64,000 nucleotides of DNA from Romeriopsis navalis LEGE 11480 (GCF_015207035.1 NZ_JADEXQ010000014.1:1-64000), one strand, 5' to 3'; positions 1 to 64,000 are shown, counted from the stretch's first letter. The notes: generated by a model not told the origin, from the letters alone. Numbers and translations are program-made.

Positions 1-2
1 TA

Positions 3-371
3 GCCATCTCGATCGATGACTTTGGTACGGGTTATTCTTCGTTGACCTATCTGAGCAAGTTGCCGATCGATGCGCTGAAAATTGACCATACCTTTGTCAG
101 TCAACTGACGGTGGATAAAAATGCGGCTGTCATCTCCAACACCATCATTAATATGGCCCATCGACTTAACTTAGATGTTGTGGCGGAAGGTGTGGAAACC
201 CAGGGCCAACTAGCATTTCTCCATCAATTGGGTTGTCAGTCAGTTCAAGGTTTTCTCTATTCACCCGCCTTAAAAGCCGCTGATCTAGTGCGGTTTGTCC
301 AAACCAAAACACCGGCACCGCTGCTGCCACGCCATACAGCCGCAGAATGGGCCGCGCGTCCCACCGGTTAG
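3..371 (+). CDS. EAL-domain c-di-GMP phosphodiesterase, C-terminal part
   Basis: This is the 3' end of a gene that begins before the window; the frame is open from base 3. The first residues contain the EAL-family motif DDFGTGYSSL. They are followed by LPIDALKIDHTFV and then VVAEGVETQGQ and CQSVQGFLYSPAL, which are the metal-binding and catalytic blocks of the second half of an EAL domain. Such domains hydrolyse cyclic di-GMP to pGpG in the cytoplasm and commonly steer motility or biofilm choices in cyanobacteria. The domain runs almost to the stop, so it is the C-terminal domain of the protein; what precedes it (PAS, GGDEF, REC) cannot be seen. It lies just upstream of a chemotaxis operon, but about 450 bases separate them and co-transcription is not implied. 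Confidence 0.9.
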   Translation, partial: AISIDDFGTGYSSLTYLSKLPIDALKIDHTFVSQLTVDKNAAVISNTIINMAHRLNLDVVAEGVETQGQLAFLHQLGCQSVQGFLYSPALKAADLVRFVQTKTPAPLLPRHTAAEWAARPTG

Positions 372-823
372 GGGGAGTTAGCAAGTTCATAATCCCAATG
401 GGATGAATTAAGCGCGCGATCCGAAGGGCGATCATGGCGCACTCAACCACCAAACTTTGCTTGATCCAAAATAAACTTTGTCCGATCTTTTGTGTCGCGA
501 TAAATCGTTCACTGATCCCGCATAAAAAATCGCTAAATCGAGAAAAATCTGTAAATACACTCAGCCGGAATTGGGCAATTGCATGCTCCAATGCAAATCT
601 CCGTAGAAAAGCGGTGTAGTGAAACGGGATTTACCTGAGAGTTTTATATATAGCCTGTCAACTATAGACATGTGCTCCTTTTCAACTTTACAGGCCGTCT
701 ACTCCATTCTCCGGACAGTTCCAAAAAATGTTTGGGAATCAACGTCGCCTTTTACTTTTAGTCCCAATCTCTTTTGATTGAATTGACCCCTCAGACTTAG
801 CTGAGACCAGCGTAAGGCAAGCT
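372..823. other. Intergenic region upstream of the chemotaxis operon
   Basis: About 450 bases without a convincing gene. A short plus-strand frame (434-619) and a minus-strand frame reaching into the EAL gene show no family resemblance and no ribosome site. The last 180 bases are AT-richer and probably carry the promoter of the downstream operon; TATATATAG at about 645-653 is a candidate -10 area, but this is inference. Confidence 0.4.
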
Positions 824-2077
824 ATGGATCAAGAAATGACCGTTCTCACTAAAATGACCCACGATCTGCTGATGCTTAGTCAGCGGCGATCGACGGGTGA
901 ATTGGTGATAACGCATAAAGAAGCGCCGTTCCCCCAGTGGCGGCTTTATTTTTACTTTGGCCGACTGGTCTATGCCGAGAGCGACAAGCATTCGGTGCGA
1001 CGTTGGATGCGGGCGTTTCAAATTCAATGTCCGGAGTGCATCCAGTCGGGCTGGTTGTCGAAGGTGTCCACTGATCGAGAACTCTGGGGGGCCGATATTC
1101 TCGAACAGGCGGTACAGCAAAATCAAATCACGACGACCCAAGCCAAAGCGGTGATTCAAACCATCGTCAAGGAAGTTGTGTTTAGCTTTATCGGGTTAGT
1201 TCGTTTAGATAGTGAATGGAACCCCAATAAAGCCGTGCCGCAGCAAGCCGCGTTTTTATCGATTTCCCAAGTGCTACATGAAGCGCAACTTTTGCGTGAA
1301 CAGTGGCGTTCTTCGGGGTTTGATAAGTTGCAGGCATTAGTGCCGAACTTCTCTCCGGAAATGGTGCCGGTCGTTACTGATCCAAAGCGCTTAGCGATGG
1401 TCGTACCCGCGGAAGCTGCGGTGAAGTTGATTAAGTTGATGCAAGGACAGCGCACATTCTGGGATGTGGCGGTGCGGATGCGGCGCCCCTTACCCGATGT
1501 GTTGAAGTCAATTCTGCCGTTGATTCACCAAGGGTTGATTACCTTTAAGGATCTGCCCGACCTGAATAATCCCTTCATTCGGGTGCCACCACCCGCCTTT
1601 AAGCCAGCGGCTAAACCGACAGCACCCGAACCCACTACTGATGCAGCATCGGATACACCAGCTCAGAAGGGGGTAATTGCTTGTATCGATGATAGTCCGA
1701 TGATTGGCGAGCAGATCCGTGAGATTTTGCAGCCCTTCGGCTATGAGGTCAAAGTTATTACTAATCCTTTGCAAGGCATTGCGACGCTGCTTCAAGATAA
1801 GCCAGATTTAATTTTCCTCGATTTGGTGATGCCGAATACCAATGGCTATGAGCTATGTACGTTTTTGCGCAAAACCTCAGCGTTTCAGAATCTGCCGATC
1901 GTCATCCTCACGGGGCACGACGGTGTGATTGACCGAATGCGGGCGAAGATGGCCGGCGCTTCTGACTTTATGTCAAAGCCGCCGGAAGGCATCAAAGTGT
2001 TGCAGATGGTGGAAAAGCATTTAGGCATTGAAGCGGGCGCAGATGCCAATGAAAATCCGAGTCTGTCGATCGCTTAA
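824..2077 (+). CDS. pilG: PatA-like response regulator (PilG/HmpA/PixG type)
   Basis: The 417-residue protein has an N-terminal PatA/DUF4388-type region (about 1-260) and a C-terminal CheY-like receiver (about 285-405), joined by a Pro/Ala/Thr-rich linker. The receiver shows the acidic pair in CIDDSP, the phospho-acceptor Asp at about residue 333 in FLDLVMP, the Thr in VILTGHD and the Lys in FMSKPPE. This architecture heads the cyanobacterial pil, hmp and pix chemotaxis-like operons, where the protein acts as an output regulator of type IV pilus motility or of hormogonium development. It is the first gene of a co-directional operon with CheY, CheW, chemoreceptor and CheA genes. An AAGG Shine-Dalgarno-like sequence precedes the chosen ATG. 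The symbol reflects operon position; paralogue identity (pil, hmp or pix) is unproven. Confidence 0.85.
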   Translation: MDQEMTVLTKMTHDLLMLSQRRSTGELVITHKEAPFPQWRLYFYFGRLVYAESDKHSVRRWMRAFQIQCPECIQSGWLSKVSTDRELWGADILEQAVQQNQITTTQAKAVIQTIVKEVVFSFIGLVRLDSEWNPNKAVPQQAAFLSISQVLHEAQLLREQWRSSGFDKLQALVPNFSPEMVPVVTDPKRLAMVVPAEAAVKLIKLMQGQRTFWDVAVRMRRPLPDVLKSILPLIHQGLITFKDLPDLNNPFIRVPPPAFKPAAKPTAPEPTTDAASDTPAQKGVIACIDDSPMIGEQIREILQPFGYEVKVITNPLQGIATLLQDKPDLIFLDLVMPNTNGYELCTFLRKTSAFQNLPIVILTGHDGVIDRMRAKMAGASDFMSKPPEGIKVLQMVEKHLGIEAGADANENPSLSIA

Positions 2078-2297
2078 GCATGGGGAATGGGTAAATCAGG
2101 AGGTCGCTTATGTGATGTTTAGCTAAATTAAATCTTTAAAATACATCGACAGTCGCGTTAGGCGCATTGTTTTAACCGTCTTGCATAAGGGTTTTAATCC
2201 TTGTTTCTGATTTAGTAAGCGATTTCATACTAGGTCGATCCCAGAACACCTGACTGCATTCATTACTCACGTTTCATATCCTTCGAGGAGTTCTCAT

Positions 2298-2660
2298 ATG
2301 ACAACGATTCTGGTTGTAGAAGATACTGCTTCTCAAGCCGAAATCATCACCGGTACGCTCAAGACAGCTGGGTTTGCCACCTTGTGGGTCGGTAGTAGCG
2401 AAGAAGCAAAAGCCAAAATTGAACAGCAAAAGCCGGATGCAATTGTGATGGATGTGGTGTTGCCGGGGGCGAGCGGTTTTGAACTTTGCCGTGAACTGAA
2501 GGATAACCCCATCACCAAAGATATTCCGGTGGTGTTGTGTTCGACCAAAGATAGCGAAATGGATAAGTTTTGGGGGTTGAAGCAAGGTGCTTCTTCTTAC
2601 ATCACGAAACCGATTAATTCCGATGAACTGTTGCGGGCTGTTCAGCTACTCGTTGCCTAA
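2298..2660 (+). CDS. pilH: CheY-like single-domain response regulator (PilH type)
   Basis: A 120-residue stand-alone receiver. The acidic pocket is VVEDTA near residues 6-11, the phospho-acceptor is Asp52 in IVMDVVLPGASGF, the conserved Ser/Thr lies in VVLCSTKD and the Lys in SYITKPI. There is no output domain, so it is expected to bind a partner, for example pilus motors or the CheA kinase, or to act as a phosphate sink. GAGGAG about six bases upstream of the ATG is a strong ribosome site. Second gene of the operon; the 220-base gap from the first gene could hold an internal promoter. Confidence 0.9.
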   Translation: MTTILVVEDTASQAEIITGTLKTAGFATLWVGSSEEAKAKIEQQKPDAIVMDVVLPGASGFELCRELKDNPITKDIPVVLCSTKDSEMDKFWGLKQGASSYITKPINSDELLRAVQLLVA

Positions 2661-2705
2661 ACTGCCTGAGTTCAATCACTTGCATTTATCCTGATTGACT
2701 TTCTC

Positions 2706-3269
2706 ATGACTACTTCTTTGTCTCCCCCTTCTACCTCAGAGCGATTGCGTGAAGAATCGCACCGCTATTTAAGCGTTTATCTACCGGCTAATCGTCAGGC
2801 AATTTTGCCAACCGATAGCCTGATTGAGGTATTGACGTTTACACCCTCACAAATTATCTCGATTCCCGACACCCCGTCGCAAGTTATGGGTGTCTGTAAT
2901 TGGCGTGGTGAAGTACTCTGGCTCGTCGATGCCGGACATTTCTTTGATGCGACCCCTTCATTTTGTGAAACCAATTACCAGACTAAATTCAATGTTGTGG
3001 TGTTGAAACGTCAAAACCGAGCCCTGGGCTTAGTGGTGGAACGGGTGGGCAATATGTTGTGGTGTCATCCGAGTGAGATTGCCGCGATTGTGCCTGAGCT
3101 AATCGCGCCGTTGGCCCCGGATGAGATGGCCGAATCGTCAGCGCCGCCGGGTCAAGTTGCGGCATTAGATAACATGGCCACGCGCTGTTTGATTGGCTCT
3201 TGGGCCGATCCCAGCGGGCAAGATTTACTCGTCCTTGATGCGGCTGCCATTTTGAATTTGTTTGTTTAA
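2706..3269 (+). CDS. pilI: CheW-like coupling protein (PilI type)
   Basis: A 187-residue CheW-domain protein. CheW proteins scaffold chemoreceptors to the histidine kinase CheA at the cytoplasmic membrane. Typical elements are an N-terminal strand leading into LPTDSLIEVLTFTP, the segment VMGVCNWRGEVLWLVDAGHFF, and RALGLVVERVGNMLWCHPSEI. A closing strand, DLLVLDAAAILNLF, matches the end of the CheW fold. It follows the CheY gene by 45 bases and precedes the chemoreceptor by 72, consistent with one transcript. Confidence 0.88.
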   Translation: MTTSLSPPSTSERLREESHRYLSVYLPANRQAILPTDSLIEVLTFTPSQIISIPDTPSQVMGVCNWRGEVLWLVDAGHFFDATPSFCETNYQTKFNVVVLKRQNRALGLVVERVGNMLWCHPSEIAAIVPELIAPLAPDEMAESSAPPGQVAALDNMATRCLIGSWADPSGQDLLVLDAAAILNLFV

Positions 3270-3341
3270 TTGCGGGCTTCACCGCTGGTTTATTTCCCGC
3301 TTCCTTTTCCCCTGAATCTTGTCACTTAAAGGTGTAATACC

Positions 3342-6300
3342 ATGCTCACTAACTCTGATCTACCTGAATCGACTGACTATGCAATGTCGCCGGTGTCGCC
3401 TGCCGGGATGAAAAAAATGTCGAAAAAAAGCAGTCTGCGCACGAAGGCGATTTTATGGGCGATCGGATTGAGTACTTTGCCTGTCTTGGGGATTGGTACC
3501 GGTGCCTATCTCTCGACGAGTGCGACATTGCGTCAGCAAGTAGAACAGAACCAGCAAAATCAAGCCGAAGAGCTCGCGGATAAAGTCGCGCGCTTTATGT
3601 TTGAGCGGTATGGTGATATTCAAGTTTTGGCGAATTTGCCGTTCCTGGTCAATGCTGACTTGGATCGCACAATGAGTGAGCAGCAAAAGAAGGATGTGCT
3701 GACGGATTATGCTAAGACCTATGGTCTTTACGACAGTATTGCGGTTTATGACTTGAAGGGGCGGGTGACGCTATTCTCCCAAAACCAGACAGAAGTTAGC
3801 ATCGCGCAAATGCCAGAATTTAAGCGGATACTGGAAACCGGTGAGCGGTTCATCAGTCAGCCGCAGCAGTCGAAAATTACCAAAGAGCTGGTGGTCTATT
3901 CTTTTGCGCTGGTGAAAAATCAGCAGACGGGGGAGCCGGTCGGGGTGGTGCGATCGCGGATGCCGGTTTCCCACCTGGATATTTTGGTCAAGAGTTTTTC
4001 GGAGAAGGGTGAATACCATCTGATTGATCAAGCGGGTAACTACTTTGCGGCGACTACGTCGGGTAATATCGGCAAGAGTGCGGCTTCCGACTTCCCGAAC
4101 CTGAGCGATACCTTCCAAGCGCGATCGGCGACGGCGAAGTTAGCGATGTCTGAGTCGGATCAGAAGCAGAAACTCGTGGGCTATGCACCGTTCCGATCGG
4201 TGAATAATACGCCAGTGTTGCCGTGGTCAGCGGTGCAGGCTGTGAATCAAGATGTGGCTTTTGCCGCGCAGAATCAGTTGCTCCTCGAGCTGATTTTGGG
4301 AACAGCGGGAACGGCTTTATTAGTGGCGGTGATTGCGGCGTTCTTGGCGAATCGGGCGACGCAGCCATTAAAGGAGATGGCCAACGTTGTCTCCGAAATT
4401 GGTCAAGGTAAATTGGATTCGCGCTTGGTGGTAAATCGGACTGATGAAGTGGGTGTGCTATCGGAAAACATTAACCAAATGGCCGGTCAGTTGCAGGATT
4501 TCTTGGATATCCAAGAACGCGCGGCCCAGCGCTCTGAATCTTTTGCGGATGCCTTAGCCGCGATTCAAAATAGTTCGGATGAAGCGGAATTGTTGGCTCA
4601 ATCGGTGACGCAGGTGCGCATGGCCTTGAATGCTGATCGGGTTGTGGTCTATCGCTTTAAGTCGGATTGGAGTGGTTATATTGCCGCGGAATCGGTTTTG
4701 TCGGGCTTCCCCGAGGCCCTCGACGATCAAATCGAAGATGCTTGTATTCCTGCGGCATTACTGGATGAATATCGTCATAATCGGGTCGTGCCGACGAATG
4801 ACGTATTTAATGCCGGGTTCCACCCCGAGCATTTGGAATTGATGCATCGCTTGGCGATTAAGTCGAACTTGGTCTTGCCGATTCTGAAGCAAGGTGAATT
4901 GTACGGTTTATTTGTGGCCCATCATTGTGCGGAGTTCCATCAGTGGGAACAAGGCGAAATTGATTCGATGCTGCAATTTGCGAGTCAGATCGGTTTGGCG
5001 CTCGATCAGGCTGCGATGCTGGAGCGGACCGAGCAATCGCGCTTGAATGCCCAGGAATTAAACCGCATTGCGACGGCCGCGAAGCAGTCGCTGAATCGCG
5101 ACGAAATCACCAATATTGTGGTGCAAAATGCTTTGCCGCTCCTAAATGTTGAGCGGGTGGTTGGGTATTTCTTCGCGGATGCGGGCTATCATACCGGGCA
5201 AATTGTCGCTGAAGCACTAGTTGATGGGATTCAGGCCTTGACCGGGCAAGAATTTGAAGATGGTTGCTCCACCGATATGGTTGAGCGTTATCAGCCGGGT
5301 GCGGTGCGAGTTATGCCGGATATTTACACGGAGGATATCAGTGATTGCCATCGTGAAATGTTGGAAGCCTGCGGTATCCGGGCCAGTATTATTGCGCCGA
5401 TTATTCGCAACCAGAAACTGATTGGGTTGCTCTGTGCGCATCAGTCGACGGCGGCCCGCCAATGGACCAATGATGAAGTCGATATTTTCCAACAGTTATC
5501 GGCGCAATTGGGTTATGCGTTGGATCAAGCCTATTTGTTGGAATATGCGGAGCAAGCCCGCCTCGAAGCTCGCGCAGAAGCCGATAAGGGTTTGGCGAAG
5601 CAGAAGCTGGAGAAGGAATTGCTCCAGAAGCGCGCCCTGGAATTGTTGATGGAAGTTGATCCGGTCAGCCAAGGTGACTTGACGATTCGGGCAACGGTGA
5701 CACCGGATGAAATGGGCACGATCGCGGACTCGTACAATGCGATTATTCGCTCCCTGCGTCAGATTGTCACGGAAGTGCAAGAGGCCTCAACTTCAGTGGC
5801 CTCAACCGCCACCGATAACGAAACAGCGGTATCGTCTCTCTCAGAAGAGTCGAAGCGTCAGTTGATTTCGATGCAGACAGCCCTCGATCGTCTCGGTTCG
5901 ATGATGCAGTCCATTGACGGTGTGGCGGAACGGGCCGTGAAAGCGGAACGCAACGTGCAGTTGGCGGCAGAAACGCTGCAAGCTGGGGATGATGCGATGA
6001 ACCGTACGGTTTCGGGCATCTCCGCGATTCGTGAAACGGTATCGGAAACGTCGAAGAAAGTGAAACGTCTGGGTGAGGCATCCCAGAAGATTTCGAAGGT
6101 GGTGAGTTTGATTGGTGACTTTGCGGCCCAAACGAACCTGCTCGCCCTGAACGCAGCAATTGAAGCCTCCCGTGCGGGTGAAGAAGGGCGTGGTTTTGCG
6201 GTGGTGGCGGAGGAAGTCCGGTCGCTGGCGCAGCAGTCAGCGACGGCAACCGCCGAAATTGAGCAGCTGGTGGAAGAAATCCAGGCTCAAACCAGTGCGG

Positions 6301-6608
6301 TATCGGCCGCGATGGAAGCCGGTACAGAGCAGGTGGTCGAAGGAACGCAGTTGGTGGAAGAGACCCGTGAAAAGCTGGGTCAAATTAACCAAGTGAGTCA
6401 ACAGATTAACGATCTAGTCAAGGAAATTGCCACGGCGGCTGCGAGTCAGACTGAGACTTCGGAAGAAGTGACATCGACGATGCGGGAAGTGGCGGATACC
6501 GTGACGACGACTTCCGAACAATCGGAGCAAGTGGCCGACTCTTTCCACCGTCTGTTGCAGGTGGCCCAAGATCTACAAGTCAGTGTTTCGCAGTTTAAGG
6601 TGCAGTAG
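3342..6608 (+). CDS. pilJ: Methyl-accepting chemotaxis receptor with two phytochrome-like GAF domains (PilJ/PixJ type)
   Basis: A 1088-residue transmembrane receptor. Order: cytoplasmic N-terminus, membrane helix (about 32-54), periplasmic sensor of about 250 residues, second membrane helix (about 312-336), HAMP, GAF1 (about 405-555), GAF2 (about 575-735), a second HAMP-like segment, then the signalling coiled coil with the family hairpin around [23 protein letters not shown]1 has Cys468 in a DxC motif, but Glu496 occupies the usual chromophore-Cys place. GAF2 keeps both: Cys642 in EDGCS and Cys669 followed by His670 in SDCH, 27 residues apart, as in DXCF-type cyanobacteriochromes such as PixJ. 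The receptor should pass its signal through the CheW and CheA encoded on either side. Bilin binding is inference; the receptor role is clear from the domain order. Confidence 0.9.
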
Positions 6609-6741
6609 GTGCGGTGGTAGTGATGGTTTGGTTTGCCGTAGTACCTGAATCATCGCTATCCCTGGCCTGTTGATGACTTTGTTTCCTGTTCTTTGAGCGT
6701 GTCAAGACACGCGACACCCCCTCATCTACCTCCCAATCGCT

Positions 6742-9700
6742 ATGCAGATTGATTCCAACATCCGCGACCAAGCCTATCAATTCTTTATTCAAGAATCGTT
6801 AGAGTTTTTGCAAATACTCGAAGAGGGTTTGCTGAATCTTCAGCAGAGCCATGAGACGGCGGAAATCCATGCAATTATGCGAGCGGCACACTCGATTAAG
6901 GGTGGGGCGGCGAGTGTGGGGCTGGAGTCAATTAAAAAAATTGCGCACCAGATGGAGGATGTCTTGCGCGCCCTGTACAAGGATACAGTGGTGATTGATG
7001 TTGAACTGGAAGAGTTGCTGCTGCAAGCCTACGACTGTCTGCGCACGCCGTTGATTCAGCAGATTCAGACGGGGGAAAATGATGGGGAACATTGGCTCGA
7101 ACAATCGGAAGTTGTGTTTGGTCAATTGGTCGAGAAACTTGGCGATGCAATGTTGGGAGAAAGTGAATTACCAACTGCCGCTGAGTTAGGAATTGATATT
7201 GTCCAGGTCATTTTTAGTGGGGATGTCGAAGAAGGATTGACGCGGCTAGAATCCGTTTTAGCGGATGCGGCGCACCCAGAGATTGCCGGTGAATTGCGTG
7301 CCCAGGCCCAAGTGTTTTTGGGGGTTGGCGAATTAGTTAATTTGGGGGGGTTTGTGGCGATCGCCAATGCCGTGGAGTCGGCGATCGAAACCCATCCCCA
7401 GCAAGCCCGCACCATCACCGCCTTGGCCGTAGCGGATTTTCGCGCGGCCCAAAAAGTGGTGTTGGATGGCGATCGTGCCCAAGGTGGCTCTCCCAGTGCA
7501 GCTTTATTGCAGTGGGCGAATGCGGCGCCCGGTGAGGTGCCCGATGCAGATGCCCCAGCAACGAATGTGGCCGATGTCTTTGCGGCACTCGCAGCGGATG
7601 CGTTACCAGAAATAGCGGCAGGCGAATTAGCGGATTCCCCTGATTCGGACCTCGCGGCGAGCGGCGATTTTTGGTCGGCGGCCGCCGTCGATGAAGGGGA
7701 TACGGATTTTGATGTGTTGGAAACGGTTGACTTTGCTTTCGGTGAGCACGATCGTGCCGAATCTCTCCCCGCACCAAGTGATTTGCCGGATGATGCCGCG
7801 TTGCCGCCAGCGAATCGCATTGATTTAAGTACTGATTTAAGTGATGTTGATTTCGATGCTGATCGTGATGCTTTATCGGCAGCAGAATTCGATATCCGTG
7901 ATACGCCTGACGCATTGGCCGCCACAGAAGCGTTGAGTAATCTAGATTTCGGCGCGCTGGAATTCGATACAGATAGTTTCGGTGAGTTTGATCTAGGGGC
8001 AGATCTGTTGGCGGAGCAATGCGACGCTGATGTGATGGCCGACACCCCAGTGCCGTTAATTGATCCCGTTGATCCGACCGCGGATCTGGCCGATGCGCCA
8101 CCGCTAGATACGTCGGCGCGGCAGATGCTCCAAGCTGAAACTGTCGTCGAAAGTTGGGATCTTGTTGAAGCGCCCAATGCTTCACCAACCAATGAACCGA
8201 ACCTTAACCGTGATAGTCCAAGCATCGAATCGATTGATGCGGTTGAGGCCTTGAACGAAGGGAGCGACCTGGACGCTGAGTTAGGTGATTTGGTCCCGGA
8301 TGCCGCAGACCCGCAGGCTGACTTCACAACCGATATGCCGTCGGCCATGCCCGCAGACAATGCTCTGACGGGTTTGAATGCCATGATGGCCGATATGACT
8401 GGCGAGGATGATGCTTGGCCCGACGTTTTTGCCCTGACGGAAACGGCCGAAATCCCGGCCCCAGCAGCGGCAGTCCCAGAACTGCCAGCAGCCGTACCCG
8501 TTGTCCCCGATCGTCAAGCAGCAGTGGCCGCGGTCGAGAATGCCGAAACTGTTTCAGTCGCATTAAGAAATGCGCCCCCCGCCCCGGCCAAACCCCAGTC
8601 GGCGAAGGCGGCGAAGGCGGTTGCCGGAGATACCCCCGTCTTATCCAACGCGATTCGAGTCGACTTAGAGCGCTTGGATCGATTGAATAACCTCGTGGGT
8701 GAGATGGTGAGCCAAGAGAACAGCTCGATTCTGCAAAACCAGCAGCTGGTTGAGATTCTCAGTACGGTGCTCCAACGCGTCGGCCGTTTTGATCACCTGA
8801 CCCGTGAACTGCGGGGCTATGTGGATGGGAGTCAAACCATGCATAGCCAACTTGAGCAGTCCGTCCGTGCTGCAGGTGTGGCGAATGCGGAAATGATTTC
8901 TGAATTTGATCCATTGCAAATGGATAATTACAGTGATTTATCGGTCTTGATGCAGGAGACGATCGACGAAATTGCCCAAATTGGTGAGGCCATGCGTGAC
9001 ATGACCTTACTAACCCGTAATGCCCAGAAGACACAGCGGCATAAGCAGCAAACATTACGCGAAGTGCGAAGTGATTTGTTATGGGCGCGGATGTTGCCGA
9101 TCGGCGATATTTTACAACGCTTTCCCCGGATGATTCGGGATATGGCCCGCAAGCATGGCAAGTCCGTGGCCCTGCACTTATCCGGCAATACGACGCTGGT
9201 GGATAAGGGCATGTTAGAGCGGTTATATGATCCCTTGGTACATCTGGTGCGGAATGGTTTTGATCATGGCATTGAAACGATCGAGCAGCGCATCACTCTG
9301 GGTAAGCCAGAAGAGGCTTCGATCGCGATTCGGGCTTACCATCGAGGCAGCCAAATCTATATTGAAATTGCCGATGACGGTCGCGGCATTGACACCGATC
9401 GCGTGTTGCAAAAAGCCTTGTCGAAACAGTTGATTACGCCGGCAGTCGCGGCTTCGATGACCACTGAGGAAATTTACGATCTGCTGTTTACACCGGGCTT
9501 CTCAACGGTGGACATTGTGAGTGAGTTGTCTGGCCGGGGAGTGGGGCTCGATACAGTCCGGACACAAATCAAATTGCTCAAGGGTAATCTGAGTGTGACT
9601 TCTGAACCGGGTCAAGGAACGACCTTCACGTTGCGTTTACCATTGACGCTGACAATCACTAAATTGCTAGTGTTTAGTGTGGATGATCATTTAATGTCGG

Positions 9701-10572
9701 TGCCCGTTGATAGTCTCCTGGCGATTGTAGCAGCCCCTGTCGATCAGATTCAGACTTTGAAAAATGGCCAGTTTTACCATTGGCAGGAGCAATTCATTCC
9801 AATTTATCCGCAGTCGATCTTTGCCGATCGCTATATTCTGAGCCATCAAAGCCAAGAGCAGCCGAACGCCTTGACCCTGCCAACGAAGGGAAAGGTGCCG
9901 CTGCTGATGTTGGCGGGTGAAAACCAGACGATCGCCCTACCCGTGGATACGATTTTGTACGAGCGAGAACTGGCGATTAAACCCTTTGGTAAGACCGTCA
10001 CCCCGCCGCCGTATTTATACGGTTGCACATTGCTTGGGGATGGCTCCCTCGTGCCGGTGCTGGATGCGCAGATGTTGATTAGCTCAAAGCAGGCGGAAAT
10101 TGTGGCGCAGCGAGTGAATTTTGCCCCACCGAAACCCGTCGTGGATATTCGCAATGCCACAATTTTGGTGATTGATGACTCATTGACGACGCGGCAAACC
10201 CTCGCGGCGGTATTGCAGAAAGCCGGTTATCGCGTGTTGCAGGCAAAAGATGGGCGTGACGGAGTCGAGCAACTGGCCCAGCATCCGGAAATTCAAGCGG
10301 TATTCTGTGATATCGAAATGCCCCGGATGAACGGCTTCGAATTCTTGAACTCTTGTCGCCAAGATTATGACAAGACGTTGCTGCCAGTGACGATGTTGTC
10401 TTCGCGCAGTAACGAAAAGCATCGTCAAGTCGCCAAGTATATGGGGGCCAACGAATATCTCACGAAGCCGTTTTTGGAGCCGGAGTTATTAGAAGTGCTC
10501 ACGACGTTACTGCAAGAACGCGCTGCCGCGATTACTTCTGAGCGAGAATTGGTGCCGCCGGTTTTGGCTTAG
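6742..10572 (+). CDS. pilL: Hybrid chemotaxis histidine kinase CheA (PilL/HmpE type)
   Basis: A 1276-residue CheA-type kinase. An HPt domain at the N-terminus carries the phospho-accepting His50 in AAHSIKGGAA. A long acidic, Asp/Ala-rich linker (about 150-620) follows. Next come the dimerisation region, an ATPase domain with the N box HLVRNGFDHG near residue 834 and the G boxes IADDGRGID and LSGRGVGLD, a CheW-like regulatory domain (about 990-1130), and a C-terminal receiver whose phospho-acceptor is in CDIEMPRMNGFEF (about 1189) with TKPF as the Lys loop. It should autophosphorylate on receptor input and phosphorylate the CheY and PatA-type regulators upstream. The fused receiver is normal for cyanobacterial operons of this kind. 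The acidic linker is unusually long and may vary between strains. Confidence 0.93.
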   Translation: MQIDSNIRDQAYQFFIQESLEFLQILEEGLLNLQQSHETAEIHAIMRAAHSIKGGAASVGLESIKKIAHQMEDVLRALYKDTVVIDVELEELLLQAYDCLRTPLIQQIQTGENDGEHWLEQSEVVFGQLVEKLGDAMLGESELPTAAELGIDIVQVIFSGDVEEGLTRLESVLADAAHPEIAGELRAQAQVFLGVGELVNLGGFVAIANAVESAIETHPQQARTITALAVADFRAAQKVVLDGDRAQGGSPSAALLQWANAAPGEVPDADAPATNVADVFAALAADALPEIAAGELADSPDSDLAASGDFWSAAAVDEGDTDFDVLETVDFAFGEHDRAESLPAPSDLPDDAALPPANRIDLSTDLSDVDFDADRDALSAAEFDIRDTPDALAATEALSNLDFGALEFDTDSFGEFDLGADLLAEQCDADVMADTPVPLIDPVDPTADLADAPPLDTSARQMLQAETVVESWDLVEAPNASPTNEPNLNRDSPSIESIDAVEALNEGSDLDAELGDLVPDAADPQADFTTDMPSAMPADNALTGLNAMMADMTGEDDAWPDVFALTETAEIPAPAAAVPELPAAVPVVPDRQAAVAAVENAETVSVALRNAPPAPAKPQSAKAAKAVAGDTPVLSNAIRVDLERLDRLNNLVGEMVSQENSSILQNQQLVEILSTVLQRVGRFDHLTRELRGYVDGSQTMHSQLEQSVRAAGVANAEMISEFDPLQMDNYSDLSVLMQETIDEIAQIGEAMRDMTLLTRNAQKTQRHKQQTLREVRSDLLWARMLPIGDILQRFPRMIRDMARKHGKSVALHLSGNTTLVDKGMLERLYDPLVHLVRNGFDHGIETIEQRITLGKPEEASIAIRAYHRGSQIYIEIADDGRGIDTDRVLQKALSKQLITPAVAASMTTEEIYDLLFTPGFSTVDIVSELSGRGVGLDTVRTQIKLLKGNLSVTSEPGQGTTFTLRLPLTLTITKLLVFSVDDHLMSVPVDSLLAIVAAPVDQIQTLKNGQFYHWQEQFIPIYPQSIFADRYILSHQSQEQPNALTLPTKGKVPLLMLAGENQTIALPVDTILYERELAIKPFGKTVTPPPYLYGCTLLGDGSLVPVLDAQMLISSKQAEIVAQRVNFAPPKPVVDIRNATILVIDDSLTTRQTLAAVLQKAGYRVLQAKDGRDGVEQLAQHPEIQAVFCDIEMPRMNGFEFLNSCRQDYDKTLLPVTMLSSRSNEKHRQVAKYMGANEYLTKPFLEPELLEVLTTLLQERAAAITSERELVPPVLA

Positions 10573-10649
10573 CCAGACACGTTGGCGCAAATCGGATTGC
10601 TGTTTTTAGCCTTGATTTTGCTCAACCTTCATCCTTTTCCCTGATTCCT

Positions 10650-11141
10650 ATGTTGAAAGCTGCATCGGCCAAACGTGTTTTATTTGAAACGATTGATCCA
10701 GAATCGACGCTGCGAGTATTAGTCGCTCCGTTTAAGAATTTGTGGCTGGCGGTGCCGATGGTCGTGACGCGCAAAATTATTCGCTTGACTGAGGCGGAAG
10801 CGCAGTTAAAGCATGGCGATCGACTCCAGGTCGATAATTTTTCGGTGCAGATCTGCCGTTTGTATGAGCATATTTACGATCATCCGAATCCCCAACCCGA
10901 GACGCATGGCGTTGTATTGCATCTGTCACCGACGCAGATTTTGGCGGTGCCAATGCCGCAACTGCCGACCATTATCAATTTGCCCAAAGCCGAATTACAA
11001 CCGATTGGCGCTGATTACCGTGATTTGTTTCGGTTGGAAGTCGCGAGTCACATTACCTTGATGCCGGAGACGGATACCGAGCGGACGGTGTTCTTGCTCG
11101 ATATGGATAAGTTGATGGAGTTGGTTCCAGAAACGCTGTGA
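10650..11141 (+). CDS. Divergent CheW-like protein at the end of the chemotaxis operon
   Basis: A 163-residue protein that follows the CheA gene by 77 bases on the same strand. It resembles a CheW fold loosely: hydrophobic strands such as LRVLVAPFKNLWLAVPM, the segment TRKIIRLTEAEA where CheW proteins have VREVIR-type sequence, and a closing strand VFLLDMDKLMEL. It lacks the usual GxxxLRG-type loop. A coupling or docking role for the upstream receptor/kinase complex is inferred from fold resemblance and position. It could instead be an operon-specific accessory protein. No signal peptide or membrane helix. Confidence 0.6.
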   Translation: MLKAASAKRVLFETIDPESTLRVLVAPFKNLWLAVPMVVTRKIIRLTEAEAQLKHGDRLQVDNFSVQICRLYEHIYDHPNPQPETHGVVLHLSPTQILAVPMPQLPTIINLPKAELQPIGADYRDLFRLEVASHITLMPETDTERTVFLLDMDKLMELVPETL

Positions 11142-11246
11142 TGCATGAATTTCTGTTAGCCAAGAACAGCGTTGGGCGCGAACCTCCGGCATGCTGTTAA
11201 TTGGTTCAACTGTGCGTAGCCCATGGGGCGATCGGTGGAAGGTATG

Positions 11247-12293
11247 ATGCCAGCTCAATCTAATCCGATGCTGCAAGCCTGGCAGCAATTTTGCAGTGGT
11301 AACTCACAGCCTTTGCAGCAATGCCTTGAGGCAGAATTTCCCCCTGACGAGTGTTGGGCGCGGGCCGATTTTGATCGATCGGCAGAATTTCAGCGACGGT
11401 GGCAGTGGCTAGAGATGGCGCAACCCCAACTCCAGGAATTTTTCGCCGCCCGTAATTTTCCTGATACTTGGATCCTGCCACTGTGGTCAGTCTGGTTGCC
11501 CTTGGCTTGCCAGTTGCAAGATTGGCAGCGATTGGCCCATCCTACCCCGCAAATTATTGGGTTTTTGGGTGGACAAGGGAGTGGCAAGACAACCTTAACC
11601 ACCCTCCTAAAATGTTTGTTGGAGCTGCAGGGTTACCGGGTGCTGGCTTGGTCGATCGATGATCTGTATTTGCCCTACGAGGATCGCCTCGCATTAGCAC
11701 AGCAGGATCCACGACTAATTTGGCGGGGGCCACCCGGGACCCATGATGTGTCGCTAGGGCGCGATATTTTGCAGCAATTTAAAGCGAGGCGTCCGTCGGT
11801 GGCGGTGCCCCGCTTCGATAAGTCGCGCCATTCTGGGGCTGGGGATCGATCGGGGTTTGAGCCAGTTGACGCTGTAGATTTTGTCTTGTTTGAGGGGTGG
11901 TTTGTCGGGGCTCAACCGCTGGCACCGGAACGCTTGGAACAGTTGCGCTGGCCCGATCCGATTCGGACCGCTGCCGATCGCCAGTTTGCGCAGGATATGA
12001 ATCAGGCGTTGCAGACCTATCAGCCACTGTGGGCCATGCTCGATCATCTGGTTGTGCTGCAACTCCAGGACTATCGCTGGAGTCAGCAATGGCGTCAGCA
12101 AGCGGAACAGCAAATGCGGGCGCAAGGCTTGCCCGGTATGAGTGACCTGGAAATTCAGGCCTTTGTGGAATATTTTTGGCGCACGCTGCATCCCGACCTC
12201 TTTATTACACCGTTAGCGGCCGATGGTGCGGATCTGGTATTGGAGATTGGTGCGGATCATTTGCCCGATCGGGTCTACCGGCCGGGTGCTTAG
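11247..12293 (+). CDS. glyK: D-glycerate 3-kinase
   Basis: A P-loop kinase of about 348 residues. The Walker A motif GGQGSGKTTLT lies near residue 110. It is followed by VLAWSIDDLYLPYEDR, a GPPGTHDVSLG motif and VPRFDKSRHSGAGDR, all diagnostic of the plant/cyanobacterial GLYK family. The enzyme phosphorylates D-glycerate to 3-phosphoglycerate, the last step of photorespiration. The frame is open from an ATG at 11223, but GGAAGG at 11237-11242 favours the ATG at 11244 or 11247. A tartronate-semialdehyde-reductase-type gene, which would make glycerate, lies 7 kb downstream on the same strand. Confidence 0.88.
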   Translation: MPAQSNPMLQAWQQFCSGNSQPLQQCLEAEFPPDECWARADFDRSAEFQRRWQWLEMAQPQLQEFFAARNFPDTWILPLWSVWLPLACQLQDWQRLAHPTPQIIGFLGGQGSGKTTLTTLLKCLLELQGYRVLAWSIDDLYLPYEDRLALAQQDPRLIWRGPPGTHDVSLGRDILQQFKARRPSVAVPRFDKSRHSGAGDRSGFEPVDAVDFVLFEGWFVGAQPLAPERLEQLRWPDPIRTAADRQFAQDMNQALQTYQPLWAMLDHLVVLQLQDYRWSQQWRQQAEQQMRAQGLPGMSDLEIQAFVEYFWRTLHPDLFITPLAADGADLVLEIGADHLPDRVYRPGA

Positions 12294-12542
12294 CGGGGAC
12301 TGGTGATGCTTAATTTACGGAGAGGCGCGATCGTTGACGGCGGGATGATATGTAAAGCGTAAGCAAATTATTTTGTGGTGAACAATATAGTTGCGGCCTG
12401 ATTAAGGGCTTGGGGCAGTGCTTTGGACTGATTCCTCCTCAAACTTTCTGCAAAATCTCATTTGTAGCGGTTATTTTGGAGGGGGTTCTGGCCTATTCTA
12501 TAGGTACAGAATTGATTGTGTAATCGACTACCCGTATCCCCC

Positions 12543-14015
12543 ATGAAAGTCTCCATGTCCGCGACCCCCGCTCAATCGCGTCAGATCAAGCAGCAGCTTG
12601 CGACGCCTGAGGAATCTTTATCCTATGAATTGGGGAAAGCGGTACAGGAATTGCCACCCTTGTATACGCGGTTATTAGCGGGGGCGATCGGGGTCTTAAC
12701 GGTGGGGACGATCGCTTGGGCGAATTTCAGTAAAGTCGAAGAAGTGGCTGTGACCCAAGGCAAGCTACTGCCTTCTACCGAAGTGCGGCCGATTCGGGCA
12801 ACGAGTGTGGGGGGTGTGTCGGAGACGTTGGTGAAGGAAGGCGATAAGGTCACCAAGGATCAAGTGTTGGTCGAAATGCATCCAGGATCGGTGGAAACTA
12901 GCGTCGAAAGTCTGGAAAAGGAAGTCGAAAAGCTCCGTCAGGCGGTGGCCCGGTTGGAAGCCGAGAGTACGGGTAGTGTTGTCGGTGTGACACCGGAGCA
13001 GAGTCAGCTATTAGCGGCGCGCAAGCTGGATTTGCAGACTCGGCAGCAGTCGGCAATTTCTGAAGCAAATCGCCAAGTTGCGGTGATGAATGAGGCCCAA
13101 ACGCAGTTGGAACGGTTCCAGGGCAACTTGGAGCGGGCCCGGATCACGCGGCGCAATGCCGTAGAAACCCGCGATGAAGCGCGGGCGAATTTAGCAATTA
13201 CGAAAGAGCGTCAGACCCGCTTAAAGAGTTTGGAAGATAGTGGTGCCGTGCCGCACCTGGAGATTTTGAATGCGGCGGCGGCAGTGAATCAGTCAGAGCA
13301 GCAATTAGTTGCCGCCAGAAACCAAATTAACGAAGCGGATAATCAGATTGTCACGCTCGAAAAGCAGATCCAAGCATCCCGCGATCGGATGCAACAGGCC
13401 CAGCAAGCCTTTAATGGGGCCAAGAGCAATGCGGCGAATGTCGCCCCGCAGCGCCAGAGCGAAGTCCTCGCTCAACTGGCCCAGCGCCGGGCAGAGCTCT
13501 CGCGAAAAGTGGGTGAACTGGAGGTGGCGAAAAAGCAAAAGTCGGATCGTGCGACGGTTAAGGCGCCTTTCGATGGCACGGTGTACAACCTGAAAGTCAC
13601 CCAAGGCCCAGTCCAGCAAGGTGAAGAATTGCTCTCGATTCTCCCGAAGGATCAAGAGTTGATTATGGAAGTGAAGGTTCAGAACCGGGATGTGGGATTT
13701 GTCCGCTTGAATCAGAAGGCCAAGGTTAAGCTGGCGGCTTTTCCCTATCAGCAGTTCCGAGTGATTGAAGGGAAATTAATCAGCGTCAGCCCGGATGCCG
13801 TTGTGGAGCGGGATGCCAATGGGCGAGAAATGGGGCCGGTGTTTACGGCCAAGATTCAGTTGGATCGGTCCACCGTCCAGGTGCGGGGTAAGGATGTCGA
13901 GCTAACGCCCGGAATGACTGGGACGGCTGACATCGTGACCCGTAAGAAGACGGTCTTGAGTTTCTTGATTGAACCGATTACCCGGAAATTTGGGGAGGCA
14001 TTCTCGATCCGTTAG
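12543..14015 (+). CDS. HlyD-family membrane fusion (adaptor) protein
   Basis: A protein of about 490 residues with one N-terminal membrane helix (within LLAGAIGVLTVGTIAWANF) followed by a split biotinyl-lipoyl domain. A long Gln/Glu/Arg-rich coiled coil spans roughly 120-320 and a beta-barrel end contains APFDGTVYNLKVTQGPVQ. Such adaptors bridge an inner-membrane ABC exporter and an outer-membrane TolC-like channel in type I secretion. No exporter or TolC gene lies in the window, so the partner is encoded elsewhere. The frame also allows a TTG start at 12516; the ATGs at 12543 or 12555 are more likely. Confidence 0.85.
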   Translation: MKVSMSATPAQSRQIKQQLATPEESLSYELGKAVQELPPLYTRLLAGAIGVLTVGTIAWANFSKVEEVAVTQGKLLPSTEVRPIRATSVGGVSETLVKEGDKVTKDQVLVEMHPGSVETSVESLEKEVEKLRQAVARLEAESTGSVVGVTPEQSQLLAARKLDLQTRQQSAISEANRQVAVMNEAQTQLERFQGNLERARITRRNAVETRDEARANLAITKERQTRLKSLEDSGAVPHLEILNAAAAVNQSEQQLVAARNQINEADNQIVTLEKQIQASRDRMQQAQQAFNGAKSNAANVAPQRQSEVLAQLAQRRAELSRKVGELEVAKKQKSDRATVKAPFDGTVYNLKVTQGPVQQGEELLSILPKDQELIMEVKVQNRDVGFVRLNQKAKVKLAAFPYQQFRVIEGKLISVSPDAVVERDANGREMGPVFTAKIQLDRSTVQVRGKDVELTPGMTGTADIVTRKKTVLSFLIEPITRKFGEAFSIR

Positions 14016-14105
14016 GGCCTGATTCGTTAAGTGTATGGAAGGTAACAGTCACGGCATTCCCGTTAACCGATAGAATGAAGAGCGGCTCACTGTTTTGAAA
14101 CGCTT

Positions 14106-15044
14106 ATGAGAATTCTGGCTTTTGTTCCCGGTGGAATAGCGGACCAACTGCTATTTTTTCCCACTTTGTCGGCATTAAATGCAATCTACCCCGGCAGCAA
14201 AATTGATGTGGTGGCTGAATCGCGATCGTTAGCCGCCTACCAAGTCTCACAAGTGGTTTCAGAGAAAATCCCGTTTGATTTGACGGCGCGAAATAGTCTG
14301 TCTGATTGGGGCAATTTACTGGGCATCGTCCGCGATCGGGAATATGAGATTGTCTTGGCCCCCCGTCCGACATTGAGCTTGAGCTTGCTGCTTTGGCTAT
14401 CGGGAATTCCGACAAGGATTAGCTATGCGGATGTCCCGGGCGCGAATTTGTTTACGACGATAGTGCCGACCCCAGTGACTGGGACCTATATTGCGGCGGC
14501 TAACCAGCAGTTGCTCGATACCTTGCCGTCGTCCGAGACGCTGCCTGAAATTAAGGTGAATTTGCCAGAAACCGCTTTAGATTGGTCGGATGCTGAGCGC
14601 AAGCGCCTGGATCTATCGAATGGTGGCTATGTGGTGATGTACAGCATGGCGGCGGGGTATCCGACGAACAGTTGGGAAACGATTTTGCAAGATTTTCAAA
14701 AAAAGCAGCCCGACTTGCCGATCGTGTTGCTACAAGACGCGCAAAATGCAGCACTTGTCGCTGCGCTCACGGACCGCATCCCCGCTTTGAAAACTTCACA
14801 GCCAATGGGCCTGGGCCAAATTATTGCGCTGCTGGCGGGTGCGAGTTTGGTGCTGACCGTTGAAGGGGAAGTGTTGCAGTCGGCGATCGCGGCCCAAACC
14901 TTTACACTTGGTTTATTTGGGGCATCTGACCCAGCGACAAGAATGCCGACGAGCGATCGCTGCGTCGGCATTAAATCGTCAACTAATAAACTTGCGGATA
15001 TTGCCCCTGCGACCGTATTGGAGCGTGTCTGGAACGGTGGTTAG
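14106..15044 (+). CDS. Glycosyltransferase family 9-like protein
   Basis: A 312-residue protein resembling ADP-heptose:LPS heptosyltransferases of family GT9. It begins with RILAFVPGGIADQLLFFPTLSAL, the family's N-terminal loop, and has a second Rossmann-like half with YVVMYSMAAGYPTNSWETIL, IVLLQDAQN and LLAGASLVLTVEGEVLQSAIA. The sugar donor and acceptor are unknown; involvement in cell-surface polysaccharide or lipopolysaccharide synthesis is the family expectation. The gene ends at a strong bidirectional terminator shared with the convergent pentapeptide gene. Confidence 0.75.
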   Translation: MRILAFVPGGIADQLLFFPTLSALNAIYPGSKIDVVAESRSLAAYQVSQVVSEKIPFDLTARNSLSDWGNLLGIVRDREYEIVLAPRPTLSLSLLLWLSGIPTRISYADVPGANLFTTIVPTPVTGTYIAAANQQLLDTLPSSETLPEIKVNLPETALDWSDAERKRLDLSNGGYVVMYSMAAGYPTNSWETILQDFQKKQPDLPIVLLQDAQNAALVAALTDRIPALKTSQPMGLGQIIALLAGASLVLTVEGEVLQSAIAAQTFTLGLFGASDPATRMPTSDRCVGIKSSTNKLADIAPATVLERVWNGG

Positions 15045-15065
15045 GAGGCTGGTAATTGGGCATGA

Positions 15066-15102
15066 TAATCGGGGGCTAATACAGCGTATTAGCCCCCGAT
15101 TA
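15066..15102. terminator. Bidirectional transcription terminator
   Basis: A perfect 17-bp inverted repeat (15066-15082 and 15086-15102) with a 3-base loop and a GC-rich core of GGGGGCTAA. It sits between two convergent genes and ends in an AT-rich tail on both sides, so it probably terminates both. Confidence 0.85.
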
Positions 15103-15113
15103 ATTATTTGTTG

Positions 15114-15644
15114 TTAGTTCTGGGGAACGGGAATTTCAATGCCATTTGGCTCATAAATTGCCGATGCGGGTAGCTCCCCTTCTGGTAATGGGCCGCCGAC
15201 ACTGATGCCACTGCCGTAAATTTCGGCCCCGGCAATATTGATTTGCTGAAGATTGGCGCCGCGTGTGTCCGTATGGAAGGCGATCGCTTGGCGCAAGTCG
15301 GCTTTAGCTAGATTCGATCGATTGAGTGACGCATTGGTCAGGTAAGTCTTGGTTAAGATGGTGCCCGTCAAATTGGCGCCCGTCAGATCGGCACCTTCGA
15401 GATTGCTGCCTGTCAAATTTGCACCTTGGAGATTGGCTTCGCGCAAATCGGCACCAATCAAGTGCGCTTGACTCAAATCGGCATCGGACAAATCACAGCC
15501 AGCACATTCTCGCGTTTGCAGTAACCGCTGCACATCGGCGGGTTCAGCCGCTTGGCCCGGCAGAGCATTGCTTAATGCCGCGACCATGCCGATTGCTAGC
15601 ACTGTATTAATCTGAAAAAACTGACCCCGTAATTGTTGAAGCAT
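15114..15644 (-). CDS. Secreted pentapeptide-repeat protein
   Basis: A protein of about 176 residues. The N-terminus is a signal peptide ending near ALPGQA-A. About ten pentapeptide units of the A(D/N)Lxx type follow, for example LSDADLSQAHLIGADLREAN and LEGADLTGANLTG. These fold into a right-handed quadrilateral beta-helix. The tail is Pro/Gly-rich without repeats. Two cysteines in TRECAGCDL just before the repeats could form a disulfide in an exported protein. Location is probably periplasm or thylakoid lumen; function unknown. The ATG at 15644 is preferred over an upstream one because GGAGG lies six bases before it. Confidence 0.8.
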   Translation of the reverse strand: MLQQLRGQFFQINTVLAIGMVAALSNALPGQAAEPADVQRLLQTRECAGCDLSDADLSQAHLIGADLREANLQGANLTGSNLEGADLTGANLTGTILTKTYLTNASLNRSNLAKADLRQAIAFHTDTRGANLQQINIAGAEIYGSGISVGGPLPEGELPASAIYEPNGIEIPVPQN

Positions 15645-15659
15645 AGCGGGCCTCCTCAC

Positions 15660-16097
15660 TCAAACCGACGTGAATAACGTTAACTACAAGACAGCGAATA
15701 ACGATTCCAGAGGTAGGGATGCTGTTTTACCAAATCATTCGATAAAACATCCGGACAGTTGATGAAGGTGTGGGAAAAGCTCGTTAAATGATCAAAAATC
15801 ACTTCCCTGAGCCAAACGCCGCCTGAAAAAATCGAAATTAGCTGTTTGCGGGAGACATTTCAGTAATTAAGCTGTTTGTTCCCATACCCATTGTCGCGCA
15901 GAAAAGTAATACTGCATTGGGATGGAATACATATGTTTAGCTGTCTTAACAATTAGTAATTCGGTAACTTGCCCGATGACATGGGGGTTCGCGTCGTAAT
16001 TCAAGAAATCTGAGAACTCGATTTCCAATCCTCTCAGAATTTTGATAAAATTTAACCCAACGCAAAGACCAATCACAGCAAGGTTTAGGAGAGACTT
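15660..16097. other. Intergenic region between divergent genes
   Basis: About 440 bases that must hold the promoters of the pentapeptide gene (leftward) and of the Ala/Pro-rich protein gene (rightward). A 69-codon minus-strand frame (15867-16076) has no ribosome site or recognisable content and is not called. AGGAGA at 16088-16093 is the ribosome site of the rightward gene. Confidence 0.4.
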
Positions 16098-16652
16098 ATG
16101 GGTTTCTGGAGCAATATCTTCGGTAAAGGCGGTTCTTACTTCTTAGAAGAAGAGACAGCAAAGGGGCTGGGCGATACCGAATATATGAAGCAGACCAAAG
16201 CGGTTCGCCGGACCTTCCCTGCTGGTGGTGGTGGCGAAGAGTTTGAGATGACACGTCAAGTGTCGGCGATTGATAAGACGGTTTATGATTCCCGCAAAGG
16301 TGGTGCGGCACCAGCAGCGGCATCCGCTGCAGCATCAACTCCCGCCCCTGCGGCATCCACAAGCACTTCGAGTTGGGGTAGTGCTTCTTCCGGTTGGGGT
16401 AGTGCTTCTTCCACTGGTTGGGGTAGTGCTTCCACACCCGCAGCGGCGACACCGGAGCCGGCAGCACCCGCGCCAGTTGCGGCTACACCAGCACCGGAGC
16501 CGGCAGCACCCGCGCCAGTTGCGGCCACACCAGCACCGGAGCCGGCAGCACCCGCTGCACCAGCGCCGACGCCCGAGCCAGCGCCGGCGCCCGCTGCGCC
16601 TGACAACAGCATGGATATGTTCCGTAATATGGCTAAGAAGATTGGGCGTTAA
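16098..16652 (+). CDS. Ala/Pro-rich low-complexity protein with conserved N-terminus
   Basis: A 184-residue protein with three parts. Residues 1-70 look structured and non-repetitive (GFWSNIFGKGGSYFLEEE, TAKGLGDTEYMKQTKAVRRT). A repetitive middle has three WGSAS units followed by PAAPAPVAATPAPE repeats. A short basic helix, MDMFRNMAKKIGR, ends it. There is no signal peptide or membrane helix. The design suggests a cytoplasmic protein with a flexible linker joining two short functional ends. No function is recognised. The repeats are near-identical at the DNA level, so length is likely to vary between strains. A good AGGAGA ribosome site precedes it and a terminator follows. Confidence 0.75.
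   Translation: MGFWSNIFGKGGSYFLEEETAKGLGDTEYMKQTKAVRRTFPAGGGGEEFEMTRQVSAIDKTVYDSRKGGAAPAAASAAASTPAPAASTSTSSWGSASSGWGSASSTGWGSASTPAAATPEPAAPAPVAATPAPEPAAPAPVAATPAPEPAAPAAPAPTPEPAPAPAAPDNSMDMFRNMAKKIGR
16371..16555 (+). repeat. In-frame tandem repeats
   Basis: Two arrays inside the coding sequence. At 16371-16432 three copies of a TTGGGGTAGTGCTT unit encode WGSAS. At 16452-16555 a 42-base unit occurs twice almost identically (16452-16493, 16494-16535), followed by a partial third copy. All units keep the reading frame. Confidence 0.85.
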
Positions 16653-16691
16653 TTCGCTCGGTTCGGTTATTCAGTAAATCTTGATTGGATT

Positions 16692-16722
16692 GAGGAGGTC
16701 ATTTGATGGGCCTCCTCTTTTT
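16692..16722 (+). terminator. Rho-independent terminator
   Basis: GAGGAGG (16692-16698) pairs with CCTCCTC (16711-16717), followed directly by TTTTT. It lies 40 bases after the stop of the Ala/Pro-rich gene. Confidence 0.8.
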
Positions 16723-16796
16723 AATGATGGATTCAGCGCGGTACTGAGCAATTGCCGTTAGGCTAGATAGGATGATTTCGCTGGGGTGTGGGACTG

Positions 16797-18140
16797 ATGA
16801 TGCAGCCGCTCGATCGTCCGAAAATTATTGTGTTGGATGATGATCCAACGGGATCCCAAACGGTGCATAGCTGTTTGCTGTTGATGCAGTGGGATGTGTC
16901 AACGTTACGCTTGGGTTTGCGGGATGCTGCCCCCATTTTTTTTGTGCTGACGAATACTCGATCGTGTACGGCCAGCGACGCAGCGGCCATTACTCGGGAA
17001 GTTTGCCAAAATTTACGGCAGGCGCTCGCGCTCGAAGGGATCCAAGACTTCTTGGTTGTGAGTCGATCGGATTCGACGTTGCGTGGGCACTACCCGGTCG
17101 AGACGGATGTGATTGCGGCGGAACTTGGCGGTTTTGATGCTCATTTCCTCACGCCGGCATTTTTTGAAGGTGGTCGGATCACCCGCGATAGTGTGCATTA
17201 TCTCCAGGTGAATGGCGTGGATACGCCGGTGCATGAGACCGAATTTGCGCGGGATTCGGTGTTTGGGTATCAGCATAGTTATTTGCCCGATTATGTGGAG
17301 GAGAAGACCCAGGGGCGCATCGTGGCGGCTGAGGTTGAGCGGTTTGTGTTAGCGGATATGCGATCCGGCGTCGTCGATCGACTGATGCAACTCAAACATA
17401 ATCAATGCTGTGTTGTGGATGGAGAAACCCAAGCGGACTTAAATCAATTTGCTGCTGATAGTTTGACTGCTGCGGCTCAGGGCAAGCGGTTCTTATTTCG
17501 CAGTGCAGCGAGTTTGCTGACGGCCTTAGCGAATTTGCCGCCCCAGCCGATCGCCCCGGAGGAAATGGCGAGTTATGTGCGTGGGGCTCAACCCGGCGCG
17601 GTGATCGTGGGTTCCCATGTGAAAAAGACGACGGAACAGTTGCAGTTTCTGTTAGCCGCACCCGGAATTACGGGGATCGAAGTGGATGTAGCGCAATTGT
17701 TGGTTGAGGACGTGGCGATCGTCCATAGTCAGTTGCTCGAATCAATCTGGCAGCAGATCACCCAAGCCCATCAAGCGGGTCAAACCGTGGCAATCTATAC
17801 CAGTCGTCAGGAACTCACATTTCCGGATGTGGCGACGCGACTGCGCTTTGGGGAAACCGTTTCGGCTTTATTAATGGATGTAATTCGGCATTTGCCTGAG
17901 TCGATCGGCTTTTTGATCAGTAAAGGCGGAATCACCTCAAATGATACGTTGAGTTCTGGTCTGGCCTTGCGATCGGCGAATTTGTTGGGACAAGTTTTAC
18001 CCGGCGTTTCAATGGTGAGAGCGCCCCTTGAACATCCGCAGTTTCCGCATCTGCCAGTGGTGCTGTTTCCCGGTAATGTGGGTGATACAGCGGCACTAGC
18101 GACGGCTTATCAACGGTTGAGCTGTCATTCGTTTGGCTAA
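16797..18140 (+). CDS. Four-carbon acid sugar kinase family protein (DUF1537, OtnK/DtnK-like)
   Basis: A protein of about 447 residues. The N-terminal substrate domain starts with IIVLDDDPTGSQTVHS and contains FFVLTNTRS and VSRSDSTLRGHYPVE. The C-terminal nucleotide domain contains GFLISKGGITSNDTLSSGL. These are the two domains of the DUF1537 kinases, which phosphorylate D-threonate, D-erythronate or related four-carbon acids to 4-phosphates. The exact substrate is unknown. It lies near the 18.6-kb beta-hydroxyacid dehydrogenase, a family that often accompanies these kinases in sugar-acid catabolism. The frame opens with GTG at 16788; ATG at 16797 or 16800 is more likely. Confidence 0.85.
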   Translation: MMQPLDRPKIIVLDDDPTGSQTVHSCLLLMQWDVSTLRLGLRDAAPIFFVLTNTRSCTASDAAAITREVCQNLRQALALEGIQDFLVVSRSDSTLRGHYPVETDVIAAELGGFDAHFLTPAFFEGGRITRDSVHYLQVNGVDTPVHETEFARDSVFGYQHSYLPDYVEEKTQGRIVAAEVERFVLADMRSGVVDRLMQLKHNQCCVVDGETQADLNQFAADSLTAAAQGKRFLFRSAASLLTALANLPPQPIAPEEMASYVRGAQPGAVIVGSHVKKTTEQLQFLLAAPGITGIEVDVAQLLVEDVAIVHSQLLESIWQQITQAHQAGQTVAIYTSRQELTFPDVATRLRFGETVSALLMDVIRHLPESIGFLISKGGITSNDTLSSGLALRSANLLGQVLPGVSMVRAPLEHPQFPHLPVVLFPGNVGDTAALATAYQRLSCHSFG

Positions 18141-18256
18141 ACGACAGTTGCGCCTGTTTGGGGGTACAGGCGATCAATTATGGGGCGTTCTACGGTGTGC
18201 ACCGACTGTCTATCTGTGAAGCGAGCCATGTCGGGGAGAGCGCACAAGATTCAAAT

Positions 18257-18367
18257 CTAAAGGACGACCAATAACAACAGAAATAACAGCATCGTCATGC
18301 CGGTTTCAACAAAGATAGGCAGTTCACTCGATCGTTGTTCAGTATAAGTTGCAGTGTTCTTATGCAT
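18257..18367 (-). CDS. Small single-pass membrane protein (36 residues)
   Basis: A short minus-strand gene. ATG at 18367 is preceded by GAGG (18374-18377) with a 6-base spacer. The product begins MHKNTATYTEQRSSELPIF and ends with a strongly hydrophobic helix, MTMLLFLLLLVVL, directly before the stop. The polar N-terminus with a C-terminal membrane anchor resembles the small single-helix subunits of photosynthetic or respiratory complexes, but I do not recognise a specific one. The support is ribosome site, length and helix; it lies in a 440-base gap with no other gene. Confidence 0.5.
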   Translation of the reverse strand: MHKNTATYTEQRSSELPIFVETGMTMLLFLLLLVVL

Positions 18368-18582
18368 GGGGCACCTCGGCGATAATGTCGATGGGAGAAG
18401 TCGATCTTCGTGGCGTTGAACTGATCTGAGATGAGTATTATCATGCCCGCTCGAACGAATTTACGAAGTGATCTACACAGAGTTCCATCAGTGTACTTGA
18501 TCATGCTTGCTGGTGATTTGAAGAGTTAGGCAAGCGTGATATGAATCAATAGTACTGGATTAGTGGAGTTGGGGTAAAGCAC

Positions 18583-19464
18583 ATGGAGCGAATTGGATTT
18601 ATTGGTTTGGGCCTGATGGGGCAGCCGATGGCAGGGAATTTGCTCAAGGCGGGTTATGCGGTGACGGTGTTCAATCGCAGCCGTCCGGCAATGGTTGCCC
18701 TAGCGGCCCAAGGTGCGACGGTTGCTGGATCTCCAGCGGATCTCGCGAGTCAAGTGGATGTGGTGATTTCTTGTGTGTCGGATTCGCCGGATGTGGAGGC
18801 GATCGTCCTGGGTGAATCGGGGATTGTCGAAACGGTGCGATCGGGCATGCTCTACATTGATATGTCGACGATCGCCGCTTCGGTGTCGCGCAAGATTTAC
18901 GATGTGCTGCAAGCCAAGGGTGTGAGTGCGTTAGATGCGCCAGTGTCGGGTGGGGATATTGGCGCGCAGAATGGGACGTTGGCGATTATGGTCGGGGGGG
19001 ATGAGCCTGCGTTCGATCGGGCATTGCCCATTCTGGAAGTGATGGGCCAGAACATTGTGCATATTGGCGATGCGGGTGCGGGGCAGGTGACGAAAGCCTG
19101 TAACCAGATTGTGGTGGCGATGACGGTTCAGGCGGTGGCGGAAGCGTTAACCTTGGCTAAAAAGTCGGGTGTGGATGCGGCGAAGGTGCGAGCGGCGTTG
19201 CTGGGGGGCTTTGCTCAAAGTCGGGTGTTGGATGTGCATGGTGCGAAAATGCTGGATGGCAATTTTGCGCCGGGGTTTAAGCTCGACCTATTTCGCAAGG
19301 ATATGAATCTGGTGCAGCAGACGGGACGGGAGATGGGTGTGCCACTGATGGGCAGTGGTGGCGTGGTGCCGCTGATGGATGCGCTCGTTGCACAGGGGAA
19401 AGGAGATTTAGATTTTCTGGCGGTGCTGGGGCTGTATGAAAATTTGAGTGATATGTCGGGTTGA
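18583..19464 (+). CDS. glxR: Tartronate semialdehyde reductase / beta-hydroxyacid dehydrogenase family
   Basis: A 293-residue NAD(P)-dependent dehydrogenase. The Rossmann motif GFIGLGLMGQPMAGNLL starts at residue 5, the substrate loop is DAPVSGGDIGAQNGTLAIM, and the catalytic Lys171 is in GAGQVTKACNQI. This family includes 2-hydroxy-3-oxopropionate reductase (GlxR/GarR) and 3-hydroxyisobutyrate dehydrogenase. With a glycerate kinase nearby, reduction of tartronate semialdehyde to glycerate is the favoured role, but substrate cannot be fixed from sequence. Oddly, the last third of this gene recurs as four broken copies elsewhere in the window (32.8, 49.7, 58.2, 59.0 kb). Confidence 0.82.
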   Translation: MERIGFIGLGLMGQPMAGNLLKAGYAVTVFNRSRPAMVALAAQGATVAGSPADLASQVDVVISCVSDSPDVEAIVLGESGIVETVRSGMLYIDMSTIAASVSRKIYDVLQAKGVSALDAPVSGGDIGAQNGTLAIMVGGDEPAFDRALPILEVMGQNIVHIGDAGAGQVTKACNQIVVAMTVQAVAEALTLAKKSGVDAAKVRAALLGGFAQSRVLDVHGAKMLDGNFAPGFKLDLFRKDMNLVQQTGREMGVPLMGSGGVVPLMDALVAQGKGDLDFLAVLGLYENLSDMSG

Positions 19465-19643
19465 CTGGCCATAAATGCCAGTGTGCTCTAGCCGACTATC
19501 TAAGAATTAATTTGAGCGGCGATAGACATTCCTTCGCACTTCAGGTAATGGATAAATTCGCCGCTCCAACGAAGTGTTAGCTTTTCAAAAGCGTATCGAT
19601 TGAGCGGAGGGGGTTGGAGCCTACTGTGGGTGTCGTCAGTTAG

Positions 19644-19925
19644 CGGAGCAAATTCCATCTAGGCAGTTTACGGCTGGTGTACGCGATCGACTCCTGTAAC
19701 GTTGCGCCAAAATTGAGCGTGGCTTATATCTAGCTGCCGGATCGCGATGACTTCCAACAACGTCTCCCAACAGTTCTAGAAACGCGCATGCCTCCAGCCG
19801 TTTATGAACAAACCCGATTGCATTTATAAGACAAACCGAGTGCTAATGCAGACTTAGACCAAGTTGCTTAGCTCCCGGAACTAAAACTTGCCGCCATTTA
19901 CCCACTCATGCTGCGGTGGCACTAA
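19644..19925 (+). pseudogene. Decayed reading frame with three in-frame stops
   Basis: One frame reads as a plausible protein segment interrupted by TAG (19731), TAA (19827) and TAG (19869). It contains RLVYAIDSCNVAPKLSVAYI, then LPDRDDFQQRLPTVLETRM, DKPSANADLDQVA and LPELKLAAIYPLMLRWH. Each stop is one C-to-T change away from a Gln codon. I do not recognise the family. Its 3' end overlaps the tail of the convergent NTF2-like gene. Confidence 0.4.
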
Positions 19926-20627
19926 TTCTTGATTCACCCACAGCTCTTCAATCCGTCCGTTGCTCAACCGAAAAAGGTCAAACCGCGCCATTTCTTGGCC
20001 TTTTCGGAAGATTCGGCTATAGGCAACGACAAAGTTTCCCTGACCAATAATTTTGAACACCTGGTTATAAGCACCCACATATTCATCAAATGCTCCAACA
20101 TCGGATGCGCAATGCAGAACCAACGCAGCACGATCGACGTAAGTATCCCATTTATCACGTTGGCTGAGAACCATCACATCGCACATGAAAGCACGAATAA
20201 TCTCTTTGTTCTCGATCGTCGATCCGAGGTCCTGAATCTCCGTCGGACCGTCAATTTGATCATGCTCAGATCCAGGGTCAGACTCAAATGCGGCGATGAC
20301 ATCCCAATGTTCAATTATTTTGTCATCTTGATCGGTGTCAAACAGATCAGTCGTGACCCACTTTGCCGCACCATTATTAATGTCTTGGAAAGCCTGGACA
20401 AACACATATTGCCCGTCAACAATCGATCGCACAATACGAATATCCCTAACGGGACAGCGCTCAAGGAACGGTTCAAAGAATTCTAGAAACCCTTCAATCC
20501 CATTTCTCACCCCTGTGCTGTGCTGGGTGTAGCGTCTCCCAGTGTATTTCGTGACGGCATCGCGGACATTGCCGTCACGAATGCCTTCCATATAGAGATT
20601 GGTTGCATTTTCTAGCTTTCGGTTCAT
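19881..20627 (-). CDS. NTF2-like (SnoaL-type) protein with two tandem domains
   Basis: A 248-residue cytoplasmic protein made of two NTF2-like halves. The first (about 1-118) has NATNLYMEGIRDGNVRDAV, YTQHSTGVRNGIEGFLEFF and IIEHWDVIAAF. The second (about 138-245) has ENKEIIRAFMCDVMV and ends FDLFRLSNGRIEELWVNQE. The motif DLF..DGKI.EHWD is typical of SnoaL-like proteins, which include small enzymes and binding proteins with varied substrates. No catalytic assignment is possible. It lies directly upstream, in the same direction, of no obvious partner; the quinone-oxidoreductase-like gene precedes it by 50 bases and the two may be co-transcribed. Confidence 0.75.
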   Translation of the reverse strand: MNRKLENATNLYMEGIRDGNVRDAVTKYTGRRYTQHSTGVRNGIEGFLEFFEPFLERCPVRDIRIVRSIVDGQYVFVQAFQDINNGAAKWVTTDLFDTDQDDKIIEHWDVIAAFESDPGSEHDQIDGPTEIQDLGSTIENKEIIRAFMCDVMVLSQRDKWDTYVDRAALVLHCASDVGAFDEYVGAYNQVFKIIGQGNFVVAYSRIFRKGQEMARFDLFRLSNGRIEELWVNQELVPPQHEWVNGGKF

Positions 20628-20676
20628 TGTAATTTCCCTTAGGAATTGGATAGTTAAGCCGTGATCAAAGTCTTGT

Positions 20677-21531
20677 CTAAAGTGCTTGCTTCAAGCCAAT
20701 AAAATAATCTTGCCAACTTTGATGTGCTCTACCGGCAGCGGCGAAAAAATCACTGGGATTATTCGCTGCTCCCGCTCGAATACCGGCATAAATTCCTGTA
20801 ATTACAGTCCCCATAAACTCACCTAATGCAGCCACACGTTCACTGCGATAGTCCTCTACCGTCATGTCACGGTAAGTCAGTTGAGTACCGAAGGCTACGT
20901 TCAAATACTCAGCTAGTTCAGATTGAGTGATGGCTTCACCATGCAGGTTGTAGATATGATCATTGTGCTGATTTTCAGTCAACATTCGACTGTAGGCATA
21001 GGCTAACTCTGGACGGGTGGTATAACCGCACTTACCCGCTCCAGCACAGTTCGCAATCTCACCCGCTTGTTTGTAGGTCTTGATGTATTCCACATCCGGC
21101 TCAATATAAATGCCATTGCGACCAATGGACCATTGCAAACCACTATCGCGAATATCTTGTTCGGTTTGGCGATTGCTTTGAATCACCGGGCTAAATGTTG
21201 TGCCTTCAGCCGCACCCTGAACGCTGGTATAAACAATTTTAGTAACGCCTGCTGCTTTAGCTGCTTCGATCACATTGCGATGTTGACCAATGCGTTGATC
21301 TGGAGCATCAATCCCAGATACCAGCAGTACCGTGTCGATTCCCTGCAGCGAGGCTTCTAACACGTCTCGATTGTTATAATTCCCCTGCCGTACCGCCACA
21401 TCAAGATGGGCCGCTTTAGCCGGTGTCCGTGCTAATCCAATCACGTTCGCTTGGCCAATAACCAAGCTAGTTGCTTTAACAATTTCGCGGCCTAGTTGAC
21501 CACTGGCTGCTGTGATGGCAATTCTTGCCAT
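20677..21531 (-). CDS. NmrA-like NAD(P)H-binding oxidoreductase (QorB-like)
   Basis: A 284-residue atypical short-chain dehydrogenase. It begins MARIAITAASGQLGREIVKA, a GxxGxxG-type dinucleotide motif, and continues with DVAVRQGNYNNRDVLEASL, IDTVLLVSG and VTKIVYTSVQGAA. This matches the NmrA/QorB group (quinone or NADPH-sensor proteins). The frame is open upstream to 21687, but GGAGGAGCT immediately before the ATG at 21531 fixes the start. The gene and the NTF2-like gene downstream probably form a two-gene transcript. Substrate unknown. Confidence 0.85.
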   Translation of the reverse strand: MARIAITAASGQLGREIVKATSLVIGQANVIGLARTPAKAAHLDVAVRQGNYNNRDVLEASLQGIDTVLLVSGIDAPDQRIGQHRNVIEAAKAAGVTKIVYTSVQGAAEGTTFSPVIQSNRQTEQDIRDSGLQWSIGRNGIYIEPDVEYIKTYKQAGEIANCAGAGKCGYTTRPELAYAYSRMLTENQHNDHIYNLHGEAITQSELAEYLNVAFGTQLTYRDMTVEDYRSERVAALGEFMGTVITGIYAGIRAGAANNPSDFFAAAGRAHQSWQDYFIGLKQAL

Positions 21532-21613
21532 AGCTCCTCCTTTGCGTAGAAGTTGTTTAGTAAAGACGTTCATGCTTGAACAATCGGTAGCACTGATGCA
21601 ACTCGATGTTCGG

Positions 21614-22049
21614 TTAGCGCTTGAGCGCGATCGCTCTAGCAATTCCCCAGCGTGCCGCCAGCGCCTCGGGAACCAAAAAAATGCCAATCCACCCTGCCGC
21701 GACGATGCCTAACGGAGCGCCCATCGAGCCATGCCCAGTGCTCGAGATCGGCTAGCTCTGTCAGAAATCGCATTGAGAACACCACGGCGATCGCGCTCGG
21801 CGTCCTGAGCCAGAGGGTGAGTAGCATGACAGCGCCCATTGCCAGATTGCGAATGCCCCAGCCAGTTGTAACGTAAGAGATGTCACTCCACTGGGTGAAG
21901 TTAGGGAAATCGCTGAAGAACTTCGTCGGCGAGATGACCCCAAGCAATCCGGTAACAATTCCGATGGTCGCTAGAAGGCAACCCAAGTAGACAATCCAAT
22001 TGGGCAGATGGTCGGCGATTGTGGTGGGCGGAGTGAATTCATCAGTCAT
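21614..22049 (-). pseudogene. Four-helix membrane protein gene, apparent frameshift
   Basis: The first 100 codons encode an integral membrane protein (WIVYLGCLLATIGIVTGLLG, then LAMGAVMLLTLWL). After ELADLEH the open frame becomes Arg-rich and unlike a membrane protein. Removing one T near 21735 restores a hydrophobic fourth segment, PLGIVAAGWIGIFLVPEAL, ending at a TAA at 21614-21616. So a one-base frameshift, or a sequencing error, is likely. The start is ATG at 22049 (MTDEFTPP) or 22073. The family is not recognised beyond small four-helix proteins of the DUF4267/DUF4345 style. Confidence 0.55.
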
Positions 22050-22145
22050 CGGTTCTGCCTTTCCAGTTTTCATTCAGATTTTTGCCCAATTAGCACTTAC
22101 CGACTTTTGCAGTAACGAGCAATCAACTCAGTCGCACTGTGACCA

Positions 22146-22922
22146 TTAAGATTCACCGTAGTCATGGTCTGGGTGATTGCTTGTTTCTAATTTCCAATAC
22201 CCTCGTGAAACAAGTCGATCTTTGCTGACTCCATGCTGATTTAGGAGTTGTGAACGCATTCGGCGCATCGCGTTTGCTTCACAAGCGATCCACCAAAAGA
22301 GATCATCAAAGTCCTGCACACAAGTTAGGACATCGGGTAGACTTTTTTCTAAGAGTAGACCTGGACTTGCTGTTTTATCCTTGCGGAACAGCCAGGTTGG
22401 GGTTGCTTCAATACTGGAGCTAAGCGATCGCTGTTCGCGAGCATCTTCGACTTCACAAATGATAATTGGCTTGCAGCTGGCTGGCAGTGCTTCTAATACT
22501 GCACCTGCCGCAGGTATGGCCGATTCATCCACCAACATCACCATCATTTTGAGGGTATCGGGAATATCCATCCCACCCCCTGCTCCCGCTATGGTTACGC
22601 TCTCCCCCACTTGAGCCTGGGCCGCCCAAGTTGATGCTAGGCCGCTCCCATGGAGCACAAATTCCACTGTCAGTTCGTTGGTTTCGGGATTGAATTTCCG
22701 GGGTGTATAGGTCCGCATTTGCGAGCGAAGTTGCTTGGGGTCAGGCGGTTCATTCGGATTCGTGCCAAACAACAGCTTGATATGTGCGCCTGGACGGGGA
22801 GCGCTAAAACCGGCCAGGGTTTCACCGCCAAAAACGATCCGTCGCACCCGAGGGGTGATTTGCTCAATCGTTTGGACAGTAACCTGCCGCATCTGAGGAC
22901 CACGTCTGAGTTTAGAGAGCAT
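22146..22922 (-). CDS. Siderophore-interacting protein (ferric-siderophore reductase, ViuB/SIP family)
   Basis: A protein of about 258 residues with a ferredoxin-reductase-like FAD domain (VTVQTIEQITPRVRRIVFGG, RPGAHIKLLF, RTYTPRKFN for FAD binding) and a C-terminal NAD(P)H-binding lobe (MMVMLVDESAIPAAGAVLEA, DLFWWIACEANAMRRMR). SIP proteins reduce ferric siderophores in the cytoplasm to release iron. A divergently transcribed AraC regulator lies 340 bases away, typical of siderophore loci. The frame is open to 22994, but the ATG at 22922 fits the family start. No siderophore transporter is present in the window. Confidence 0.88.
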   Translation of the reverse strand: MLSKLRRGPQMRQVTVQTIEQITPRVRRIVFGGETLAGFSAPRPGAHIKLLFGTNPNEPPDPKQLRSQMRTYTPRKFNPETNELTVEFVLHGSGLASTWAAQAQVGESVTIAGAGGGMDIPDTLKMMVMLVDESAIPAAGAVLEALPASCKPIIICEVEDAREQRSLSSSIEATPTWLFRKDKTASPGLLLEKSLPDVLTCVQDFDDLFWWIACEANAMRRMRSQLLNQHGVSKDRLVSRGYWKLETSNHPDHDYGES

Positions 22923-23262
22923 AAGTTTGGTTTGGCAGTTGAAAGAAGTAGAGGCGTGCCTGCACTCAAGAGAGTGGGATTGCATGAGCAACACGCTTGT
23001 TGGGATAGAGTGCGGGCTTTGAGGATGCTATATCGTCATAAAGTCGCCCAAGATTTCTATAATCACGTATTTGCGCCGCTTAGGCGCGCAATGATTTTCC
23101 CCCTTTGGTGTTGGTGGTTTCATTTCCTTTGGTGTTAGCAATTCCATATAAACTCTCTAATTGATTAATCGGAGATTGCACTAGGACTCGATTTTGTCCC
23201 CCATCATAAATAAGCGAGCCAGTATAATAAATAGTCAAATCTGCTAATATTTAGGGTCAAAA

Positions 23263-24147
23263 ATGGACACACTGTCCCTAGCAAATGTGCAATGGTCGCC
23301 TGCGGTCAACAGTCACTTTGAAGTCCTGCGCTTGAAAGATTTACATAAACGAGAACTGCCGGATGATCATGATCCTTGGCAGCCACATCGCCTTTACTTC
23401 CATGCTTTAATTTTGTTTACCCATGGCCAGGGCACCCACGGCGTTGATTTTATTGATTATCCTGTCAAGGCGGGGACATTAATTCATATTTGTGCCAATC
23501 AAGTACATCATTTTGGCCATGCCCCAGAATTAGATGCCTTTATGGTCGTGTTTGTGCCCACTGCTTTGCCGACCAATTTGTTAGGATTGTCAACCAGTAT
23601 CTCTAGCCCCATATCTTGGTCGACCATTCAGCATGTTTGGCCATCGGTTACGTCACTTGCTCCAGACCAGGCTCAAAGTCTTCAACAGCATATTGAACTC
23701 TTGGAAAAGTACAAAAAAAATAACTCTAGTCCGCAGCCTTCTGCGCAATATCTATTGTGGTCTGTGATTGCCTTTGCCTCGCAAGCGGCGGTGGAGTCTG
23801 AGAAGCATTATCAGCGTCGAGTCATAGAGCCAAGATTTCTAGAATTTGTTGAATTGCTGGAACAATCGTTCGAGTCTTGTCGCAATGTGAAATGGTATGC
23901 CGAACAAATGAATTGTTCAGCCAAAACACTTTATCGAATCTGTATAGCCGCAGTTGGCAAATCGCCGAAGGTGATTGCAAATGAGCGAGTGGCAGTTGAA
24001 GCCCAACGTCGCTTACTCTTTGGTAAAACAACTGTGAAAGAAGTCGGTTGTTCTTTAGGTTTTGAAGAGACCACTAATTTTGTCAAATTCTTTAGGCGGC
24101 TTGTTGGTCAGAATCCCGATGAATTTCGAATGGGCGCAAAATTTTAA
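23263..24147 (+). CDS. AraC-family transcriptional regulator
   Basis: A 294-residue regulator. The N-terminal cupin-like sensor (about 20-120) contains HRLYFHALILFTHGQGTHGV and IHICANQVHHFGHAPELDAF. The C-terminal pair of helix-turn-helix motifs contains WYAEQMNCSAKTLYRICI and VKEVGCSLGFEETTNFVKFF, the AraC signature. It is divergent from the siderophore-interacting protein gene; control of that gene in response to iron or a siderophore is a reasonable inference. The 270-base region between the coding ends is where operators would lie. Confidence 0.88.
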   Translation: MDTLSLANVQWSPAVNSHFEVLRLKDLHKRELPDDHDPWQPHRLYFHALILFTHGQGTHGVDFIDYPVKAGTLIHICANQVHHFGHAPELDAFMVVFVPTALPTNLLGLSTSISSPISWSTIQHVWPSVTSLAPDQAQSLQQHIELLEKYKKNNSSPQPSAQYLLWSVIAFASQAAVESEKHYQRRVIEPRFLEFVELLEQSFESCRNVKWYAEQMNCSAKTLYRICIAAVGKSPKVIANERVAVEAQRRLLFGKTTVKEVGCSLGFEETTNFVKFFRRLVGQNPDEFRMGAKF

Positions 24148-24217
24148 ATATTGGCCCTTGCCAGCTTAACCAATCCTCTTAATTCGATCGACGTGCAAGC
24201 GGATTGTTAACCGTCGC

Positions 24218-24403
24218 CTACGGTCTATATTTCAAGTTGAGTTGCGATTCAGCAGTAGCAGCAATGACCCGCTGACCCTCTGTTTCGTCAAACGCTGCTG
24301 CTTCATACCATTCAGCACTATACAAAATCAAATCGGTGAGACTGTTGTAGCGTATTGCATAACGCTTGCAACTAATGTACGAATCATAAATGGCACTTCT
24401 ACC
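24218..24403 (-). pseudogene. Coding-like fragment without a start codon
   Basis: A minus-strand frame of 61 codons bounded upstream by TAA (24404-24406) and ending at TAG (24218-24220). It reads YDSYISCKRYAIRYNSLTDL, then ILYSAEWYEAAAFDETEGQ and RVIAATAESQLNLKYRP. The composition is protein-like but there is no ATG or GTG near its beginning, so it looks like the 3' remnant of a lost gene. It directly follows the endonuclease-like gene on the same strand. Family not recognised. Confidence 0.35.
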
Positions 24404-24440
24404 TTATTCCAGCTTAATACTTTTGTCGGTCAAGCACCTA

Positions 24441-25187
24441 TTAGCCCGCAATCGCAGTATCATCGAGCTCAACCGTGATTCCATTGTGGTCGCTCAATCT
24501 GGTTCCATTAATCGTACCCTCCCATGCGAGAACATCGGTAACGGCACCAGCTAATTTATCAGTCAGACAGATGTGATCAAGATTTCGACGAGACAAGCCC
24601 GTCGTGGCGACGAAATCCTGTTCAGTTACGCAATTCAGATTGCAGATGTGTAGTGCGTCTGTTAGCAAGCGCCGAACCTCGATTGTTCCATATTTGCCGA
24701 CTCCATCTCGATGTTGATTGTAATCTCCAGCTGCAATAAGGTGGTGTTCTGGGTATTGAGATCGCAATTTTTGCCAATCAGAACGGTGCCATCTGATTGT
24801 ATGCTTGTGCTCTTGCCATCGGGTCGATTTACCATCGGCCCCTTTGGCTCCGTGGTAGGGAATGATTGAACCATAAACAATGTAATGTTGTCCCTTCGAT
24901 TCAAGTTCGACACAAACTGCCTCTCGTGGGTCGGCAGTTTGAATTGGTTGAATAACCTTGAAACGATCGTTTCTCACCCAAATCGCGGCGACTGCCTCAC
25001 CCTCACGAGGCTTGCGCGGTGATGGTGAACAAAAGCGGCCCGAAAAATTAGGGCTAAGGTCAACAGACTTGCTGGTCTCGGTGAGAACGACGATATCAGG
25101 CTGAAGGTTCAGCAGGTGTTGGATACGCATCGCGTTTTTGGGACTGGATATCGCAGGACGTTCAACATTCCAGTTCACGATTCTCAT
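24441..25187 (-). CDS. Endonuclease/exonuclease/phosphatase-family protein
   Basis: A protein of about 248 residues with the metal-dependent EEP fold. MRIVNWNVERP is the first strand with its conserved Asn, PDIVVLTETS carries the metal-binding Glu, AAGDYNQHRDG matches the GDxN motif, and RLSDHNGITVEL is the C-terminal SDHxG motif with the catalytic His. Members cleave DNA, RNA or phosphate esters; substrate unknown. The frame is open to 25268, but the conserved fold starts exactly at the ATG at 25187. No signal peptide in that form. Confidence 0.85.
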   Translation of the reverse strand: MRIVNWNVERPAISSPKNAMRIQHLLNLQPDIVVLTETSKSVDLSPNFSGRFCSPSPRKPREGEAVAAIWVRNDRFKVIQPIQTADPREAVCVELESKGQHYIVYGSIIPYHGAKGADGKSTRWQEHKHTIRWHRSDWQKLRSQYPEHHLIAAGDYNQHRDGVGKYGTIEVRRLLTDALHICNLNCVTEQDFVATTGLSRRNLDHICLTDKLAGAVTDVLAWEGTINGTRLSDHNGITVELDDTAIAG

Positions 25188-25330
25188 GGTGCAGATGTGC
25201 CTAAGCGGTATAAAGATGAAGTGCAGCGGTTGAAATGATACTGTAACTTCACCATGAATTCTCGACAATCCGCTGCAACAGAATTGTTATGCCACATCGA
25301 CAACTAGATTAGTTTAAGGCAGCTCATCAG

Positions 25331-25957
25331 TCACGGATTGCGCTTGAGTGTCCAGAATGACGGCGCGTCGGGTGCAAACTGCTGTTTGCGTGCGATTTCA
25401 AACCCATTTTTCTGATAGAAACGTACTGCCTCCTCGGTAAAAGTGACGACATAACAGGGGATGTCCTCATCCCTCGCCCGTTGTAGAATTGGTTGTAGTA
25501 ATCGACTCCCGATCCCTTGTCCTTGCATGGCTGGATTCACCACCATCAGTCCCAAATACCAACAGGGGGATTCCCCCATATCCTGTTGATGCGCAATTTC
25601 AGTTTTGTGTAAGACATTCAGCCATCGGCCTAATCGATTCCAACCGACTTTCAGCGGCAGCATATACAACTGAAGCTGCAACACCAGCTTGAATTGCTGG
25701 CGTAAATCGCTAGAGAATTCTCCCGGTGGGAGCCAGGCGGCAATTCCTTGCAAATCTGATGTCGTATAAATATGTTCATACTGTGTACAGTAAGCCATTA
25801 ATCGATGCGTCTGCCAACTGACAGCCTGAAATCGCTGTTCCCGATCGTCTGGCGTGAGGTATTGAAATACTGGGTCAGCGTCAAATGCCCGCGCTGCGAT
25901 TTCACTGGCTGCCGCAATTTGTAACGGTTCTAACTGGATCACATCAATGTAATTCAT
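25331..25957 (-). CDS. GNAT-family N-acetyltransferase
   Basis: A 208-residue acetyltransferase. The acetyl-CoA loop is QGQGIG (145-150) followed by SRLLQPILQRA. The next strand, PCYVVTFTEEAVRFYQKNGF, is the usual GNAT C-terminal element. The N-terminal half is variable and sets the acceptor, which is unknown. It stands alone between the endonuclease-like gene and the SnoaL-like gene, all leftward. Confidence 0.88.
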   Translation of the reverse strand: MNYIDVIQLEPLQIAAASEIAARAFDADPVFQYLTPDDREQRFQAVSWQTHRLMAYCTQYEHIYTTSDLQGIAAWLPPGEFSSDLRQQFKLVLQLQLYMLPLKVGWNRLGRWLNVLHKTEIAHQQDMGESPCWYLGLMVVNPAMQGQGIGSRLLQPILQRARDEDIPCYVVTFTEEAVRFYQKNGFEIARKQQFAPDAPSFWTLKRNP

Positions 25958-26054
25958 AAGTTACGAGTCTGAGAATGGAAGTGGAATGGATTGGGCAATA
26001 ATTTTCTCGCCATATCGCCCAACCGTATGTTTGATTGCTTAATTGCAATGGTGA

Positions 26055-26633
26055 TTAAGCGTCAGGGGCAAGTCCCAATTGCTGCATCACAGACAGTAAG
26101 TTAGTTGTGTACCACCATTCATTAATCTTGCCGTCTTTGATTTTGAGCATTGTGAAATCATTGACCTTCACCGTTTTGTTCGTTGCCGGTATCCCTAAAA
26201 ATGGCCCAGACTGTTTTCCTTCTAGGGTCGATCGATAAATCACTACGTCATCCTCGGCGACAACATTTTCGATCGTGTTCTTGAGTTGGGGAAATCCAGT
26301 AAACAGATCTTGATTGAACGCCTTATTTGCGTCTAAACCCACAACTGCATCTGGAAAATCATTGAAATGCTGCACCACATCGGGAGCCATCATTTCATCC
26401 CAAACTTGCTGCCAATTGGCTTGTGTGCCCCACCCGGCCTTTGCAAACCGCAGGGCGATCGCCTTATTTTGCTGACTTAATTGCTGATTGATGGGTGATG
26501 AATTCATGGAGTGAGCCATTGCTGGAGCCTCAGAACTAAACATTAAGAGCGAAAAACAAATCATTAAACCGAAGACGAACTTGACGCTCCAACTAGGAAA
26601 TTGGAGCGTTCGTCTTTGCTTTGAACTTTGCAT
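26055..26633 (-). CDS. Exported SnoaL-like (ester cyclase-type) protein
   Basis: A protein of about 192 residues. A signal peptide with the core FVFGLMICFSLLMFSS ends near APAMA. A single NTF2/SnoaL domain follows: QNKAIALRFAKAGW, WDEMMAPDVVQHF, the GPFLGIPATNKTVKVNDFTM motif and IKDGKINEWWYTTN. Family members bind or isomerise small hydrophobic molecules. The ATG at 26633 has GGAGG five bases upstream. The gene is divergent from a TetR regulator, and a palindromic operator lies just before it, so repression by that regulator is likely. Confidence 0.82.
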   Translation of the reverse strand: MQSSKQRRTLQFPSWSVKFVFGLMICFSLLMFSSEAPAMAHSMNSSPINQQLSQQNKAIALRFAKAGWGTQANWQQVWDEMMAPDVVQHFNDFPDAVVGLDANKAFNQDLFTGFPQLKNTIENVVAEDDVVIYRSTLEGKQSGPFLGIPATNKTVKVNDFTMLKIKDGKINEWWYTTNLLSVMQQLGLAPDA

Positions 26634-26643
26634 AGAATCCTCC

Positions 26644-26657
26644 ATACGCTACCGTAT
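26644..26657. promoter_or_regulatory. TetR-type operator, site 1
   Basis: ATACGCTACCGTAT is a perfect palindrome with 5-bp arms (ATACG/CGTAT). It lies directly upstream of the SnoaL-like gene's ribosome site and start region. The same sequence recurs 48 bases away next to the TetR start. Confidence 0.65.
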
Positions 26658-26691
26658 GCGACTAATCTAAGCTATGATTTCGAAGATGTCA

Positions 26692-26705
26692 ATACGGTGG
26701 CGTAT
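26692..26705. promoter_or_regulatory. TetR-type operator, site 2
   Basis: ATACGGTGGCGTAT repeats site 1 (read on the other strand) with one change in the spacer and intact arms. It overlaps the likely ATG of the regulator at 26704, suited to autorepression. Confidence 0.65.
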
Positions 26706-27306
26706 GGATAAAAAGCAAGGCAAAAAAAGTCCCGAGTCGAAGCTGGGGCGGCAACACTGGATTAATGCCGGGCTGATGGTGCTGGGAGAAGGTGGCGTAG
26801 AAGCCGTCCGAGTAGAGCCGTTAGCGAAGCGCATGAAGATGACCAAAGGTAGCTTCTACTGGCACTTTAAGAATCGGAATGATTTGTTGGAGGCAATCTT
26901 GGCCGAGTGGATCGAAATCGATACCAATGTGATTATTGAACAGGTGAATCAAATTGATGCTGATCCGAAAACGAAGTTACTGTATCTATTGGAACTAGCG
27001 TATGCTGATAGCGATCAGATGCCTGGCTTGTCCGATGGCAGAATTGAGAATGCCATTCGGGCTTGGGCAAAGAGTGATCCGAAGGTGGCTGAACAGATTG
27101 CTCACATTGATGAGCAAAGGCTGAATTACACTAAATCCTTATTTCTCAAGATTGGATTTTCTGAAACTGAAGCAATGGTGCGTGCTCGCTTGGCGTATTA
27201 CGCTTTAATCGGTGAATTGACGATCGGCGTTGTCCCCAATCAAGCCGATCGTTTAGCCGAAATCCACATGCAACACGCGATTTTGACGTGCAATATCGAT
27301 GGCTAA
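26704..27306 (+). CDS. TetR-family transcriptional regulator
   Basis: A protein of about 200 residues. The DNA-binding N-terminus contains GRQHWINAGLMVLGEGGVEA and VEPLAKRMKMTKGSFYWHF, the TetR helix-turn-helix. The rest is the helical ligand/dimer domain, ending in a segment with GELTIGVVPNQADRLAEIH. The frame also allows ATG at 26674 or 26689. GGTGG three bases before 26704 and the operator overlapping that codon favour the shorter form, but this is not certain. It very likely represses itself and the divergent exported SnoaL-like gene through the two palindromes. Confidence 0.85.
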   Translation: MDKKQGKKSPESKLGRQHWINAGLMVLGEGGVEAVRVEPLAKRMKMTKGSFYWHFKNRNDLLEAILAEWIEIDTNVIIEQVNQIDADPKTKLLYLLELAYADSDQMPGLSDGRIENAIRAWAKSDPKVAEQIAHIDEQRLNYTKSLFLKIGFSETEAMVRARLAYYALIGELTIGVVPNQADRLAEIHMQHAILTCNIDG

Positions 27307-27331
27307 TACGGCCGATCTGATAGGAAATCAA

Positions 27332-28018
27332 TTAGCTTGGTTTAACACCGATCGTGGCGAGGCACATCCATTTTGACCATCCAGTGCCATAGTCAAATGA
27401 CTTTACGGCTTCAAGTCCGACGGCTTGCAGGAAAGCGTCCAGTTGGTGGGAGGTGTATCCTCGATTTTGCCAACGTAAGGACATGAGGACTTGCCCCAGT
27501 CCTTTGCGAGTTACTGAGCCGATCAAAGGTGCACCCGGTTTTAGAACTCGGATCATTTCACGCAACGTTGCTACGGGGTCGGCCATGTACTCCAAAACAT
27601 GGGCAAATATAACCACGTCGAAAGACGCATCGGCAAAGGGTAAGCGCCTGATATCTCCCCGTCTTAAATCGAGCGTCGCGCAGCGATGTTCCAGAAGCTG
27701 TTGCGCCTGGGCCAACATCGGGTCGGAAATATCGACGCCGGAGATATGGGCTGGCTGATCGATACTGTCTAAAAGTGCCAGGCTGAAGGCTCCTGTGCCG
27801 ACCCCACAGTCGAGAATTTGCGACGTCTGGTCAAGATGACTTAAGCAGGTCCGCAGGGCCTGACTGTTGAACAGCAGTTGATAATCGTGGAGCTGACCTA
27901 GGCGGGCTAAATTGTCCTGCCATTGATGGGCCGACGCATCGTAGATTGAGCGAAGGGTATCGATGCTGGGAGCGTTTCTCCAGGGGGCTAATGTGGGGAT
28001 TGTTGGATTTAATTGCAT
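27332..28018 (-). CDS. Class I SAM-dependent methyltransferase
   Basis: A 228-residue methyltransferase. Motif I is ILDCGVGTGAFSLALL, the acidic ligand to the ribose is in ISGVDISDPMLAQAQ, then DLRRGDIRRLPFADASFDVV and the post-motif AHVLEYMADPVATLREM. The closest broad group is the ubiquinone/menaquinone type (Methyltransf_11). The acceptor is unknown. It is the last gene of a leftward series with another methyltransferase about 240 bases upstream. Confidence 0.85.
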   Translation of the reverse strand: MQLNPTIPTLAPWRNAPSIDTLRSIYDASAHQWQDNLARLGQLHDYQLLFNSQALRTCLSHLDQTSQILDCGVGTGAFSLALLDSIDQPAHISGVDISDPMLAQAQQLLEHRCATLDLRRGDIRRLPFADASFDVVIFAHVLEYMADPVATLREMIRVLKPGAPLIGSVTRKGLGQVLMSLRWQNRGYTSHQLDAFLQAVGLEAVKSFDYGTGWSKWMCLATIGVKPS

Positions 28019-28261
28019 GGGGAAATTGGCCCGCTTATGACAGCGGGTTATACGTTGTGTTGATTTGATGAATGAAAAGTTGTAGCGAGTGAGATCGCGG
28101 CTTTAGGCGCTCAGGCTGCGTTGTACCGTTGGCCTTAGATCCTCTGTTGGCGATTGCCAGAAGTATTGCTCTGGCCACAGGTCGGTCACTGCTCCCTGAG
28201 TGATTCCAGCCCCCATTTTTTGGAAACTCGACTGGAATATCGGTTGTGCATGCTGAGACCG

Positions 28262-28903
28262 TTAGTTGGTTGGTCGTGTTGATCCAGGTTTTTTCGCGAC
28301 CATGAACACGGCTTTATGCTTACTGGGTTGCCACTGATAGTCCAACTCGAACCCCGCATTGGTCAGGTTATCCTCTAATGTTTGGGTCGTGAAGATACCG
28401 ATAAAGGGAAAGAACCCAAGTAATTGGCCAATTGGCCCAATGAGCCTAAACCAGCTCATGGTGTTGCCGATACAGGGGGTGCTGGTCACAAAGATGCCCC
28501 CCGGTTTGAGCATTTGGTAGACTCGAGTGATCGCGGCCTCCTGATGTTTCAGCAGATGCAAAATGCTGAGGCCGAGCACCGCGTCTAGGCTCTGATCCGC
28601 ACTGTTGATGTTTTCAATGGAAGCCTGTTCAAAAGTCACATTATGGATGTGCTCCGCCTCGGCTTTGCCCTGGGCAATGGCAATCATATTAGCTGAGAAA
28701 TCAATGGCGTGGATGTGCTTGACATAGGGGGCATGGAGGATGGCCGTTGACCCTGTACCGCAGCCGATTTCTAACAGCTCCATGTCGGGTTGTAAGTAGT
28801 CGCGGGTGACGGTTAGTTTTTTCTGATAAGCGGCGTGATCGGCGATCGGCTGCTGAGCGTATTTCGCAGCAATCTTGTCCCAAAATTGACTTGCTTGAGC
28901 CAT
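28262..28903 (-). CDS. Class I SAM-dependent methyltransferase
   Basis: A 213-residue methyltransferase with motif I LLEIGCGTGSTAILHA, the acidic position in IHAIDFSANMIAIAQ, VTFEQASIENI and a post-motif VLGLSILHLLKHQEAAITRV. The C-terminal third contains a hydrophobic stretch, LIGPIGQLLGFFPFIGIFTT, seen in small-molecule methyltransferases. Not closely similar to its neighbour beyond the fold. It follows the small membrane protein gene by 52 bases in the same direction, so it may share a transcript with the LuxR-associated genes. Confidence 0.85.
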   Translation of the reverse strand: MAQASQFWDKIAAKYAQQPIADHAAYQKKLTVTRDYLQPDMELLEIGCGTGSTAILHAPYVKHIHAIDFSANMIAIAQGKAEAEHIHNVTFEQASIENINSADQSLDAVLGLSILHLLKHQEAAITRVYQMLKPGGIFVTSTPCIGNTMSWFRLIGPIGQLLGFFPFIGIFTTQTLEDNLTNAGFELDYQWQPSKHKAVFMVAKKPGSTRPTN

Positions 28904-28955
28904 GGTTCAACTCCTAGGTCGTGTTGGTTTGTGTTTTCCGCTTTAACGATTGTTT

Positions 28956-29396
28956 TTATGACGATACTTCTCGACTAATTACAGATTGCTTAAGCCATGG
29001 ATTGCGCCATCGCCAGGCCGACCAAATAACGCAGGATAGTGCGGCGATCTCCATGACCAGATGAAAGGTGTCGTCTAGATCGGTTGTCCCGAAAATGATG
29101 ATCAGGGACAGGTAAATCACCGCAACAATGATGTTGGCCCAGCGATTTGCCCGATAGGGTAACAATCGCGATAGGAGAACCATGGCGATCGGCACCTCAA
29201 TCATGACCCCGCCCAAAAGCAGCATCTGTTCGGTGATGGGATTTCCATTGGATTTTCCGGTCATAATCTCGGCAATGAATCCCGGCTCAACAAATTCATG
29301 AATATCCCGAAAAATCATATTGAGTAGAAAAAATATCCATAGGGTGGATAGCTTGGCTTTCATTGCGATGGTCAGAATTTGTTTCTGTACATTCAT
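28956..29396 (-). CDS. Four-helix membrane protein (DUF6326-like)
   Basis: A 146-residue integral membrane protein with about four helices: TLWIFFLLNMIFRDIHEFV, MLLLGGVMIEVPIAMVLLS, WANIIVAVIYLSLIIIF and a helix around LVMEIAALSCVIWSAW. It resembles the DUF6326 family, whose function is unknown. Its ATG overlaps the stop of the upstream 92-residue gene by four bases (ATGA), which indicates translational coupling. Both lie downstream of a MalT-like LuxR regulator. Confidence 0.7.
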   Translation of the reverse strand: MNVQKQILTIAMKAKLSTLWIFFLLNMIFRDIHEFVEPGFIAEIMTGKSNGNPITEQMLLLGGVMIEVPIAMVLLSRLLPYRANRWANIIVAVIYLSLIIIFGTTDLDDTFHLVMEIAALSCVIWSAWRWRNPWLKQSVISREVSS

Positions 29397-29671
29397 AGTG
29401 ATTCTCCTTTGTCCGAATTTTTTGGTTGTTGGGTTTGGGTCGGCTTGACTGAGACTAGGGGCAACCCTAAATCACGCACCTTAATCAGCAAGCCATAGAG
29501 CGCAGCTTGATCAACCACCGGGCCAGACAACCGCGTTTCCCCGTTGTCCTTTAGCGCGATCGTGAATCCCTCAAACCACTGGCTCCAATGGGGAGCGAGA
29601 TGTCCCTTGACACAAATCTCGTACTGCTCAAGGGGGTAAAGATCTTTGCCTGAATGGTGGAGTTGATGCAT
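29393..29671 (-). CDS. Small conserved protein coupled to the membrane protein gene
   Basis: A 92-residue soluble protein. LEQYEICVKGHLAPHWSQWF and GFTIALKDNGETRLSGPVVD, then QAALYGLLIKVRDLGLPLVS, form a pattern I know from short proteins next to LuxR/MalT-type regulators and DUF4386/DUF6326 membrane proteins in other phyla. Function unknown. It overlaps the downstream membrane protein gene by four bases. The C-terminus is Gln/Lys/Asp-rich and probably disordered. Confidence 0.65.
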   Translation of the reverse strand: MHQLHHSGKDLYPLEQYEICVKGHLAPHWSQWFEGFTIALKDNGETRLSGPVVDQAALYGLLIKVRDLGLPLVSVKPTQTQQPKNSDKGESL

Positions 29672-29806
29672 GAGAGTTGCGATCGCTGGCGCGATGCGCG
29701 ACTGGTGTTAACAACTCAAAAATACAAACAGATGTGGGGAGCTGTTGTCCCCAGATATGGGGATTTGATGTGGGGATTTCTGGATGAGGTTTGTGGGACT
29801 GAGCGG

Positions 29807-32569
29807 CTAAATCAGCTCTAGTTCTACAGCTCGTTTCACAGCGGCTCGACGATTAGTAACATTGAGTTTGCTATAAATGCGCTTGGTATGGGTGCGGACG
29901 GTACTCAAGGCTACGACTAGTTCACGGGCAATTTCTGGGCCAGATAGTTCGGTGTTGAGCAATCGCAGCACATCGAGCTCTCGTTGGCTGAGGGGTTCGA
30001 TTAGCGCTTGTGGCACTGGCACAACAGAAGTTGTGGGCGCATCAGAAGTCGTGGGTGAATCCGCTTGTGGCTGTCCCCAGGTGTCTAATGTCGTTAATAG
30101 CTGGTGGGTATAAGTTGGTGTGATACTGCGAGTCATGGCTACCTGTAGCAGTTGCCGCATCGGTATGCCACATTCGGCAAAGATCCGCACATAGCCTTCT
30201 GGTTCAGCCAGGATTAAGGCTCGTTCTAAAGCATCGATCGCCGCTGGTAAGTTTTCCTGGGCGGCTCTCGCCAAAGCCAGAACCATGAGAATTTTGATTA
30301 TGCTGCCATTGCGGGCCTTGGCTTCTGCCGCAGCCAACAGTTGAGTTAGAAGGTCAATGACCGGATGCATCAACGCGTCTGTGCCGTCCTGCCGGTACTG
30401 GGCGATCAAGACTCTGGCTAGGGTGAGGTGCTCGTATTCGCGTCGGTAGTCCGGCGGATCGGCTACCGACAAACCGCATTCCTGCATCCAGTTCAGCGCT
30501 GCCGCTAGTTTGCCTTGCTGCAACCACCACTGCACCTTTAAGGCCTCGATGGGGCGCACATCCGGAACGGGCGATCGGCGATACAGTCGCGCGGCTGCCT
30601 GAAGCTGCTCCAGGGCTTTGTCTAAGTCCCCCTGCGCGGCGGTTAATTGAGCCCTGACTAGCCACCATAAATAGTCAGCCCCGGATACCGAACCGTGCTC
30701 ACGCAGGGCTTCACCCTTTTCCAGTAGCTGACTGGCGGTTGCCAAATCTCCCTGTTCGTAGTGGATCTCACTTAACGCCAAATACAGATCGGGTGTCCCC
30801 TGTAAAATCGGCACAGGCTGTTGTGCTGCCAATTGTAGGGCTTGCTCACAGGTGGCGATCGTTGCCCGTAGCCGCCCCTGTGCCATACCCATATTCGCGA
30901 GAATTAACGTGCCACAGACGGCAATCTGGATAATTCCCAGCGTTTGAAAAATCATCAATCCCTCGGCGAAGGACTGGTGTGCCGCAGCGACATCGCCGTT
31001 AGTCCAGTAGGCGAGACCGAGGAATGCCGCGGTCACGGCTCGTTCGTTATCATCCTCGGTGGGTAATAGCGTCAGGGCCTGCTGGGCATAGGTGATGGCA
31101 CCGGCGAAGTCGCCTAGCGCTTGGGCCCGAAAGGCACGGGTATTGGCAATGGAAGCCGGTAAAGACCGATACTGCTCCATCCCGTTCTGTAGTGCCGCTG
31201 GGGCAGCCGGGGGACGACCGGGAACGGTCGGCTCGAACTGAGCTAACGCTCGTTCCGCATCTTGTAAACGGGCTTCAACTGCCTCTAGTTGGCCAGTGTT
31301 CAACAGCACCAGCGCATAGGCAACACTCAAAGCCGGTCGTGCCCGAATCAGTGGGTCAGGCAGCAATTTTATCCAGCTTAGTACCGTGCTTTCCTGCTGC
31401 CGATTGCGCATGGTGGGCCAGACTTGCTCAATGAGACTGGCCGCGCGTTCAAACTCCTGGGCGGCGAGGGCATGACGAATTGCATCAGAAAACAGACTTT
31501 TTTGTTCGTACCATTCACTGGCACGTCCGTGTATTTGGGGCAGCTGTTCTGGCCATGCTGTTTGGGCATGTGCCAGGAGAACGTCAGCAAACAAGTGGTG
31601 GTAACGGTACCATTGACGCTTGTTGTCCAAGGGAATAATAAACAGGTTGCCCCGTTCTAGCGTTTCCAGCATTGCCTGTCCATCGGTTTGCTGGGTAACG
31701 GCGTCACACAGAGAACCGCTTAAGCGTTCCAAAATTGCGGTTTGCAACAAAAAGCGACGGATGCGATCGGGCTGCCGTTGTAAGACTTCTTCCATGAGGT
31801 AGTCCACAATGTAGCGATCGTCGCCCGAAAAAGCCGCTACGAAATCAGGGATATCTTCACGCCCTTGTAGGGATAGGGCGGCGAGTTGCAGTCCGGCAAT
31901 CCAGCCTTCGGTGCGTTGCTCTAGGGCGGAAACGTCTACTGCCGAAATCGCTAATCCCATTGCCTGGTTGAGAAAAGCGGCGGCTTCGTCCGGTGTGAAC
32001 CGCAGGTCGCTCACCCGGAGTTCGGTCAATTCGCCGTGCGATCTTAAACGCGCTAGAGCTAAGGGCGGGTCGGCACGGCTGGCAATAATCAGGTGGATTT
32101 GGGGCGGTAAATGGTTGAGTAAAAAGCCGATGCTGCTGTGAATTGCCGGGGTTTCGATCGCATGGTAATCATCCAGGACGAGGGCGATATTGGCTTCAAT
32201 GGTTGTTAGTTCATTGAGCAAGGTCATTAAGACCGATTCGATTGGAGGTGGCTGTGGGGATTGGAGTAATGATCGTGCGCGCCCACCGAGGTGGGGTTGA
32301 ATGTTCTGTAGAGCGGTGATCAAATAAGTCCAGAAAATAGTTGACTCATTGTCACTTGGCTCTAAGGAAACCCAGGCAACGGGGCGTGTGGGTATGGCGG
32401 CGATCCATTCGGCGAGTAATGTGGTTTTGCCAAACCCGGCTGGTGCTGAGATCAGGGTTAATTTGCGCTGCGGCTGGATGCGATCGATCAGTCGCGGTCG
32501 CGAGACTAAGTCAGCCGACCATCGGGGGAGATAGAGCTTGGTCTCTAGCAGCGGGATTTCGATAATCAT
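29807..32569 (-). CDS. MalT-like LuxR-family ATP-binding transcriptional regulator
   Basis: A protein of about 920 residues of the large LAL class. The N-terminal STAND ATPase has the P-loop SAPAGFGKTTLLAEW (about 41-55) and the Walker B segment IALVLDDYHAI. A long helical TPR-like region follows, and a C-terminal LuxR helix-turn-helix reads PLSQRELDVLRLLN, LSGPEIARELVVALSTVRTH and SKLNVTNRRAAVKRA. Such regulators bind an inducer and ATP, multimerise and activate nearby promoters. Its likely targets are the small genes immediately downstream. The ATG at 32569 is preferred because GGTGAG precedes it; the frame is open to 32590. Confidence 0.9.
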   Translation of the reverse strand: MIIEIPLLETKLYLPRWSADLVSRPRLIDRIQPQRKLTLISAPAGFGKTTLLAEWIAAIPTRPVAWVSLEPSDNESTIFWTYLITALQNIQPHLGGRARSLLQSPQPPPIESVLMTLLNELTTIEANIALVLDDYHAIETPAIHSSIGFLLNHLPPQIHLIIASRADPPLALARLRSHGELTELRVSDLRFTPDEAAAFLNQAMGLAISAVDVSALEQRTEGWIAGLQLAALSLQGREDIPDFVAAFSGDDRYIVDYLMEEVLQRQPDRIRRFLLQTAILERLSGSLCDAVTQQTDGQAMLETLERGNLFIIPLDNKRQWYRYHHLFADVLLAHAQTAWPEQLPQIHGRASEWYEQKSLFSDAIRHALAAQEFERAASLIEQVWPTMRNRQQESTVLSWIKLLPDPLIRARPALSVAYALVLLNTGQLEAVEARLQDAERALAQFEPTVPGRPPAAPAALQNGMEQYRSLPASIANTRAFRAQALGDFAGAITYAQQALTLLPTEDDNERAVTAAFLGLAYWTNGDVAAAHQSFAEGLMIFQTLGIIQIAVCGTLILANMGMAQGRLRATIATCEQALQLAAQQPVPILQGTPDLYLALSEIHYEQGDLATASQLLEKGEALREHGSVSGADYLWWLVRAQLTAAQGDLDKALEQLQAAARLYRRSPVPDVRPIEALKVQWWLQQGKLAAALNWMQECGLSVADPPDYRREYEHLTLARVLIAQYRQDGTDALMHPVIDLLTQLLAAAEAKARNGSIIKILMVLALARAAQENLPAAIDALERALILAEPEGYVRIFAECGIPMRQLLQVAMTRSITPTYTHQLLTTLDTWGQPQADSPTTSDAPTTSVVPVPQALIEPLSQRELDVLRLLNTELSGPEIARELVVALSTVRTHTKRIYSKLNVTNRRAAVKRAVELELI

Positions 32570-32764
32570 AGGCTCACCGAGCGCAGGCATGAATACATCA
32601 TCACGCTTCTAGCGATCGCTTGCAAAATAGTTACAGGTTAAATTCAGAGATTTTGCGAACGCGTTTAGAGATGCGGGTTGTCAGTCTCTTGATTAGGTGC
32701 TTGAACCGAAGTTCCGTGGGTTGTTGAATTATCTCAGCGTAAGTAGTCGCGGGATGTTAGGGCA

Positions 32765-32974
32765 GCGAAAATGCGGGATGGCAATTTTGCGCCGGGGTTG
32801 AAGCTGGATTTATTGCGCAAGGATATGAATCTGGGGCGGGAGATGGGTGTGCCCCTGATGGGGCGTGGTGGCGTGGTCCCGCGGATGGATTCGCTGGTTG
32901 CTCAGGGGAAAGGTTATGTGGATTTTATTGCAGTGCTGGGGCTGGATGAAAATTTGAGTGATATGCCGGGCTGA
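32765..32974 (+). pseudogene. 3' fragment of a tartronate-semialdehyde-reductase-type gene
   Basis: The frame reads DGNFAPGLKLDLLRKDMNL, then GREMGVPLMGRGGVVPRMDS and VDFIAVLGLDENLSDMPG, ending in TGA at the same place as the intact gene at 18583-19464. Relative to that gene it lacks the first two thirds and 12 bases in the middle, in frame. Point differences are spread throughout, including in the glycine-rich part, so it is an old copy and not a recent duplication. The 170 bases before it, after the LuxR start, show nothing else. Confidence 0.8.
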
Positions 32975-33129
32975 AGTGAACTGCTTCGCTATTTGGCTAA
33001 CGGTTTTGCTCATCGGACACAGATAACTCTTGCACGCTGGCAAATTACTTCGTTCCGGTGCGGCAAAATGTTAGTTGACGTGTCCATTTTGAACATAATT
33101 TCGACGGAAGCGACAACGCAATTCTGTCT

Positions 33130-33513
33130 CTACGTTTTGATCACTGTCGCATCAATTTCTACGAGTTGTCCCTCGTGACCTAATGCTGCGACCCCAAGCA
33201 ATGTGGCAGGCGGAACTCCCTCACTAAATCTGCTCTCCACAGCTGCCCATGCCTGAACCAGATTAGAATGCTGTCCGACTACGTAAATAACTAGCTGTCG
33301 TATGTGTTTGATTGAATAGCGATGAAGCGCTAGTAGCCTGAACAAATTATCCAAGCATGCCAGTGTCTGAATGTGGGGGTTATCGATGCCGATAATTTGC
33401 CCATCAGCGTTATGAGGAACTTGCCCAGCAATAAATAATTGCTTCCCCACTTCCTCGGCGTATCTATAACCAGGCGTTACGGCGAGCCCCGCTTCTATTT
33501 CTGCTTCATTCAT
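33130..33513 (-). CDS. RidA/YjgF-family protein
   Basis: A protein of about 127 residues: YRYAEEVGKQLFIAGQVPHN, the central IIGIDNPHIQTLACLDNLFR and a C-terminal ATLLGVAALGHEGQLVEIDA. This matches the trimeric RidA fold, whose classical members hydrolyse reactive enamines and imines. The Arg that classical RidA proteins carry before LVEIEAIA is replaced here by a GHEGQ segment, so deaminase activity is doubtful and it may be a Rid7-like or binding variant. The frame opens with TTG at 33522; ATG at 33513 is the better start. Confidence 0.8.
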   Translation of the reverse strand: MNEAEIEAGLAVTPGYRYAEEVGKQLFIAGQVPHNADGQIIGIDNPHIQTLACLDNLFRLLALHRYSIKHIRQLVIYVVGQHSNLVQAWAAVESRFSEGVPPATLLGVAALGHEGQLVEIDATVIKT

Positions 33514-33713
33514 TTGCTTCAATCTAATAACGCGTTATCGATTATGCGGGGATAACCGGACAAACTTTGCAGATCCCCTACATTAATTTAGAAAATTTCT
33601 GGATAGCCGACTGATAGAAGAGATATAGCACCTGTCCCTCAAAATCATACATAGACTCCCTACAAAGGCTTCTCAAACTTGTTTGAGGTGAAATTTGCCA
33701 GCTGCGCAAGAAC

Positions 33714-33767
33714 CTGAAAACTATCCTGAATTTATCTCAACTATTCATTTTTGTATCTAATTACACT
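33714..33767 (+). promoter_or_regulatory. Direct-repeat promoter element, copy A
   Basis: Three CTGAA/CTCAA-type units start at 33714, 33726 and 33736. A TACACT -10-like box starts at 33762, 26 bases after the start of the last unit. The same arrangement and the following 25 bases recur at 47909-47980 before a paralogous gene. A palindrome, CTCAAAC-TT-GTTTGAG, lies upstream at 33672-33687. Confidence 0.6.
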
Positions 33768-33856
33768 GTTTTCAACAGCAATGAGCCGGTCGGAAACATG
33801 CTTTTTCTGCTTGTTGTTGATACTTCATACACACACAATTCTGACAAAGGAAGATC

Positions 33857-34798
33857 ATGAAACTTCAATTTCTACACAGTAGTCTGCGCATTGTCTTGAC
33901 TAGTACTGTGTTGCTTGCCACCGCAACCAGTGCAATGGGCCAATCACTACCGACTCAACGAGTTTCAGAACAAGAACCAAACAATCGCAGCACGAATCAG
34001 CGGATTACTCTTAAGAATACTCAGCAGACATCCTATACAGGTAGTGCTGGCAATAATGATGTAATGGATCACGTTCGCTTTTCGATCAGTGGGAGTCGAA
34101 ATAAAGCACAACGATACACAGTTGCCCTGAATGCCAGCGATCGAAGTGGTTACCGTGTCATCGTCTATGAAGACCAAAACAGTAATGGCATCGTAGAGCG
34201 TGGTGAACGTTCGATTGGCACACTTCAGGGTGGAACTAGTAGCCGCGAGTTTGATTTCATCCCGCGTAAGTCTTACATTCTGCGTGTTCAAAATCGCAGC
34301 GTACGGAAGCAAAATTATCGTGTTAACTTTATGCCAAAGAATACACCTAAGTTAACGCTCCAAGTCAGCATCTTAAATGGCCAAGCATTCTCTCAATTCG
34401 ATCCCAAGTTGCCCAGAAGCAATTCCTACAAGCCAGATTTCTATGTCAAGGTCAACTCCCCGATCGTCAGTGGCAAAACAGCAGAGCAAAAAAATAACGA
34501 TAAGCCGGTGTTCAATAAGACCTTCACAGGGACGAAAGAAGGTGGTCGTTTCTTGCTGAATGAAATTCCTATTCAGATTTCTATGTGGGACGCAGATTTG
34601 GGTAAAGATGATCAAGCCTATATCAGCCCCAATGGTGGTCGTAACCTGAATATCAAATATAATCCGGCTACTGGCAAGATTAGTGGTCCGAATGGTGTAC
34701 TTGGGAAGCAGGGAGAACGCATTATTGTTCGCGGCAATTCCCAGAAAAAGCGGGCTGGATTGGTATTTATGATCAATCACGCTGTGACTTATCGTTAG
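33857..34798 (+). CDS. Secreted protein with PPC-like domain, DxNxNG loop and C2-like domain (paralogue 1)
   Basis: A 313-residue exported protein. A signal peptide (1 to about 28, ending SAMG-Q) precedes a PPC-like beta-sandwich starting SEQEPNNRST. Inside it a 12-residue calcium-type loop runs from Asp106 to Glu117 (DQNSNGIVERGE). From about 165 a second domain begins LTLQVSILNGQAFSQFD and has YKPDFYVKVN, NNDKPVFNKTF and IQISMWDADLGKDDQAYISP, the layout of a C2 domain (divergent strands, DP-like loop, N-x-x-P-x-F-N). A Gly-rich end follows, with ISGPNGVLGKQGERIIVRG. Two paralogues lie at 44353 and 48054. Calcium-dependent surface or matrix binding is inferred; no known named family. Confidence 0.75.
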   Translation: MKLQFLHSSLRIVLTSTVLLATATSAMGQSLPTQRVSEQEPNNRSTNQRITLKNTQQTSYTGSAGNNDVMDHVRFSISGSRNKAQRYTVALNASDRSGYRVIVYEDQNSNGIVERGERSIGTLQGGTSSREFDFIPRKSYILRVQNRSVRKQNYRVNFMPKNTPKLTLQVSILNGQAFSQFDPKLPRSNSYKPDFYVKVNSPIVSGKTAEQKNNDKPVFNKTFTGTKEGGRFLLNEIPIQISMWDADLGKDDQAYISPNGGRNLNIKYNPATGKISGPNGVLGKQGERIIVRGNSQKKRAGLVFMINHAVTYR

Positions 34799-34881
34799 TC
34801 GTTACTTCCAAAATCAGCTAGATAATAAAGACTGTTTAGCTTCTCGATTCATATGTGTTGCTCACGGATAGGATGTTTTGT

Positions 34882-34928
34882 CAGTAGATACTTTGGAGTT
34901 ATTACTCATCAACCCAAAGTATCTACTG
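34882..34928. terminator. Long hairpin between convergent genes
   Basis: A perfect 15-bp inverted repeat (34882-34896 and 34914-34928) with a 17-base loop. It lies between the rightward secreted protein gene and the leftward haemagglutinin gene. No clear T-run follows on either strand, so it may stabilise or end both transcripts without being a classical terminator. Confidence 0.5.
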
Positions 34929-35002
34929 GCATTTGCGGCGGTGATCGAATAAGTACTGGGTTGACCAAGTAACCACCAGGCAGGCCTTGCATGAAATCTG
35001 GC

Positions 35003-38000
35003 TTAAGGCGATGCGGTACTTGCACTAGAACAATCGGAGGACTTGCTCCAGGTTGATTTCGCCTGATTTGCCATTGCCGTCAAATAAACTTGACCATTTG
35101 CATTACGTCGGAATCCTTGGGCTTCAACTATTGTTTTAACGTGAGGTTGTTGTGATGCGGTTGAATCAGTTACGGTTGTTCTGTTTGAGATCGAATTATC
35201 CCCCAATCGTATATCTTCCCAGGTTTTCAGCGGTGTGAGGGGACGCGTTGGGACAGTGGGAAGTCCCCCCCTTCCGGTTAAAACGAATTGGCTCCCTCGG
35301 GTGATACGGCAGAGGCTTTGGTTGATCAGATTGGCCCGATCGAGCAAATCATCCGGTAATCTCGCTGCTGCTTGGGTAGGGTCAACATCGAGCTGACTAA
35401 TACTGACACTGCCACTCAGAGTAGGGCTAGTCTGGGAAATCGCGGTGATGTCATTGCTGGTGAGCCGACTGGGATTGAGCTGGGATGGATCGCTGACTTG
35501 CAGTCGTTGCTCCAGTTCGAGGCGTGTCCTGGATTGGATACCGAATAGATTCAAGGCATTGATATTCACTTGACCACCAGCACCAGAGAAAGCATTAGCC
35601 GCAATATCGCTATTCTCGCCAGGAACGCTCACGATAAAGGGTACTTGAATATTGATACTCCCACCATTACCACCTAACTGTGCTGTTCCTGCTGTGGTAG
35701 AGATTCCAGAATTGCGTCTGAGAAGTAAAACCTGACTCAGATTGAGGAGAATATTGCCACCCGCATTACTGCGAGTTTCCGCCAAAAGTCGTCCATCATC
35801 CTGAAGTTTAACTGATGCAGCTTTGATCGCGAGTTGCCCTGCGATGTCTTTTCCCTGACTGCTCACCGAAATCCGACCACGGTCTTCCACAATGAGCTGC
35901 TCTGTCGCGAGCTGAATTGAACCACCTTTGCCAGAAGCCATCGGTGAGGTACTGGCCAGAATTGCACTATTAGGAATATCTGCCGATGTCGGCTTGCGAT
36001 TAGTACTTTTCCCCACAACCCGGATTCGCTCTTGACTATTGATTGATACGGTTCCAGCATTACCCTGATCGAAAGCCGATGTTTGGATTTGCCCGCCAGA
36101 TTTGAGATCGACCTGCGAACTATTAATCTGAATATTGCCACCTGCCCCTTGACTGAGTGTCACAGCATCAATAATTCCATCTTGTTCCACAATTAGACGT
36201 GGAGTTGTAATCTGAATATTTCCACCAGAGGATGACGTTACGCCAACTGTGCTGGCGGATATCCTGGCGCGCAACGGCGTCCGAGAAGTCGCACTTTGCG
36301 CTCTTCCTGTAAAGACCAGACGCGGGTCAAAACCCAAACCTAACCCCAAAATACGGACTTGTTCCTCTGTCTCGACAGCAATCTGACCGGCTGTCCCATC
36401 AGTATTGAAAATATCCGAACTAATTAATGCGCCATTGAGTATCGATAAAGTCTTTGCCTGAAGTCGAATATTACCAGCTCCCCTAGCAGCAGGAGACTCA
36501 AATTGCAGACCACCTGGCAGACCATTTGACCCAACAAATAGAGAAGCAATCGTACTAGGTGAACCACTTGAAGTTCCATCAAGTATAAAAGTATCGCGTG
36601 CTAATAGTGTTAAATCACCACTGATTCCACTACCGAGAATTTTTGAAGAGCTAATTGAAGCACCATTCATGATAGAGATATCATTTGCAGTGATGCTGAT
36701 CTTGCCACTACCGGATTGAGAAGTGAAGCTAAAAGTACCTGTCTGAATACTCGATAAACGATTTAGGCTTAATCGACCCATCAGTTCAATATTGATATCT
36801 CCAACCCGCCCGCTTCCATCATTCTTGGATTGAATCATGGCATCCTGGTCTAAATTAAGAGCTTGAGCAAAAATGTTCAAATTGCCTAGATCACTTTGAG
36901 CCGAGGATTCAACAGCTACACTAATCTCACCTGTTGGTGCATTTAGCCCCCTTACGGAATTAAGATCAATTGCATTACCGGCTTGGATACGAACATCATC
37001 AATTTTCCCCTGCCCGAGACTTTGAATCGATAAACTGGCATCGCCCAAGAGGGAAAGATTCCGAGATCTGAGAGTAGTTTTACCAATATTGCCATTGCCT
37101 TCTACATCAATCTTACGTAAGATGCCGCTTTTAAAAAAATCTGGATTTTCTAAAGGACGATTTTTTGCGGGTAGCCCAGTTACTGGGGCAGTAATAAATA
37201 TGGTATCGTTCTCACTTTTAAGAGAAACCTCACCAAGATTCCCCTTCCCCTGTAATTCTGTAATAATTCGGCTGATATTCGAGAGTGTAATATTCTGAGC
37301 GTTGATTTCGGTTTTTCCGGTAGAACCCTGCGCATTGAGCAGTATTGAGTTATTAATCAGTGCCCGATCGTCCAGTAAAACATCCCCTTGCGCGTCAATC
37401 ACAATCGCGCCACCTTGACTCGGAGGTGCCGCAGTATCCCCAATTGGATTGGGCAACGTAACGCTTTGAGCAAGACTGCCAATCGGTTCCTGTCTATTCG
37501 ATGGTCCTGAATCTTGACGCGGAGAACGAGCACGACTATCTGGTGGAGTTTCACTTCGCCCACTACGACCACCTGGGATCGTCATAGTATTTGCGACAAC
37601 TCCTGCAGAAATAATAGAATCATGCATTGTGAAGTTATTGGCCCGAATCAGGACATCACCGCCCCCATCGGATCGAACGTTGAGCTGAGCAGAATTATTC
37701 AACGTAATATCGGCCGGTGTCCCTTGGAGTGACATGATTTGAAACTGATTCCCGACCTGTTGCAAACCTAAAACACCATCGCCATTTATCCCACTCAATA
37801 TGACTTTTCCTCCTGGAACGGTGAGATTGCCACCATCTAACCGCACCGACGCACCCAACAGCGTCAAGCTCTGTCCCGGTGCTCCTGTAATATTTGGAGA
37901 TTGGTGAATGATGGCTCCTTGATTCGCTACAAAATTCAATGCTGATGGAGCGACCGTCAATAACGGCGGAGTAGGAGAACTCGTGCTCGTAAACTCACCT

Positions 38001-38503
38001 TGATTACCAAACTGAATACTATTCGCTGTTGTTGCCATAAATGAGCCGCGAACGTCCAGTTGAGCCATGGGACCGAAGATTATCCCTTGAGGATTGAGTA
38101 AAAATAGGTTGGCTGTACCATTCACACCTAGCGTTCCAGCGATATTGGAGGATTGATTACCAATAGTACGGGAGAAGATTGTCTGGATACCAGCAGGATT
38201 ATTGAAGTAGACTCTTTGTCCCGCACCGATGTTAAATTGCTGAAAGCTATGAAATAGATTGCTCCTACGCGATGCTCCACCTTCAATGATTAAAGCGGGT
38301 TGGCCATTAATAATACCTGAGGTATTTAAGCGGGAATTTTCAGCACCCCAATTTGTCGTAGGGATAATCTGAGCCACCGCAATACTCGGTATAAAACTAC
38401 TACCGACACCGAGAAAAAGGCCAATGATTAATCTTCTCCTTCGCACGTGGTGGAGAGGAATTGCATGCGATCGCCGCTGATCGTGAGAAGAATTGTGCAT
38501 CAT
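35003..38503 (-). CDS. Filamentous haemagglutinin-type exoprotein (TpsA)
   Basis: A protein of about 1166 residues. An N-terminal signal region with the hydrophobic core LIIGLFLGVGSSFIPSIAVA precedes the haemagglutination-activity (TPS) domain: TSGIINGQPALIIEGGASRR, FHSFQQFNIGAGQRVYFNNP, GTANLFLLNPQGIIFGP. The rest is a long parallel beta-helix of repeating strands such as LLNAQGSTGKTEINAQNITL, GNLNIFAQALNLDQ and GGNIQITTPRL. Such proteins are exported by a TpsB/Omp85-type channel and act in adhesion. No TpsB gene is in the window. Two cysteines occur near the C-terminus (QSLCRITRGS and SSDCSSAST), usual in cyanobacterial members. The start at ATG 38503 is chosen over an upstream frame because GAAGG precedes it. 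Confidence 0.9.
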   Translation of the reverse strand: MMHNSSHDQRRSHAIPLHHVRRRRLIIGLFLGVGSSFIPSIAVAQIIPTTNWGAENSRLNTSGIINGQPALIIEGGASRRSNLFHSFQQFNIGAGQRVYFNNPAGIQTIFSRTIGNQSSNIAGTLGVNGTANLFLLNPQGIIFGPMAQLDVRGSFMATTANSIQFGNQGEFTSTSSPTPPLLTVAPSALNFVANQGAIIHQSPNITGAPGQSLTLLGASVRLDGGNLTVPGGKVILSGINGDGVLGLQQVGNQFQIMSLQGTPADITLNNSAQLNVRSDGGGDVLIRANNFTMHDSIISAGVVANTMTIPGGRSGRSETPPDSRARSPRQDSGPSNRQEPIGSLAQSVTLPNPIGDTAAPPSQGGAIVIDAQGDVLLDDRALINNSILLNAQGSTGKTEINAQNITLSNISRIITELQGKGNLGEVSLKSENDTIFITAPVTGLPAKNRPLENPDFFKSGILRKIDVEGNGNIGKTTLRSRNLSLLGDASLSIQSLGQGKIDDVRIQAGNAIDLNSVRGLNAPTGEISVAVESSAQSDLGNLNIFAQALNLDQDAMIQSKNDGSGRVGDINIELMGRLSLNRLSSIQTGTFSFTSQSGSGKISITANDISIMNGASISSSKILGSGISGDLTLLARDTFILDGTSSGSPSTIASLFVGSNGLPGGLQFESPAARGAGNIRLQAKTLSILNGALISSDIFNTDGTAGQIAVETEEQVRILGLGLGFDPRLVFTGRAQSATSRTPLRARISASTVGVTSSSGGNIQITTPRLIVEQDGIIDAVTLSQGAGGNIQINSSQVDLKSGGQIQTSAFDQGNAGTVSINSQERIRVVGKSTNRKPTSADIPNSAILASTSPMASGKGGSIQLATEQLIVEDRGRISVSSQGKDIAGQLAIKAASVKLQDDGRLLAETRSNAGGNILLNLSQVLLLRRNSGISTTAGTAQLGGNGGSINIQVPFIVSVPGENSDIAANAFSGAGGQVNINALNLFGIQSRTRLELEQRLQVSDPSQLNPSRLTSNDITAISQTSPTLSGSVSISQLDVDPTQAAARLPDDLLDRANLINQSLCRITRGSQFVLTGRGGLPTVPTRPLTPLKTWEDIRLGDNSISNRTTVTDSTASQQPHVKTIVEAQGFRRNANGQVYLTAMANQAKSTWSKSSDCSSASTASP

Positions 38504-39200
38504 TGGCGTACCTTCAAGTATGGAACCAGGAAGCAAGCATATCTGACAATTGCACGTGGTTATCAAGCCATGGTGAATATTGTGTAACCCAGCCGTCATG
38601 TGCTTTATCGCTATGCATCATCGCTGATCTCAGCCGAGAAGTTCAAGTCAATGTAGTTGAAGTTTACAGTTTGATATTGATCAATGTTTTCACGCTCAGT
38701 TCTGAATATCCAAAAATTCCTCGATTAAAAATTCCTCAATATGCCTGAACTTTTAGAGATATTTTGCTCATAACTATCTACTTTAGGAATCAATGATGAT
38801 TATGCTTGATATTCATAAATCAAATCTGGAAATTTACTGAAAAAACAGCCAAAAAGCCAACAGTTTGACGACTGTCTAAGCCGTACATCGATTTCAGCGT
38901 CACATAAGATTGCAATTTTGATGTCACTGTAGTGCTGAGATGTACTACAGTGACCACTCAAGCCCGGCAATGCACAATGCCATATGACTGATGCATTGAG
39001 CCAAGCACCGATTTCATGTAACAACGACCTTGGCAAATATTCTTTAATCGCGAATGGTCAGTGACATAGTACATACCTGAATTATGCCGAGTATATCTCC
39101 TCAATTGAACTGAATTTCTCAGAAAGTATGGCTGACATGATGGTGATACCGATACGGCAAATCTTGTAGTTACTTCATCAATCGCCAGGACGATTCTGCC
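38504..39200. other. Long intergenic region with hairpin and repeat motif
   Basis: About 700 bases between divergent genes. A perfect 11-bp inverted repeat (38923-38933 and 38944-38954, arm GTCACTGTAGT) forms a hairpin. CTCAA and CTGAA units start at 39100 and 39110, with CATGAT 26 bases after the second (39136), the same geometry as the promoter elements at 33.7 and 47.9 kb. A further CTGAA lies at 39077. No gene is convincing here. Confidence 0.45.
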
Positions 39201-39449
39201 ATGAGTAAAATTCAGAGTTTAGTCAAAAAGTACTTGCCCCAGTCTTGGTCACAGGCATTGGAATCGGAGTCACGGACTTGGGTTGTGGAATGTTCTCACT
39301 GTTGTGCAGAGACATCTGTGTGGGAGATGGGTGGAATTCGCTATAAAGCATCAGGAAATCCGATGATGGCAATCCGCTGTAGTCGCTGCGGCCAAGTTTC
39401 GACGGGTCAGTTACATCAGCGGCCCACTCCAGAAAATGCCAATGCATAA
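39201..39449 (+). CDS. Small zinc-ribbon protein
   Basis: An 82-residue protein with two CxxC knuckles, VVECSHCCAETSVWEMGG and MAIRCSRCGQVSTGQLH, about 29 residues apart. They should hold one zinc ion in a zinc-ribbon fold. The stretch SVWEMGGIRYKASGNP between the knuckles resembles a small family found in many bacteria, function unknown. No signal peptide, so it is cytoplasmic, unlike most of its neighbours. It may be a nucleic-acid or protein-binding adaptor; that is only inference. Confidence 0.7.
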   Translation: MSKIQSLVKKYLPQSWSQALESESRTWVVECSHCCAETSVWEMGGIRYKASGNPMMAIRCSRCGQVSTGQLHQRPTPENANA

Positions 39450-39525
39450 GCCTTGGGGCAAATAATTCGTCGCTTTGAATTGTTATTCCAGTCCAAACAC
39501 ACGTCTCAAATACAAGGGAAATACG

Positions 39526-40458
39526 ATGTTGCATAGATTCAATCGATTTACGATCGCTGCTTTGATCCTGCTGCCGCTGTGGGGATGTGGGGGGATGAAT
39601 GTAACTAATATGCCGACTCAATCGACGACGGTTAATCGGACGATCGATGCCCCGGCGGATGCAATGCAGAATGGACGTTACCCGGTTGATAAGGCAAGCT
39701 ATGACGATGCAACTGGAACCTACACATTATCGCTACTGGATGTGCCAGCGGCAATGCCAGCTACCGTTACACTGCCAAGGTTGAAGATGGTGCGCTTAAC
39801 GGATTTCCAGATCAAAAATGGGAAGCAGAGCTATGTGAAGCTATTGAATGGCCGAGCAACGCTCTATCTACGAGATGACTTTCGGATTGCCTATACCCAT
39901 AATGTGACGCAGGTGCAAACTAACCCAGATACCGGTATTCAGGAAACGGTGATTATGCGACAGGAAGTCATTTCCTGGGCTCCTTTCTATGGTGTAATTT
40001 CTGGAACAAGAACAGGAAATATGGCCTTTATTCCGCAGTACTATGTACCGCCTGTTTATCAGCCTGGATTGGTGATGCTACATGGCTATGGTGGCTATGG
40101 TCGTACTTATAATATGGCTGTGACAAATTACCGCACTCGCTACAGTCAGCCACCTGTTGTCGAACGCAATCGGACACGATTTCGCCGCACAGGGCAATTG
40201 AAAAATGGACGTTTGCGCCGATCAAAAATTCGCGTTTTGTCAAATAAAACTGGTGAGCGCAGGACTGATCATCAACGGTCGAAAACTAGTTTGAGTCGGC
40301 AAAAACGATCGACGGGCTCAGGCTTTGGCAGTAATACACTTAAGCGGGATAAGGAGAACTCGATGAAACGCACATCTAATCGCCGCAAGCGTAGCTTTGG
40401 TAGCATGCGTACAAAAACTCACCGCTCCGGTGGATTTGGACGTAGCGGTCGTCGCTAG
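39526..40458 (+). CDS. Lipoprotein with basic Arg/Ser-rich tail
   Basis: A protein of about 310 residues. The N-terminus FTIAALILLPLWGCGGMN is a lipoprotein signal with the acylated Cys near residue 20. A middle domain of about 150 residues contains YTLSLLDVPAAMPATVTLPR and SWAPFYGVISGTRTG, followed by a Tyr/Gly-rich segment (HGYGGYGRTYNM). The last 90 residues are very basic and low in complexity (RRKRSFGSMRTKTHRSGG). This suggests a membrane-anchored protein whose tail binds a polyanion such as polysaccharide or nucleic acid. No family recognised. AAGGGA before ATG 39526 selects this start over one at 39475. Confidence 0.65.
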   Translation: MLHRFNRFTIAALILLPLWGCGGMNVTNMPTQSTTVNRTIDAPADAMQNGRYPVDKASYDDATGTYTLSLLDVPAAMPATVTLPRLKMVRLTDFQIKNGKQSYVKLLNGRATLYLRDDFRIAYTHNVTQVQTNPDTGIQETVIMRQEVISWAPFYGVISGTRTGNMAFIPQYYVPPVYQPGLVMLHGYGGYGRTYNMAVTNYRTRYSQPPVVERNRTRFRRTGQLKNGRLRRSKIRVLSNKTGERRTDHQRSKTSLSRQKRSTGSGFGSNTLKRDKENSMKRTSNRRKRSFGSMRTKTHRSGGFGRSGRR

Positions 40459-40508
40459 TATGCAAATATGTTTGCTTTAAATTTTGGCGGAGTCGTGGGT
40501 GAGGTTCT

Positions 40509-41228
40509 GTGAAGATGAATCAGAATATGCGTTTTTCGGCTTTAGTGTTAGCGGTATGGCTGAGCGTAAATCTAACTGGCTGTGTGGCAGCCCCTGTGAC
40601 TTATCACTATGATTTGGACTCAACCTCAGCTACCACTGATTGCATTCCCTTAGGAAAACTGGATGGAAAACTAGATGTGCATGTCATTCGAGGCAAACAG
40701 TGCCATCGGTTTCGGATTACTGACCATGTACCCAATGATCAGTACCTAGAGGTAAGTCAGGCGGCTGACCGGAGTTCTCTACTGAGTGTGACAATTGCCC
40801 AGCCACGTCTGGGAGGAAGCTATGACGCTGGTGATCGTGTGGGTTCTATGCAGCCTGGTCGTTGTTCGAGCAATAAGATACACCGTTTGACTGACCACCC
40901 AGAACCGGAGCGAGACTATTCTGTGGCGATCGTAGCCATTAGTTCGCTGCTGTGTGCAGGTGTTTTAATTTTTTTCTTCATCACACAGGGTATTAATACA
41001 TTTCAGTCTCTACCTAAACGCAAGCGAACCAGACGCTTCTTGCAGGAAAGGATGAGTCAACTATTTGCCAAGGAGCGATGGGCTGATGAACTTGTTCCAA
41101 TGCTCCTAGTGATGCTGTTACTGCTATTACTCGGAACAATTGGTATACAGCAAGCGCTGTTTAGTATTCGTTATTGGCAAATGAGTTCGGTGGATGCCTG
41201 CCGCTTGTTAGTCCGGAGTTGGTTTTAG
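40509..41228 (+). CDS. Lipoprotein-like membrane protein with two further helices
   Basis: About 239 residues. The N-terminus FSALVLAVWLSVNLTGCVAA fits a lipoprotein signal (lipobox NLTGC). A Cys-containing extracytoplasmic domain of about 110 residues follows, then a membrane helix (IVAISSLLCAGVLIFFFIT), a basic cytoplasmic loop (LPKRKRTRRFLQERM) and a second helix (MLLVMLLLLLLGTIGIQQAL). The combination of lipid anchor and two helices is uncommon. GAGG at 40501-40504 serves either GTG 40509 or ATG 40515. It follows the basic-tail lipoprotein gene by 50 bases and may be co-transcribed. Function unknown. Confidence 0.65.
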   Translation: MKMNQNMRFSALVLAVWLSVNLTGCVAAPVTYHYDLDSTSATTDCIPLGKLDGKLDVHVIRGKQCHRFRITDHVPNDQYLEVSQAADRSSLLSVTIAQPRLGGSYDAGDRVGSMQPGRCSSNKIHRLTDHPEPERDYSVAIVAISSLLCAGVLIFFFITQGINTFQSLPKRKRTRRFLQERMSQLFAKERWADELVPMLLVMLLLLLLGTIGIQQALFSIRYWQMSSVDACRLLVRSWF

Positions 41229-41340
41229 TGGTCTGCGAGTGGTGAATTAGTGCAATTTCAGCTTGAAGAAGCGATGGATAGCACTTGGAATCGGTTGAAA
41301 TAATTGACGATGCTTTGAAGTGAACTCGGAGTGAACTGCA

Positions 41341-41901
41341 ATGGAAAAAGTGAATTTTGATCCCCATATGCCTCAGGTCGATATTTGGCCTGATATGGAA
41401 AAGACATTTATATCAGCGCGCCAGGCCGCGAGCAATCCGGATAAACCAACTATGGCGATCGTCACTCCTGGCCATCGAATAGTTGTCCCTATCCCGGTTG
41501 GGAAAGCAACGTCTGATCAGAGACAGAGTAAGCGTTATGCTAACCTTCAGGAAATTATTTCTGGCTCAGCTAGTCAAAATATTAGCGTGATTGCGATGAC
41601 AGAAGTTGCGGCGGGTTTACAGGATAGGCTGACTCCTGATGCGCTGCCTTATACGGGGTCTCGGGCCATTCCATTTTTTGGCTATTTAATGGCGATCGGA
41701 TCGCTGGGTCACAGTATTCTTGTCTTCGAAGGACATTCATCAACCTTGAAAATGGGCTGTCGCGGTGCAGATGTATTGGTGGTTGATGGTGGGATGATTC
41801 CTTTTCTACAATCCGATTGGATCACTGTTTCTCGTTCCGTTATGCAGGGTGGACGAGAAATCATTGTGTTTCAACGTGATCAGAGGATTGAGAAACTGTA
41901 A
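41341..41901 (+). CDS. Hypothetical protein
   Basis: A 186-residue protein without signal peptide. It begins NFDPHMPQVDIWPDMEKTF and has a hydrophobic central part (AIPFFGYLMAIGSLGHSILV) followed by FEGHSSTLKMGCRGADVLVV and DGGMIPFLQSDW. The pattern of alternating strands suggests an alpha/beta fold. I do not recognise it. GGAG lies nine bases before the ATG, inside an AGTGAACT direct repeat with an 11-base period (41319 and 41330). Same direction as the two lipoprotein genes upstream. Confidence 0.6.
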   Translation: MEKVNFDPHMPQVDIWPDMEKTFISARQAASNPDKPTMAIVTPGHRIVVPIPVGKATSDQRQSKRYANLQEIISGSASQNISVIAMTEVAAGLQDRLTPDALPYTGSRAIPFFGYLMAIGSLGHSILVFEGHSSTLKMGCRGADVLVVDGGMIPFLQSDWITVSRSVMQGGREIIVFQRDQRIEKL

Positions 41902-42677
41902 CAGCCTTATTTATATACTAAGCATTCAACTGGTGGTGTTCTAGACGTATCTAAGTCTTATTATATGGGCAGTTCAAACTCAAATCGGTTGATAAACAGT
42001 CCGATGACTGTATCGTACAAGCACTCTGATTGAGAAAAGAAAATAGTTTTGCGGGCTAAGTGTTTAAATCCGAATTCTTCAGGTCAAATGCTTCTGTTCA
42101 ATCTGCTGTGTGTTGGCTTTATCATCGCAGTCGCAGTTGTTACAGAGAACGGGTTCCAGAACCATTGCGGACTCCCTCATGATAAACAACTGTTTGCATC
42201 ATGACTGATACACACGTCTAGAACTCCACTGGCTGATACTACTGGGGCAACGGCGAAGCTGCTGAGACTGACGAAAATTCCTACCAGATTAGGCAAGTTG
42301 ACAATGTGTATGGCAGCTCCGGAGCAGGCCTAGCAGGGCGATCAAAATTATCTGTTGCTCAGAATAATGACGTAAACGACGGATTTAGTTCAAGTAAATA
42401 GGCTACATGGTTACAGTTTGAAAAAAATATCAAGCAAAAATCGCCATAGTCCTTAACTTATCTGAATTTTTCAGCGTAGAAATATGCTGGTCCATCTGTG
42501 ATGAAATGACTTGAAAAGTATCGGGCCGTACGATCGAAAACCTGACTTTGCCCAGAACCATCTCCTGAATTTGCCTCAACTTTGAATCGAAGAAATCACC
42601 GATATTGAGAATCAACGAGGTGAACAACTACCTCCCCCAATCTACAACATAACCATTCATACTCTCAGGAGCTCACC
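41902..42677. other. Long intergenic region with a coding-like remnant and promoter element
   Basis: Nearly 780 bases without an intact gene. A frame at 42237-42401 reads YWGNGEAAETDENSYQIRQV and DNVYGSSGAGLAGRSKLSV before a TAG, and is closed upstream by TGA; it may be the tail of a lost gene. At 42565 and 42575 CTGAA and CTCAA units, exactly 10 bases apart, stand 26 bases before GATATT (42601). This repeats the geometry of the promoter elements at 33.7 and 47.9 kb and lies about 70 bases before the next gene. Confidence 0.4.
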
Positions 42678-43124
42678 ATGAAACGCGTCTCTTATGCGGT
42701 AATGACTGTTTTGATGACGGCCACAGTTCTGACTACAGGCTGTAATCTAACCAATCCGAAGGTTGCTGAATGCAATCGGCTGATCAAAGTGGCAAATACT
42801 GCAAAAACTAAAGCTAGCGCCCTGAATTTTATCGGGAAAACCTCTACTAATAAAACTCAAGTGGCGAAAAAGATGGTTGACTTGATGCGCAAATCTTCTA
42901 AAGAAATTAAAACCGTCAGCCTTAAAGATAGTAAGCTCCAACTTTTTCAGACTCGACTTGCGAGCATGTACTACAACACGAGTTCGATCAATAGCAGTAT
43001 GCTAAATGCGGCGCAACATCGTGATTTCCGTAGGATGACTAACTTATTTAAGAAAATGACAAAGCAGTTAAAGCAGGAACGGAAATTAGTCAAAGATATC
43101 AACAGCTACTGTCGTGCTAGTTAG
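42678..43124 (+). CDS. Small helical lipoprotein
   Basis: A 148-residue lipoprotein. The signal VMTVLMTATVLTTGCNLTN has a lipobox LTTGC with the acylated Cys at residue 22. The mature part is helical and Lys-rich: VAECNRLIKVANTAKTKASA, MVDLMRKSSKEIKTVSL, FKKMTKQLKQERKLVKDINS. Two cysteines at the ends of the helical domain (in AECNR and SYCRAS) could form a disulfide and clamp a helical bundle. I know similar short cyanobacterial lipoproteins but no function. AGGAG precedes the ATG. It has a candidate direct-repeat promoter and a strong terminator, so it is probably a single-gene unit. Confidence 0.72.
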   Translation: MKRVSYAVMTVLMTATVLTTGCNLTNPKVAECNRLIKVANTAKTKASALNFIGKTSTNKTQVAKKMVDLMRKSSKEIKTVSLKDSKLQLFQTRLASMYYNTSSINSSMLNAAQHRDFRRMTNLFKKMTKQLKQERKLVKDINSYCRAS

Positions 43125-43213
43125 ACTGGGCAGTTCTCAATTGGTGCTTGACTAGATTCGACTTCACGCCTCATCGTCAATCAATTTCAGTATTTTTCGC
43201 TGTGCTCTAATTC

Positions 43214-43255
43214 ATATTGCTGGCTGCCTCTCAGTTAAGCTGGCAATATTTTTTT
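43214..43255 (+). terminator. Rho-independent terminator
   Basis: A 12-bp stem with two wobble pairs (43214-43225 and 43238-43249) is followed by a run of T. It lies about 90 bases after the stop of the small lipoprotein gene. Confidence 0.8.
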
Positions 43256-43289
43256 GTGTTGTAACTGGCTACATACGATCTCGCCATCC

Positions 43290-43386
43290 CTGAATTAACC
43301 TCAATTCACCCAGCGATAGTCCTAAAAAAACGCAACTCAATTTCCTGAAAATACCTCAAATACTGCACTGACGAACTCTGCATACT
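43290..43386 (+). promoter_or_regulatory. Direct-repeat promoter element, two clusters
   Basis: CTGAA/CTCAA units start at 43290 and 43300 and again at 43336, 43345 and 43355. CATACT begins at 43381, 26 bases after the last unit start, matching the spacing at the other copies. The methyltransferase gene starts 83 bases later. Confidence 0.55.
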
Positions 43387-43468
43387 ACTAACAACAGCAA
43401 ACGTGCTGTGGATGCAATCACCCTTCGGCATTGTATCTAATACACAAACAAACCCTAAGGATAATGAC

Positions 43469-44248
43469 ATGGTTACTCAAACAACTACTTCCACGCAGCA
43501 TAGTCAGCTCGCTCGGATGGCAATTTTTGCCTATGGTGTCATGTGTTATGCCGTGTTCTTTCTGACCTTTAGCTATTTCTGTGGATTTGTGGGGAATTTC
43601 TTAGTCCCACGATCGATTGACTCTGCTCCCCTTGTTCCCTTGGGTAGTGCCGTAATGATTAACCTCGGTTTGATTGCTCTCTTTGGTGTGCAACATAGTG
43701 TGATGGCTCGGAAAGGCTTCAAGCGTTGGTGGACTCAGTTTGTGCCCAAGCCAATGGAGCGCAGCACCTATGTTTTGTTCTCTAGTCTGTGCCTGCTGAA
43801 TATGTTCTACTTTTGGCAGCCGATCGGCGGCAATATCTGGCATGTGACGAGTATGCCTGCTGTGGTGATTATGTACACCGTCTTTGCGATCGGTTGGCTG
43901 ACTGTCTTAGGCTCAAGTTTCTTACTCAATCACTTCGACCTGTTTGGTCTACGTCAAGTGTGGTTGTGTTTACGGGGTCAGGAATATACGCCGATGAAGT
44001 TTACAACCCCAATGCTTTATAAGTTTGTGCGTCATCCGCTTTACTGTGGTTTGCTTCTGGCTTTCTGGGTTACACCGCGTATGACCATGACGCATCTTGT
44101 CTTTGCAGTAGCAACAACGGCATATATTCTGCTGGGTAGCCGGTTTGAAGAAAAGGATTTGAAGCAGGAATTTGGTGAAGCCTATGCGGAATATCAACGT
44201 CGTGTGCCGATGTTGATTCCGATGATGAAGCCTCGTGGTGGCAATTAA
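43469..44248 (+). CDS. mddA: Membrane methyltransferase of the isoprenylcysteine methyltransferase/NnrU superfamily (MddA-like)
   Basis: A protein of about 259 residues with five or six membrane helices, for example MCYAVFFLTFSYFCGFVGNF and AVMINLGLIALFGVQHSVMA. It has the superfamily C-terminal motif YKFVRHPLYCGLLLAFWVTP and SRFEEKDLKQEFGEAYAEYQ, which bind S-adenosylmethionine. The GVQHSVMARKGFKRWW block and overall length fit methanethiol S-methyltransferase, which makes dimethyl sulfide. Related methyltransferases of this fold act on other thiols, so the symbol is a best guess. The frame opens at 43403, but the ATG at 43469, with AAGGA upstream, fits the family. Confidence 0.75.
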   Translation: MVTQTTTSTQHSQLARMAIFAYGVMCYAVFFLTFSYFCGFVGNFLVPRSIDSAPLVPLGSAVMINLGLIALFGVQHSVMARKGFKRWWTQFVPKPMERSTYVLFSSLCLLNMFYFWQPIGGNIWHVTSMPAVVIMYTVFAIGWLTVLGSSFLLNHFDLFGLRQVWLCLRGQEYTPMKFTTPMLYKFVRHPLYCGLLLAFWVTPRMTMTHLVFAVATTAYILLGSRFEEKDLKQEFGEAYAEYQRRVPMLIPMMKPRGGN

Positions 44249-44292
44249 GCCTCAACCGGTTCTCGTAGTTGATTGAATCATTCGCACTTTGG

Positions 44293-44323
44293 TTATGGGG
44301 GAGGACTTGCATATCTCCCATAA
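44293..44323. other. Hairpin before paralogue 2
   Basis: TTATGGGGGA (44293-44302) pairs with TCTCCCATAA (44314-44323) with one wobble. There is no T-run. It lies 30 bases before the ATG at 44353 and could be a weak terminator of the upstream gene or a leader structure. Confidence 0.35.
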
Positions 44324-44352
44324 CGCACTTTCCACCCTTTAGGCGCCGATCG

Positions 44353-45384
44353 ATGAAACACCAATGCTTCACCGCTGGTATCCAAATTATTACGACACTC
44401 ATCCTGTCCGCTGCTCCGGCGCTAGCAACCTCACGTCCGGGATTTGACTCCCTGAAACCTCAGACTTTGGTGATGGAGTCAGAACCAAATGACACCCGTG
44501 CTAGCCACATAAGCGATGTCTCTAACGAGCGGTTTTTCCGGTTCAACGGTAAAGTCGGTGGTGCGGATAGACAGGACATTCGTGCGGTCCGATTAGCCGA
44601 CTATGTCCGTCGCGATACTCCAGTTCAGCTTTGGCTAAGTAGTGGGCGTGAAAAGGTCTATGCGCGAGTATTTCGTGATACGAATGGTAATGGCACGATC
44701 GATGCGAGTGATACCGTCATCGCCCGATTTGGTGAGCGTGGAGCCGCGCAGCAAGTCGTGTTCCAGCGACAGCAATCATATTTGTTTGAGATTTATACCG
44801 CAAAGCGTCAACCAGTAAAGTCGCCGATTAAATATACCTTTGGCATCTCTCCGGTAAAGCCTTCGAGTAGTCGGGTGACGGTGACCGTGATCAACGCAAA
44901 GGCCCTGGGCACGTTTGATCGAAAACGATCTGGGCGGAGTTCCGATGATGCGGATTTCTACACTAAGGTTAATATCGGTACCTACATCACTGGTGATAGT
45001 CCAAAGACATTTCAGTACGCTAAAGGTCGAACGCGCACGATCGAAAATAATGATAATCCAGTCTTTAATCAATCATTTAGCTATCGGCACATTGGGAATC
45101 GATCGCGACTAATGAAGCCGGTTCTGGTTGAGTTCAGGCTAATGGATGCAGATGAAGGTTCAGATGATGCGGCCATATTGTCAGCTAAGTCACCGAGTTG
45201 CTTTGTGCGATACGACCCTGGCACGAATCGGGTTTATGACTTAGATGGCAAAGTCTTGGGGCAGGCTGGAGAAAATATTACGGTACGTGGTTGGATAAAC
45301 CCTCAAACCGATCGTGAAGAACCAATTAAAACTGCTGCCCTCACCTTTCGCATTGACTACACCTTCCAGAACACGAACTTTTAG
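44353..45384 (+). CDS. Secreted protein with PPC-like domain, DxNxNG loop and C2-like domain (paralogue 2)
   Basis: A 343-residue exported protein homologous in layout to the products at 33857 and 48054. A signal peptide ends near PALA-TSRPG. The PPC-like domain starts MESEPNDTRA, with a 12-residue calcium-type loop Asp109-Asp120 (DTNGNGTIDASD). The C2-like domain starts VTVTVINAKALGTFD and has DADFYTKVNIG, NNDNPVFNQSF and EFRLMDADEGSDDAAIL. The end has RVYDLDGKVLGQAGENITVR and a final strand ALTFRIDYTF. It is the longest of the three and lies directly before the PH-like and LCCL genes. The frame opens at 44269, but ATG 44353 gives the signal peptide. Function unknown; calcium binding is inferred from the loop. 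Confidence 0.75.
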   Translation: MKHQCFTAGIQIITTLILSAAPALATSRPGFDSLKPQTLVMESEPNDTRASHISDVSNERFFRFNGKVGGADRQDIRAVRLADYVRRDTPVQLWLSSGREKVYARVFRDTNGNGTIDASDTVIARFGERGAAQQVVFQRQQSYLFEIYTAKRQPVKSPIKYTFGISPVKPSSSRVTVTVINAKALGTFDRKRSGRSSDDADFYTKVNIGTYITGDSPKTFQYAKGRTRTIENNDNPVFNQSFSYRHIGNRSRLMKPVLVEFRLMDADEGSDDAAILSAKSPSCFVRYDPGTNRVYDLDGKVLGQAGENITVRGWINPQTDREEPIKTAALTFRIDYTFQNTNF

Positions 45385-45419
45385 CTGAATCAGCATTATG
45401 TGGCTAGAGGCATCAAATT

Positions 45420-46013
45420 ATGCAACAAACAATGACTGGCTTCGATGAATGGCATTTGTCTGCGGATCTGCGCCGCCGCATTGAGCAGGAACTGCAACCC
45501 GGTGAACCGATCGCATGGTTGGGGCAACCGATTCCCCGTTGGATGACGTTGGACTCGATCATCTTCGTTCTATTTGCGATTCCTTGGACCACTTTTGCGC
45601 TCTTTTGGATGTGGGCGGCCTTTGGGATGCAGATGCCGGATTTAGCGAATGGGATCAAGCCTAATTACATTATTGCGCTATTTGGGATTCCTTTTGTACT
45701 CATTGGGTTATTCATGCTTTCTAGCCCGATTTGGAAACGTCGGACATTGCGTCGCACGGTCTATTTGGTTACCGATCGACGGGCAATTATTATTCGTGGT
45801 GGCTTCTACATAACGATTCGGAGTTATGCACCGGAGCAGTTACAGGATGTTTATCGGCGGGAAAGACGGAGTGATATTGGGGATGTCATAATTGCCCAGC
45901 GGCAGATTCGCAATAGCAATAATTCCTATCGCACGGAGTTAATTGGTTTTTTAGGAATTGCTGATGCCCATGGTGCGGAGCAACGCATCAAGCGTCTGGC
46001 GGCAAAAGCGTAG
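45420..46013 (+). CDS. Membrane-anchored bacterial PH-domain protein
   Basis: A 197-residue protein. Two membrane helices (SIIFVLFAIPWTTFALFWMW and IALFGIPFVLIGLFMLSS) are followed by a bacterial pleckstrin-homology-like domain: RTVYLVTDRRAIIIRGGFYI, TIRSYAPEQLQDVYRRE and a closing GIADAHGAEQRIKRLAAKA helix. Proteins of this type are common in cyanobacteria; function is not established. It starts 35 bases after paralogue 2 and is followed 19 bases later by the LCCL gene, so these three genes are likely one transcript. Confidence 0.75.
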   Translation: MQQTMTGFDEWHLSADLRRRIEQELQPGEPIAWLGQPIPRWMTLDSIIFVLFAIPWTTFALFWMWAAFGMQMPDLANGIKPNYIIALFGIPFVLIGLFMLSSPIWKRRTLRRTVYLVTDRRAIIIRGGFYITIRSYAPEQLQDVYRRERRSDIGDVIIAQRQIRNSNNSYRTELIGFLGIADAHGAEQRIKRLAAKA

Positions 46014-46032
46014 AGATATTTGGAGGTGTACC

Positions 46033-46575
46033 GTGGGCAGAACCGTGAGTGATAAAAAAGTCCAGTATCAATTATTTTGGTATCTTTTGGTGCCAGCAGT
46101 GGTAACGCTGACAACGGCGAGCACGGCTCCTTGGTGGTGGCAATCATTGTTTCGTCCTGGCTACAGCTACAGTGAGACGGTGCAGTCGTCATCGATCGAG
46201 CCTACGCCAGCGTCATCTAGTATAAATAACACTGCATTGGATGCGGAACGTGGGGTGACTTCGATCGAGTGGGATACCAATCTGCATCATATGCAAATCC
46301 ACGACAGCGTTGGTCAGAAGTTTACGTTTAAGTGTGAAGGAAATGGCAGTCTCAACAATGCTATATGGGGAACCGTTACCTATAGCGGTGACAGTAGCAT
46401 TTGCAATGCTGCTGTGCATTCGGGCCAATTCAGTCGGAAGGATGGAGGCGTTGTACAGCTTCAGGTTACAGGTATGCAAACGTCTTTTATGGGGAGCCAA
46501 CGCTTTGGGGTGGTCAGCCGTGGATACGGGGCATTTTCTAGTTCATTTCGTTTTTTAGCCAAAGGTGAGCCATAA
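46033..46575 (+). CDS. Membrane-anchored LCCL-domain protein
   Basis: A 180-residue protein. A membrane helix near the N-terminus (LFWYLLVPAVVTLTTAS) and a Ser/Thr/Pro-rich spacer precede an LCCL domain of about 90 residues. Its hallmarks are KFTFKCEGNGSLNNAIWGTV, TYSGDSSICNAAVHSGQF, GGVVQLQVTG and a closing SQRFGVVSRGYG. Both conserved cysteines are present. LCCL domains are extracellular and common in eukaryotic proteins such as cochlin; bacterial cases are less common. Ligand unknown. GTG at 46033 preceded by GGAGG is the start; the frame is open further upstream inside the PH gene. Confidence 0.8.
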   Translation: MGRTVSDKKVQYQLFWYLLVPAVVTLTTASTAPWWWQSLFRPGYSYSETVQSSSIEPTPASSSINNTALDAERGVTSIEWDTNLHHMQIHDSVGQKFTFKCEGNGSLNNAIWGTVTYSGDSSICNAAVHSGQFSRKDGGVVQLQVTGMQTSFMGSQRFGVVSRGYGAFSSSFRFLAKGEP

Positions 46576-46649
46576 CGCAATACTCAAGTTGAATGTTTTT
46601 ATCCTGGGAGAGATGTTATTGGTTGATGTTGATTCTAATGAAATCCTTC

Positions 46650-46823
46650 TTATACTTTTTGCCCTTGTCGCGCCTTCATTTTTTGTTGCGGGCTGATGTG
46701 ATTAAAATAGTCATAGATGTGTTGAGCAAAACGTTGGTATTTATATTTATCCAATGTTTCTGGTAAGGCTTCAGATTGCTGATATAACCACTCTAACTAA
46801 TACTCCTTAATTCTTTTCAACAT
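46650..46823 (-). pseudogene. Short reading frame with an internal stop
   Basis: Minus-strand ATG at 46823 reads MLKRIKEY, meets TAG (46797-46799), then continues LEWLYQQSEALPETLDKYKY, QRFAQHIYDYFNHISPQQKM and KARQGQKV to TAA at 46650. The part after the stop is clearly protein-like. TAG is one change from CAG. It is a disrupted small gene or the remnant of a larger one; family not recognised. Confidence 0.4.
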
Positions 46824-46953
46824 ACGAGCATCTGACCTCAAGTGGGCTAGCGTAATACCCTATCTCAAATTGTTCTGGGTGATCAATACCACAGAGCACA
46901 GACAGATATGTGATAAAACTTACGGAGTGCAAGAGCTATTGAGGAAAAACAAA

Positions 46954-47493
46954 ATGCGCCCTCTTAAGAATCACCGCTGGTTGGGATTGACATTGGTAAT
47001 GGTATTGTCCGTTATTGTGGCAGCATCCACGGCTAAGGCTCCAGTGACGTTAGCACACGCGCACAAATCTAAAACTGCGGAGCAAATCGAACCTGAAAAA
47101 ATCAAGATTGTGCCTCAGCGAGAACGTGATAAAGCTCAGGAACTAAAAGTTAAAGGCCCCACTAAAACCCTTGGCATTACGTCCCTGACTAATCTCGGTG
47201 CAGTTGACCTGAGTGGAGAATTTAAGTCCCTTGATGGCTATACCTTACGGGCACGCGAAATTGTTGTTGCTCCTGGTGGGCAGGTCGCTGTCCACCAGCA
47301 TAATTCCCGCCCAGGTATTGCCTACATCATTGAGGGCGAAATGGTGGAGTATCGCAATGATCAAGATGACCCAATTGTTCGTAAAGCCGGGTCCGTAGCC
47401 TTTGAAAGAACTGGTGTGGTGCACTGGTGGAAAAATCAAAGTTCAAAACCAGCACGTGCACTGGTGGTCGATATTGTACCCAAGCAAAAGTAA
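46954..47493 (+). CDS. Exported or membrane-anchored cupin protein
   Basis: A protein of about 179 residues. An N-terminal hydrophobic segment (LGLTLVMVLSVIVAASTAKA) is a signal peptide or anchor. A Lys/Glu-rich spacer precedes a single cupin domain: LRAREIVVAPGGQVAVHQHN with two metal-binding His, RPGIAYIIEGEMVEYRN with the Glu, and GVVHWWKNQSSKPARALVVD with the last His. A metal site is therefore likely; the reaction or ligand is unknown. GAGG thirteen bases before ATG 46954 supports this start over one at 46870. Confidence 0.78.
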   Translation: MRPLKNHRWLGLTLVMVLSVIVAASTAKAPVTLAHAHKSKTAEQIEPEKIKIVPQRERDKAQELKVKGPTKTLGITSLTNLGAVDLSGEFKSLDGYTLRAREIVVAPGGQVAVHQHNSRPGIAYIIEGEMVEYRNDQDDPIVRKAGSVAFERTGVVHWWKNQSSKPARALVVDIVPKQK

Positions 47494-47631
47494 TATATCG
47501 TCAGGAGATGGGCATGCGCGTGGCTATTGTAATTTGAGTGATTATGCCCATAGATATCTGGGCTGCCAGTCTCATTGACGGATACCTTATCTCCAGTCAT
47601 TACTCAAACCAGTATTGTCATTCTGATTACT

Positions 47632-47659
47632 CTCCCCACTATCATCAGTGGGGAGTTTT
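47632..47659 (+). terminator. Rho-independent terminator
   Basis: CTCCCCACT (47632-47640) pairs perfectly with AGTGGGGAG (47647-47655) around a 6-base loop and is followed by TTTT. It lies about 140 bases after the cupin gene. Confidence 0.85.
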
Positions 47660-47660
47660 G

Positions 47661-47687
47661 CTATATCGGTAGGACTAACCGATATAG
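47661..47687. other. Second perfect hairpin immediately after the terminator
   Basis: CTATATCGGT (47661-47670) and ACCGATATAG (47678-47687) form a perfect 10-bp stem with a 7-base loop, starting five bases after the preceding terminator stem. No T-run follows. Role unknown. Confidence 0.5.
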
Positions 47688-47896
47688 ATATTGTGGCTTT
47701 AATCTAAAGCAATTTGAATTTACCTTCCAAGAGGATATCAGACTAAATCAGCTGGAGGTCGCTACACATCATCGCTTCCTAAATATCCCAATAATTCTGG
47801 GGGTGAATGGGTAGACTTTCCCAGAACTGTTGGCTGGAGGCGGCTTAGCAACCCGGTGGAGCTGTATCAAGTCTCAACCTAGTTGGTATCAGACAC

Positions 47897-47961
47897 CTGA
47901 ATTAGTAACTGAATAAACCCTGAAATAACCTCAACTATGATCTTTTTCAACCTTTTACACT
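47897..47961 (+). promoter_or_regulatory. Direct-repeat promoter element, copy B
   Basis: CTGAA/CTCAA units start at 47897, 47909, 47920 and 47930. TACACT begins at 47956, 26 bases after the last unit start. From the -10-like box onward the sequence is nearly the same as at 33762 for 26 bases, and a CATACACACACAA stretch is also shared before both genes. Confidence 0.62.
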
Positions 47962-48053
47962 GTTTTCAACAGCAATGAGCAAAGCAGATAGCGCTTCTTG
48001 GCTGGCCGCTGCTGTTGATTCATACACACACAAATTCAAGGAACAATTTCACC

Positions 48054-48968
48054 ATGAAATCTCAACTAGCATTTGGTCTATTTGCCCTGAGCACGGTAAG
48101 CCTACTGCTCTCCAGCGCAACTGCAGCTCAGGCAGGACTTTCATTGAACGAAACAACAGATTTTACCCGCCAGCGTCCGAGCCAAGTAATTCGGACTCGT
48201 CTTGGCTCGAATATGATGAATGGCATGCTTAAGGGGAAAGACGATCGATCTGATTGGATTCGGATTGGTAGTGCGAGCCAAGTAAAGCAAATCAAACTCA
48301 ACCTGATCGGCAATGGGCTAAATCGTAGTCTATATCAAGATAACAATCGCAATGGTCGTTCTGATGCCGGTGATAAGCTGATTCCGTTTAATGGTAACGA
48401 AGTTGCCCTCGATGCTAGTAAGCAGTACCTACTTGCGATTACACGTTCTACGCCTAACTCCACAGCCGCTCGTAGCTATATCGTGCAACTCACAGGTTTC
48501 AAAGAGACATCTCGCTATGAAACCGTTAAAGTCTCCATCCTGCGCGCTAAAGCATTGAGCCGATTCGACACCAAAGTTCCTGGCTTAAAGAGCTATAAGG
48601 CTGACTTCGAGGCTTTCCTCAAAATGGATATTGAAGGCTCCCATGCGTCTGATAAAACGCGGTTGTTTAAGAATAATGATGATCCCCGGTTCAACCATAC
48701 TTATACAAGTCGTGTGCGAACAACCCAAAAGCGTATTCCGATTGAGTTGAGCCTGCGCGATCGAGATGGTGATGTCTTTGCTGGTGGTGCGCATGACCAA
48801 GCTGATATTAGTCCCACCCGCGATCGCCGACTTCAGCTCTCCTATGAGCCATCCACTGGCAAAGTCTTTGGCCCCACTGGTCGAGTGATTGGCAAGCGCA
48901 ATCAACAGATTACGGTAACTGGTAACTCTCGCAAGGATAACGCCAGCATTACCTTCAAGATTCACTAA
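48054..48968 (+). CDS. Secreted protein with DxNxNG loop and C2-like domain (paralogue 3)
   Basis: A 304-residue exported protein, third member of the set at 33857 and 44353. A signal peptide (GLFALSTVSLLLSSATAAQA) precedes a beta-rich domain without the usual EPN start but with the 12-residue loop Asp96-Asp107 (DNNRNGRSDAGD). The C2-like domain starts VKVSILRAKALSRFDTKVPG and has YKADFEAFLKM, NNDDPRFNHTY and IELSLRDRDGDVFAGG. The last part has KVFGPTGRVIGKRNQQITVT. It has the same promoter and leader design as paralogue 1, so these two are likely co-regulated. The ATG at 48054 is supported by signal peptide and AAGGAA upstream. A hairpin (48979-49012, 10-bp perfect stem) follows the stop. 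Confidence 0.75.
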   Translation: MKSQLAFGLFALSTVSLLLSSATAAQAGLSLNETTDFTRQRPSQVIRTRLGSNMMNGMLKGKDDRSDWIRIGSASQVKQIKLNLIGNGLNRSLYQDNNRNGRSDAGDKLIPFNGNEVALDASKQYLLAITRSTPNSTAARSYIVQLTGFKETSRYETVKVSILRAKALSRFDTKVPGLKSYKADFEAFLKMDIEGSHASDKTRLFKNNDDPRFNHTYTSRVRTTQKRIPIELSLRDRDGDVFAGGAHDQADISPTRDRRLQLSYEPSTGKVFGPTGRVIGKRNQQITVTGNSRKDNASITFKIH

Positions 48969-48978
48969 TTCAAATCGC

Positions 48979-49012
48979 GCAGTTCTTCTAGGTATCGGCT
49001 TGGAAGAACTGC
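48979..49012. terminator. Hairpin after paralogue 3
   Basis: GCAGTTCTTC (48979-48988) and GAAGAACTGC (49003-49012) form a perfect 10-bp stem. No T-run follows, so it is a weak terminator at best. Confidence 0.45.
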
Positions 49013-49070
49013 AACGCGAACGCTTGCTTTTCCGCTAAACGTGTTGTTCTCAAAATAGGAGCATTTACCA

Positions 49071-49541
49071 ATGGCAACGATCGAAAATCTCAAACTATCC
49101 ATGAACCAAATGGGCAATGACCCATTTTTAAACGCTAGCCTTGATTTTGATGTGCGTTTTAGCGATGCGGAAGTCCGTCTCGGGTTGAATTATTACGTCC
49201 ATGCCAAACTATTCGAACGGGATGGCTGGCGTGACCAGTATGTGATGTGGCAAAACGGGGCGGATAGCTTTCAAGTTCAGGCAATGCAAAAGGGTGAACA
49301 GGACCTAGCCGACGACCCTGTGCGGGCTTTCTGGGGTAAGACAATTACGCCAAATGGTCAGAACCGGATGCACGTCCAGCTCAATCGCGGCTTTCCGATG
49401 CCTGAAGGACAAGATCATCCTTCTGATCGTGGCAATCACGATCTAGAGTTCTTTGCTATCGTACAAGTTGCTTCTGAACTTGCCCCGGCAACGATGTTCT
49501 CTAATCAAGTCAATACGAAGTCGCCGGTTATGGCTTCTTAG
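49071..49541 (+). CDS. Hypothetical protein
   Basis: A 156-residue cytoplasmic-looking protein. It begins ATIENLKLSMNQMGNDPFLN and shows strand-like segments (LNASLDFDVRFSDAEVRLGL, NYYVHAKLFERDGWRDQYVM) and a Pro/Gly-rich loop (NRGFPMPEGQDHPSDRGN). The pattern could be a small beta-sandwich. Not recognised. It lies about 100 bases after paralogue 3 in the same direction with AGGAG before the ATG. Confidence 0.6.
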   Translation: MATIENLKLSMNQMGNDPFLNASLDFDVRFSDAEVRLGLNYYVHAKLFERDGWRDQYVMWQNGADSFQVQAMQKGEQDLADDPVRAFWGKTITPNGQNRMHVQLNRGFPMPEGQDHPSDRGNHDLEFFAIVQVASELAPATMFSNQVNTKSPVMAS

Positions 49542-49591
49542 TCAGTCAGCGAATGACACTGGGTCGCCACGCCGCTAATGCTTGATTGTAA

Positions 49592-49731
49592 TCATACCGC
49601 TGCCCCAAAGTCGTTCTACTTCATTGACTAGAGTCTGTGCGCAGAGTTGCTTGCTGGACGTGCATGGGGCGAAAATGCTGGATGGCAATTTTGCGCTGAG
49701 GCTGAAGCTGGATTTGTTTCGTAAGGATACT
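49592..49731 (+). pseudogene. Short 3'-region fragment of the 18.6-kb dehydrogenase gene with a foreign leader
   Basis: Bases 49652-49731 match the segment of the 18583-19464 gene that encodes DVHGAKMLDGNFA and KLDLFRKD, then the likeness stops. Bases 49592-49644 do not match that gene but match 58896-58947, the region between the Uma2 start and another fragment. The leader includes AAAGTCGTTCTACTTCATTG in both places. The combination shows that two copies share an origin. Confidence 0.75.
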
Positions 49732-49892
49732 TTGCTGGATGAATATAATCGCTTGAGAGGCAAGTGGTCTAATACGGAACTCTAACAGATACGTTTTAAG
49801 CTACTGCCACAAACCAAATACAAGCGTTATGTGATCCCATGAGTGCCCCGGCTCATTGCTGGAGCTAAAATCTGACGAGTATGCAATATTGT

Positions 49893-49950
49893 AAAGTCTC
49901 TTTGACTTACTATGGCGCCATAAAGTAAAGTCTACTTGACTAATAGTCAA
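49893..49950. promoter_or_regulatory. Composite operator of the XRE/membrane module
   Basis: Two 17-base direct repeats of the type AAAGTCTnnTTGACTnA (49893-49909 and 49927-49943) flank a perfect 12-base palindrome TATGGCGCCATA (49911-49922). The second repeat overlaps a 6-3-6 palindrome TTGACTAATAGTCAA (49936-49950). The block ends 14 bases before the GTG at 49964. Confidence 0.65.
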
Positions 49951-49963
49951 GGGAGTCTGTCTT

Positions 49964-50383
49964 GTGGGCAACAAAGACGCTAACGCCAATCAACACACTG
50001 TTCGCGAAGCGAAATCATCGTTACGTGTAGCAATTTGGTCTGTCGCATGGGGCGGGGCAGTCGCGCTGGGCGCTGCTGCTGCCGTATACCTTCCGGCTCC
50101 CAAGCTGCTCGTCGGTATTGCCGCACTGATGATTTATTCGGGTATCAGCCTCGGAACGATTCGCGCCTATATACGCTGGCTAAAAGTTCTAGATGAAATG
50201 CAGCGACGAATACAGTTAGAAACGATGGCAATGACGCTGGGGGCATTATGGATCGCTTTCGGTGGTCTGTTGATCTTGAATGCAGCGGAAATAATCTATA
50301 TTGATCGCTGGGAAGTATCGCTGTTAGTCGTGCTTGCTAGTCTGGGAATGTCCGTAGGGAGTCTGAGGATGCTTAAAAGCTGA
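49964..50383 (+). CDS. Small four-helix membrane protein of an XRE module
   Basis: A 139-residue integral membrane protein with four helices (VAWGGAVALGAAAAVYLPAP, LLVGIAALMIYSGISLGTIR, MTLGALWIAFGGLLILNAA, LLVVLASLGMSVGSLRML). A short loop, LKVLDEMQRRIQLETMAM, in the middle is typical of small membrane partners of XRE regulators. It starts with GTG, with GGGAG nine bases upstream. Its TGA overlaps the ATG of the next gene, so the two are translationally coupled. Role unknown; sensing or sequestering the regulator is possible. Confidence 0.75.
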   Translation: MGNKDANANQHTVREAKSSLRVAIWSVAWGGAVALGAAAAVYLPAPKLLVGIAALMIYSGISLGTIRAYIRWLKVLDEMQRRIQLETMAMTLGALWIAFGGLLILNAAEIIYIDRWEVSLLVVLASLGMSVGSLRMLKS

Positions 50384-50580
50384 TGAAAAACCGGCTAAAA
50401 GTACTGCGAGCCGAACGAGACTGGACTCAGGCCGACTTAGCTGCCCAGTTGGAAGTTTCCCGACAGACAATCAATGCGATCGAGAAAGGCAAGTTTGACC
50501 CGAGCTTGCCTCTGGCTTTCAAGACCGCCAAGTTATTTGGCTTGTCTATAGAAGATATTTTCCAGCATGATGCTGAGTAG
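50383..50580 (+). CDS. XRE-family transcriptional regulator
   Basis: A 65-residue single helix-turn-helix protein: MKNRLKVLRAERDWTQADLA, AQLEVSRQTINAIEKGKFDP and a C-terminal PLAFKTAKLFGLSIEDIFQ. This is the compact Cro/C1 type (YozG-like) often paired with a small membrane protein. Overlap with the upstream stop indicates one transcript. It probably binds the composite operator at 49893-49950 and regulates itself. Confidence 0.9.
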   Translation: MKNRLKVLRAERDWTQADLAAQLEVSRQTINAIEKGKFDPSLPLAFKTAKLFGLSIEDIFQHDAE

Positions 50581-50626
50581 AAATATCACATATGCACCGT
50601 GCTGCGGGAGCGAGATCAGGTTTTTG

Positions 50627-51580
50627 TTAAGCGGTCCAACTGAAACCGGTCTCTTGCTCCGATCGCTTCCACAGCTTTTCCATGACCGACTTCTCGTAGG
50701 CAAAGGATTCCAGCGTCCCCTTGCCGACCGGACCGACCCATTCCATGCGGCCCGTCGGACCGTAAAGCGCCCGCTGCTCTAAGCCCCCTTGGGTTGCACA
50801 CATAACTTCTGGATAGGCACCCTTTTCCGCCGATTGCACCATGGGCGATAACGACATGAGCTTGAACATTATCCGGGTGGTGAGGCCACCACTGGTTTTG
50901 ATCAGCGACGTTGCGGACGATCCGGGATGGCAGACATACACTTCGACGGTCTTGTGCTCTGCCCTGATGCGATCTTGCAGCTCATAGGCGAACATCATCT
51001 GCGCCAGCTTGCTTTGGCTGTATGCGGGATTAGCACTGTAGTTTTTGTCCCAGTTCATATCGTCAAACTGAATCGTCCTTAGCCCCATCTTGTAGCCGAG
51101 GCTTGCGACGACAACGATCCGGCCCTGGGATGCTTCGATGCGATCGAAGAGCATGCCGCACAGGACAAAATGACCGTAATGGTTCGTGCCCAGTTGACTT
51201 TCGAAGCCGTCCTGGGTGAGCTTCCGCGTCGGCACTTGGGCGATCGCGGCGTTGCAGATGAGGGCATCGATTTGAGGAACCTGCTCCATGACCTCAGCCG
51301 CTGCTTCCCGGACGGAATCCAACACGGCTAGATCCATGCGCACGAAAGTTACATCAGCGTCACTGCCAAATTCTTCTTTTAGGGTTGCGATCGCAACAGT
51401 TGATTTATCAGCATTGCGGTTCAGCATCACCACTTTTGCACCTTTGGACAGAAGGATGCGTGAAGCCTCGAAGCCCGCGCCCGCATTCGCGCCGGTGATC
51501 ACAAAGGTCTTGCCTGCGAGGGAGCCGAGTTGCTCCGGGGTCCAGCCTTTGGGGCCGAATTGGGTGTCTTTCACGTTCAT
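50627..51580 (-). CDS. Short-chain dehydrogenase/reductase (retinol dehydrogenase-like)
   Basis: A 317-residue SDR. The cofactor motif TGANAGAGFEASRIL lies near residues 33-47. ICNAAIAQVP matches the NNAG motif, VVVASLGYK carries the catalytic Ser, and AYSQSKLAQMM is the YxxxK site. VYVCHPGSSAT is the usual PG segment after the active site. The N-terminal PKGWTPEQLGSLAGKTFVIT is typical of the light-dependent protochlorophyllide reductase/retinol dehydrogenase group, but substrate is unknown. It is divergent from an AraC regulator 200 bases away, a common pairing for inducible SDRs. Confidence 0.88.
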   Translation of the reverse strand: MNVKDTQFGPKGWTPEQLGSLAGKTFVITGANAGAGFEASRILLSKGAKVVMLNRNADKSTVAIATLKEEFGSDADVTFVRMDLAVLDSVREAAAEVMEQVPQIDALICNAAIAQVPTRKLTQDGFESQLGTNHYGHFVLCGMLFDRIEASQGRIVVVASLGYKMGLRTIQFDDMNWDKNYSANPAYSQSKLAQMMFAYELQDRIRAEHKTVEVYVCHPGSSATSLIKTSGGLTTRIMFKLMSLSPMVQSAEKGAYPEVMCATQGGLEQRALYGPTGRMEWVGPVGKGTLESFAYEKSVMEKLWKRSEQETGFSWTA

Positions 51581-51750
51581 GCTCCTTTTAGCGACGGCGG
51601 CGGGCTAGTGGGCCATGGGGTCTGAGTTTCGATCTTGATTCTGTTAAATTACTCTCAAAATTGACTCAATAACAGATGCAATCGTCCCATTCTCTTGCCT
51701 GATTGTATCAATCTCGTTTTCGTGGCTGATGGGACGGCATAAGATGGCTG

Positions 51751-51801
51751 TCATGAGTCAGCAGCCGTCATGAGCAAACAGCCATCATGAGCAAACAACA
51801 G
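51751..51801 (+). repeat. Three 17-base tandem repeats over the AraC start codon
   Basis: Units at 51751-51767, 51768-51784 and 51785-51801 all begin TCATGAG. Each contains an ATG (51753, 51770, 51787). As 17 is not a multiple of three, the first two ATGs open six-codon frames that end in TGA overlapping the next ATG (ATGA). The third ATG is the gene start. Confidence 0.8.
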
Positions 51802-52680
51802 ATCAAACAGCTCATCGAAAGCCGAATCGACGAGGATGGCCTGACGGAGACCAGCATCAAGGGGGTGAAGCTGTTTCGGGCCACTGCCCCGATCCCCTGC
51901 GCTCCTGCGGTTTACGAACCTAGCGTCATCGCCATTGTCAGCGGAGCCAAGGAGGCTGTGCTCGATGGTGAGCGATATGTCTATGACGACAGCCGATATT
52001 TATGTTGTCCCATGTCGATGCCGGTCCAGGCCGGGACACCTGCCGCATCGCCGGACAATCCTCTCTATGGCGTTTATGTTTCGCTAGATCAACGCGTGAT
52101 GACGGAACTGATCATCGAGATGGAAAGGGCCGGGGTCAGCATTTCCATGGGGAAAGGAAGCCCGATCTCGCAAGGGTTCAGTTTTGCACAATGGGATGCG
52201 GCGTTCTCAGATGCACTGTTGAGGCTACTGCAACTGGGCAAGCATCAAACGGATGTTGCGGTCCTTGGAGAGGCGCGGCTGCGCGAGCTGTATTACGCGA
52301 TCCTGAAAGGAGAGGCAGGCATGTTTGCCAGTCAGGCTTTCGGCACCGGCAACGCCATTGCGCGGTCCATCGCGTACATGTCCTTGCATCTGAACGAGCC
52401 GATCACAATCGACGAAATGGCCCAGCGCGCAGGCATGAGCCGGGCGGTGTTTCATCGCAAGTTTAAACAGGCAACAACGATGTCGCCGATCCAGTTTGTG
52501 AAGTCGATGCGCCTCAACAACGCGGCGATGAAGATTGCGGGGGGCATGACCGTGACAGAAGCAGCCATGGAGGTGGGTTACCTGAGTGCGTCTCAGTTCA
52601 GCCGAGAGTTCAAACGGATGTATGGGCAATCTCCCAGGCAATGGAGTGATGCCCAACACCTCCCTTCGGGAATGGCGTGA
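51787..52680 (+). CDS. AraC-family transcriptional regulator (AraC_N type)
   Basis: A 297-residue regulator. The N-terminal AraC_N domain contains VYEPSVIAIVSGAKEAVLDG and MSMPVQAGTPAASPDNPLYG. The C-terminal DNA-binding domain has ITIDEMAQRAGMSRAVFHRK, MSPIQFVKSMRLNNA and MTVTEAAMEVGYLSASQFSR. It is divergent from the SDR gene and likely regulates it in response to an unknown small molecule. The start lies in the third copy of a 17-base tandem repeat, so initiation level may depend on the two small frames upstream. Confidence 0.88.
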   Translation: MSKQQIKQLIESRIDEDGLTETSIKGVKLFRATAPIPCAPAVYEPSVIAIVSGAKEAVLDGERYVYDDSRYLCCPMSMPVQAGTPAASPDNPLYGVYVSLDQRVMTELIIEMERAGVSISMGKGSPISQGFSFAQWDAAFSDALLRLLQLGKHQTDVAVLGEARLRELYYAILKGEAGMFASQAFGTGNAIARSIAYMSLHLNEPITIDEMAQRAGMSRAVFHRKFKQATTMSPIQFVKSMRLNNAAMKIAGGMTVTEAAMEVGYLSASQFSREFKRMYGQSPRQWSDAQHLPSGMA

Positions 52681-52739
52681 TGGGACAAAAATGCTTTGGT
52701 GAGCTGCGGCTGGAAGCGGCTAATAATTCGGGGGCGTGA

Positions 52740-52919
52740 GCCTTTGACGCTATCCCGGTCCAAACGGGTGGCACTGAGTTTCAGCCGCAGGTCTGGCAGG
52801 CGCTGCGGATGATTCCGCCGGGTTGCGTGACTCGCTATGGTGACTTGGCTCGGCAACTGGGACGTCCTAAGGCCATCCGTGCTGTGAGGGTGACTTGCCG
52901 TGAGTGTCAGTACGATTGA
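52740..52919 (+). pseudogene. ogt: Fragment of a methylated-DNA cysteine methyltransferase (Ogt/Ada type)
   Basis: The frame reads [20 protein letters not shown] then [20 protein letters not shown] and AV. This matches the DNA-binding part of O6-alkylguanine-DNA alkyltransferases (GTxFQxxVWxALxxIPxG, YGxIAxxxGxPxAxRAV). It stops before the PCHR active site and lacks the N-terminal domain. A TGA in frame at 52737 closes it upstream. It is a dead remnant. Confidence 0.8.
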
Positions 52920-52956
52920 GCGGGACTAACAGGTGCGCTGACAGCTAGCCCAATTT

Positions 52957-55653
52957 CTACAAATATAGGTTGAGTCGACTTTCTAATTGTTTGAGTTTCA
53001 CCGGCTTACTGAGATACTCAGTGGCTCCGGCATTGAGGCAGCGTTCCCGATCTCCCTGCATGGCTAATGCCGTGAGTGCAATAATCGGAATATCGCTCAT
53101 TTCAAGTGTTTGGCGAATATACTTTGTGGCTTCGAGGCCATCCATAACCGGCATCTGGATGTCCATGATAATGACTTTGGGTTGTAGCGCTGGCAATAAT
53201 GCAATCGCCTCTTGGCCATTGCGTGCCAACGCTAAACGATATCCTTTTGCGCCTAGATAGTTAGAAAGCGTCATAATATTGGCCTCATCATCTTCCACCA
53301 GTAGGATGGCTGGAACATTTGCGGAATGGCTGTTTTTAAGTTTAGGTTCGACAGGAGCCAAAACCTTTGACTGCGACGGTGTTTTGGTTATCCAGGGAAG
53401 ATAAACGATAAAGGAACTCCCAACATCAACTTCACTGGTGACGGCCACCTGCCCGCCATGTAGTTTTATGATCTGTTTGACCAGCGATAAACCTAAACCG
53501 GTTCCTTCATAGCGACGGTTTAAGGCGCTATCGATTTGTACAAAGGGGTTAAAGAGGCTGTCGATATCTTCAGGTGCAACACCAATGCCAGTATCGCTGA
53601 CCGTGATTTGGAGGTAGCCTTGGGGACACAAACCGGTCGTGTCGGCAACTGATTGGGGATGAACAGTGAATGTAATCCGCCCCGATTCTGGTGTAAATTT
53701 GACGGCATTATTGAGCAGACTGATCAGGACTTGCCTGATGCGTTGCCGGTCCATGAGGATTGCTGGTAGGTTAGTTGGAATCGTTGTTTGAATCTGAATT
53801 GCTTTGATTTGAGCCTGTTGTTGAACCATTTGCAGGCTGGAATAACATAGCTGTTGAACATCCGTTGGCTCCAGGTTTAATGCCATCTTTCCGGCTGCAA
53901 TATTGGACAGATCGAGGATGGTATTAATTAATTCCAGCAAGTGAAACCCGCTGTTTTCAATTCTTTTGAGTGTATTCAGTTGCTGAGTATTGATGGCGCC
54001 ATGGATTTCTTCTCGTAAAATCTCAGTCATCCCCAGCATGACATTGAGTGGGGTGCGGAGTTCGTGACTCATGGTTGCCAAAAACTCATCTTTGATTTGG
54101 CTAGCGCGTTTGAGTTCTTGGTTTGAGTGTTCGAGTTGTGCTTCTGCTCGCTTGAGCTGGGTGACGTTGAAACAGACTCCCAGCATTCCGGTTACCGCAC
54201 CGTCCTGATCCCGAATGGCGGTGCCATAGCCTTTGAGGTAATTCGGTTGCCCATCGGGACACGCGGTACGATAAAGCACTTCGTAAGGCATCGATCGCCC
54301 CAAAGCATTTTCATGATGGTTGCCTTCGAATGCCTGACCCACTAATTCTTCCATCAGCAAGATGTCATCGGGGTGAACCGTCGCGCGGAATATACTGTAG
54401 TTGAGATCACCCTTGGGAAGATGATGCAAATCGTAAAGCCGATCGTCCCAAAATAACTCGTTGGTCACACTTGACCATTGCCAGTAGCCGAGATCGCCTG
54501 ATTTTAAGGCGAGGGTTAAACGCTCGGTAACCGCTTGTAAATCGGCTTCAGCCTGTTGGCGATCGCGCACTTCCTGGGACAACTGTGCAGTTCGTTCTTC
54601 GACACGTTGCTCAAGGTCATCCCGATGCTGGCGTAAAGCCGTAGTTTGGTTGCGCACAATCTCGGCCATTTCTTCGGCGCGCAGGGTAATGCGTCCAGTG
54701 AGTGGCCGCAGCAAAAGTAACATCCCCCCTGTACTCAGGAGAATCAGGACAATTGCAGTGCCACCAATTCGCGAAATTTGTTGTCGTACTGGTGCATAAA
54801 GGACTTGGGAGTCAACCTGTGCCACCAGCACCCAGGGTCCGCCAGTCACCGCACTGTAAGCCACTGTGGAAGTTCGCGGCTGCTCGGGCAAAAGCCCAAT
54901 CGCATTCCGCCCAGCCAATTCAAGCGCCGTTTTCAATCTTGAGTCAACTTGCGTATCCCCATCACGAGTCAATAGAAATTTGGGTTGATTTTGCCAAACA
55001 GTACCAAGCAAGAGCTGTCCATCTTTTCCCCAGCCTTCAAAGTCCGCCACAATTTGCTGTAGCTTGTTGGCTTCAAACAGAACAATATCCGTCCCAAGCC
55101 GATTTCTACGAGAATTGACGATCGGTGCATACACGACAATATAGTCACGATTGTCAATTTGCATGACTAAGGGCCACACGATTGCCTGCTGTGACTGATG
55201 CAGTGGCATGGTCTGCACCGTTGTCGGAATGGTTTTGCCGATTTCAATGACGGGTCGATGCTGATCGTCCAGTCTTGTAATGCCGGCCACGTCAGGATTT
55301 GACTGTAAGGCGTCCAGCAGTAAATTTCGGCTCCTTTGTTGGAGTGCAGTGAGTTCAAGTTCACCCCGTTTATAGGCTTCAAGCTGTTGTCGGGCCGTGG
55401 TGCGGCTCGCGATTTGGATCGCAATCTGCTCGGCCCGATCTCGATATTCGGCGACTGTACGCACCCGAGAATTCAGCGCATCCAGGAGATTATCTTGCTG
55501 TTTTGTTTGTAGATCGCGATGCAGCGGTAGCAAACTAACCACTGCTACGACTGAACTGACCACCAACAATGTCAGGGCCGAATAGCCTAAAATCGCTTGT
55601 TGAAGACGACGTATATTCTGCGGTTCAGGAGCCGGAGTGGGACTTGAGTTCAT
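52957..55653 (-). CDS. Hybrid sensor histidine kinase
   Basis: A protein of about 898 residues. A membrane helix near the N-terminus (AILGYSALTLLVVSSVVAVV) and another near 300-320 (IGGTAIVLILLSTGGMLLLL) enclose an extracytoplasmic Cache-like sensor. A coiled coil, a PAS domain (ERLTLALKSGDLGYWQWSSV and GVCFNVTQLKRAE), a HisKA domain with the phospho-His in FLATMSHELRTPLNVML, an ATPase domain (RYEGTGLGLSLVKQIIKLHG) and a C-terminal receiver with the Asp in VIIMDIQMPVMDGLEAT follow. It is a self-contained phosphorelay input; no cognate regulator is adjacent. The start at 55653 is chosen over 55740 because the first helix follows it at the usual distance; the ribosome site is weak. Confidence 0.88.
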   Translation of the reverse strand: MNSSPTPAPEPQNIRRLQQAILGYSALTLLVVSSVVAVVSLLPLHRDLQTKQQDNLLDALNSRVRTVAEYRDRAEQIAIQIASRTTARQQLEAYKRGELELTALQQRSRNLLLDALQSNPDVAGITRLDDQHRPVIEIGKTIPTTVQTMPLHQSQQAIVWPLVMQIDNRDYIVVYAPIVNSRRNRLGTDIVLFEANKLQQIVADFEGWGKDGQLLLGTVWQNQPKFLLTRDGDTQVDSRLKTALELAGRNAIGLLPEQPRTSTVAYSAVTGGPWVLVAQVDSQVLYAPVRQQISRIGGTAIVLILLSTGGMLLLLRPLTGRITLRAEEMAEIVRNQTTALRQHRDDLEQRVEERTAQLSQEVRDRQQAEADLQAVTERLTLALKSGDLGYWQWSSVTNELFWDDRLYDLHHLPKGDLNYSIFRATVHPDDILLMEELVGQAFEGNHHENALGRSMPYEVLYRTACPDGQPNYLKGYGTAIRDQDGAVTGMLGVCFNVTQLKRAEAQLEHSNQELKRASQIKDEFLATMSHELRTPLNVMLGMTEILREEIHGAINTQQLNTLKRIENSGFHLLELINTILDLSNIAAGKMALNLEPTDVQQLCYSSLQMVQQQAQIKAIQIQTTIPTNLPAILMDRQRIRQVLISLLNNAVKFTPESGRITFTVHPQSVADTTGLCPQGYLQITVSDTGIGVAPEDIDSLFNPFVQIDSALNRRYEGTGLGLSLVKQIIKLHGGQVAVTSEVDVGSSFIVYLPWITKTPSQSKVLAPVEPKLKNSHSANVPAILLVEDDEANIMTLSNYLGAKGYRLALARNGQEAIALLPALQPKVIIMDIQMPVMDGLEATKYIRQTLEMSDIPIIALTALAMQGDRERCLNAGATEYLSKPVKLKQLESRLNLYL

Positions 55654-55862
55654 CAGGACAAAAAGTGAGTTCAAAGATTGCAGAAAAGTCACACTTGCAG
55701 CATATCTGGAAAGCCAACAAACGCTGCTTCTACATCGCAAACGTTGGCAAGTTCAGCCCACTAGTTCTGTTCAGCCCACCAGTAGCCGGACTAATTGTGA
55801 AATAAGGGTGAACAGGAACTGGCCATTGGCGATGATTTTACTACCGTTTTCCCATACCTGTC

Positions 55863-56000
55863 TCAAATGATTGTATCCAGCTGCTCATAATGTGCCCAGG
55901 CTTTTACTTCTTTGACCAATTCACGTTCAATCCCGTGGCGACGATCGGCGAGCTTCTGGGCGATCGACTCGTAGAAGCAGGCGGTCGTGGGTCTAGCCGG
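55863..56000 (-). pseudogene. Transposase remnant, possibly IS630 type
   Basis: A minus-strand frame reads PTTACFYESIAQKLADRRHG and IERELVKEVKAWAHYEQLD before a TGA. FYE and QxLxDRR followed by LVKEVKAW recall the C-terminal part of IS630-family transposases with an internal deletion. The resemblance is partial. No intact element or terminal repeats are visible. Confidence 0.4.
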
Positions 56001-56048
56001 TCAGATGCCTCAAAGTTTTATGGGGTAATGATTTCGGGCATTGCAGAA

Positions 56049-56237
56049 TTAATGTGTGTTTCGATCAAGTCGTGGCACCTCTTTGAAGTTGCGATAGTGA
56101 ATCAAGAGTCGAATTGAATGTCTCCACATCACTTCTGACTTGGAATAGCAGAGGGTCTTGCGTTTGAGTCGCGTCAAGTAATGTTGCAACCGACAGTTCT
56201 CGCCTTTGACACGGGGCATGTAAGTTTTGCTGACGGG
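56049..56237 (-). pseudogene. IS1-family transposase C-terminal remnant
   Basis: The minus-strand frame reads SKTYMPRVKGENCRLQHYL, TRLKRKTLCYSKSEVM and WRHSIRLLIHYRNF to a TAA. This matches the C-terminal end of IS1 InsB-type transposases (KTYxxRxEGxNxRLRHYLARLxRKTLCYSKS). A stop at 56238 closes it upstream, so only the tail is left. Confidence 0.65.
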
Positions 56238-56276
56238 TTAGTCCTCATCGGGGCGGCTGCTCACGCCACGTCATCA

Positions 56277-57995
56277 TTAAGATGAACAGCTATAGTGCGA
56301 CACGCCACCAACGTCAGCCAACGCGCTAGGTCTTAGACGATAGTATTTATCTTCTATTTCTTGTGATTGCTCATCGTAGGGATGGCTAAGCACTTCTTGC
56401 AGCTCTTTAACTAAGCTGTAGTCACCTTGCATGGCCTGTTGATAGGCGGGAACAATCAACCACTCTCGCCATGCGTATTTGGGGTTAGTCTGTTTCATCT
56501 TCGTTGATATTTCAGTCAAATCGCCGCCCTTGATGACGAGGTCGCGCCAGGTTTTTAGCCAAGATTGCCATTGTTCATCGAGTTGTGGTGAAGTCTCAAT
56601 GGAGAAGCTCTTTTTCAAGGCTGAGATATCGTCTGGTATGTGGGATAATTCGCGGAAGAAAATGGTGTAATCGACCTTTGATTGGGTCATTAACTGCATT
56701 AATTGCTTAAATATCTCTAGGTTAAATTCAGTCAAGCCAAGCTTGATCGCCCATATGTTTTGGACTTGTTGCTGCATTGCTGCGGCAAAGCCCTGGCGAA
56801 CTTGGTCGAACTGTTCTAAAGCGCCCGCATCTTCTGCGAGTAGTGGTCTCACAGCTTTCCAAAACATGTGATAATTTGCTTCCGCTGCGGTGGGCTGATG
56901 GAAGAATGAAAATTTCTCGCCGCCGCCAGTCCAAGGTTGAAACCAAGGTTCAAAACTTTCACAAAACCCAAAGGGTCCATAGTCGAGAGTAAAGCCACCA
57001 GCGGCGCAGTTATCGCTATTAAAATTACCCTGGCAGTAACCAACCCGTAGCCAATTGGCGACCAGGGTCGTCAGACGCTGGCGAAATCGCTTCGCCAACT
57101 CAACCAATTGATCGGCAAAGCTTTGATTGGCAATACCAAGCGCTTGATCAATCTCGCTTTTGTATTCCCGCTCAATTAAATGCGACACGATCATGCGCAA
57201 CTCTTCTAATGCTTTTGGATGAGCATTGCTACGAGTCCGGCGGGCAAATAACTCTAGCTGACCCACGCGCAAAAAGGAGGGGGCAACACGAGTTGAAATG
57301 GCGACGGGATTGTCTACTAAAACATCAGGGTCAAGCGAGTAGGAGTCTTGTGAATACCAAGGCCGGGTGACGGTTTCAGATTTAGAAACATACAGGGTAA
57401 AGGAGCGCGATGTGGGCACACCTAAGGCATGCATATAGTCTTGTGCGAGAAACTCACGCACACTTGAACGGAGTACGGCGCGTCCGTCGGCACCACGACA
57501 ATAGGGTGTTGGGCCACCCCCTTTCAATTGCATTTCCCAGCGCTGGCCATTGACGATTCCTTCAAATACCGATATCGCCCGACCATCGCCATAGCCATTA
57601 CCCGTACCGAATGGACAATTTTGGATAAATTCTTTGCCATAAATCGACAGGGCATAGCCCGTCGCCCAGCCCACCGGTTGCATGGGCTTATGGGTAGCAG
57701 AGAGATCACCCGAAAATACCTGGCGAAATTGTGCATCCAGCGCCAGCTCATCGCTCAGCCCAAGTTCCTTAAAAAAAGTGCTGCTATGGGTGACATATTC
57801 TGGTTCTGCAAGGGGCGTGGGTGTCACAGGGACGAAATGACCCGAAAAAACCTGGCGGGCACGGTGATCATTCCCATCGATCGTGGCATCCGGGTCAGCA
57901 TTTAAGGTATCCATCAGAGAATAATCTGCCAGTCGAGCAAACTCATCGAAGGTTGTTACGCAGGGGGCAGCAGATGCTTTAGATCGATACGACAT
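56277..57995 (-). CDS. selO: Protein adenylyltransferase SelO (YdiU family)
   Basis: A 572-residue SelO pseudokinase-fold enzyme, somewhat longer than the usual 480-550. Key elements are [20 protein letters not shown], the nucleotide loop [20 protein letters not shown] with [30 protein letters not shown], and the metal site [20 protein letters not shown]. The C-terminal SHYSCSS provides the redox Cys. SelO transfers AMP from ATP to Ser, Thr or Tyr of target proteins and is linked to oxidative stress. The family's usual HGVMNTDNM is here [10 protein letters not shown], which keeps the N-x-D-N pattern. Stands alone on the minus strand. Confidence 0.92.
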
Positions 57996-58156
57996 TGTTG
58001 CTAACTATTAGGTAGGTGGAAACTTTTCACATATCTACCTAAATCTGGAGTGATAGATGGAAAAGTTCTGTATATCTCCAGGATAAAAGCCGCAGCTTTC
58101 TGCCTGTCTTCCGATTATAGGGCGATCGGCTGAAACTATTGGTCGATCGCATCATC

Positions 58157-58250
58157 ATGCCTCAGCTACCCAAAAAGCTCCTCGACCGAGTAAGAGAAGC
58201 GAGGTGCCTCGATTCGCAAGGATATGAATGTGGTGCAGCAGACGGGGCCG
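58157..58250 (+). pseudogene. Joined remnants: possible integrase N-terminus and dehydrogenase fragment
   Basis: ATG at 58157 reads MPQLPKKLLDRVREAR, which recalls the first residues of integron-type tyrosine recombinases (LLDQVRxxIRxKHYS). It breaks off after 15 codons. From 58207 to 58249 the sequence matches the 18.6-kb dehydrogenase gene (encoding RKDMNxVQQTG). The second match is clear; the integrase reading rests on few residues. Confidence 0.45.
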
Positions 58251-58287
58251 ATATTTGATGGTGCTCTGTATCGGTTGTGCTCATGAT

Positions 58288-58902
58288 TTAGAGAATCGAT
58301 CGAATTGCCCGAGGCGGACTAGCTCCGGCGGCAACGGCAGCCATTACCTGCTGATAGCGGTTTGGTATGGCAATATCCGGGAAAAACTGACTCGACTCGG
58401 TTTGAGCATAGCCTTCAGACGTGAAAGCAAAGATGGCGAGAACGTTCCCGCGAATTAGCCATATTTCAGGCACCTGGAAAAGTTCGTAATCGGCGATATT
58501 CGTGAAGTTCGTCACATCGACTTCAACGGCAATATCGGGTGGGGGATCAGTGGCTAAGTCAATGCGACTGTTGCCGCTCACGGCGGCCCAGTTGTTGAGC
58601 CAAAAGCAATGGTCGGGTTCGATGCCTGCCTGTTCGGGAATTTGTAGGGTGACAGGTGTCGTGCGAACGTAATCGCGCAGTTGTTGGTTGAGAATGGCAA
58701 CAATTAAATCCGCAACAATGGCATCTAACTGGCCGTGCTCGAAGGTGGGCATCTTGAGGGTCAGGTATCCGTTGGCATACTTCAGACGCGGAGTGCTGCG
58801 CTGGTCGCGATTCGCAATTAGTTGCTGGTACTCTGTCCAGCTCATGGGGATCGTTGCCACTGAGCCATCTGGTAAAGATTTGATGGGCGCGATCGCAATC
58901 AT
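58288..58902 (-). CDS. Uma2-family (DUF820) endonuclease-like protein
   Basis: A 204-residue PD-(D/E)xK-fold protein. MSWTEYQQLIANRDQRSTPR starts the family pattern, GIEPDHCFWLNNW gives the P-D motif and PPPDIAVEVDVTN the ExD/V part; ELFQVPEIWLIRGNVLAIFA follows. Uma2 genes are strongly expanded in cyanobacteria; their role is unsettled, with restriction-like or transposon-linked functions proposed. The DNA immediately before its ATG recurs at 49.6 kb beside another dehydrogenase fragment. Confidence 0.85.
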   Translation of the reverse strand: MIAIAPIKSLPDGSVATIPMSWTEYQQLIANRDQRSTPRLKYANGYLTLKMPTFEHGQLDAIVADLIVAILNQQLRDYVRTTPVTLQIPEQAGIEPDHCFWLNNWAAVSGNSRIDLATDPPPDIAVEVDVTNFTNIADYELFQVPEIWLIRGNVLAIFAFTSEGYAQTESSQFFPDIAIPNRYQQVMAAVAAGASPPRAIRSIL

Positions 58903-59179
58903 ACCTTTGCCCTAAAGTCGTTCTACTTCATTGATTATAGTCTGTCTGACACATTGGCTGATCGTCCTTGCTGCAGAACTGATTTTACGCCGGGGTTTAA
59001 GCTGGATTTGTTTTGGAAGGATATGAATCTGGTGCAGCAGACGGGGCGGAAGATGGGCGTGCCACTGATGGGCAGTGGTGGCGTGGTGCCGCTGATGGAT
59101 ACGCTTATTGCTCAGGGGCAGGGGGGGAGATTTTCTAGCGGTGTTGGGGCTGTATAAAAGTTTGAGTGATACGTAAGGT
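58896..59179 (+). pseudogene. 3' fragment of the 18.6-kb dehydrogenase gene with shared leader
   Basis: Bases 58980-59179 match the 3' part of the gene at 18583-19464 (FTPGFKLDLFWKDMNLVQQT, GRKMGVPLMGSGGVVPLMDT), with a frame-breaking deletion near 59125 and an early stop. It is the longest and, around VPLMGSGGVVPLMD, the closest copy. Bases 58896-58947 form a leader also present at 49592-49644 and absent from the intact gene. This leader contains the start of the Uma2 gene on the other strand. Confidence 0.8.
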
Positions 59180-59548
59180 TGGTTGGCGGTGGGGCCAGTG
59201 TAGATTAGCTGTTTCTCCATCGTTGCCGATTACCCGCCGCAGAAAGTCTTTGCATCATGCTCGACCCACTTGCGACGATCGGTGTGCACGGGGGGTATTC
59301 GGCGACGATCTGCTTGTTGTAAGAATTTTTGTGATGCCTGCGAATCACAGCCATCTTCAATTGGCGATCACCGAGAAGCCGGTCGCAATATTCAGGCGAG
59401 GGAGGAAGCAGACTTTTTCAGCAGGTCCTATTTATCCAACTGTTTAACCTCGACCTAACTTTGATTAAATCTCAAGCTGAGTGCCAGAAATTCTGCAACT
59501 ACGTCGTTATAGACTTCTAATTCTGTCCGGAGTATTGTTTTAGAATGG
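59180..59548. other. Intergenic region
   Basis: About 370 bases. Open frames exist on both strands, for example plus 59166-59447, but none has a recognisable domain or ribosome site. The first 30 bases still resemble the downstream flank of the intact 18.6-kb dehydrogenase gene. I see nothing else definite. Confidence 0.35.
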
Positions 59549-60574
59549 CTAATGTAGATAAGATTTATCGATCCAACCCCGGATAGAAATAGAACGATTA
59601 CCCACCTCGCAACTATTCTGGGTATCATCACAACGAAATACATGAACTCGTTGGCCTACAGCAATTCCTCCAACATGTTTTCCGGCACTAGACCGTGACC
59701 AGAGACGCACAACGGCAGCACCAGACTTAGGCTGAAGAACAATGGCTGTTTCATTTTTGGAGAATAGCTCTTTAACGAGAGCTGTAGTAGAGCTTATAGA
59801 ATGATGCACACTATAGAGAACTGGATTATGCTCCAGAGAGGAATGAGGAACAGAAGCACAAGGTAGCCAGCCACGATCTGTTTTGCAACTATCAGTGTGT
59901 CCTCGCCGTTCTAACAAGTTAACTTTAGTGCCATTTGCAACTGCCCCTACAATTTGAGACGAGTCATCTGTAATGTACACCCCATCTGGATGAGAAGTTT
60001 CCACAACTACTATTTCTGACTTTTGAGACTTTGATGTTTGCTTTGAGTCTTTGGTGTGGCGGAGTGTAGTCTCTGATTCTTGGCTCACAGATTCTGTTTT
60101 ACTTGCAGAATTTCCAATAGATAGCAGCGTCAAAGCTGCTAAAAAGGTTCCAGAAAGTCCTAATAGGATTTTGTTAGATAGACTTTTTGAATTGCTGTTC
60201 AAATAGCTGGTAAACCAATCGATGCGAGTAATCGCATACCTATTCAGATAGTTTTGCAGCGCATATCCCAATGAATTTATACTTCCATGATCGCGCCTGA
60301 AGATGGAAGCAATATTTTTAGGGTCGTAATTGGAAGGTTCTGGCCGAGCGAAGTTCCGCAATGCTTTTTCTAAAGTCACAGGATCAATGTGAATATCTCC
60401 AATGTAGGCTGTTCCACCATGCACTTCTACTTGGAAACTCTTAGCTTTATCAAAGTTGAACTGTGATGTTCCACCATCTATTGATAAATGAAGCCTTTTC
60501 AAAAATTCTTGTTGATCTTCTGGACTTAGTTGCCTAAATTGTTGTTGAAGGTGATTGCGCTGTTCGGGTGCCAT
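59549..60574 (-). CDS. Membrane protein with GGTAYIG motif and two SH3-like domains
   Basis: A protein of about 341 residues. The N-terminal helix (PEQRNHLQQQFRQLSPEDQQ) and QFNFDKAKSFQVEVHGGTAY-IGDIHID lead to a helical domain (about 75-135). A single membrane helix follows (KILLGLSGTFLAALTLLSIG), then a Ser/Lys-rich spacer. Two SH3-like domains follow: GVYITDDSSQIVGAVANGTK with VNLLERRG, and AVVRLWSRSSAGKHVGGIAV with a Cys pair in FRCDDTQNSCEV. The SH3-like part should face the periplasm. The motif GGTAYIGxIHI is shared with the next gene. The frame opens with TTG at 60604; ATG 60574 is chosen. Function unknown. Confidence 0.65.
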   Translation of the reverse strand: MAPEQRNHLQQQFRQLSPEDQQEFLKRLHLSIDGGTSQFNFDKAKSFQVEVHGGTAYIGDIHIDPVTLEKALRNFARPEPSNYDPKNIASIFRRDHGSINSLGYALQNYLNRYAITRIDWFTSYLNSNSKSLSNKILLGLSGTFLAALTLLSIGNSASKTESVSQESETTLRHTKDSKQTSKSQKSEIVVVETSHPDGVYITDDSSQIVGAVANGTKVNLLERRGHTDSCKTDRGWLPCASVPHSSLEHNPVLYSVHHSISSTTALVKELFSKNETAIVLQPKSGAAVVRLWSRSSAGKHVGGIAVGQRVHVFRCDDTQNSCEVGNRSISIRGWIDKSYLH

Positions 60575-60656
60575 AGCAAATAAAATGTAGTAAATAGACT
60601 TCAATTGTCACAATAGGAAGTGCTAACGAGGAGGCTTTGAGCGTCACTACAGATTG

Positions 60657-61301
60657 CTAATCTTTGTGGATGTGGATTTCTCCAATATAGGCGGTGCCGC
60701 CTTGAACCTTGGTCTGCCAACCCTTAGCATTGTCCCAATTAATTTGGGTCATATGGCTATCGTCTTGATTCACTAACGTCTGAATCTCCTGTAGCAAACT
60801 CCGTACCTGATGAGCAAATGTCGCATCTTTCCGTGCCACTATATCAAGATAATTTGCCACATCCTTCAGGTCATCCTCTGACCCAAACGCCTCTGCCTTC
60901 GCTAATGCATCTACCGCTGCCGGATTCCCTTGGAGCTTCGTCACGATCACGCCCCTCAATTCCTCGATCTTCTTAATTCCTGCCTCAGTAATTTTCCCAG
61001 CAACTTTACCGATCGTCGCTTCAATAAACTTCTTCCCCGGCTCTGACTGCGCGATCGCCTTAACCGTCGAAAATGCCCAAGCAACTGCGGTCAATGACTC
61101 AATCATTACAAATATCCACAATAATTTGTCCCATTCTAACGTTTCTACCCCCTGAGGGAATAATCTCCCTAGAACCGCCGGAACGGTTTGAGTTAGATCG
61201 GCTACCCCATGCCCAGCTCTGTAAAGTAACCAAGTTGTCGCTTGAACAATTGTCGTTGCCGGTTTGCGCTTGCTACACTCAGGGCGATCGGTAAAAGACA
61301 A
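60657..61301 (-). CDS. Hypothetical protein with membrane segment and C-terminal GGTAYIG motif
   Basis: A protein of up to 214 residues. A hydrophobic stretch (LLWIFVMIESLTAVAWAF) lies near 60-78, a helical coiled region follows (FIEATIGKVAGKITEAGIKK, LDIVARKDATFAHQVRSLLQ). The end is TQINWDNAKGWQTKVQGGTA-YIGEIHIHKD. This C-terminal motif matches the N-terminal motif of the adjacent gene (FDKAKSFQVEVHGGTAYIGD), suggesting that the pair arose together and may interact. The frame opens with TTG at 61301; the only ATG-type alternative is at residue 66, inside the hydrophobic part. Start uncertain. It is divergent from the sugar dehydrogenase gene. Confidence 0.6.
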   Translation of the reverse strand: MSFTDRPECSKRKPATTIVQATTWLLYRAGHGVADLTQTVPAVLGRLFPQGVETLEWDKLLWIFVMIESLTAVAWAFSTVKAIAQSEPGKKFIEATIGKVAGKITEAGIKKIEELRGVIVTKLQGNPAAVDALAKAEAFGSEDDLKDVANYLDIVARKDATFAHQVRSLLQEIQTLVNQDDSHMTQINWDNAKGWQTKVQGGTAYIGEIHIHKD

Positions 61302-61322
61302 CCCTTGTTTCGGCTCAAGCCC

Positions 61323-62549
61323 ATGCGAACTCGCTCCATTGCTACGCTTACTGGCTTACTTCTCGGTATGGGTGCGCTGCTAGGCTGTGCGCCCGCTATC
61401 CCCGTTCCCAGTGAACGCCTCAGCCCCAAGGCCGAGCAGCTAGCAGCGATCGCGGCAGTCAAACCCGTGCCGATCGTTAGTGGCCTCAAACATCCCTGGG
61501 GCATGGCCTGGTTACCCGATGGCCAAATCCTCATCACCGAGCGTCCGGGTCGCTTGCGTCTGGTCAAAAACGGTAAACTCGACCCCAAACCGATCGAAGG
61601 CGTCACCGCCGTTTCCACGATCGCCGCCCAACAACTCTTTGCCACCCAACAAGGCGGACTCCTCGATGTCGCCATCCATCCCCGCTTTGCCAAGAATCGC
61701 TGGGTCTATTTCACCTACTCCCACGGCACCCGCAACGCCAACCGCACCCGCGTCGCCCGCGCCAAATTTGACGGCAAGCAGCTCGATCAGTGGCAAGTGA
61801 TCTTCGAGGTGGCCCAAACCAAACGCGGCGGTCAGCACTTTGGTTCGCGCCTGACTTGGCTACCCGACGAAACCCTCTTAGTTTCCATTGGCGACGGTGG
61901 CAATCCGCCCGTTAAGCTCGATGGCGATCTCATTCGCAAGCAAGCCCAAAACCGCGCCAGCCACCTGGGTAAAGTCATTCGCATCAAAGACGATGGCAGC
62001 ATTCCTGCCGACAACCCCTTCGTCTCCACCAAGGGAGCCGCGCCCGCCGTCTGGAGCTACGGCCATCGCAACATCCAAGGCATGACCTACGATCCATTGC
62101 GCCAGCGAGTTTGGGCCACCGAACATGGCTCCCGTGGCGGCGACGAACTCAACTTAGTCCAATCCGGTAAAAACTACGGCTGGCCCGTGGTTTCCTTCAG
62201 CCAAGAATACACCAGCAATCGCGCCGTCGCCCCGGCCACAAGTGCGCCCAATATGCTTGATCCAAAGCGCGTTTGGACCCCTTCCATTGCCCCCTCGGGG
62301 TTAGCGATTTATACCGGCGATCGGATTCCCCAATGGCGCGGTAACTTATTTGCCGGTGCCCTCGTCGCCCGCAGCATTCGCCGGCTCGAACTCGATGCCG
62401 CCGGTAACGTCACCGCCGAATCGCAAATCCCGATCGGTCAGCGGGTGCGGGATGTCCGCCAAGGCCCTGATGGTTATCTTTATGTGCTTACTGACGCCAA
62501 TTCGGGTCAGCTGTTGCGCCTTGAAGTGGACTCGCCGAAATCACCTTAG
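61323..62549 (+). CDS. PQQ-dependent sugar dehydrogenase-like lipoprotein (YliI/Asd type)
   Basis: A protein of about 408 residues. The N-terminus IATLTGLLLGMGALLGCAPA is a lipoprotein signal with Cys near residue 21. The remainder is a six-bladed propeller of the glucose/sorbosone dehydrogenase family: GLKHPWGMAWLPDGQILITE, QGGLLDVAIHPRFAKNRWVY, GQHFGSRLTWLPDETLLVSI, ATEHGSRGGDELNLVQSGKN and APSGLAIYTGDRIPQWRGNL. Members oxidise aldoses at the outer face of the membrane with PQQ. Whether this organism makes PQQ cannot be seen here. The frame opens at 61242, but ATG 61323 gives the signal peptide. Confidence 0.9.
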   Translation: MRTRSIATLTGLLLGMGALLGCAPAIPVPSERLSPKAEQLAAIAAVKPVPIVSGLKHPWGMAWLPDGQILITERPGRLRLVKNGKLDPKPIEGVTAVSTIAAQQLFATQQGGLLDVAIHPRFAKNRWVYFTYSHGTRNANRTRVARAKFDGKQLDQWQVIFEVAQTKRGGQHFGSRLTWLPDETLLVSIGDGGNPPVKLDGDLIRKQAQNRASHLGKVIRIKDDGSIPADNPFVSTKGAAPAVWSYGHRNIQGMTYDPLRQRVWATEHGSRGGDELNLVQSGKNYGWPVVSFSQEYTSNRAVAPATSAPNMLDPKRVWTPSIAPSGLAIYTGDRIPQWRGNLFAGALVARSIRRLELDAAGNVTAESQIPIGQRVRDVRQGPDGYLYVLTDANSGQLLRLEVDSPKSP

Positions 62550-62675
62550 CTGCTTGATCCGCCAGGCTGATGATCAGCCGCCAAACCCGTTGATGCAACA
62601 TTTTTGTACGTCCAATTGCGCGGTGACGGCCTTCCTCTACAATTGAGGGCGGAATAAAAATACCTTTAACAACCC

Positions 62676-63404
62676 ATGACTCAACTGCCCAACACCCTGG
62701 AAGAGGCGATCGTCCAAGCCCAAGCCGCCAGTCAAGCGGCGATCGAGGCCGGCTATTCGCGTATCGGCGTTGAGCTGCTATTCCCCGAGCTAAAAGCGAT
62801 GCCGGTGGCCCAACAGTTCGCTGAGGCGTTTGTCCAGTACGGCGAAGGGCTGAAAATCTTTTTTACCGATGCAGGGACAGCCGCTTGGGCGAAAAAAAAT
62901 TGGGATACAACTGGAGTGAAATTCGGCAGCGTCGATGTGGCCGGTCAGCGGCAAACTTCGGATGTGGATGAGCAAGTTGAGCCGACCGATCGGCTGTATA
63001 TTTTTGTCGCCCCGACATCAGTGGAAGTCGGGGCCGTCGAGCAAATTTGTGATGCAGCGGGCGATCGACCCGTGATTTTGCTCAATCCCCGTTTAGAAGA
63101 TGTTTCGATTATCGGGATTGGCTATGCGGGCCGACAACTGCGGGAACGCTTCTTAGTGACGATCGAGCCTGCATACTATCTGCGGCCTCTCGATGATACG
63201 ACCGCACTCATGCGGAACTATCCGACGCCCTGGCAACTCTGGTGTCAGCAAGCGGCAGAGTGGTCGGTCATCGCCGAAGAACGGGAGCGTCCTGACTCGG
63301 AACGCATTGATGCCTTGCTCCTGGCGGCAACGGGCGAGCAAAAGCCCAAGTCAGCGGGGTTCTTGGCCCAGATTGGTTCCTTTATCAATGCCTTAAACCG
63401 TTAA
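62676..63404 (+). CDS. DUF1995 family protein
   Basis: A 242-residue protein of the DUF1995 family, common to cyanobacteria and plastids. It shows TLEEAIVQAQAASQAAIEAG, RIGVELLFPELKAM, LYIFVAPTSVEVGAVEQICD and RPVILLNPRLEDVSIIGIGY, then RFLVTIEPAYYLRPLDDTT. Plant relatives (LPA3, and adenylate-kinase fusions) are linked to photosystem assembly or the chloroplast, but the molecular role is unclear. No signal peptide. It ends before a strong terminator. Confidence 0.88.
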   Translation: MTQLPNTLEEAIVQAQAASQAAIEAGYSRIGVELLFPELKAMPVAQQFAEAFVQYGEGLKIFFTDAGTAAWAKKNWDTTGVKFGSVDVAGQRQTSDVDEQVEPTDRLYIFVAPTSVEVGAVEQICDAAGDRPVILLNPRLEDVSIIGIGYAGRQLRERFLVTIEPAYYLRPLDDTTALMRNYPTPWQLWCQQAAEWSVIAEERERPDSERIDALLLAATGEQKPKSAGFLAQIGSFINALNR

Positions 63405-63472
63405 TCGGCTGGTGGGCGATCCAGGAGCGCGATCGCAATTCTACTCAAGGGCGTATATATATTTGGGACTTA

Positions 63473-63508
63473 CCCCTGTGGATTAACCGAAAATCCACGG
63501 GGGTTTTT
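63473..63508 (+). terminator. Rho-independent terminator
   Basis: CCCCTGTGGATT (63473-63484) pairs with AATCCACGGGGG (63492-63503), with one wobble, and is followed by TTTTT. It lies about 70 bases after the DUF1995 gene. Confidence 0.9.
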
Positions 63509-63798
63509 GGTGATTTTTCAGTCTTTCATGAAGTCATACGGCAGTTCAATGATCTTTTGTTAGACTGACGTGATTCTGCTAACCATGTCGGGCAATCTAA
63601 GCTCATCATGGGGGTATCCCGTGGCAGTCATCAGTAGGCACAGGCGCTAGTCTAAGTCTCCATGCAGCGCAATTGGTGCGTTCAATTGGAAAGTCAGTTC
63701 TGTCATGCGGTTAATGATTCAGCGCTCATGCTGGATTGTGGTATCTATTTCGACCACCTCTATCGCGCCCATATATTTCCCGTTGTTCGAGAGTTTCT
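63509..63798. other. Intergenic region
   Basis: About 290 bases before the phosphatase gene. No coding frame or structured RNA is recognised. It presumably holds the phosphatase promoter. Confidence 0.35.
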
Positions 63799-64000
63799 AT
63801 GAGTGATTGTGCTTCCCGTCGAATTATTTTTGGTGACGTTCATGGTCACTATGACGGTCTGATGTTGCTGATGGATGCGATCGCACCGGGAAGCGATGAT
63901 GAAATTTATTTTCTGGGTGACTTGATCGATCGTGGCCCCAAAAGCTCCAGCGTCGTGAATTTTGTCCGCGAGCATAACTACGCTTGTGTGTTGGGCAACC
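63799..64000 (+). CDS. Metallophosphoesterase (serine/threonine phosphatase type), N-terminal part
   Basis: The first 67 codons of a gene that runs off the window. RRIIFGDVHGHYDGLMLLM holds the GDxHG metal motif, EIYFLGDLIDRGPKSSSVV the GDxxDRG motif, and VLGN begins the GNH motif at the window edge. This is the PPP phosphatase/Ap4A hydrolase-like calcineurin fold, which binds two metal ions. Substrate, protein phosphate or dinucleotide, cannot be decided from this part. Confidence 0.9.
   Translation, partial: MSDCASRRIIFGDVHGHYDGLMLLMDAIAPGSDDEIYFLGDLIDRGPKSSSVVNFVREHNYACVLGN

Follow-up and report, generated by a model that had tools for sequence, protein, structure and literature searches.

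The systems closest to the one described here are built on direct repeats. The HLR1 site read by RpaB has the form (G/T)TTACAWWNN(G/T)TTACAWW with a 10-bp period (PMC11633204), and PhoB of Synechocystis likewise uses tandem direct repeats (PMC11126600). SARPs carry an OmpR-type DNA-binding domain, and their canonical box consists of 11-bp units with the 3' repeat 8 bp from the -10 element and the centre at -29.5 (PMC10936776). In the SARP-LAL subtype heptamer repeats are reported to occur in 11-bp and also in 10-bp units, and the main operator to stay clear of the -35 position; PimR of Streptomyces natalensis, a member of this subtype, binds cooperatively, with at least two protomers, to operators in which a direct repeat of about 7 bp occurs two or three times (PMC5930380). 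The type is known mainly from the control of actinobacterial antibiotic clusters, and no study of cyanobacterial SARP/BTAD regulators turned up among the papers searched. MalT multimerises on inducer binding and binds its boxes cooperatively (PMC4381067), and the title of a reference in PMC8265627 places MalT sites in direct repeat at all mal promoters.

The genome of Romeriopsis navalis LEGE 11480 (6.47 Mb in 251 contigs), whose gene content points to a cyanobacterium, contains repeat arrays that can be set beside these systems. The stretch of DNA analysed, referred to as the window, comprises the first 64 kb of contig C14 (80,667 bases).

Repeat arrays and their genes in the window

A preliminary description of the window had reported five arrays of CTSAA units (CTGAA or CTCAA) and an extra pair at 43290/43300, each array being followed by a -10-like hexamer whose first base lies exactly 26 bases from that of its last unit. 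Every unit was recovered at its position, the distance holds in all five arrays, and the genes behind them are those named at the time: two secreted paralogues, a zinc-ribbon ORF, a lipoprotein and MddA. The observation was right to the base and under-claimed.

The arrays, the unit pairs, the hexamers and the genes directly downstream of the arrays lie on the plus strand. The first array (33714..33740) has three units, CTGAA/CTGAA/CTCAA, starting at 33714, 33726 and 33736; TACACT (33762..33767) follows 26 nt from 33736, and a secreted C2-domain protein of 313 aa is encoded downstream (33857..34798; Pfam PF00168, E 2.6e-5). The second (39100..39124) combines CTCAA (39100) and CTGAA (39110) with a degenerate CAGAA (39120); its last unit is the last exact CTSAA, with the degenerate one coming after, and CATGAT (39136..39141) stands 26 nt from 39110. 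It precedes a zinc-ribbon-like ORF of 82 aa with a CxxC...CxxC sequence (39201..39449), for which profile searches returned no significant family. The third (42565..42579) is a CTGAA/CTCAA pair (42565, 42575) with GATATT (42601..42606) 26 nt from 42575, upstream of a lipoprotein-like protein of 148 aa (42678..43124) that is 39-47% identical to the products of 27010-27459 and 50915-51355 on contig C10, two genes that also carry the operator. The fourth (43336..43359), CTCAA/CTGAA/CTCAA at 43336, 43345 and 43355, is followed by CATACT (43381..43386) 26 nt from 43355 and by the gene for MddA, methanethiol S-methyltransferase (43403..44248; NF045656, 345 bits, cut-off 270). The start of MddA is likely ATG 43469, because only about 10 nt separate 43403 from the predicted transcription start; next comes a C2 protein (44269-45384), recognised by its C2 match. 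The fifth (47897..47934) has four units (47897, 47909, 47920, 47930) and TACACT (47956..47961) 26 nt from 47930, upstream of a secreted C2-family protein (48054..48968, with its ATG at 48054 inside an ORF listed from 48015) that aligns as a paralogue of the one at 33857. The additional CTGAA/CTCAA pair (43290..43304; units at 43290 and 43300) is without a -10 at 26, and a weaker CTCAA/CTGAA pair (38735..38749), which lies upstream of the TPS exoprotein 35003-38599 and points away from it, has no good -10.

Between 33000 and 49000, eight CTSAA-N5-CTSAA pairs are observed where 500 second-order Markov simulations predict 0.27, and five pairs are joined to a -10-like NANNNT as composites where 0.018 are predicted. 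Proximal spacing in the window arrays is constantly 10, the variation (9-12) being confined to distal units. The window hexamers each match TATAAT at four of six positions and on their own are weak evidence; their backing comes from the boxes on C10.

A second cluster as an independent test

A search with CCTGAAWTWNCCTCAA allowing two mismatches gave 84 sites, whereas the reversed pattern gave 29; a second dense group of sites lies on contig C10 of the same genome. At least eight further sites there show the 10-bp repeat CCTGAAWTWN-CCTSAAWT and keep the 26-base distance. These sites played no part in making the claim and therefore serve as a held-out test. NANNNT occurs at offset 26 in 10 of the 15 C10 unit pairs (background 6.5%, p ~3e-9), or in 8 of 12 once overlapping registers are removed (p ~1e-7). 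When C10 and C14 are pooled, 15 of 22 sites have it at offset 26, and no other offset in the range 10-45 reaches more than 5 of 22. The C10 hexamers at 26 nt are CATACT at 4710, 15941 and 20563, TATGAT at 16093, TAGGCT at 21103, TATAAT at 35905, TAAGTT at 43338 and TATACT at 50676; C10 has better -10 boxes (CATACT, TATACT, TATAAT) than the window.

The C10 sites precede genes for a 906-aa exported protein, a SARP-LAL-like regulator, a C2 protein, a PH-domain protein, a DUF928 exported protein and two lipoproteins of the window family. One lies 434 nt ahead of the gene that opens a run of C2 genes, and a weaker site stands between the two. C2-domain secreted proteins, the small lipoprotein and haemagglutinin-like exoproteins are common to both clusters. 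The C2 family has 17 members identified in the genome, every one of them encoded on C10 or C14, and a search of 390 genomes of the class brought up scattered distant members only; among the genomes searched, the expansion is specific to this one. Of the four haemagglutinin-like TPS exoproteins, which share 43-57% identity, three are encoded on C10 and one in the window; 136-202 bp ahead of the start of each there is a box on the opposite strand.

Anatomy of the proposed operator

Alignment of 14 sites, one of them in the wrong register, reveals a true 10-bp direct repeat, T-CCTGAAWTWA-CCTSAAWT, with a YATACT-like -10 and no -35 hexamer. Conservation extends to positions that were not used for selection. 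The last unit ends 21 bp before the -10, and assuming a transcription start some 12 nt downstream of the first -10 base, the centre of the two-unit core falls near -41. On that assumption the sites have the geometry of class II promoters, in which the operator is centred near -41.5 and keeps a constant distance from the -10 (here offset 26, in 15 of the 22 cluster sites). Several arrays carry further upstream units 9-12 bp apart.

A constant distance to the -10 and conserved YATACT-like hexamers are also what one would see if there were no activator, the proximal unit serving an alternative sigma factor as its -35 element and the units further upstream being incidental. Such a promoter would have a spacer of 19-20 bp, however, and arrays with three or four units exist; moreover, the distal unit is conserved at least as well as the proximal one in the aligned sites. 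We regard this explanation as very improbable.

The repeats might instead have been left behind by a duplication of promoter DNA or by a mobile element, without a regulatory role. Two pairs of sites do share sequence: the promoter regions of arrays 33714 and 47897 (boxes 33762 and 47956) are 74% identical over 118 bp, so that these two arrays are not independent of each other, and the C10 boxes 16098 and 50671 have 32 bp in common at 91%. The flanks of the other pairs are nevertheless at chance level while the units and the 26-nt distance are kept, and different gene families stand behind the sites. Since promoter flanks average 28% identity, the motif is not one copied element, and a remnant origin retains the slightest chance of all the explanations considered. 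What the data show is a motif of fixed geometry, confined to two clusters and common to promoters with unrelated flanks.

Confinement to two clusters

Because distal spacing varies, the two-unit core was used for searches; a strict three-unit pattern has no match in the genome. The genome-wide searches used mismatch-tolerant patterns. When up to three mismatches are allowed, the composite CCTGAAWTWNCCTSAAWT-N19-YATACT matches the 6.47-Mb genome 12 times, without exception on C10 or C14, which together make up 2.8% of it; as the composite was refined on these very sites, the weight lies in the lack of matches elsewhere and not in the match count. The reversed composite at the same tolerance has none in the whole genome, and as a control on spacing, the composite with a spacer one base shorter (18 N) has a single match, elsewhere and unrelated.

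The preliminary description had suggested a matrix scan. Applied to both contigs, C10 and C14, and to a further 165 kb from the same genome, the matrix scored at best 21.0 and 19.2 in the latter, which had been picked for its weak matches, against 29-37 for the training sites. It also picked up weaker additional sites. Those with the best scores stand at cluster promoters, such as those of the C10 lipoprotein at 27459 and of the C2 gene at 35476. A motif search in 58 relatives gave, among the matches listed, chance-like ones only and no cluster-like group. With no second genome carrying the motif found among these relatives, there is no phylogenetic footprint.

A probable joint control circuit

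There is strong support for the proposal that the surface cluster has a local regulon, since the motif occurs only in two clusters of genes for secreted proteins and stands at a fixed distance from the -10. Leaving the identity of the regulator aside, the geometry and distribution of the sites make a cluster-restricted regulon with class II activation very likely. Sites also stand before genes whose products are not exported, namely MddA, the zinc-ribbon ORF, the PH-domain protein and the SARP-like regulator.

As the strict composite is without a copy outside the clusters, a dedicated regulator is likely, and a single activator of the direct-repeat type probably turns both clusters on together. 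In the mechanism we propose, the operator would consist of 2-4 units of about 10 bp, the last starting 26 nt before the -10, and its two-unit core near -41 would replace the -35 element. One activator, with one protomer per unit, would sit side by side on one face of the DNA and touch RNA polymerase from a class II position. This would jointly switch on C2-domain secreted proteins, lipoproteins and accessory genes, and possibly the haemagglutinin-like exoproteins. We infer from the pattern of sites that the operator is occupied and that its occupancy activates, as well as which protein might read it.

One control circuit would then tie together a 17-copy family of C2 secreted proteins, small lipoproteins, haemagglutinin-like exoproteins and MddA. 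It is a secretome regulon defined from sequence alone, with its promoters, an exact geometry, few candidate regulators and a second cluster as independent test.

Candidate readers of the operator

Which protein could read the operator? The most probable candidate, at somewhat less than an even chance, is the SARP-LAL-like protein with BTAD and AAA_16 domains encoded on C10 (12597-15788, minus strand). Its N-terminus matches AfsR (8hvr) over residues 6-242 (E 3e-7), and no LuxR-type HTH was detected in it. No array is larger than the one upstream of its own gene, which comprises boxes at 16134, 16025, 16015 and 15982 together with two -10s. The two closest orthologues in relatives share 53-57% identity with it across the first 420 residues, and in the alignments their recognition helix is similar; their neighbourhoods contain no such repeats, and a contig scan with the SARP-like protein as query found no relative. 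The canonical SARP geometry is not what we see, the period here being 10 bp and the distance to the -10 21 bp. Units of 10 bp as in the SARP-LAL subtype are present, with the last unit extending to roughly the first bases of a -35 position, and the SARP-LAL geometry seems a better fit than the canonical one. The fuller picture, in which the protein would control itself and, from a class II position that sets it apart from canonical SARPs, activate a lineage-specific surface/secretome programme at two loci, is more tentative still.

The preliminary description had pointed to an OmpR/PhoB-type activator. The same regulon might indeed be read by an unlinked two-component response regulator of this family, given that 17 OmpR-type (PF00486) domains are detected in the genome and that the repeat format, with a 10-bp period in both, is close to HLR1. 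Such an activator is plausible; a 10-11-bp direct repeat is common to other families and not diagnostic. None of the 17 domains is encoded on C10 or C14, no cognate response regulator is linked to the regulon, and the strict operator is absent outside the two clusters. Taken together, the missing operators elsewhere and the missing PF00486 domains on C10 and C14 favour a dedicated, linked regulator, and we consider a reader from this family doubtful.

The regulator nearest the window cluster is a MalT-like STAND/LuxR protein (29807..32590, minus strand; TPR_MalT E 5.8e-63, GerE E 1.2e-13), whose 452 bits fall below the NCBIfam cut-off of 537. It occurs in 2 of the 58 genomes searched (E <=1e-100, own included) and is closest to Chloroflexi proteins (49-51%), which makes it as lineage-specific as the regulon. 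Since MalT binds its boxes cooperatively, arrays of 2-4 direct repeats near the -35 position would suit a MalT-like protein. Against this, there is no box upstream of its gene, the gene is absent from C10, and the two loci of relatives that were read showed no repeats beyond chance-like pairs. That this protein reads the operator is unlikely, a little more so than for the response regulators. Should it or the SARP-LAL-like protein do so, the box would be a target for a STAND activator in cyanobacteria.

Comparison with known systems

Enterobacterial MalT boxes resemble the arrays in being direct repeats of short asymmetric units that are bound cooperatively by a STAND regulator, and the MalT-like gene adjoins the window cluster; the sequence of the enterobacterial box differs from the operator units here. 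HLR1/RpaB sites share the layout of two hexamers, each with WW, and two free bases at a 10-bp period (KTTACAWWNNKTTACAWW for HLR1, CCTGAAWTWNCCTSAAWT for the operator) but have another core sequence; HLR1 activates from about 50-100 nt upstream and genome-wide, whereas the motif here is at -41 and local (PMC11633204). The boxes of AfsR and canonical SARPs are likewise direct repeats; they lie close to a weak -35 and are occupied side by side, with a centre at -29.5 in contrast to near -41 for the operator (PMC10936776). SARP-LAL operators have in common with it the 10-bp units (in one PimR operator) and, on the protein side, the BTAD plus AAA_16 architecture of the C10 regulator. They differ in the unit, CCTGAAW here and CGGCAAG for PimR, and in reach, with many targets in two clusters here and one target gene for PimR. 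The operator and its regulon are new, while their kind is already known.

Distribution of the putative operator and of the secreted C2-domain family

The secreted C2-domain family counts 17 members in the genome, all of which lie inside the two clusters of secreted-protein genes, one in the window and one on a second contig, C10. Many of these genes are arranged in tandem; they are found at 33857, 44269 and 48015 of the window and at 8496-11766 and 27722-35476 of C10. A search of 390 genomes of the class brought up few members, all distant. An 85-residue open reading frame (window 47975-48232) overlaps the start of a C2 gene in another frame; it begins just past the predicted transcription start and is probably spurious.

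A CTSAA pair, the repeat of the putative operator, recurs at all four TPS exoprotein genes, on the opposite strand and 136-202 bp upstream of the start (window 38735; C10 35946, 16134 and 50635). The box may be used there in both directions; no conserved -10 was seen by eye on the exoprotein strand of these four genes. The operator matrix also points to weaker candidate sites at cluster promoters on C10 (scores 21-27; 27511 and 50823, both -10 positions, 35785 and 19827), including putative tandem second promoters ahead of two genes, one for a lipoprotein and one of the C2 family. The top-scoring operator-like site found beyond the two clusters (contig C64, 31157-31198) reaches 21.0 and carries TATGGT at offset 26.

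Adjoining the C10 cluster are non-ribosomal peptide synthetase genes (60474-79514) whose products include a formyltransferase domain as well as a docking domain of the TubC type. The matrix scan of C10 gave no strong operator at these genes.

Origin of the MalT-like regulator

The MalT-like protein, one candidate reader of the operator (window 29807-32590), was probably acquired horizontally: nearly all relatives lack it, and its closest counterparts are Chloroflexi proteins, at 49-51%.
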